Shown: piece by piece, positions 1 through 24,486 of the stretch
Layout of the letters: each line of letters begins with the position of its first letter
Numbering within the stretch: the first letter of the stretch is position 1
IMG/VR virus record: IMGVR_UViG_3300020430_000089
Span: 1 to 24,486 of that record
Strand: one strand, 5' to 3'
Length of the DNA stretch: 24,486 nt
Origin: a virus
Program-made: the position numbers and the translations under genes
Notes under the pieces: model-generated
Database searches by the model: none
Told to the model about the DNA's origin: nothing
What the model saw: the letters and a program-made list of their open reading frames with translations, nothing else

Positions 1-237
1 CGTAACCTTCTTCATCGCAATAATAGACTCTTTTATGGAGTATTCCTCCTCGAATCCATCTAAAGGTGCAGGGGTGTTTGTGGCCCATGTGGCAGTACCG
101 CCTGCCGCTGGTTCAGTAGAATTTGGCAATCCCATGAACGCATAATATTTGTTTACAGTAGATCCGACTCCGACAAAACTCTTCACAAAAGTCTCGGCAT
201 TTAGAATTCTAAACTGTTCGGATATAATAGCAGGCAT
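1..237 (-). CDS. 8: baseplate wedge protein gp8-like, N-terminal part (cut by window edge)
   Basis: Seventy-nine open codons start at the ATG ending at base 237 and run off the window, so only the N-terminus is seen. The start MPAIISEQFRILNA, followed by a G-V-G-S-T stretch, YYAFMG, a P-x-P turn and a second hydrophobic segment before KKVT, has the layout I recall for the start of T4 gp8: a KFR segment, an I-G-S-G-P turn, a TIFITFGR strand, then proline-rich loops. In T4, gp8 (334 aa) is a dimeric part of the (gp6)2-gp7-gp8-gp10-gp53-gp25 wedge of the baseplate. Position supports this, because the gene follows gp25, gp6 and a gp7-like gene. It has its own late promoter at 261-268 and no Shine-Dalgarno. 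The identification rests on remembered similarity and gene order; another small structural protein is possible. Confidence 0.68.
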   Translation of the reverse strand, partial: MPAIISEQFRILNAETFVKSFVGVGSTVNKYYAFMGLPNSTEPAAGGTATWATNTPAPLDGFEEEYSIKESIIAMKKVT

Positions 238-260
238 TTTAAAAAAACGTTTTTTTCTTT

Positions 261-268
261 TATTTAGT
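261..268 (-). promoter_or_regulatory. T4-type late promoter (ACTAAATA) for the gp8-like gene
   Basis: The minus strand reads ACTAAATA directly after the stop codon of the 3000-aa gene, 23 bases upstream of the gp8-like ATG. It is one base from the T4 late consensus TATAAATA and matches the CTAAATA variant also used here at 21930-21937. The leader between box and ATG is A-rich, then contains a perfect 16-base palindrome (241-256, seven A, CG, seven T) and no Shine-Dalgarno. Late transcription in T4-like phages uses the gp55 sigma with sliding-clamp activation; that part is known biology, not seen here. Confidence 0.6.
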
Positions 269-270
269 GG

Positions 271-3200
271 TTAAGTTAATGGCTTTCTTCTGGAAACTAC
301 AGAAGCTGTAGATAATCCAGTATTACCATTCAAGTTATTGACGAAAAATTCTTCGGGATTTCCTGATCCACGATTCTGATATCCAAAGATTTGACCCCAA
401 CTGTATTTACCCCAGAAGGTATCTGTATTTGCTGTTACAGCAAGACCAACTTGAATTACATTGTTACCATATGACACAGGGCCAGGCAAGAAGGCACATG
501 TTACAGTGGCAAGTCCAGAGACTGCATCGCCAGGAGTAATTGTCTCTACTCTGAATACACCTCCTAGATAGTCACCCTCAGTAACTACTCCAACAGTTAC
601 ATTTGAACCACTAGAAGTTGTAATGCCAGTAAGTGCGTGACCTACGACTAGAGGACTATCATAGATTGTAAAGAAATCACCTTTTTGTAATCCAGTGAAA
701 TTGACCCCAAGCTGGTTGAGTGAGGAATATCCATATCCTAAGTTAGTGTTATCATTGAATTGAGATTTCAATGTGAACGCCAATCTAGGTAATACATTTG
801 CGCTGCCTGGCAACCATGTATTTATTCCTACAATATCACCAAAGTCTCCCTTCGCATTTATTGAGAAGATGTCCTCTTTTCTAGTCTTATCAGTTTGAAC
901 AAGAACTGGAGGTGAACTACCAACATCATAACCAAATCCACCATCTGTGACAGTTACAGAAGTTATTACACCAGAAGTTACTGATGCAGTTGCAGTCGCT
1001 CTGTTGATAACTGGGTCAGCATAGAATTGAGTTGTTCCACTACCTATAGCAAGGATTCTTGTACTATTAGAATTACCGTATGGTGTATTAGCGATATCAC
1101 GAATTTCATTCGGATGTGGTATTTCTCTTCTATTCCAGTTTGCCAAATCAAATGAGTAGTAAACTTCTCCTACTGTACTAATACCGATATAGAAGTTGTT
1201 GAAGAATTTAATCTTAGCGAAGTCAAATGTTGCAGGGTGTTGTGTACCAGCTGGTAATTGTTCACTGTATGGTTGCCAGAAGTTCTTATTTGTAGAAAGA
1301 CCAATTGTTCCGTTGTTACCAACAAAGATAAACTTACTACCATCAAAGATAACATCATTGATATCTTGAACTGTGTTACTTACCTTGTTTGACCAAATTA
1401 AACCATCATTAGAAGCAATGACTTTACCACCATTACCAACTGCAATAAATTCTGCCTGTCCATATGCAATGGAGTTCAGTGTTTCTAAAGTTCCAGAGAA
1501 TTGACTAAATGCCTCTGCTGTTGTCATACCAACCGCAGTAAAGATAGATCCACCAGCACCAACTGCAACCCATGTGTCTCTTGATCTCTCCCAAATAACA
1601 TCTTGGAAGTCACCAATATATGTACTGTCAAATGTATTAGTTACGTTTATTGCAGGGATTGTTCTCTTTTCTTTCAAATCAATAGGAGTCCAAGCGGACA
1701 AACTATTACCAATCGAAACTGCTCTTGCCATTGCAGCACCATCTCCAACAGCCATGACATATTTGGCATTGGTATTACCAGATGAGAATCCCATTCCCAC
1801 ACCATTAAATTGGACTGTATTACCGAATCCAATCTGTCCTCTTTCCCAGAATGTACCACTCTTGGTATTGATGTAGTAACTACTTGAACCAACAGCCACA
1901 TATGGTTCTGACTGTGTGATTGCTTTGAAATCTACAGATTGAACAATACCACTGATACCATCAAACTTCCAATCTTTAATTGGATCTTTACGATTGATTT
2001 TAGAGTTAGATATTGAAATTTCTGGATTTGTAAGTGAGTATCCTGTACCACCAAAACTTATAGTTAGAGATGATATACTTGAGGATGTAGAAACGATAGA
2101 GGTTACAACGCCTGGTATAATTTCGTTATCATCAAATATTTGAATAGAGTTTTCTGCTTGTACAAGTTTATCAATAGCATTGAACAATGGATATACATTG
2201 TTGACGTAAATTTTATCATCAGTCTTACCAACGTTCCTAATTAATCTAGTTGTGGGTAGAACCTTACTCTTCAAACTAGGTCTTGCTTTAGATATTAGAA
2301 CACCAGAAAGAATCTGATCACTTCTTTGTTTTTCCCATGAAAGCGGTCTATCAGCGTCTTGTGAAGTATCGATTCCAATACTGTTATATGTAAATGTTTC
2401 TAGAAGATCAGAAGCAACAATTCTCTTACTGGTTCTTTCAAATTGATCAATGTCAGTAATGTCTAATTTATTTTCTTTAATTTGTACAGTGTCGCCAGGT
2501 TTCAATGACTGAACTGGTTCAACAGTCTCAACATCTCTCTTAGATCCTCTAAAGTAAAATACAGAACACTTAGAATCTGGTTTTGGTGCTTCAGTAAAGA
2601 TAACTCTACTTCCTTTGAATGTGTAAGAAGACTGTGGAGTCTGTAGGATATCATTGATGTAGATAAAGATATTATTTGTAATATCCATGTCACTACCAGG
2701 CAATGTCTTAAGACTTAAAATTTCTGTTACACCGCTAGTTGTTACTGACAGAGTAAACTTCTTACGAGTTCCGTTAAAGAATGGTGCAATATCGTCAAAC
2801 AAGATGAATTGGCCAGGATAGAATCCTGAGAAACTATCGTTTTCTAGTTCTTCAACTGTTAATTGGAATTCTGTTAATACACCGACTCTTGGATCAGTTG
2901 CGATACCAGCAACTGTTAGATTATCACCAACCTTAAACGCTGTTCCCTCTTCAAGAATATTGAACTCTGAAATGTTACCATCAACGTTGATACGGAAATC
3001 AATCTTAGAATTTGTTCCGATACCTGAATTACCTGAAGCATAGATTAAATCTTCATTGAAATAGTTGTCTGGTTCAGTAACTTCAACAGTCACTGGTTTA
3101 GTTACTTCACCACCTCTCTTGTACAATGCTTTTTGTGTTGTTAATCCAGCATTAACTCTAAAGGTTGCAGCATCTAGTTTTTCAATCACATCAAATCCAG

Positions 3201-6200
3201 AGAATCCTTGTTCTATAGAAGATGCAATTCTCTTACCCTGTTGTGAAAGACCAGCCCTAGCATAGTTGTGATCCACTGTTGAAATACCAACATTAACAAC
3301 GTATGTTTTATTGTCGATAATCTTATCTACAAATGTACCACCAGCAGCAAAGTCAGTTCCACTAGGAGAGTTGTTATTCAGTCTAGGTGCAAGTATGACA
3401 CCTTGAATTGTACCACCACCATTGTAGAAACTAGGTGTAGTAGATGGCCCTACCTGTGTTTCAATAGTATTGTTATCAATGACTCTAGTAATCAGAGAAC
3501 CATTGTAGAAAGGATCTCCTCCTTTTGGATAGAATTGTTTTGTAGTATAGTTATCCTGTGAGCATGAGAATAAAATTCCCTCAGTTCTTAATTTTACATT
3601 TCTAGCAGATCCAGCAGCAGTTGTAATACCATGAACAACTGGTAAGTATGCAGTCATGATACCTATGGATTCATGATAGTCTGCATGATTAATATTATAT
3701 GCAACTCTAGTAGAAACACCAACATTCAAAGTGACGTTGTTAGATGTTACGGCAGTTGGATATAATGCGGTGTCGTGTGCTGGGTCTGTGGGTCTAGGAT
3801 ATGGATGTTCTGTCGCATATTGATCCATAGAACAAGAGTAAATCAATCCGCCAGTCATCAATCCTACTGATGTTGTAGTTGACAATCCGTGTGATGAGTC
3901 AGTGGTTATAGTTGCCAGTCCACTGTTTGCATCATAGGTAGCGTTCGTTACGTTGAACTTAACTCTGGATGTAATACCAACGTTGATTGTAAACGTGTCT
4001 ATTGTAGAGGTGACAATACCAACCTCTGTGTTGTGTATAGGATCAGTTGATCTTGGATATGTGTGGTCTGTTGCGTAGTTATCCTGAGAACATCTCCATG
4101 TGTATGAATCAGTAGCAAGACCAATAGTATCTCTGGCAATCAACATACCACCAAGTTTTGCGTTTTCAAACGTATGGAGATAATTACCACCACTGATGAC
4201 CGCATTATTAACGGCAGAGACTAGGATGTGTTCAGTTTGATTAGATGATGTTCCTACGTCCAGAGTAATGGTGGTATCTGTAGTAGCAGTAATCTTAACA
4301 GCAGTATTGTAAGCAGGATCTGGGCCATTAAGACCAGATTTCCTTGGGTAGAAGTGATTTGTCGCATGATTATCTAAGGCACAGGTAAATTTGAATCCAT
4401 TTGTTTTTAATTTGACAGAAGTTCCTTTCTGGAGTGTATGAGATCCGATATCAATCGTCATTAATCCAGTGAAAGGATCATATGATCCACTTGTAGGAGT
4501 ATGGTAAACAAGAGGAGATGTTCCTACGTTTACGCTAAACTTATCGAGATCAACAGTTGTAACTGACAACCATTGTTGATCTGCTGGATCTTTTCTTCTT
4601 GGATAACTCTTGATGGACTTTCTACCATCCATCTTACATCTGAATCTTATGGAATCTCTTTCAAACTGAACTCTATTACCAGTAACCATTCCATGACCAG
4701 CAGATGTCACAGTCATAATACCAGATACAGCATCATAAGTTGCAAATTCTACGTTTCTAACATACGATCCATTGAATCCATGAACATTAGAGAACACAGT
4801 CATAATACCTGTGCTTGCAGTATATGATGCAGTTGCAATGTTGTAATTAACTATTGTTGATACACCAACATTGATTGTTATAGTGTCAGCGGATGTAGAA
4901 CCAATACCAACAGATACATTACCACCTATGGGATCATCAGGACGAGGATATGCATGTTCTGTTGCGTAATTATCTCTGGCACATGTGAATATTATGGATG
5001 CAGTATTGATACCAATAGTGTCTCTTGCTTTCTTAAGACCGCCTGTTGTCGCACTCTGGAACCAGTGTGCATTTACAATAGTAGATACACCAACATTTAC
5101 GGAAAATGTATTTACTCCAACGTTGTATATTGGCAACCATTGATTTAAAAATGGATCAGAATATCTTGGGTATGCCTTAGTTGCAGTGTATCCATCTAGA
5201 TCGCATTTGAATGAAATTGATTCTAAATCAAACTTGACATATTCACCAGCAACAAAACCATGATTTGCAATGGTTGGTTCTAGTACACCAGTACTAGCAT
5301 TATACGTTGCCGTCGAAATTGTATGAGCCGACTCATTAATGTATGAATGTCCAGCACCAACATTCATTATAAAGTCACCTGTTGCAGGGTTATATGTTGA
5401 TGTTGATATTGAACGTTCTTCGATTGTAGAAACACCAACTCTTACTTCAAAGGTGTTTGTTGTTACAGATACGATTCCTATATTCGTATCATAAACTGGG
5501 TCTGTCTTACGAGGATATGCATGAATGGTTGCATAGTTATCTTTAGCACACTTGAATGATAACGAACCCTCTGCTATCTTTATTCTTTGTGATGGTCTTT
5601 CGACATTATTTGCACTAGATGAAACATAAACGTAAGGTGTATAATCTCCACCACCAGTTATGACCGCATCAGTACCAATACCGACTAATGAGTATGGATA
5701 ATCACCACCAGCAATAACACCCTCAACAGCTATACCTTGATTAGGTACAAATTGGTAAAGATTAGAAGAAGTTGTAGGGCCTACATTTACTGTGAATAAC
5801 GTACCAGCAGCACCAACAATTTCTACTGGTTTATCATAGTATGGGTCACTTGGTCTTGGATAAAAATGATTAGTTTGGAAACCATCTTGTTCACACTTGA
5901 ATACTACAGATCCAGGCTTAAATTTGATCGATTCACCAGCTTGGAATCCATGCAATCTGTCAAGAGAAACAGTCATGATACCTGAGGCTGGAGTATATGA
6001 AGCAAATCTTATATTGTATTTGACGATAGTTGAGATACCAGCATTGACTGTGATAGTAGTTCCAGCTACACCTATAATCGGAACGGCAGTATTGTAGGTT
6101 GGATCTTTCGCTCTTGGATAATATTTTGTTGAACTATTTCCATCAGCAGTACATGAAAATCCTAATGAACCATCTCTAAATTTAATACTCTGTCCCACTG

Positions 6201-9200
6201 TCAAATCATGAGTTCCAATACTCATTGTCATCACACCTACAGAAGGCGTATAATCTGCGCCAGAAACAGTATAATCTAATCTAGTAGTAATACCAGCAAA
6301 GACTTCAAATGTATTAGTAGAAACGTTACTGATAGGTAGCCAAGAATCACTTATAGGATCGGTTGATCTTGGATAGTATTTGGTTGTTGTAAATGCGTCT
6401 AATGAACACTTCCAACCTATAGATTCATCTGCTATTCTAACTTCATCACCATTTGAGAATCCATGACTAGGCATGGTCAAAGTCATAATACCCACAATGG
6501 GGTTATAATTTGCGGTTGTTATTGAGTGTTGTGTAGGGCCTGTAAGACCATGATTAGCAACAGTCAACACCAAAGATCCAGTGCCAGGATTGTAGTCAGC
6601 GTCAGTAGGTGTTGTTGTTCCACCACCAACTATGTCTATACAGTTAGGTATAGTTTCAGAAGCTACAAATTGATGATCATAATCACCACCAACCTTGATG
6701 GTTTTTTCATCAGAACTTACATAAGTATGTGCATAATCACCACCAGCAAATGTTGATGTTGCAGTTGCACCGTGGAACTCATGTAGATATGGCCCTCCAG
6801 TGAGTAATGCACCCTCTTCTGCACGGAGGAATAAGTGAGGATAATCTCCACCGTATATCAATGCGCCAGGAAGAGCCTCTTCAAATCTATGAATATACTG
6901 ATTTTTTACACGAGATATACCGACATCTACTTCTAGTGCAGTTCCAGAATAACCTACAATTGGAATAGAAGTATCGTATGCAGTTGATCTACTTCTTGGA
7001 TAATAATGTTGATAAGCACCATTATCTAAAGCACATGTAAATGCAAGACCAGTTAGAATAACATCTTTACCTACTTTGTAGCCGTGAGGCGCTGCAGTGG
7101 TTACAGTTAGAACTCCAGTTACATTATCATATAATGCACTTCCAACGCCTAGGGCAGGGTCATAGTCGCAAGTAAATGCAATACCAGAAAGAACAACACA
7201 ATCATCTTCTGTAAGATTATGGTTCTTTCTTGTGGTGATAGTTGCAATACCAGATGATTCATCATATTCAACATGACCAACTTGCACAGCTGGGGCACTT
7301 GTAAATGTAACAGCAATACCAGTGGTTTGAACATAGTCATCGTTCTCTAATCCATGACCTTTGTATGGAATAAATGAACCAATACCAGATCCAACATTAG
7401 CAGTATGAATACCAGTGGTAGTCATTGCAATACCAATATTGATCTCAAAGTTTAGTGTGCTATTGATACCAGTAACACCAAAATATCTCTGAGTATCAGA
7501 TGGGAAGATTATATCACCAACACCTGTACTAAATGCAATACCAGATAACTTAACAACACTTGAAGTTGTTAATCCATGAGCAGATGCAGCAGTAATAGTT
7601 GCAACACCAGAAAGAGAATCATATTCTAGTGCGTTTATATTTTTTGAATCACCATCTTTATCACCAACAGCGGTAATTGTAGTGATACCAGTTGGAGGAT
7701 TTTGATTAACATGTTCAATGTGTTTTGGAGCATAGAATCCAGTTCCACCCTCTACGATACTGAAGTTTGTAATGATACCAGCTTCTGCTCTGTTTACAAC
7801 ACCACCACCAACATATTGATGTGCAAAAGATGATATTCCAACAAAAGCTTTAAATGTATTTGCAGTCGCACCTATTATATCAAAACCTGTGACGTTTTTA
7901 CCGTCCATGATTGCAGTATCAATACCAGCCTGAACTGTACCACCAGTAATGTATACTAATGGTTGTGTACCCACACCAGCCATAATAGTTACTGTTTGTG
8001 AGTTAAGGATACTTACAATTGGATACCCATCTTCTCTGAATGTAAATGTAGAGATACCTTCTGTAACTAAAACTCCTTTTACAAGTAAGTTTTTACTCTG
8101 ATTACCAGATGTGCCAATATAGTGTCCAGTGGGAACATATACAGTTGCAATACCAGTAATATAATCATAACCAAATGTGTCAATATCTCTTGCTGCAGAT
8201 ACTGGTGAGAATGTAAATCCAGCACCTGTAATTCTTACTCTATCATCAGATTCAAATCCGTGAGGACTACCAGTTGTAAATGTAGCAACACCAGCAATAT
8301 GATTATAAGTTACAGTGCTAATTGCAACACTAGTGGTTGATGACTCGCCCAAAAATGCAGTAATGCTTGCACCAAAACCTTGAGATGATTTTACAGTAAT
8401 TTCTGGTACTTTTCTGTAACCTTGACCTTTACCTTCTATTTGAATAAATTCAAGACTACCTGTAGAACCAACACCAACTCTTACGGCTGCTTTTTGTGGA
8501 ATATAATATCCAGCACCAGTTTGTAATCCTACTTTACTAATTCTTCCCGCTCTCGGAACTCCACTTAAAAAGTTAAGTTTATTCTCTGCATTATCTAATA
8601 TTTCAAAGTCTAATCCTGGCGTTTGGACAACATTATTGATCAATATAAAAGGATTGTTGTTTATATCAACACCTGTGTTTACATTGTTGTAGAGTGATGT
8701 AACAATGCCTGTATTTTCAGATAATGAAAATTGTGTTCCAGCAATACCAGTAAATTCTAGCGAAATATCATCTAGTATTACGTTTTTATCTTTAGGATCA
8801 AATGAATCTAACTGTCTAGAAAATAATCTACCAGAAAATGAAGAATTAGTTTGTAATCCTGTAGGGCCTGATTTACCATAAGGTGCATCAGAGAAGAATA
8901 TATTATCATCTACAATGTTGTAATCACCAGCAAATACTGAGTATGCAATACCAGCAGAAGCATGACTTGTGGCTATTGACCCAAATGCACCTCTTTCTAC
9001 AACAACACCTGACTGTTCTGTCTGACTGAATATAGGAAAATATCCAACACCAGTTTTAAATATAACAACTTCTGATACTGTTCCAACACCAGATATTTTA
9101 GGGTAAAAAACTCCTTCTACACTAGGGGTTGCAGTACCCTCTATTGTAATCTTAGGTGGATCGGTTTGTGCGTAGCCTGCTCCTCCATCTAAAACCTCAA

Positions 9201-9273
9201 TATTAACTACTCCATAAACAGAGTTAAAAGTTGGTCTTAGTAGAACTCCTTGTCCAGGCGTAGTTCTTGGCAT
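271..9273 (-). CDS. giant repeat-built virion protein, 3000 aa, with seven-blade propeller-like C-terminal region
   Basis: This very large protein has no signal peptide or membrane segment and is rich in G, T, V, I and S. The order of parts is as follows. (1) N-terminal modules of the type G-x-G-Y followed by a hydrophobic strand, with an ILINNVVQTP element near residue 205. (2) Units of the form Y-x-x-x-S-G-x-x-T-x-T ending in HG at about 330-750. (3) Twelve units carrying C-x2-D and YP(R/K) at about 750-1925. (4) An 18-residue GGDYxHxF tandem repeat at about 808-880. (5) A second INDILQTP module near 2210. (6) Seven AVG-type blades at about 2454-2750. (7) A tail ending GKYSWGQIFGYQNR and RRKPL. 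Such proteins occur in tail or baseplate regions of marine T4-like phages. It follows the 340-aa gene by 13 bases, with GAGG upstream overlapping that gene's stop. A role as fibre-like or peripheral baseplate protein is inference; the exact function is unknown. Confidence 0.75.
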   Translation of the reverse strand: MPRTTPGQGVLLRPTFNSVYGVVNIEVLDGGAGYAQTDPPKITIEGTATPSVEGVFYPKISGVGTVSEVVIFKTGVGYFPIFSQTEQSGVVVERGAFGSIATSHASAGIAYSVFAGDYNIVDDNIFFSDAPYGKSGPTGLQTNSSFSGRLFSRQLDSFDPKDKNVILDDISLEFTGIAGTQFSLSENTGIVTSLYNNVNTGVDINNNPFILINNVVQTPGLDFEILDNAENKLNFLSGVPRAGRISKVGLQTGAGYYIPQKAAVRVGVGSTGSLEFIQIEGKGQGYRKVPEITVKSSQGFGASITAFLGESSTTSVAISTVTYNHIAGVATFTTGSPHGFESDDRVRITGAGFTFSPVSAARDIDTFGYDYITGIATVYVPTGHYIGTSGNQSKNLLVKGVLVTEGISTFTFREDGYPIVSILNSQTVTIMAGVGTQPLVYITGGTVQAGIDTAIMDGKNVTGFDIIGATANTFKAFVGISSFAHQYVGGGVVNRAEAGIITNFSIVEGGTGFYAPKHIEHVNQNPPTGITTITAVGDKDGDSKNINALEYDSLSGVATITAASAHGLTTSSVVKLSGIAFSTGVGDIIFPSDTQRYFGVTGINSTLNFEINIGIAMTTTGIHTANVGSGIGSFIPYKGHGLENDDYVQTTGIAVTFTSAPAVQVGHVEYDESSGIATITTRKNHNLTEDDCVVLSGIAFTCDYDPALGVGSALYDNVTGVLTVTTAAPHGYKVGKDVILTGLAFTCALDNGAYQHYYPRSRSTAYDTSIPIVGYSGTALEVDVGISRVKNQYIHRFEEALPGALIYGGDYPHLFLRAEEGALLTGGPYLHEFHGATATSTFAGGDYAHTYVSSDEKTIKVGGDYDHQFVASETIPNCIDIVGGGTTTPTDADYNPGTGSLVLTVANHGLTGPTQHSITTANYNPIVGIMTLTMPSHGFSNGDEVRIADESIGWKCSLDAFTTTKYYPRSTDPISDSWLPISNVSTNTFEVFAGITTRLDYTVSGADYTPSVGVMTMSIGTHDLTVGQSIKFRDGSLGFSCTADGNSSTKYYPRAKDPTYNTAVPIIGVAGTTITVNAGISTIVKYNIRFASYTPASGIMTVSLDRLHGFQAGESIKFKPGSVVFKCEQDGFQTNHFYPRPSDPYYDKPVEIVGAAGTLFTVNVGPTTSSNLYQFVPNQGIAVEGVIAGGDYPYSLVGIGTDAVITGGGDYTPYVYVSSSANNVERPSQRIKIAEGSLSFKCAKDNYATIHAYPRKTDPVYDTNIGIVSVTTNTFEVRVGVSTIEERSISTSTYNPATGDFIMNVGAGHSYINESAHTISTATYNASTGVLEPTIANHGFVAGEYVKFDLESISFKCDLDGYTATKAYPRYSDPFLNQWLPIYNVGVNTFSVNVGVSTIVNAHWFQSATTGGLKKARDTIGINTASIIFTCARDNYATEHAYPRPDDPIGGNVSVGIGSTSADTITINVGVSTIVNYNIATASYTASTGIMTVFSNVHGFNGSYVRNVEFATYDAVSGIMTVTSAGHGMVTGNRVQFERDSIRFRCKMDGRKSIKSYPRRKDPADQQWLSVTTVDLDKFSVNVGTSPLVYHTPTSGSYDPFTGLMTIDIGSHTLQKGTSVKLKTNGFKFTCALDNHATNHFYPRKSGLNGPDPAYNTAVKITATTDTTITLDVGTSSNQTEHILVSAVNNAVISGGNYLHTFENAKLGGMLIARDTIGLATDSYTWRCSQDNYATDHTYPRSTDPIHNTEVGIVTSTIDTFTINVGITSRVKFNVTNATYDANSGLATITTDSSHGLSTTTSVGLMTGGLIYSCSMDQYATEHPYPRPTDPAHDTALYPTAVTSNNVTLNVGVSTRVAYNINHADYHESIGIMTAYLPVVHGITTAAGSARNVKLRTEGILFSCSQDNYTTKQFYPKGGDPFYNGSLITRVIDNNTIETQVGPSTTPSFYNGGGTIQGVILAPRLNNNSPSGTDFAAGGTFVDKIIDNKTYVVNVGISTVDHNYARAGLSQQGKRIASSIEQGFSGFDVIEKLDAATFRVNAGLTTQKALYKRGGEVTKPVTVEVTEPDNYFNEDLIYASGNSGIGTNSKIDFRINVDGNISEFNILEEGTAFKVGDNLTVAGIATDPRVGVLTEFQLTVEELENDSFSGFYPGQFILFDDIAPFFNGTRKKFTLSVTTSGVTEILSLKTLPGSDMDITNNIFIYINDILQTPQSSYTFKGSRVIFTEAPKPDSKCSVFYFRGSKRDVETVEPVQSLKPGDTVQIKENKLDITDIDQFERTSKRIVASDLLETFTYNSIGIDTSQDADRPLSWEKQRSDQILSGVLISKARPSLKSKVLPTTRLIRNVGKTDDKIYVNNVYPLFNAIDKLVQAENSIQIFDDNEIIPGVVTSIVSTSSSISSLTISFGGTGYSLTNPEISISNSKINRKDPIKDWKFDGISGIVQSVDFKAITQSEPYVAVGSSSYYINTKSGTFWERGQIGFGNTVQFNGVGMGFSSGNTNAKYVMAVGDGAAMARAVSIGNSLSAWTPIDLKEKRTIPAINVTNTFDSTYIGDFQDVIWERSRDTWVAVGAGGSIFTAVGMTTAEAFSQFSGTLETLNSIAYGQAEFIAVGNGGKVIASNDGLIWSNKVSNTVQDINDVIFDGSKFIFVGNNGTIGLSTNKNFWQPYSEQLPAGTQHPATFDFAKIKFFNNFYIGISTVGEVYYSFDLANWNRREIPHPNEIRDIANTPYGNSNSTRILAIGSGTTQFYADPVINRATATASVTSGVITSVTVTDGGFGYDVGSSPPVLVQTDKTRKEDIFSINAKGDFGDIVGINTWLPGSANVLPRLAFTLKSQFNDNTNLGYGYSSLNQLGVNFTGLQKGDFFTIYDSPLVVGHALTGITTSSGSNVTVGVVTEGDYLGGVFRVETITPGDAVSGLATVTCAFLPGPVSYGNNVIQVGLAVTANTDTFWGKYSWGQIFGYQNRGSGNPEEFFVNNLNGNTGLSTASVVSRRKPLT
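1020..1915 (-). repeat. seven propeller-like blades in the 3000-aa protein
   Basis: About residues 2454-2750 hold seven copies of a blade motif: a hydrophobic pair, (A/F)VG, a glycine turn, a strand, S-x-D or similar, and often W. The cores are YVAVGSS, VMAVGDG, WVAVGAGG, FIAVGNGG, FIFVGNNG, YIGISTVG and ILAIGSG, about 30-60 residues apart. The pattern resembles BNR/sialidase or Ycf48-type propeller repeats. Seven copies would close one ring. The fold is inferred from the repeats alone. Confidence 0.6.
3522..7040 (-). repeat. twelve Cys-Asp/Tyr-Pro-Arg repeats in the 3000-aa protein
   Basis: About residues 745-1925 contain twelve diverged units. Each has F-x-C-x2-D, then about seven residues, then YPR (YPK in the last), usually followed by DP, a hydrophobic strand and a V-G-x-S-T element. 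Spacing is mostly about 75-115 residues, with one longer gap between units 1 and 2 that contains the 18-residue repeat. Approximate residue positions of the YPR motifs are 751, 962, 1047, 1133, 1248, 1363, 1437, 1552, 1637, 1733, 1820 and 1909. The protein repeat is clear, while the DNA copies are well diverged, which suggests old duplications. Confidence 0.85.
6637..6852 (-). repeat. 18-residue tandem repeat GGDYxHxF in the 3000-aa protein
   Basis: From residue 808 four units follow one another: GGDYPHLF, GGPYLHEF, GGDYAHTY and GGDYDHQF. They are spaced exactly 18 residues (54 bases) apart. A degenerate unit (YIHRFEE) lies just upstream. Isolated relatives (GGDYPYS, GGDYTPYV, GGNYLHTF) appear later among the Cys/YPR units. 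The regular spacing and the alternating Gly-Gly turn and aromatic-His strand fit a stacked beta-hairpin or beta-solenoid; that structure is inference. Confidence 0.75.
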
Positions 9274-9286
9274 TTACTCTGTTTCC

Positions 9287-10309
9287 TCAACTAATGTTAA
9301 TAGAACTTGAACAATAAACTTTGGTGACACCAGTAGCATCTCTTATAATACTAAAAGTCAAGATATCGTCATTTGCTGTTGATGGTGGTGGATTTCCTCC
9401 AACCCATTTTACTCCTGTCGCAATAGTCGAACCGTTAACTGTAACTGGATCACCATAAGTATATCCAACTCCAGCATTGATAATAAGTGTCGCTGTCGTT
9501 GCTTTACTATTTTGACCACTTACATTTGTAAATGCCCATGAGGTAATTGTTGTTGTTGCAACGCCAACCACCACAGATCCTTGTGAAACATCTATAGTGA
9601 ACGTACCGCCTGCACTGACTTGCATCACATCACTAAAATTACCTACAACTTTTTCTGTAATATCAGAGTTGAAGTTTACTTGATCCATCAAGGTACTTGC
9701 ACCACTGACCAGAACATCACCTTTTACATCTAATCTACATGTAGGAGCGGTAGAACCTATACCAGTATATGCCTCATTAGTGACCACGAATGACTTATTA
9801 TCTGATATATTTTGATCGGATACTCGCAATCCATGTCCATTCCCTTTTGCAACTGCCCAAATAGTTGGTTTTTCGTTTGAGAATGATGCAACTTCTAGCT
9901 GAGATGTAGGTAAAGATGTTCCAATACCGACCATACCGTCAGCCTTAATTCGGAACATTGTTGTTGCAGTTCCAACCTCAATAGGGCCTTCTGCAATCGC
10001 ACCAGGCTGTTGTATTGTAACCTTACCTAGATCACCATAGGATGTTGTTACAACACCACTTGTATTGATATTAATATCATCCGCAACACTCTTTGCAATA
10101 CCAGCAGCAATCGAAGTTGATGCAATACCAGCATTTGTTGAATAACCAGCTGTAGTGGCAAAGGAAACAAAACTTACAAGATTAGTACCATCTCCAAAAG
10201 TATCATATATCTCGTTAAAATTATTATTAATCTTTATAGTTCCTGCCAACAGGGTATCACCTGTGCCGTCATTCGGAGCAGAACCAGTACTAATCCCTTG
10301 TTTAGACAT
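9287..10309 (-). CDS. fibre-like virion protein, 340 aa
   Basis: The N-terminus carries NDGTGDTLLAGTIKINNNF, a segment I recognise from many marine T4-like tail and fibre proteins, where it probably anchors the protein to the virion. The middle holds two copies of the VGIGTSLPTSQLEV type (the second is GIGSTAPTCRLDVKGD), which are common in phage fibre shafts. The C-terminal ~110 residues run from a VMQVSAGGTFTIDV stretch through WAFTNV and GVKWVGGNPPP to DDILTFSIIRDATG, a terminal domain typical of cyanophage fibre proteins. The start is the ATG ending at 10309, 22 bases after a perfect TATAAATA late promoter, with no Shine-Dalgarno. It stands between a gp7-like gene and the 3000-aa gene. 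It may play the part of a short fibre or adaptor, but neither the target nor equivalence to T4 gp9-gp12 can be shown. Confidence 0.78.
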   Translation of the reverse strand: MSKQGISTGSAPNDGTGDTLLAGTIKINNNFNEIYDTFGDGTNLVSFVSFATTAGYSTNAGIASTSIAAGIAKSVADDININTSGVVTTSYGDLGKVTIQQPGAIAEGPIEVGTATTMFRIKADGMVGIGTSLPTSQLEVASFSNEKPTIWAVAKGNGHGLRVSDQNISDNKSFVVTNEAYTGIGSTAPTCRLDVKGDVLVSGASTLMDQVNFNSDITEKVVGNFSDVMQVSAGGTFTIDVSQGSVVVGVATTTITSWAFTNVSGQNSKATTATLIINAGVGYTYGDPVTVNGSTIATGVKWVGGNPPPSTANDDILTFSIIRDATGVTKVYCSSSINIS

Positions 10310-10331
10310 TACTTAAAAAACGTTTTCTTTT

Positions 10332-10339
10332 TATTTATA
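10332..10339 (-). promoter_or_regulatory. late promoter TATAAATA (perfect T4 consensus)
   Basis: The minus strand has TATAAATA one base after the stop codon of the 3044-aa gene and 22 bases before the ATG of the 340-aa fibre gene. The leader continues AAAAGAAAACGTTTTTTAA and has no Shine-Dalgarno. Its AAAACGTTTT core (10317-10326) matches the core of the palindrome downstream of the promoter at 261-268. It should drive the 340-aa and 3000-aa genes together. Confidence 0.8.
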
Positions 10340-10340
10340 G

Positions 10341-13300
10341 TTAATATGGAGGGTTATCATCCATAGTAGCAGTTGTTGTGTCTACATTCAACACATTTGA
10401 GTTAACTCTCTTTGTATCGTAGTAGAAATTATCATCAACAACTTTGTTTGCAATAGCTTGTTTTGCTTGTGCAAACGTTGATTCTCCTATCTGTTTTACC
10501 TTAAGGAATTCATCGTCAATCTTAAGGACATCACCCTTCGATAGTGAACCGATACCAGTACCAACTGTAATGTTTTCACCAGAACCACCAATAGCGTTTG
10601 AAACTTCCACACTTAGTAGTTTATTTGTAAGAGGTGTCTGTATGATATTATCAATTAGAATCAATGCTTGTTTGTTTGGATCTTGAACTTTGAGGAGATG
10701 TGTACCAGTTCCTAGACCAGTAAACTCAAATGGTAATGATGTTGACAAACCAGAAACTCTAAAGTTTACATCATCAACCTTTTGAACAAATAATTCATTA
10801 GGCATGATATTTGTTCCACACTCTACAGGAGTCAATTCTATATTGTTAGTAGGAGTTGTGCCGCCAATATATGTTCCAGCAATTGTTATGACATTAGTTG
10901 AGGCGTAACCAGTTCCACCAGTAACAACACCAACAGCAGAGATGTCTAAATTACTATCTCTAGTAATATTAAAGATCGCACCAGAACCAGATCCATTGTT
11001 TGTGGATGGCACATTAGAGTATGTTGTTTGTATACCAACTCTGGAACCTGTTGTCTTAGTGACAGGGAATAACAAATCATTAGCTGGTGATGCACCGCCA
11101 AGGAATGTACCAGCAATTCCTACAGTGTCACCTACAATGTAACCTTCACCACCACTGATTAAAACAACAGCAGTAGATATACATTGACCAGTTCCTTGAT
11201 CAAAGTCAAACTTAACTTGGAATCTAGCACCAGATCCAGTTGTAGTGAAGCCAGGCAAACCACCGTCAACACTACCAAATCCATAGATTCGGAATACAGG
11301 GCCAGGTGGGTTTTCTGTGACAGCAGTTCCTGTTACAGGGCCTGGAATTTGAACATTATATCCATTTTCAAACAGAGAACTACCACCCACTCCAGAAGTT
11401 ACCGCAGCCATTACAATATCTTTAGTTCCTGTTGTATATGATGTAATCGCAATACCGATCTTAGATCCACCTTGAGTGTCAAGGTTTACCACTTGGCCAG
11501 TTTGGAAATCATGATTCTGAATACTGATAATATTCAATGGGAGGTTGACATCAGTGCTTGACGCTGCATTGTATGATTTTTTAAACGCTGTATTACCACC
11601 AGTTGTTAGTTGGAACTGTCTACTTCCAACTAGTGTACCAGTTCTATCATGTTCTCCTGTAAATCCACTTGAGATGTCATCTAAGTTCAAGACTTTATTA
11701 GTCTTGTTCATAATGAAACTCTTAATTGGTCTACCCTCTGGGAAGAATATTCTTTGTACAGAACCATCATCTAAAGCGTCATCTTCCGTAACCATAGCGA
11801 AATTATCTCTCTTACCCATGTAAATTTCATTATCAATATTCAAGATAAGATCAACTGTAGTATCAACTGCCTTAACCTTCATAGTAGGAGGATAAGGATA
11901 TATGATACTATGACGAGTGGATGTGTGTGCAGCACCAACCATTCTTACCTGTGATCCATCAGGTCTTGTATGAACGTGGAATGGGCCATCGTATAACTTA
12001 CCGTCCACATAACCAAGTATGCTTGATGGTAAGTTTGATGCATCAATATTATCTTTAGGATCACTCTCTATGACAAGATCAGAGAACTCTAAGAATCCAG
12101 ATGGATGAACAATTGACTTAACTGATTCTTTCCATGTGTTATATGGTAAATTACTCTTGATTGAATATGAGAACTTCTGGAAATAGAAGTTGTCGGATAG
12201 TCTCTGGCTGAAATCGTTAAGTATACCAACGTTTAAGTCATTCTTGGAAACTTTGTCTCTTGTAACTCCAAGAGTAGTTGGTACGCTGAATCTGTTAACA
12301 TCTCTTACGTTTCCTTTCAGTTCAGATACTTGACCAGTTAATACGTCGCCAGGTAAGAGTGTACCAATAGTATCTCTCAATCTAAGTTGACTGATATTTA
12401 CATTCCAACCATTTTCTGCTACAAATCCTTCAAACTTAGTGGATGTGACTTTCTCACCAGATAGGTACTTAGCATCATCAATAATAGTCATATTGAATTT
12501 TGCCATATCGTTGAAGTTTACAATAGATCCTAATGTAAAGTCATCATCGTAAGTTCCAAGTGTAACTGTGGATATTCCAGGCGCATCCGCCATGCTAAAT
12601 TGTACAGTCGCATTTGTAGTGTTTACACCTGTGACTGTGTAGAATGAGAAGTCATAATCAGCAGAGTTAAAGTTAGCTTCACCTGATTGTAGTGAGGCTG
12701 GTTTAATTCTACAACCTTCAACAAATACCTTGTCTCCAATAGTAAATGGCAACTCAGTTTCTGTAGATGCATAACCAGTTGTGACTGGGACATTAAATTG
12801 TTGATCTAATAACAATTCGGCAGTAACTGTAGTACCACTATGAGTAATATTGTCTATGTCATAACCATTAGAGTTATTAGTTGTAATGATGCTTAAAGGT
12901 TCTTTAAATTCAAACGCATTTTGTATGACTTCTACTCTATCAACAGATCCACCAGATACATGTGCTACAATTGACACATTACTGTTACCCCTGACTGCAA
13001 GAGTAGGTGGTTGATTATATCTACGTCCTCCATCAAGAACTTGTATCTCATTTATTCTGGCAATACCACTAATATCAACAATAGCGGGAACTGCTAAGAA
13101 TGGTAGTAAAGTTGGGTCAGTTGGATAATCAAATCCATCTTTAATTCTTTCAATAATATCAATCTGTCCGATTTCGGGAGAAGATACTTTTACAATACCG
13201 TCTTGACCTTGTGTGCTTGCAAAACCAATAACTTTCGGTAAAACTGTGTATCCCTTGCCTGGGAAATTGATTTTCGTCTTAAATATGGGGCCTCTAGCAT

Positions 13301-16300
13301 TTACTGACGTTGTGCTGTAGGTAATGGTGCTTACACCGACTCTAGAAACAAATTTTTGTGATTCTAGTGGTTTTTCTTTTAAATTAAACGTAAATGTCTT
13401 ATCATCCTTGATTAGAACGCTATGTTCGTTTCTAAGAATGATATCTCTAAATGTTATGTTATTTCTACCAGTAACTTCAACGTCAGATGATCCAAATGTC
13501 TTTCTTGTATCTGATGGAACAACAGGAGTCAAATCGTAGTAAGTTTTACTTGGCCAAGGAAGCTCAGTATTAAGAGTTACAGTTGCATTTGCATTACCAG
13601 AGATGCCATCTCTAACAATGTTGAATCCACCAGTATTTGTACCTTGAACATCAAGTCTATTGTTGAAAGTGATGTCTTCAAAGAAGTCCAATCTCATATC
13701 AGTCAAGCTTGGATCAGAAACGTCAAATGTTATGGTATTACCTGTAGTAAAATTCAAAGGTGGGTTAATCTTAGCAATAAAGCTTAAATTGCTAGGACTT
13801 GCAGTTGTAACTGTTGATATTGAAACTGGATTAGAGTCAAATACATCTGATTTGTATTTGCAGAGTTTTATGAAGTCTGGATCTTCCCTAAGAACAAAAT
13901 ATGTTTCATTATTGATCAATCCATTGATAGTATTTCCATTATCGTAGTAAACAACCTTATCACCGCTCTGTAAATCTTGATCACCAATGTTTATTTGAGT
14001 TAAATCATCAGAAAAACTTGTATATGTGAATCCAACTCGTTTTGTAGTAGTTTTAGCAATTACTGGATCATATCTAAGTATTGTTGATTCGGTAGATTTG
14101 GGTAAAGCGTCAATTTTGATTATATCACCAGCAGATAGTTGGTGAGCAGAAGAACAACCAACTTCACCGAAGAATCTTTCAACTTTAGTTGTTACTTTTG
14201 GATATGCAGTTGATAAAGAATGTGCAAACCCAGAATTAGAAGCAACATTGTAGAACCATATCGCATCAGCAGCTGTAGAGAACGCTACGGTAGTTAATCC
14301 AATATGATCTTTATCAAAGTTGACTGCATAGACATCTCCTTCAAGAAGAACCTCAGTTCCAACTCCAGAAGTTGCACCAGCAGCTACTTTTGCCCAAACA
14401 AGAGATGTACCAGCGATGCCTGCATTGTAAACAAGTTTTTGACCTGTAAAGAACTTATGATCTCTAAGATATATTCTTTGTTGAGCTACAAAACGATTCT
14501 CTACAGTCTGAATTGCTGCCGTTCCAAAACCAGTAGATGTAATAGTGTAGTGGGTTCCTGTTGATCCAACACCAACTGATTCTTGTGGATTAAAGTATGT
14601 TAGATAATTATCAAATGTAAATTGTGTGATTGTTGATGTTCCTACAGGGAATAAGAACTTATTTGGTTTCAATATAACATTGTTAGTGCCTGCAGCATGA
14701 GTCATTGCAGCACCAACATAATTTTCCCTGTTTACAAACAATCTAGAGAAGTTAGTGTCAATACCAGTGACCACCATAACCTCTGTTCCAATTCCAATGT
14801 GATCACTTGGTTCAAAACCTCTAGTATCAGTAACAAAGATGTGTGTGCTAACTCCAGTAACGGTCACAGTATCTACAAATGTAGAAAGACCAACTTTTCT
14901 ATTAATAATTTGAACTTTTTGTGAGCCATTAAACTCTGTAAACTGAGATGTGTCGATACCACTTAGTATGACTGTTTCACCATCAGCAATATCATGTGGA
15001 ACTGTGGTAACACCAATAATATTTCTCTTTTCAAGTCTAAGTGCTGTGTCAGTAAATGTGCTGACACCTATTTCAACAGAACTTACCTGTTTACCTAAAA
15101 TTTCACTTACAACTATGTTAGCACCAGAACCATTAGTTCCACTGTTGTCTAATGTAAGTGGATCGTCAATTTTGTAACCATCTCCTCTTGAAAAAATAGT
15201 AACAGATGATATTCCAGAACTCTTTGTTTTAATAACTTCAAATTCTTGTTTCAATACATCTTTTACATCATCAATTAGTTCATAATCAGAGTTACCGTAT
15301 GATAGGTAGTAAGGAGATATATTTCTTGTTAGATCTCTGCTTGCTAAATCAATATCTTGGTTGAAGAAAGTGACAAAGTTCTCTTCGATTGGAGTATCTT
15401 TAAATTGTCCACCAACCATGTATGGGAACTTGGGTTTAGCAACACCACTAGAATCAACTTCTACTGAATAGAAGTACGCATATGTTCCATCTGGATACTG
15501 TGGAGTTACACAATACCTACCACCGTGTATGTCTAGGTCGCCAGAGTTGTCAAAGAGATAATCATTGACAAAGTATCCAAAGGCAAAGCCAGGAGGTCTT
15601 AGACCCGCTTTAACACTTGTATCAAGAATATAACCACTACTCAATCTTCTGATAGCACCACCAACAGCGTTCTGATATCCATATGGGCCATAAATTGGAT
15701 TACCGTCATATGCATAACCCAAAATAGGTGAGTGGAAAGCATTAGGTGTTTCTAGATTACCAGAGTCAATGTTATCTCCTAATTGATATCTCAATTTTTG
15801 TGGAGGATACATTCCAATGGTCTGGAGTTGAAATTCTGGGTTTGTGCTTGGTTTTGTTAGTATAGAATCTTCAACGTTGATGATGTTATCATTTTTCTGA
15901 ACTTGGTTAATCTTCCATTCACGAACGTTACCAATAAACTTAGCGCTTCTACCTCTATTCTGCAATATCATGGTAGTGTCACTAACACCATAACCAATAC
16001 CACCATCTAGTATCTGTACACCAGTAATTTTACTATCTGTTATTACAGGGCGAACATCTCCAAAGCTTCCTGTAGGAGAAGAGATGACAATATCAGAGTC
16101 TTCACGGTATCCATCACCATTTGCAAGTATCTGAACACCAATAATAGATCCGCCAATAATAATTGGTTTTAGAAGAGCAAAAGATGTAACTGTAGCAATA
16201 CCAACATCAGGTCTTCTATGGAAATCCATAATATTAGTACAACCGTAACCAATACCACCTTGTTCCAGATAAACATTGTCTATTGAACCAAGAACAATCG

Positions 16301-19300
16301 GATCTATCTCTGGTTTTATCACAGTGGTAGCAGCAAGACCTGATAATGACTCAATCTTTACTGATATGGGTGGATACTTTATAGTATGTTTACCACTACC
16401 CAATCCACGAATTACAACGGTTTTATTTTTGTCATAATTCGTAAAGTTTCTTTGTGAGGAAACACCAACATCACAAAGCTTGAATTTATTAGGGTCTATG
16501 ACTCGGACAGCGTACTGTGTTGAAGTAGAAAGACCATTAGCAACAGTTCCGTCAGTAGAGTATTCAACAATCTCTCCGTTGTTGAAGTGATGATCGTATG
16601 CTAGTATATAATCGTCAGATGTGCTGATACCAGATTGTACATCACCATTAACAGGTCTTGCTGGAACAATTACCTTTCTATTTGAATATCCAGATCCACT
16701 TTCTTTTACATAAATCTTGGTTATTGTGTTTTTCGATTTGACTGTGGTAAATCTATGGAAACCAAAACTAATGTTTCCAATATTAACTGTGTTAATACCA
16801 ACTTTAGCGTCTTCTGGAGTGTTGTATAACTTTATCTGTTTCTCGTTTACAGGGCCAACGTAGTAAGTAGATCCACTAACAACGTTTACAATCGGTGTGT
16901 TACCCCTTGCATCATAGATGATGCCTTCACCAGTTTCAAAATTATGTCTCTCTTCAAATGTAATACTCTCGTCAGTCGTATTTACAGATGAACCATCTGC
17001 CTTAAAGTTAGCAACGATTCTACCTCTAACAAGATTAGATTCAAGAACAGCACCAGTTCCATTACCACCTTCTACAGTAATTTTTGGTTTTTCTTGATAT
17101 CCAATGCCAGGTGATACAAGTTTTACCTCTTTGAAAGATCCGACAACGTTAGCATGACCTAAGGCATCAAATCCTTGTTGATCTTTAATGATGAGTGGAG
17201 GGCCTGTGATTACATCATAACCTGAGCCTGGATTTGTAACAGTAATGCTAGTAATATCACCATGAAAGATCTGTTCATCGAAAACAGTAGGAGGGAATAG
17301 TTCAACACCATTCGCCATCAATCCTACAGGTCTGTTGTTAACATCTCTCTTATTAGGATCGTCAAATAATTCTCTTTCTTTGTAGAAAGGATATTTTCTG
17401 AGTATCTTCTGGTTTTTAAGTGTTTTGTTTTCCCATCCAGATTTGTAGATATACTGGCCAGGAGTTGATGTTCTAACAGCGATATATTTTTTAGCAAATA
17501 CGTCAGAACCACTAAATGACAGATAGAAGTCAGTTTGGTTGATCGCAGTTACAAAGTAGATACCAGTATTGATTCCACTGTTGGTTGTATTGTCCCAATA
17601 AATTCTATCACCAGTTACATAATTATGTGGCAGTAAACTAGACCCTGCTGCAGGGTCGAAGGCGGGGTCATATGACTGAATGGTATAAGTAAACCCACCA
17701 CCAAGTAAAGGCGTGCCAAATCCATCTACAACCTCTATTCCACTGGTCTTTACCCAGACCTTATTATCAGTTGCAAAGATTGGATAGTTTGGTAGACCAG
17801 AAGAAGCAACATAATAGAATTTTTCCTCTTTATCAAGGTAACTATTTTGAATACCAACAGGGAAGTTGTCAACACCAGCAAAATAATTATTGTTATGTGA
17901 CGCTTTTGTAACTGTCTTAGTAATTACTGTTGGATTAGATGGAATAGTACCACTAATTTGTACAACAATCGTATTTGAATAAACTTGTGCTACGTTTGTA
18001 GAATCATATTCAATTAATTTGATTGTAATATCTGTTTCTTCGCCAAAGTCATTCTTGATCTTTAATACTTCATCAACATAAAAAACACAAGAGTCAAATA
18101 TTGAAATTCTAAAAGTATTAACGTTTACTTGGTTAATATCTGAGATTGTATGACTAGACGGTACATTGTAAATCCAATTATTGAATTGAGGATTGTCAGA
18201 TAAGTCTCTACCGAAAGAAAGCAACTTTAGACTATCGCCAATTTGCATATTTGTTGATGTAGAGGTATCTACTTCATCAATAACGTTTACAAGTCTAAAT
18301 TGCAGTAAAGATGTTTGTCCAAATCCAGCATAAGCATATGCAAGCTTGTTTTCGAGAATATCTGCACCGAAAACTAGCGATGTTGAAATACCAGTAACAC
18401 CTAAAAACTGGTTTACAGTTTTATCAGTGTATCTTAGGTTCAAGAAGTTAGCGCCTTCTCTTGGTTTGACTAATAGAGTACCACTTTGTCCAAATCCCAC
18501 TGTAGAATCAACTACAAGTGTCTCAGAGTCCTCTGGAGTGATCTCTAACGCCTTTGTTTTACCAGGCACGGTGAAACTACCATCAAATGATGTAGAGTCA
18601 AGAGAGATCTCATAGAAATCAGTTTGATTGATTGGTCTATACTCTACATTGTAGATTGAAGCACTTACAGTTCCAATACCAGCTACATCTTGATACAAGA
18701 AGTTACCGATTGTCTGTAATGGTTGTCCACCAAACAGATTTTCTACAAGAACATGTTTAGTTTTGAAATATACGTTTGCTGAAGGAACTAGAGTTTTCTC
18801 AATTGGTTTGATTAACTCAATTTCCTCACCATATAGTAATTTGAAAAGAATCTGATACGAAGCATCAGTTCCTTTCGACATATAGAAGTCTTTTGCCCTT
18901 GTAAGGATATTAGTTACTGATGTGCCAGGCTGAAAAGTTCTATTTTCAAAGCCAGGCAAAAACTCAGTCTTGAACTTTGTAAAAAACGACTGTAAGAAGA
19001 GATTACTTAGGTTTATTACAGTTGAACCAGCTATATGAACCGCAGCATTGGTTTCGGCAAAGTTTGCAAACTCAGCAGCGTCTTCTTTTGATATTTGATC
19101 AATACCACTAAATCCTCTAGCGCAGCCAAGGAACTCAGTATCAGTTTTAGATGTATATGTTATAACTTCATTATCAATCTTCAACAAACCATAGGTATCA
19201 GGCCAACCAGTAGTAGATGTGACCGTTAGTATCCTATCACCAGCATAACAGGCGTTGGTAAGTTCAGTTGAAACAGTAAGAGTTTCGTTATTGAACGCAC

Positions 19301-19475
19301 CAATCTTTCTGTACTCAGCCAAATTATTAGCCAAGTCAGACATACCAGATTGGTGTTCTTGTGATTCGTAATATTGTATTAAGAAATCTTTGAATAGAGG
19401 TGATTCTTGAGATAAGAACTCAGGAATCTGCGACTCTATTAAATGAGATATCTTTACTCTTTTAATATCCGTCAT
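10341..19475 (-). CDS. 7: gp7-like baseplate wedge protein expanded to 3044 aa, with YHYH domain
   Basis: The start codon directly abuts the gp6 stop, the place T4 gene 7 holds. Near residue 195-220 the motif SKGTDASYQILFKLLYGEE closely matches what I recall of the C-terminal part of T4 gp7 (STKGIEASYKFLFKVLYNEE). Near 2430-2460, IKSNLPYNTWKESV followed by VHPSGF matches gp7 IKSNLPSSRWKSDV and VHPVGF. In T4 gp7 (1032 aa) these blocks lie about 150 residues apart; here about 2200 residues separate them. That insert holds many G-x-G-Y modules and a YHYH domain (about 1215-1350; GYAYDGNPIYGPYGY and GRYCVTPQYPDGTYAYF). A His-rich segment (GPFHVHTRPDG, MVGAAHTS) follows at about 2490-2525, and an IDNIIQTP module sits near 2940. 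T4 gp7 nucleates the wedge by binding the gp6 dimer and gp10. Being structural is certain; equivalence to gp7 rests on remembered sequence and order. Confidence 0.75.
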   Translation of the reverse strand: MTDIKRVKISHLIESQIPEFLSQESPLFKDFLIQYYESQEHQSGMSDLANNLAEYRKIGAFNNETLTVSTELTNACYAGDRILTVTSTTGWPDTYGLLKIDNEVITYTSKTDTEFLGCARGFSGIDQISKEDAAEFANFAETNAAVHIAGSTVINLSNLFLQSFFTKFKTEFLPGFENRTFQPGTSVTNILTRAKDFYMSKGTDASYQILFKLLYGEEIELIKPIEKTLVPSANVYFKTKHVLVENLFGGQPLQTIGNFLYQDVAGIGTVSASIYNVEYRPINQTDFYEISLDSTSFDGSFTVPGKTKALEITPEDSETLVVDSTVGFGQSGTLLVKPREGANFLNLRYTDKTVNQFLGVTGISTSLVFGADILENKLAYAYAGFGQTSLLQFRLVNVIDEVDTSTSTNMQIGDSLKLLSFGRDLSDNPQFNNWIYNVPSSHTISDINQVNVNTFRISIFDSCVFYVDEVLKIKNDFGEETDITIKLIEYDSTNVAQVYSNTIVVQISGTIPSNPTVITKTVTKASHNNNYFAGVDNFPVGIQNSYLDKEEKFYYVASSGLPNYPIFATDNKVWVKTSGIEVVDGFGTPLLGGGFTYTIQSYDPAFDPAAGSSLLPHNYVTGDRIYWDNTTNSGINTGIYFVTAINQTDFYLSFSGSDVFAKKYIAVRTSTPGQYIYKSGWENKTLKNQKILRKYPFYKERELFDDPNKRDVNNRPVGLMANGVELFPPTVFDEQIFHGDITSITVTNPGSGYDVITGPPLIIKDQQGFDALGHANVVGSFKEVKLVSPGIGYQEKPKITVEGGNGTGAVLESNLVRGRIVANFKADGSSVNTTDESITFEERHNFETGEGIIYDARGNTPIVNVVSGSTYYVGPVNEKQIKLYNTPEDAKVGINTVNIGNISFGFHRFTTVKSKNTITKIYVKESGSGYSNRKVIVPARPVNGDVQSGISTSDDYILAYDHHFNNGEIVEYSTDGTVANGLSTSTQYAVRVIDPNKFKLCDVGVSSQRNFTNYDKNKTVVIRGLGSGKHTIKYPPISVKIESLSGLAATTVIKPEIDPIVLGSIDNVYLEQGGIGYGCTNIMDFHRRPDVGIATVTSFALLKPIIIGGSIIGVQILANGDGYREDSDIVISSPTGSFGDVRPVITDSKITGVQILDGGIGYGVSDTTMILQNRGRSAKFIGNVREWKINQVQKNDNIINVEDSILTKPSTNPEFQLQTIGMYPPQKLRYQLGDNIDSGNLETPNAFHSPILGYAYDGNPIYGPYGYQNAVGGAIRRLSSGYILDTSVKAGLRPPGFAFGYFVNDYLFDNSGDLDIHGGRYCVTPQYPDGTYAYFYSVEVDSSGVAKPKFPYMVGGQFKDTPIEENFVTFFNQDIDLASRDLTRNISPYYLSYGNSDYELIDDVKDVLKQEFEVIKTKSSGISSVTIFSRGDGYKIDDPLTLDNSGTNGSGANIVVSEILGKQVSSVEIGVSTFTDTALRLEKRNIIGVTTVPHDIADGETVILSGIDTSQFTEFNGSQKVQIINRKVGLSTFVDTVTVTGVSTHIFVTDTRGFEPSDHIGIGTEVMVVTGIDTNFSRLFVNRENYVGAAMTHAAGTNNVILKPNKFLFPVGTSTITQFTFDNYLTYFNPQESVGVGSTGTHYTITSTGFGTAAIQTVENRFVAQQRIYLRDHKFFTGQKLVYNAGIAGTSLVWAKVAAGATSGVGTEVLLEGDVYAVNFDKDHIGLTTVAFSTAADAIWFYNVASNSGFAHSLSTAYPKVTTKVERFFGEVGCSSAHQLSAGDIIKIDALPKSTESTILRYDPVIAKTTTKRVGFTYTSFSDDLTQINIGDQDLQSGDKVVYYDNGNTINGLINNETYFVLREDPDFIKLCKYKSDVFDSNPVSISTVTTASPSNLSFIAKINPPLNFTTGNTITFDVSDPSLTDMRLDFFEDITFNNRLDVQGTNTGGFNIVRDGISGNANATVTLNTELPWPSKTYYDLTPVVPSDTRKTFGSSDVEVTGRNNITFRDIILRNEHSVLIKDDKTFTFNLKEKPLESQKFVSRVGVSTITYSTTSVNARGPIFKTKINFPGKGYTVLPKVIGFASTQGQDGIVKVSSPEIGQIDIIERIKDGFDYPTDPTLLPFLAVPAIVDISGIARINEIQVLDGGRRYNQPPTLAVRGNSNVSIVAHVSGGSVDRVEVIQNAFEFKEPLSIITTNNSNGYDIDNITHSGTTVTAELLLDQQFNVPVTTGYASTETELPFTIGDKVFVEGCRIKPASLQSGEANFNSADYDFSFYTVTGVNTTNATVQFSMADAPGISTVTLGTYDDDFTLGSIVNFNDMAKFNMTIIDDAKYLSGEKVTSTKFEGFVAENGWNVNISQLRLRDTIGTLLPGDVLTGQVSELKGNVRDVNRFSVPTTLGVTRDKVSKNDLNVGILNDFSQRLSDNFYFQKFSYSIKSNLPYNTWKESVKSIVHPSGFLEFSDLVIESDPKDNIDASNLPSSILGYVDGKLYDGPFHVHTRPDGSQVRMVGAAHTSTRHSIIYPYPPTMKVKAVDTTVDLILNIDNEIYMGKRDNFAMVTEDDALDDGSVQRIFFPEGRPIKSFIMNKTNKVLNLDDISSGFTGEHDRTGTLVGSRQFQLTTGGNTAFKKSYNAASSTDVNLPLNIISIQNHDFQTGQVVNLDTQGGSKIGIAITSYTTGTKDIVMAAVTSGVGGSSLFENGYNVQIPGPVTGTAVTENPPGPVFRIYGFGSVDGGLPGFTTTGSGARFQVKFDFDQGTGQCISTAVVLISGGEGYIVGDTVGIAGTFLGGASPANDLLFPVTKTTGSRVGIQTTYSNVPSTNNGSGSGAIFNITRDSNLDISAVGVVTGGTGYASTNVITIAGTYIGGTTPTNNIELTPVECGTNIMPNELFVQKVDDVNFRVSGLSTSLPFEFTGLGTGTHLLKVQDPNKQALILIDNIIQTPLTNKLLSVEVSNAIGGSGENITVGTGIGSLSKGDVLKIDDEFLKVKQIGESTFAQAKQAIANKVVDDNFYYDTKRVNSNVLNVDTTTATMDDNPPY
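15420..15835 (-). other. YHYH domain inside the gp7-like giant protein
   Basis: About residues 1215-1350 carry the hallmark elements of the YHYH family: GYAYDGNPIYGPYGY, a following SSGYIL, then GRYCVTPQYPDGTYAYF and a YFYSVEVD strand. The domain is known in marine phage structural proteins and in bacterial secreted proteins. Its biochemical role is not established. It lies in the middle of the region that separates the two gp7-like blocks. Confidence 0.7.
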
Positions 19476-21350
19476 TTATCTGGTATAGATTGATTCGCTA
19501 GCGTAACTAGAAGTTGTGACGTATGCTGTAGCAGATGTGTTCTCACCAGAAGATACAACGTCTGGTAATGCCTTTACGGTACTGTCTGGAACACTCAATT
19601 GTAGGTACAAATCTTTTAGGGCGATAACATCATTGGAATCAGGTATTGCTTCCACTTCAATAACTCCAGTTGTTAAAGAAGTACCTGTTATATTTACCAC
19701 ATCCAAATTAATCTCTCCGTGAACGTAATCCACTGTACCAGCATCATTCTTAACAACTAATGGGAGATTGTTTACAAGTTTAAAGAATACTAATTTTCCA
19801 ACAGTCGTCCCAGCAATAGGAATGTCACCCAAATACAGAGTACCGTCAATACCACTGACTGAAAATCCTGTGGATCGTACGCCATATCCATTTGGTTGAT
19901 CATAAAAAGCGTTTCCGTAGCAAAGTTCATAAGTTGCGAAAGTATTGATCTCAGGGACGATATCTCTTCTCATCTTAACTCGTGTAATGTTGGATGTTAC
20001 ACCTCTTGCAGCATCATCAATCAATCCAACGACTTTACTATACTTAAATCTACCGCCAAAAGCATTAATGTCTGATGAATTAGAATAAGTTGATAGTGTC
20101 TTGGTGACAGCAGTGATAAGTTCGGCTGCATCACTCGTAGCGTTGGTATTATAGTAAACAGAAGTATCAACTTCAACATAGAGATACTTAAGATCGATAA
20201 TTTCTGGTTTGATACCAGCAATCGAGTATTGTTTGAGTTGCCTAGAGATATCATCTTTTGTAATTTGTGATAAGAAAGAACCGTTCTTTGGTTTTATAGA
20301 AATGAACACCTTACCATACTCAGGCGGGTCTAATTCCTCTCCTCCATAGGCGGTCACAGATTCAACGTTAGGGTAAACGAAGGGAATTATACCTGTGTAG
20401 TCATTCGCAGTCACGGCACGATACTGGGAACTGTAGATACGAGGTGCTAGATATTTTATACTCGATACATCTTCAATTCCGTCGCCATTTTCTGATTTTT
20501 GTTGAGTTGTTAAAACTGAAATTCCATCAGTTATGGTTGTATCGGTATCATCTCTTAAAATACCAACAAATGAGAAATTTCTAGCTCCATTTCCTAATCT
20601 TCCGTTAGTTACAATGTAAGTAACAGTAACAATTGCTCCAGCTGGCGGTTTTTTACCAATAATTCCGTCTCCAAACAGAATTTCATACTGCTCATCTTCA
20701 ATTTCTTGAATTAGGAACAATTTAGAGGTCGAATCAACTTGTAAAATGTTATTATAGAGCGAATATATCTCATTTGTCGTAGATGAGACTGTAACACGGA
20801 TAGAAGTTGTGTCAATATTCGCATTTGGAAGAATAAATCGTTGATTTGGTTGCGAATAATCGATCTGAAATGATTTTTCAAGGTATATTCCTTCGTAAAT
20901 CTTCAAATTGTCAAAAGTAGCGATATTATTTGTACCACTTGTCGCTACAAAGTCGTCTGGAATTGAAAAAATGTAAGAACTTCCTTGTTGAACACCCAAT
21001 GCAACTTGTCCAGCTTTCAAAGTTACGATTTTTGTGTCATTTGTTCCCAAATCTATGCTAAAATTCACCACAGCTTGTGAAGATCGTGATGATCTAGGTA
21101 CATAACCAATATTTCTTGCTAGTGATACCACGTTTTCACGCAATGTAGCACTGTCAAGGAAACATTCATTGACTGCCATGTTAGTATTGTAAGCAGTAAT
21201 GTATGAGTTGTACGCTAAAAGGTCAATTAGGGTCGAAAAGTTAGATCCTTCAAAGTCAAAATCAGCGAAATCACTGTTTACACGAAGGTAATCTTTAATT
21301 TGTGTCCTAAGAGATGCGAAATCTAGGTTTGTAAACTGGTTAAACGACAT
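19476..21350 (-). CDS. 6: baseplate wedge protein gp6 (baseplate J-like), 624 aa
   Basis: The protein is close in length to T4 gp6 (660 aa). The N-terminus has the typical YLRVNSDFADFDFEGSNFS and LIDLLAYNSYITAYNTNMAV segments, then DSATLRENVVSLARNIGY, a signature of gp6 from marine T4-like phages. Near 221-240 the FGDGIIGKKPPAGA segment matches the FGDG-x-G-x2-P-x2-G motif of baseplate J-like proteins. A YRAVTANDY segment and an IKPEIIDLKYLYVEV strand follow. In T4, gp6 dimers form the inner ring that joins the wedges and controls sheath contraction. The ATG shares one base with the gp25 stop (TAATG) and has AGGA seven bases upstream, so translation is probably coupled. The gp7-like gene follows with no gap. 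Confidence 0.93.
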   Translation of the reverse strand: MSFNQFTNLDFASLRTQIKDYLRVNSDFADFDFEGSNFSTLIDLLAYNSYITAYNTNMAVNECFLDSATLRENVVSLARNIGYVPRSSRSSQAVVNFSIDLGTNDTKIVTLKAGQVALGVQQGSSYIFSIPDDFVATSGTNNIATFDNLKIYEGIYLEKSFQIDYSQPNQRFILPNANIDTTSIRVTVSSTTNEIYSLYNNILQVDSTSKLFLIQEIEDEQYEILFGDGIIGKKPPAGAIVTVTYIVTNGRLGNGARNFSFVGILRDDTDTTITDGISVLTTQQKSENGDGIEDVSSIKYLAPRIYSSQYRAVTANDYTGIIPFVYPNVESVTAYGGEELDPPEYGKVFISIKPKNGSFLSQITKDDISRQLKQYSIAGIKPEIIDLKYLYVEVDTSVYYNTNATSDAAELITAVTKTLSTYSNSSDINAFGGRFKYSKVVGLIDDAARGVTSNITRVKMRRDIVPEINTFATYELCYGNAFYDQPNGYGVRSTGFSVSGIDGTLYLGDIPIAGTTVGKLVFFKLVNNLPLVVKNDAGTVDYVHGEINLDVVNITGTSLTTGVIEVEAIPDSNDVIALKDLYLQLSVPDSTVKALPDVVSSGENTSATAYVTTSSYASESIYTR

Positions 21351-21766
21351 TATATCCTAGTTGATTGAAGAATAAATTCTATATTTTGTCTGGGAATAGC
21401 TAATCCCACGATATCATAGTTAATAGTTACCGTTAATTCATTAGTATCGAGCGGATACACCACTCTAACATCAACACGTTTGACTCTAGGTTCAAAGTTT
21501 TCAAGTAAAAGTCTAATATCATCTTCTAAAACTTGAGCATTATCAGGATCTGCCTGTTCAAAGAGAGATTCTTCGACAGCACTACCTAATAAGTTGTTAT
21601 AAAAACGTTCACCGATTCTTGTTCTTACTAAATTTGTCACAGCTCGTTTGATCGCATCCTCATTTTCAAACACACCGATGTCATCCGTCACAGGATGGCG
21701 GGTAAATGTAAGACTTATATCCTTGAAAGGCGTACTTTGGAGGTTGCGTTCGTCAACTTTTGCCAT
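21350..21766 (-). CDS. 25: baseplate wedge protein gp25 (lysozyme-like wedge family), 138 aa
   Basis: Length and layout fit T4 gp25 (132 aa) and the phage/T6SS TssE family. There is a variable N-terminus with FKDISLTFTRHPVTDD, an amphipathic DAIKRAVTNLVRTRIGERFYN segment (about 38-57), GSAVEESLFE, then the diagnostic NFEPRVKRVDVRV at about 90-101. The EPR triplet contacts gp6 and the sheath base in known structures, and the NELTVTINYDIVG strand closes the fold. In T4, gp25 joins gp6 and gp53 in the inner baseplate and primes sheath assembly. The start codon overlaps the stop of the 45-aa ORF by one base, and its own stop overlaps the gp6 start by one base, making a tight three-gene cassette. 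Confidence 0.93.
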   Translation of the reverse strand: MAKVDERNLQSTPFKDISLTFTRHPVTDDIGVFENEDAIKRAVTNLVRTRIGERFYNNLLGSAVEESLFEQADPDNAQVLEDDIRLLLENFEPRVKRVDVRVVYPLDTNELTVTINYDIVGLAIPRQNIEFILQSTRI

Positions 21767-21903
21767 TATTCACTTAAATTCTGTTTTCTTTTCTTATCAT
21801 TGGCGTCATCACCAACAACTTCACGCAGAATTGTCTCATCTTCTTCTGGTTTTTCTATAAAACCATCTTTAAAACCACCAAATGGCGTATTTTTTAGCTT
21901 CAT
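21766..21903 (-). CDS. small hypothetical protein, 45 aa, first gene of the baseplate operon
   Basis: Forty-five codons run from the ATG ending at 21903 to a TAA that shares one base with the gp25 ATG. The protein starts MKLKNTPFGGFKDGF and is then strongly charged (EKPEEDE, DDANDKKRKQ). It has no membrane segment or recognised domain. It is the first reading frame after the late promoter at 21930-21937, and the TAATG overlap implies translational coupling with gp25. In T4 the small genes uvsY.-1 and uvsY.-2 lie just upstream of gene 25, so this ORF has a similar position, but I see no sequence basis for calling it their homologue. A role in wedge assembly or as a leader for coupling is possible. 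Confidence 0.7.
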   Translation of the reverse strand: MKLKNTPFGGFKDGFIEKPEEDETILREVVGDDANDKKRKQNLSE

Positions 21904-21929
21904 TATAGACAAATATACTATTCAAATTC

Positions 21930-21937
21930 TATTTAGA
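21930..21937 (-). promoter_or_regulatory. late promoter (TCTAAATA) of the baseplate operon
   Basis: The minus strand reads TCTAAATA four bases beyond the terminator T-run and 26 bases before the ATG of the 45-aa ORF. It shares the CTAAATA core with the promoter at 261-268. Its leader lacks the A-rich/ACGTTT element seen after the other late boxes. The position right after a terminator supports a real start of a new transcript covering the 45-aa ORF, gp25, gp6 and the gp7-like gene. Confidence 0.6.
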
Positions 21938-21940
21938 CAC

Positions 21941-21963
21941 AAAAAAAGACCCTTTGAAGGGTC
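21941..21963 (-). terminator. rho-independent terminator after the 51-aa ORF
   Basis: The minus strand forms GACCCT-TCAA-AGGGTC, a perfect six-base GC-rich stem (extendable to seven) with a four-base loop, followed at once by seven T. It lies 24 bases after the stop of the 51-aa ORF. The plus strand has no T-run after the stem, so it acts in the minus direction only. Confidence 0.9.
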
Positions 21964-21986
21964 TTGGAATGTTTTATCGTGGTTTT

Positions 21987-22142
21987 TTATCCAGCAGCAA
22001 GTGGAGATTGACTAGAATTACTGTTAGCGGCAGCTTTTTTTCTTGCTTGAGCGCTCACATCATACTGTCCTTTTACACTACCACCCTTAAAACCAGCACT
22101 TTCTACGTTATGGGGAGCTAATTTCGGATCTGAATCTGCCAT
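21987..22142 (-). CDS. small hypothetical protein, 51 aa, single-gene late unit
   Basis: Fifty-one codons begin MADSDPKLAPHNVESAGF, followed by KGGSVKGQYDVSAQ, a basic/alanine stretch ARKKAAA and a Ser/Ala-rich end. There is no hydrophobic segment. It is bounded by a late promoter (22161-22168) and a strong terminator (21941-21963), so it appears to be transcribed by itself at late times. That would suit a virion component or an assembly factor needed in quantity. The leader has no good Shine-Dalgarno (AAAGGTTAAAG before the ATG gives at most a weak AAAGG). I do not recognise the family; the function is unknown. Confidence 0.72.
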   Translation of the reverse strand: MADSDPKLAPHNVESAGFKGGSVKGQYDVSAQARKKAAANSNSSQSPLAAG

Positions 22143-22159
22143 CTTTAACCTTTTTCTTT

Positions 22160-22333
22160 TTATTTATCGATCTGAGCTCTTAATCTGTCTGGTGAAATAC
22201 CCTCTGACATGTAAAAGTTCAATCTAGCTCTTGCAGCTTCCTTATCAAGACCTACATCTTGAACAGGATCGTTGACACACCAGCCTGATGTGCCTAATTC
22301 TACGACCCTATATCTCACTTCTCCGTCTGCCAT
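22160..22333 (-). CDS. small conserved-looking hypothetical protein, 57 aa
   Basis: The reading frame is open from 22411, but I choose the ATG ending at 22333. It lies one base after the glycosyltransferase stop and has AAGGA upstream, while the longer form would lie inside the glycosyltransferase gene. The protein reads MADGEVRYRVVELGTSGW, then an acidic loop, KEAARARLNFYMSEGISP and RLRA. This is a beta-hairpin followed by a helix, a layout I recognise loosely from small proteins common in T4-like cyanophages. There is no catalytic motif. Its stop codon overlaps the late promoter at 22161-22168. It probably forms one unit with the glycosyltransferase; the function is unknown. Confidence 0.75.
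   Translation of the reverse strand: MADGEVRYRVVELGTSGWCVNDPVQDVGLDKEAARARLNFYMSEGISPDRLRAQIDK
22161..22168 (-). promoter_or_regulatory. late promoter (GATAAATA) for the 51-aa ORF
   Basis: The minus strand reads GATAAATA, one base from the T4 consensus, overlapping the TAA stop of the 57-aa gene and lying 18 bases before the 51-aa ATG. The leader continues AAAAGAAAAAGGTTAAAG, similar to the leaders after the late boxes at 10332-10339 and 261-268. Confidence 0.65.
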
Positions 22334-22334
22334 A

Positions 22335-23093
22335 TTATATAATCCTTGTTTTTTCGTGACCAACACGAATTTTTGGATCAATCCATATTTCAAAACCAGC
22401 TTCTTTAGCATCTAAACAGAAAGATACGTCTTCTCCACACATATCTTGTACATCACCTGACTCAAAAACTTGCATTTTAGGAGCAAACCAAGGATACTTC
22501 ATCTCTTTATGTTCAAATACACCGTTTTTAACGAGTAACCAACCAAATCCAGTGTAGTCAACAGTGAAAGGCTTGCGTCTACGAGAGATTGATTCGATAG
22601 TTTCGTGATTCATCACTCCACCATTCTTTGCAAAGTCCTCTTCTTCTAACCAATGTGCAACAGATGTTGTCTTTCCGTCTTCTGTACAGTACCAACCAGC
22701 TGCAATATCCTTTTGCATCCATACTAAACGATAGAACTTCTCTGTATCAAATACGATATCTGAGTCTATCCATAGTTGGTAGTCATATTTTAGTTTACCA
22801 TCCCAAGGAATTTGATCTGGTCCTCTTAATACGTTTGCACCAAGGCACTTGCATCTTGCAAAGTTAACCATTGATGAGTAATCTTGTGAGATCTGGATAC
22901 TCGATCCATTCTGTACAAGGTCAAAGCATAGTTGAACGAAGTTCTTTAGGAAAATATAAGAGACTCCTCTACCTGGCAGACAGAAAACTATTGCTTTACC
23001 TTTTGCTAATGCTTTCGCTTCCTCTAGATTAAAATCATCTTCGACTTTTTTAGTCTTTGGAGCGTTTGCTTTTACTGTAAATCCTTTTGCCAT
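22335..23093 (-). CDS. putative glycosyltransferase, GT2-like (GT-A fold), 252 aa
   Basis: After a lysine-rich N-terminal tail of about 30 residues comes a strand GKAIVFCLPGRGVSY, then YDYQLWIDSDIVF near residue 104-116 with a D-S-D triplet in the place of the GT-A DxD metal/nucleotide-sugar motif. Further on, TGFGWLLVKNGVFE and GEDVSFCLDAKEAGFEIWID (about 218-237) match the acceptor-side GED and the closing strand of GT2-type enzymes. DPKIRVGHEKT ends the protein. Phage enzymes of this sort attach sugars to DNA, virion proteins or host glycans; the substrate cannot be read from sequence. The 57-aa gene follows after one base. A sigma70-like promoter lies 23-51 bases upstream. There is no clear Shine-Dalgarno before the ATG. 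Confidence 0.75.
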   Translation of the reverse strand: MAKGFTVKANAPKTKKVEDDFNLEEAKALAKGKAIVFCLPGRGVSYIFLKNFVQLCFDLVQNGSSIQISQDYSSMVNFARCKCLGANVLRGPDQIPWDGKLKYDYQLWIDSDIVFDTEKFYRLVWMQKDIAAGWYCTEDGKTTSVAHWLEEEDFAKNGGVMNHETIESISRRRKPFTVDYTGFGWLLVKNGVFEHKEMKYPWFAPKMQVFESGDVQDMCGEDVSFCLDAKEAGFEIWIDPKIRVGHEKTRII

Positions 23094-23163
23094 AACATGT
23101 AATCAGTACATAGTAAGTATAACACCGATCAATCACTTTGTCCAGTGTCATATTATATAGTCG
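23094..23163 (-). other. short intergenic region with promoter only
   Basis: Seventy bases separate the small-ORF pair from the glycosyltransferase gene. Apart from the sigma70-like promoter at 23116-23144 I see no ORF, no terminator-like stem and no other repeat. Confidence 0.5.
23116..23144 (-). promoter_or_regulatory. sigma70-like promoter upstream of the glycosyltransferase gene
   Basis: The minus strand has TGGACA (23144-23139), a 17-base spacer and TATACT (23121-23116), which is close to TTGACA-N17-TATAAT. Transcription would start near 23109, leaving a leader of about 16 bases before the ATG at 23093, with no Shine-Dalgarno. This class would be read by host RNA polymerase early in infection, unlike the late boxes downstream. 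Confidence 0.45.
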
Positions 23164-23319
23164 TCAATTCTTAACAACTTTTATCTCCTCTTTACGGAGT
23201 TCATCGTCAGGATAATGTTTAAAGTATTCTCTTAGATACTCAAGTTTATGTTTTACATCATAGTCTGGCACTTTCTCCATTACGAGACTATCGCCAATAT
23301 AAACGTTAAACGTACTCAT
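23164..23319 (-). CDS. small hypothetical protein, 51 aa
   Basis: Fifty-one codons read MSTFNVYIGDSLVMEKVPDY, then a basic/acidic helix (KHKLEYLREYFKHY) and a DDELRKEEIKVV end. The layout is a short beta-hairpin followed by an amphipathic helix. Its ATG lies inside the last codons of the 54-aa ORF (14-base overlap), and GGGAAG directly precedes the start. No family recognised. The overlap and the fitting codon pattern argue that it is real; no function can be proposed. Confidence 0.65.
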   Translation of the reverse strand: MSTFNVYIGDSLVMEKVPDYDVKHKLEYLREYFKHYPDDELRKEEIKVVKN

Positions 23320-23470
23320 CTTCCCATTCAGCAAGTAAATCTTCTAAGTCTTTGCGAATGTTAGGATGATACATTAAATGGTTGTCGTTTTCGAGACGAA
23401 ACTGAATCGATTCGTATAGTAATTCAATCGTCCCTGCGTCGAGGTCGAGCTGCATTGTGTTTTGTATCAT
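23306..23470 (-). CDS. small acidic hypothetical protein, 54 aa
   Basis: Fifty-four codons from the ATG ending at 23470; an internal ATG ending at 23455 would give 49 residues starting MQLDLDAGTIELLYES. Neither start has a clear Shine-Dalgarno, so the start is open. The protein looks all-helical, with TIELLYESIQFRLEND and RKDLEDLLAEWEDEY as two amphipathic helices. Small proteins of this kind are frequent in T4-like cyanophage genomes. It lies 30 bases after the 2OG-oxygenase gene and overlaps the 51-aa gene. A TATAGATA box (23477-23484), one base off the late consensus, lies just upstream but is weak evidence of a promoter. Confidence 0.62.
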   Translation of the reverse strand: MIQNTMQLDLDAGTIELLYESIQFRLENDNHLMYHPNIRKDLEDLLAEWEDEYV

Positions 23471-23500
23471 TGTTTCTATCTATAAAAAAGTGTTTTTACT

Positions 23501-24118
23501 CTATATTTCATTAAGCGGATTGTAACTTGATAACGACACATCTCCTGCCACAGCAACCCGATATTCTTTTGTTGAAAAATGGGGATATACAATATGATTG
23601 ATACGGCTTGGGAATAGTATGATTGTTCCCTCTAGTTCTGGAGTGAGTATCCAATTCTTCTTAAGTATTTGACCAGTGGTATCTGTATACACTAAACAGA
23701 AGTCTCCTGCCTCTGGTCGGAAGTTTGGTTGTATGCTTCTTTCTTTGTTTCCATCAAAAGGTATCTTCAACCAAACTACAAACGTAAACACACTTTGATG
23801 ATCGTGTATGCTTTGATAGTCTCCTTCAGAAGATATTCTAGCCCAGAAGCGATTCAAACATAAGTCGTGACTATGAGTAGTATTCGTTAGAAACGGCACC
23901 CCATAGGTATTCACATACGTTTGAACATATGGCATCAATACAGTATTAGTAAAGTAGTTATCCTTATCTTCTAATTGCTTTTGAACAGATACATTCATTC
24001 CAAAGTTTTTCTCTGTTAAACCATCGAGCTCTCCAATCAAACTCCAGAGGTAGTCACGTTCGGATTTTTTTAGAACGCCCTCAACGTATCCATGATTCGG
24101 TAGGTGCTTACATTCCAT
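23501..24118 (-). CDS. 2OG-Fe(II) oxygenase-like protein of the phage type, 205 aa
   Basis: The core resembles the putative 2OG-Fe(II) oxygenases common in marine T4-like phages: FWARISSEGDYQSIHDHQS with H105, D106 and H107, then a VVWLKIPF strand, an AGDFCLVYTD loop, LEGTIILFPSRINHIVYP with H175, and EYRVAVAGDV with R187. In the family a first His motif and the distal His bind iron, and the distal Arg holds 2-oxoglutarate. These enzymes hydroxylate proteins or other small substrates; which substrate is used here is unknown. The first motif reads H-D-H, so the H-x-D of classical members is replaced by H-x-H, as in some phage members I recall. It follows the 65-aa gene by 21 bases. The start is chosen by the first Met, with only a weak GAGATGGA upstream. 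Confidence 0.75.
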   Translation of the reverse strand: MECKHLPNHGYVEGVLKKSERDYLWSLIGELDGLTEKNFGMNVSVQKQLEDKDNYFTNTVLMPYVQTYVNTYGVPFLTNTTHSHDLCLNRFWARISSEGDYQSIHDHQSVFTFVVWLKIPFDGNKERSIQPNFRPEAGDFCLVYTDTTGQILKKNWILTPELEGTIILFPSRINHIVYPHFSTKEYRVAVAGDVSLSSYNPLNEI

Positions 24119-24139
24119 CTCAAAAAGAATTTTTTTGCA

Positions 24140-24337
24140 TTAATAACTATTCTCCTCATGCCGAGTATCTCCTTCACATACACTGTAAGTCAAATCCTCT
24201 GTAAAATAAGATCTATAAATTCTACCCCATATCACATCAAACTCGTCTTGATTCAGATCCTTAAACAGGCACTCTTCCTTAAGATAGATGTGATATGTCT
24301 TTATCCCTTGATTCTCTGAGGTACTTGAATTGTCCAT
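24140..24337 (-). CDS. small hypothetical protein, 65 aa
   Basis: The protein reads MDNSSTSENQG, then IKTYHIYLKEECLFKDLNQ, EFDVIWGRIYRSYFTED and LTYSVCEGD. This beta-hairpin plus helix layout, with a CLFKDL-x-x-x-EF core, resembles small proteins often found in cyanophage T4-like genomes. It has two cysteines and no hydrophobic span. The start is decided by GGAGG at 24341-24345, the best Shine-Dalgarno in the window, three bases before the ATG. The first 37 bases overlap the end of the upstream ORF in another frame. The 2OG-oxygenase gene follows after 21 bases. Function unknown. Confidence 0.72.
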   Translation of the reverse strand: MDNSSTSENQGIKTYHIYLKEECLFKDLNQDEFDVIWGRIYRSYFTEDLTYSVCEGDTRHEENSY

Positions 24338-24486
24338 GATCCTCCATTCAACTCAACCATTTTAAAACACTTCTTATTACGCTCGATCTCCATTAACCAA
24401 GCCTCATTCGCAGTGTCTCCATATTTTACTCTACCTTTACCCTTAAAGTCAAGTATCGCTCCATCTACCATAAAGTAAAGGTTATC
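24301..24486 (-). CDS. hypothetical protein, C-terminal part (cut by window edge)
   Basis: The frame is open from the window end down to TAA at 24301. The visible part reads FMVDGAILDFKGKGRVKYGD, then EAWLMEIERNKKCFKMVEL and GGSWTIQVPQRIKG. An ATG ending at 24471 gives 56 codons, but five further open codons run to the edge, so the true start may lie outside. It overlaps the 65-aa gene by 37 bases. The composition is that of a normal small protein (mixed strand and helix, a W-T-I-Q-V end). No family recognised. Confidence 0.6.
   Translation of the reverse strand, partial: DNLYFMVDGAILDFKGKGRVKYGDTANEAWLMEIERNKKCFKMVELNGGSWTIQVPQRIKG

What the first reader, a model, noticed from the sequence alone, without database searches (positions are those of the whole stretch)
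3522..7040. Twelve Cys/Asp/Tyr-Pro-Arg repeats in one virion protein
Each unit keeps one Cys (C-x2-D) and a YPR motif about a dozen residues after the Cys, often with a His two residues before YPR. A Cys kept in all twelve units of an extracellular protein is unusual. It could mean metal binding, thiol cross-links between neighbouring units, or packing of a repeat stalk. I know of similar units in marine phage proteins but of no assigned function.
Basis: partly seen in the sequence, partly recalled or inferred. Interest (0 to 1): 0.62.

Follow-up and report, generated by a model that had tools for sequence, protein, structure and literature searches.

The report
Cysteine-cored barrel repeats in cyanophage baseplate
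The twelve repeats are real: they are small barrel-shaped building blocks found only in viruses of marine cyanobacteria, strung along a large baseplate-arm protein, and the cysteine kept in nearly every copy is most likely part of each barrel's packed core rather than a metal site or a cross-link.

Summary
Window 271-9273 (-) encodes a 3000-aa protein with exactly twelve C-x2-D-x7-Y-P-[R/K] motifs, all with identical spacing (eleven YPR, one YPK; His at Y-2 in 7, Lys in 4, Gln in 1). None is expected by chance. The protein is 78% identical (over 252 aa) to S-SSM7 'gp7' and is the detached C-terminal half of the giant cyanophage baseplate protein gp7, split by a gp9/10-like connector gene.

Each motif lies in a ~75-residue seven-strand beta-barrel (AlphaFold2 pLDDT 93.5), most like the E1-FCCH barrel, though that match is weak. 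Across 1302 unique units Cys is 99.7% conserved. It stays when Asp, His/Lys, Tyr or Arg are lost, when a protein has only one unit, and in tail-fibre proteins. It sits in the inward-facing register (C-11, C-9, C-4, C-2, C0 all hydrophobic). A buried core Cys fits best. A Cys/Asp/His metal site and neighbour-to-neighbour disulfides are disfavoured. An inter-chain disulfide is not excluded, because I could not read coordinates.

Units were found only in marine cyanomyovirus isolates, related marine virus contigs and marine MAG/SAG contigs (0-21 hits per genome). The array is probably a modular peripheral arm. Solid, moderately interesting, not a new kind of system.

The parts
271..9273 (-). 3000-aa virion protein carrying the repeat array; C-terminal half of the giant cyanophage gp7
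   Evidence: ORF; 77.8% identity over 252 aa to S-SSM7 'gp7 baseplate wedge subunit' YP_004324156; PHROG 2885 baseplate wedge subunit, E 5e-149; collinear with S-SCSM2R gp7 3458-5176 and P-SSM2 gp7
6910..7158 (-). unit 1, Cys747 (CALDNGAYQHYYPR)
   Evidence: unit HMM 94 bits
6283..6531 (-). unit 2, Cys956 (CSLDAFTTTKYYPR)
   Evidence: 116 bits
6028..6276 (-). unit 3, Cys1041 (CTADGNSSTKYYPR)
   Evidence: 114 bits
5770..6018 (-). unit 4, Cys1127 (CEQDGFQTNHFYPR); modelled alone
   Evidence: AlphaFold2 pLDDT 93.5, pTM 0.81
5425..5673 (-). unit 5, Cys1242 (CAKDNYATIHAYPR)
   Evidence: 98 bits
5080..5328 (-). unit 6, Cys1357 (CDLDGYTATKAYPR)
   Evidence: 115 bits
4858..5106 (-). unit 7, Cys1431 (CARDNYATEHAYPR); N-terminal strands divergent
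   Evidence: 79 bits, hits profile from position 27
4513..4761 (-). unit 8, Cys1546 (CKMDGRKSIKSYPR)
4258..4506 (-). unit 9, Cys1631 (CALDNHATNHFYPR)
3967..4215 (-). unit 10, Cys1728 (CSQDNYATDHTYPR)
3709..3957 (-). unit 11, Cys1814 (CSMDQYATEHPYPR)
3439..3687 (-). unit 12, Cys1904 (CSQDNYTTKQFYPK), the only YPK
7150..7308 (-). truncated Cys-bearing half unit (aa 656-708, CDYD at 702) without YPR, joined directly to unit 1
   Evidence: sequence; E1_FCCH partial hit at aa 673-698; half-unit HMM hit at aa 661-705
7354..7656 (-). Cys-less FCCH-like module, aa 540-640 (FPSDTQ in place of YPR..DP)
   Evidence: partial unit HMM hit at aa 544-582; sequence
9287..10309 (-). gp9/10-N baseplate tail-fibre connector gene, lying between the two gp7 halves
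   Evidence: PF07880, E 1e-9; PHROG 677
10341..19475 (-). N-terminal half of giant gp7 (3044 aa), with YHYH domain
   Evidence: T4 gp7 match E 1.4e-4; PHROG 2885 (E 0) and PHROG 964; PF14240
19476..21350 (-). gp6 baseplate wedge
   Evidence: PF21379; PHROG 219, E 1e-198
21350..21766 (-). gp25 baseplate wedge
   Evidence: PF04965; PHROG 261

Best explanation
The twelve units are tandem copies of one ~75-residue seven-strand beta-barrel domain, an FCCH-like module with a cyanophage-specific loop C-x2-D-x5-[H/K]-x-Y-P-R-x2-D-P. They lie in the split-off C-terminal half of the giant gp7 baseplate-wedge protein of a Lipsvirus-like marine cyanomyovirus. Shown: the repeat, its conservation, its genomic place, the domain model and the unit-number variation. 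Inferred: (1) the Cys is a buried, reduced core residue where strand 4 ends, packed with the hydrophobic core and capped by the C-x2-D helical turn, while D+3, H/K+9, Y+11, R+13 and D+16 form one coupled polar network that locks the loop. (2) The array is a modular arm or stalk on the baseplate periphery, whose length changes by gain or loss of whole units. (3) Its role is reach, spacing or tail-fibre support on picocyanobacterial hosts, rather than catalysis.
For: Domain: single-unit model pLDDT 93.5, pTM 0.81; three-unit model pLDDT 87.9, with Cys at the end of strand 4 and a 3-residue helix just after it in all three units. Fold: Pfam E1_FCCH above its cut-off in the protein and weakly in 9 of 114 units; Foldseek Uba1 FCCH half-domain 2v31, prob 0.82, and Uba6 7sol, prob 0.75. 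Core Cys: positions C-11, C-9, C-4, C-2 and C0 are at least 99% large hydrophobic and the alternate positions mostly polar. Conservation: 1298 of 1302 unique units and 177 of 179 units at 55% redundancy; still about 97% with a search profile blind to the Cys or to the whole motif. Cys kept in 117 of 120 units lacking H/K+9 and 72 of 73 lacking D+3. The polar residues are lost together, e.g. Y11/R13 p = 1e-15 (not corrected for shared ancestry). Both TGT and TGC are used at the Cys in nine of the twelve units, so identity is not just recent copying. Orthologous units are mostly 61-79% identical, paralogous ones mostly 30-49%; the L047 orthologue has six extra whole units. gp7 context. T4-GC969, carried by unit-bearing Syn19_088, was detected in purified S-SM1 virions (PMC3037559).
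Against: Burial is read from sequence pattern and secondary structure, not measured. No PDB fold match reaches E 1e-3, so 'FCCH-like' is a weak homology claim. Relative placement of neighbouring units is uncertain (pTM 0.51). Arm geometry is not observed.
Confidence: 0.62

Rival explanations
1. Thiol cross-links: the conserved Cys forms disulfides between chains or between arms after lysis into oxic seawater, stiffening or latching the array.
For: One Cys per unit at a fixed place, 99.7% kept. Phage Milano has a baseplate and sheath disulfide network that locks contraction (PMC10811340). T4 gp10 Cys555 has been proposed to bond gp7 (PMC3004832).
Against: Phages with a single unit keep the Cys (S-RIM2, S-RS29, ACG-2014b), and odd counts are common, so neighbour pairing along one chain is not needed. 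Cys lies in the inward register. No conserved second Cys: 25 of 179 units have one. T4 gp7 is a monomer (PMC3004832). Assembly takes place in a reducing cytoplasm (general knowledge).
Confidence: 0.1
2. Metal site: Cys, Asp and His (or Cys, Asp and Lys) bind a metal ion that organises the loop.
For: Cys, Asp and His recur with fixed spacing; His at C+9 in 60% of unique units.
Against: Lys replaces His in 25-31% of units; Cys kept in 117 of 120 units lacking both and in 72 of 73 lacking Asp; the core register places the Cys inward.
Confidence: 0.06
3. Ligand-binding module: the conserved D-[H/K]-Y-P-R-D loop is a glycan or envelope-binding surface and the array is a multivalent adhesin; Cys only supports the loop.
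For: Units occur in baseplate-arm proteins and in annotated tail-fibre proteins of the same phages (S-SSM7 SSSM7_113, P-SSM2 PSSM2_301). Units found only in marine cyanophages. Weak Pfam hits to the endosialidase beta-barrel in 8 of 114 units. Conserved polar residues are co-lost as a set.
Against: The motif is nearly the same across phages of different hosts and across units only 30-49% identical, more typical of structure than of receptor choice. No carbohydrate-binding family hit was convincing (best E about 0.004).
Confidence: 0.2

Closest known systems
Giant gp7 'baseplate wedge' proteins of T4-like cyanophages (PHROG 2885; S-SSM7 SSSM7_103, P-SSM2 PSSM2_111, S-SCSM2R)
   Same: Same gene neighbourhood gp25-gp6-gp7-gp8; collinear alignment; same units
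   Different: In the window and S-SSM7 the gene is split in two by a gp9/10-N connector gene; unit counts differ (12 here, 8 in P-SSM2 gp7, 18 in the L047 orthologue)
E1_FCCH domain (PF16190), as in Uba1/Uba6 and many phage structural proteins
   Same: Consensus Y-x-x-x-x-G-x-x-T-x-T-...-H-G-L-x-x-G-x-x-V; weak sequence and fold matches
   Different: The unit's own best single-family E-value is about 1e-3; the Cys/YPR loop comes from the cyanophage alignments; no link to ubiquitin chemistry
Endosialidase beta-barrel domain (PF12195) and phage tailspike barrels (4hiz, 4y9v)
   Same: Small phage tail-associated beta-barrel; weak Pfam matches (E 0.004) and weak Foldseek matches
   Different: No significant homology; the endosialidase barrel belongs to a trimeric enzyme, from general knowledge
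PHROG 1276 / 701 / 5342 / 18802
   Same: 107-113 of 114 units match these profiles, labelled unknown function, virion structural protein or tail fibre
   Different: These profiles record the sequence family only; no fold, Cys or function is assigned

Membership tests
T4-like gp7 baseplate wedge protein | Lies between gp6 and gp8 in the gp25-gp6-gp7-gp8 cluster | tested here: met
   gp25 and gp6 upstream in the window; in S-SSM7 the same order continues to gp8
T4-like gp7 baseplate wedge protein | Sequence homology to T4 gp7 | tested here: inconclusive
   The 3044-aa N-terminal half matches T4 gp7 over 30 aa (E 1.4e-4; PHROG 964 E 1e-7). The 3000-aa repeat half has no T4 gp7 match but is collinear with the C-terminal part of one-piece cyanophage gp7
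T4-like gp7 baseplate wedge protein | Present in the virion as a wedge subunit | not testable with these tools
   Literature only: unit-bearing family T4-GC969 (Syn19_088) detected in S-SM1 virions (PMC3037559)
E1_FCCH domain (PF16190) | Pfam profile match above gathering score | tested here: inconclusive
   Whole protein 30.6 bits against cut-off 29.5, best stretch aa 673-698, a half module; 9 of 114 single units at E below 1, best 9e-4
E1_FCCH domain (PF16190) | Same barrel fold as solved FCCH domains | tested here: inconclusive
   Uba1 2v31 prob 0.82, E 0.22; Uba6 7sol prob 0.75, rmsd 4.3 over 88 columns; none below E 1e-3
Cys/His metal-binding repeat | Metal ligands invariant together in every unit | tested here: not met
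   His 60%, Lys 31%, others 9%; Cys kept without them
Disulfide-linked tandem repeats (within one chain) | Paired Cys within a unit or obligate unit pairs | tested here: not met
   One conserved Cys per unit; single-unit proteins keep it
Disulfide-linked virion network (between chains) | Surface Cys bonded to a partner chain | not testable with these tools
   No coordinates and no multimer prediction available

The most novel reading that the evidence does not exclude
Probability: 0.1. Interest if true: 0.72.

Novelty: new variant of a known kind. Interest (0 to 1): 0.4.

Why it matters
T4-like cyanophages are among the commonest ocean viruses, yet their host-contact apparatus is mostly unnamed 'structural protein'. 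This defines one recurrent building block (fold, motif, boundaries, range), shows it is shared by the gp7 arm and tail fibres, and gives a simple testable question: what a Cys that almost never changes does inside each barrel. It also corrects the gene map: in this lineage gp7 is two proteins with a connector gene between them.

Tried and rejected
Metal triad: rejected on the H/K swap and on Cys retention without its partners. Pairing of neighbouring units: rejected on single-unit proteins and odd counts. Search bias as the cause of the conserved Cys: rejected with Cys-blind and motif-blind profiles. Recent duplication as the cause: rejected, since units within the protein are mostly 28-49% identical and both Cys codons occur. 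Units in cellular genomes: the genome contigs motif scan gave mostly marine MAG/SAG contigs; the one isolate hit checked in detail, Nonlabens, is a P-TIM40-like cyanophage contig (98.7% over 8 kb), and one hit (L345) looks like chance. Units in pelagiphage HTVC008M: none in the whole record. Host type: Prochlorococcus phages carried more units than Synechococcus phages (5-21 against 1-18, p = 0.03, n = 6 and 8), but the sample was hand-picked and is confounded by ancestry, so no claim. Solved-structure search by sequence: nothing for this protein, no convincing hit for the unit profile. Literature searches found no paper on this repeat. The scan with alignment A1 failed because the alignment was too diverse.
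Full report
What is there. The window is part of a marine T4-like cyanophage closely related to Synechococcus phage S-SSM7 (Lipsvirus, Kyanoviridae): gp6 is 85% identical and the repeat region 78% identical over 252 aa. On the minus strand the order is gp25, gp6, a 3044-aa protein, a 340-aa gp9/10-N connector, and the 3000-aa repeat protein. S-SSM7 shows the same order and continues to gp8.

The observation. C-x2-D-x7-Y-P-[R/K] occurs twelve times between aa 747 and 1917, always with Tyr at C+11. Shuffled versions of the protein never contain it. Small corrections: the last unit has YPK; the residue two before YPR is His in seven units, Lys in four and Gln in one; a truncated thirteenth Cys (CDYD, aa 702) lacks YPR. 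Spacing is 85-86 aa between plain neighbours, with 90-115 aa where other material is inserted, 74 aa where a unit is shortened, and a 209-aa gap after unit 1.

Which protein it is. The 3044-aa neighbour matches T4 gp7 weakly but significantly (E 1.4e-4; PHROG 964). In P-SSM2 and S-SCSM2R one ~5200-residue gp7 aligns with both window proteins in order: the 3044-aa protein ends at S-SCSM2R residue 3451 and the repeat protein starts at 3458. The connector has no counterpart inside those gp7 proteins. So the repeat protein is the C-terminal half of a giant gp7, and in this lineage the gene is split at the place where the connector gene lies. Which state is ancestral was not tested. In T4, gp7 is a monomer, six copies per baseplate, at the wedge periphery, and gp9 binds one of its domains (PMC3004832). 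A unit-bearing relative, T4-GC969 (Syn19_088), was found in purified S-SM1 virions by mass spectrometry (PMC3037559).

The unit. AlphaFold2 with 114 diverse units gives a confident seven-strand domain (pLDDT 93.5, pTM 0.81). A three-unit stretch gives the same elements in each unit, with uncertain relative placement (pLDDT 87.9, pTM 0.51). The Cys comes at the end of strand 4; C+1 to C+3 form a short helical turn; H/K+9 and Tyr+11 lie on strand 5. The nearest named fold is the FCCH barrel of ubiquitin-activating enzymes: Pfam E1_FCCH just above its cut-off in the protein, 9 of 114 units weakly, Uba1 and Uba6 among the best Foldseek matches. None of these is strong, so 'FCCH-like' is the claim, not 'FCCH'.

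Conservation. From more than 300 loci (plus fifteen isolates) I collected 1302 unique units, 179 after redundancy reduction at 55% identity. In the unique set: Cys 99.7%, Asp+3 94%, His/Lys+9 60/31%, Tyr+11 94%, Pro+12 99.8%, Arg+13 90%, Asp+16 92%. With profiles in which the Cys column, or all motif columns, were blanked out, Cys stays near 97%. The Cys stays even when its company is lost: kept in 72 of 73 units without Asp+3, 117 of 120 without His/Lys+9, 70 of 70 without Tyr+11. Asp+3, His/Lys+9, Tyr+11, Arg+13 and Asp+16 tend to be lost together (not corrected for shared ancestry), which suggests one coupled loop network that the Cys underlies but does not depend on.

What the Cys does. 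Positions C-11, C-9, C-4, C-2 and C0 are large hydrophobic residues in at least 99% of units and the positions between them mostly polar. A residue in that register at the end of a core strand points inward. Proteins with one unit keep it; no second Cys is conserved; both Cys codons occur in most of the units among orthologues. The simplest reading is a buried, reduced Cys in the barrel core under the motif loop. What remains unexplained is why Val, Ala or Ser almost never replace it. A chemical role, above all an inter-chain bond of the kind seen in phage Milano (PMC10811340), therefore keeps about 10%.

The array. The 18-unit orthologue L047 matches window units 1-10 and then carries two extra units before unit 11 and four before unit 12. 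Orthologous units are 61-79% identical (54% for the last), paralogous ones mostly 30-49%, so the array is old and changes by whole units. The same unit also occurs in tail-fibre-like proteins of the same genomes: S-SSM7 SSSM7_113, P-SSM2 PSSM2_301, and the unannotated PSSM2_022 between two tail-fibre-like genes. This suits a modular structural element of the host-facing tail. An extended arm is inferred, not seen.

Range. Protein searches of 50,697 phage records found units in 372, named Synechococcus, Prochlorococcus, cyanophage or marine single-cell virus (327 with a one-unit query), although 2331 records from many hosts carry a gp6 relative. The pelagiphage HTVC008M, filed in the same family, has none. 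Hits among cellular genomes were mostly contigs of marine MAGs and SAGs, which I take to be phage contigs binned with them; only a few were checked.

Verdict. The metal and neighbour-crosslink readings are unlikely, the packing reading is favoured. The unit is a cyanophage-specific variant of a known barrel type in a split giant gp7.

Noticed in passing
window 9287-10309 between 271-9273 and 10341-19475: Giant cyanophage gp7 is encoded as two proteins here and in S-SSM7, separated by a gp9/10-N connector gene; in P-SSM2 and S-SCSM2R it is one ~5200-aa protein. The two halves abut within 6 residues on the S-SCSM2R protein.
   Followed up: partly
window 10341-19475 (-), aa 1248-1339: YHYH domain (PF14240, E 9e-18) inside the N-terminal gp7 half; an unusual domain for a baseplate protein.
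   Followed up: no
window 6634-6861 (-), protein aa 805-880: Four GGxYxHxF-type short repeats (GGDYPHLF, GGPYLHEF, GGDYAHTY, GGDYDHQF) form a second repeat class between units 1 and 2, with further copies between later units.
   Followed up: no
L047 10001-20878: Orthologue with 18 units; six whole units present beyond the window's twelve, between units 10/11 and 11/12.
   Followed up: yes
L337 (NZ_RMVE01000006.1): An 8-kb stretch of a 188-kb contig in the Nonlabens xiamenensis 1Q3 assembly is 98.7% identical to cyanophage P-TIM40: apparent contamination of a public bacterial genome.
   Followed up: partly
L355 2469-3461; L356 3616-7596; L357 3785-8218: The same Cys/YPR unit occurs singly or in pairs in other proteins, two annotated as tail-fibre proteins, of P-SSM2 and S-SSM7, far from the gp7 locus.
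   Followed up: partly
window 23501-24118 (-) and 22335-23093 (-): A 205-aa protein whose sequence looks 2OG-Fe(II)-oxygenase-like and a 252-aa protein that looks glycosyltransferase-like lie beside the baseplate genes; judged by eye only.
   Followed up: no
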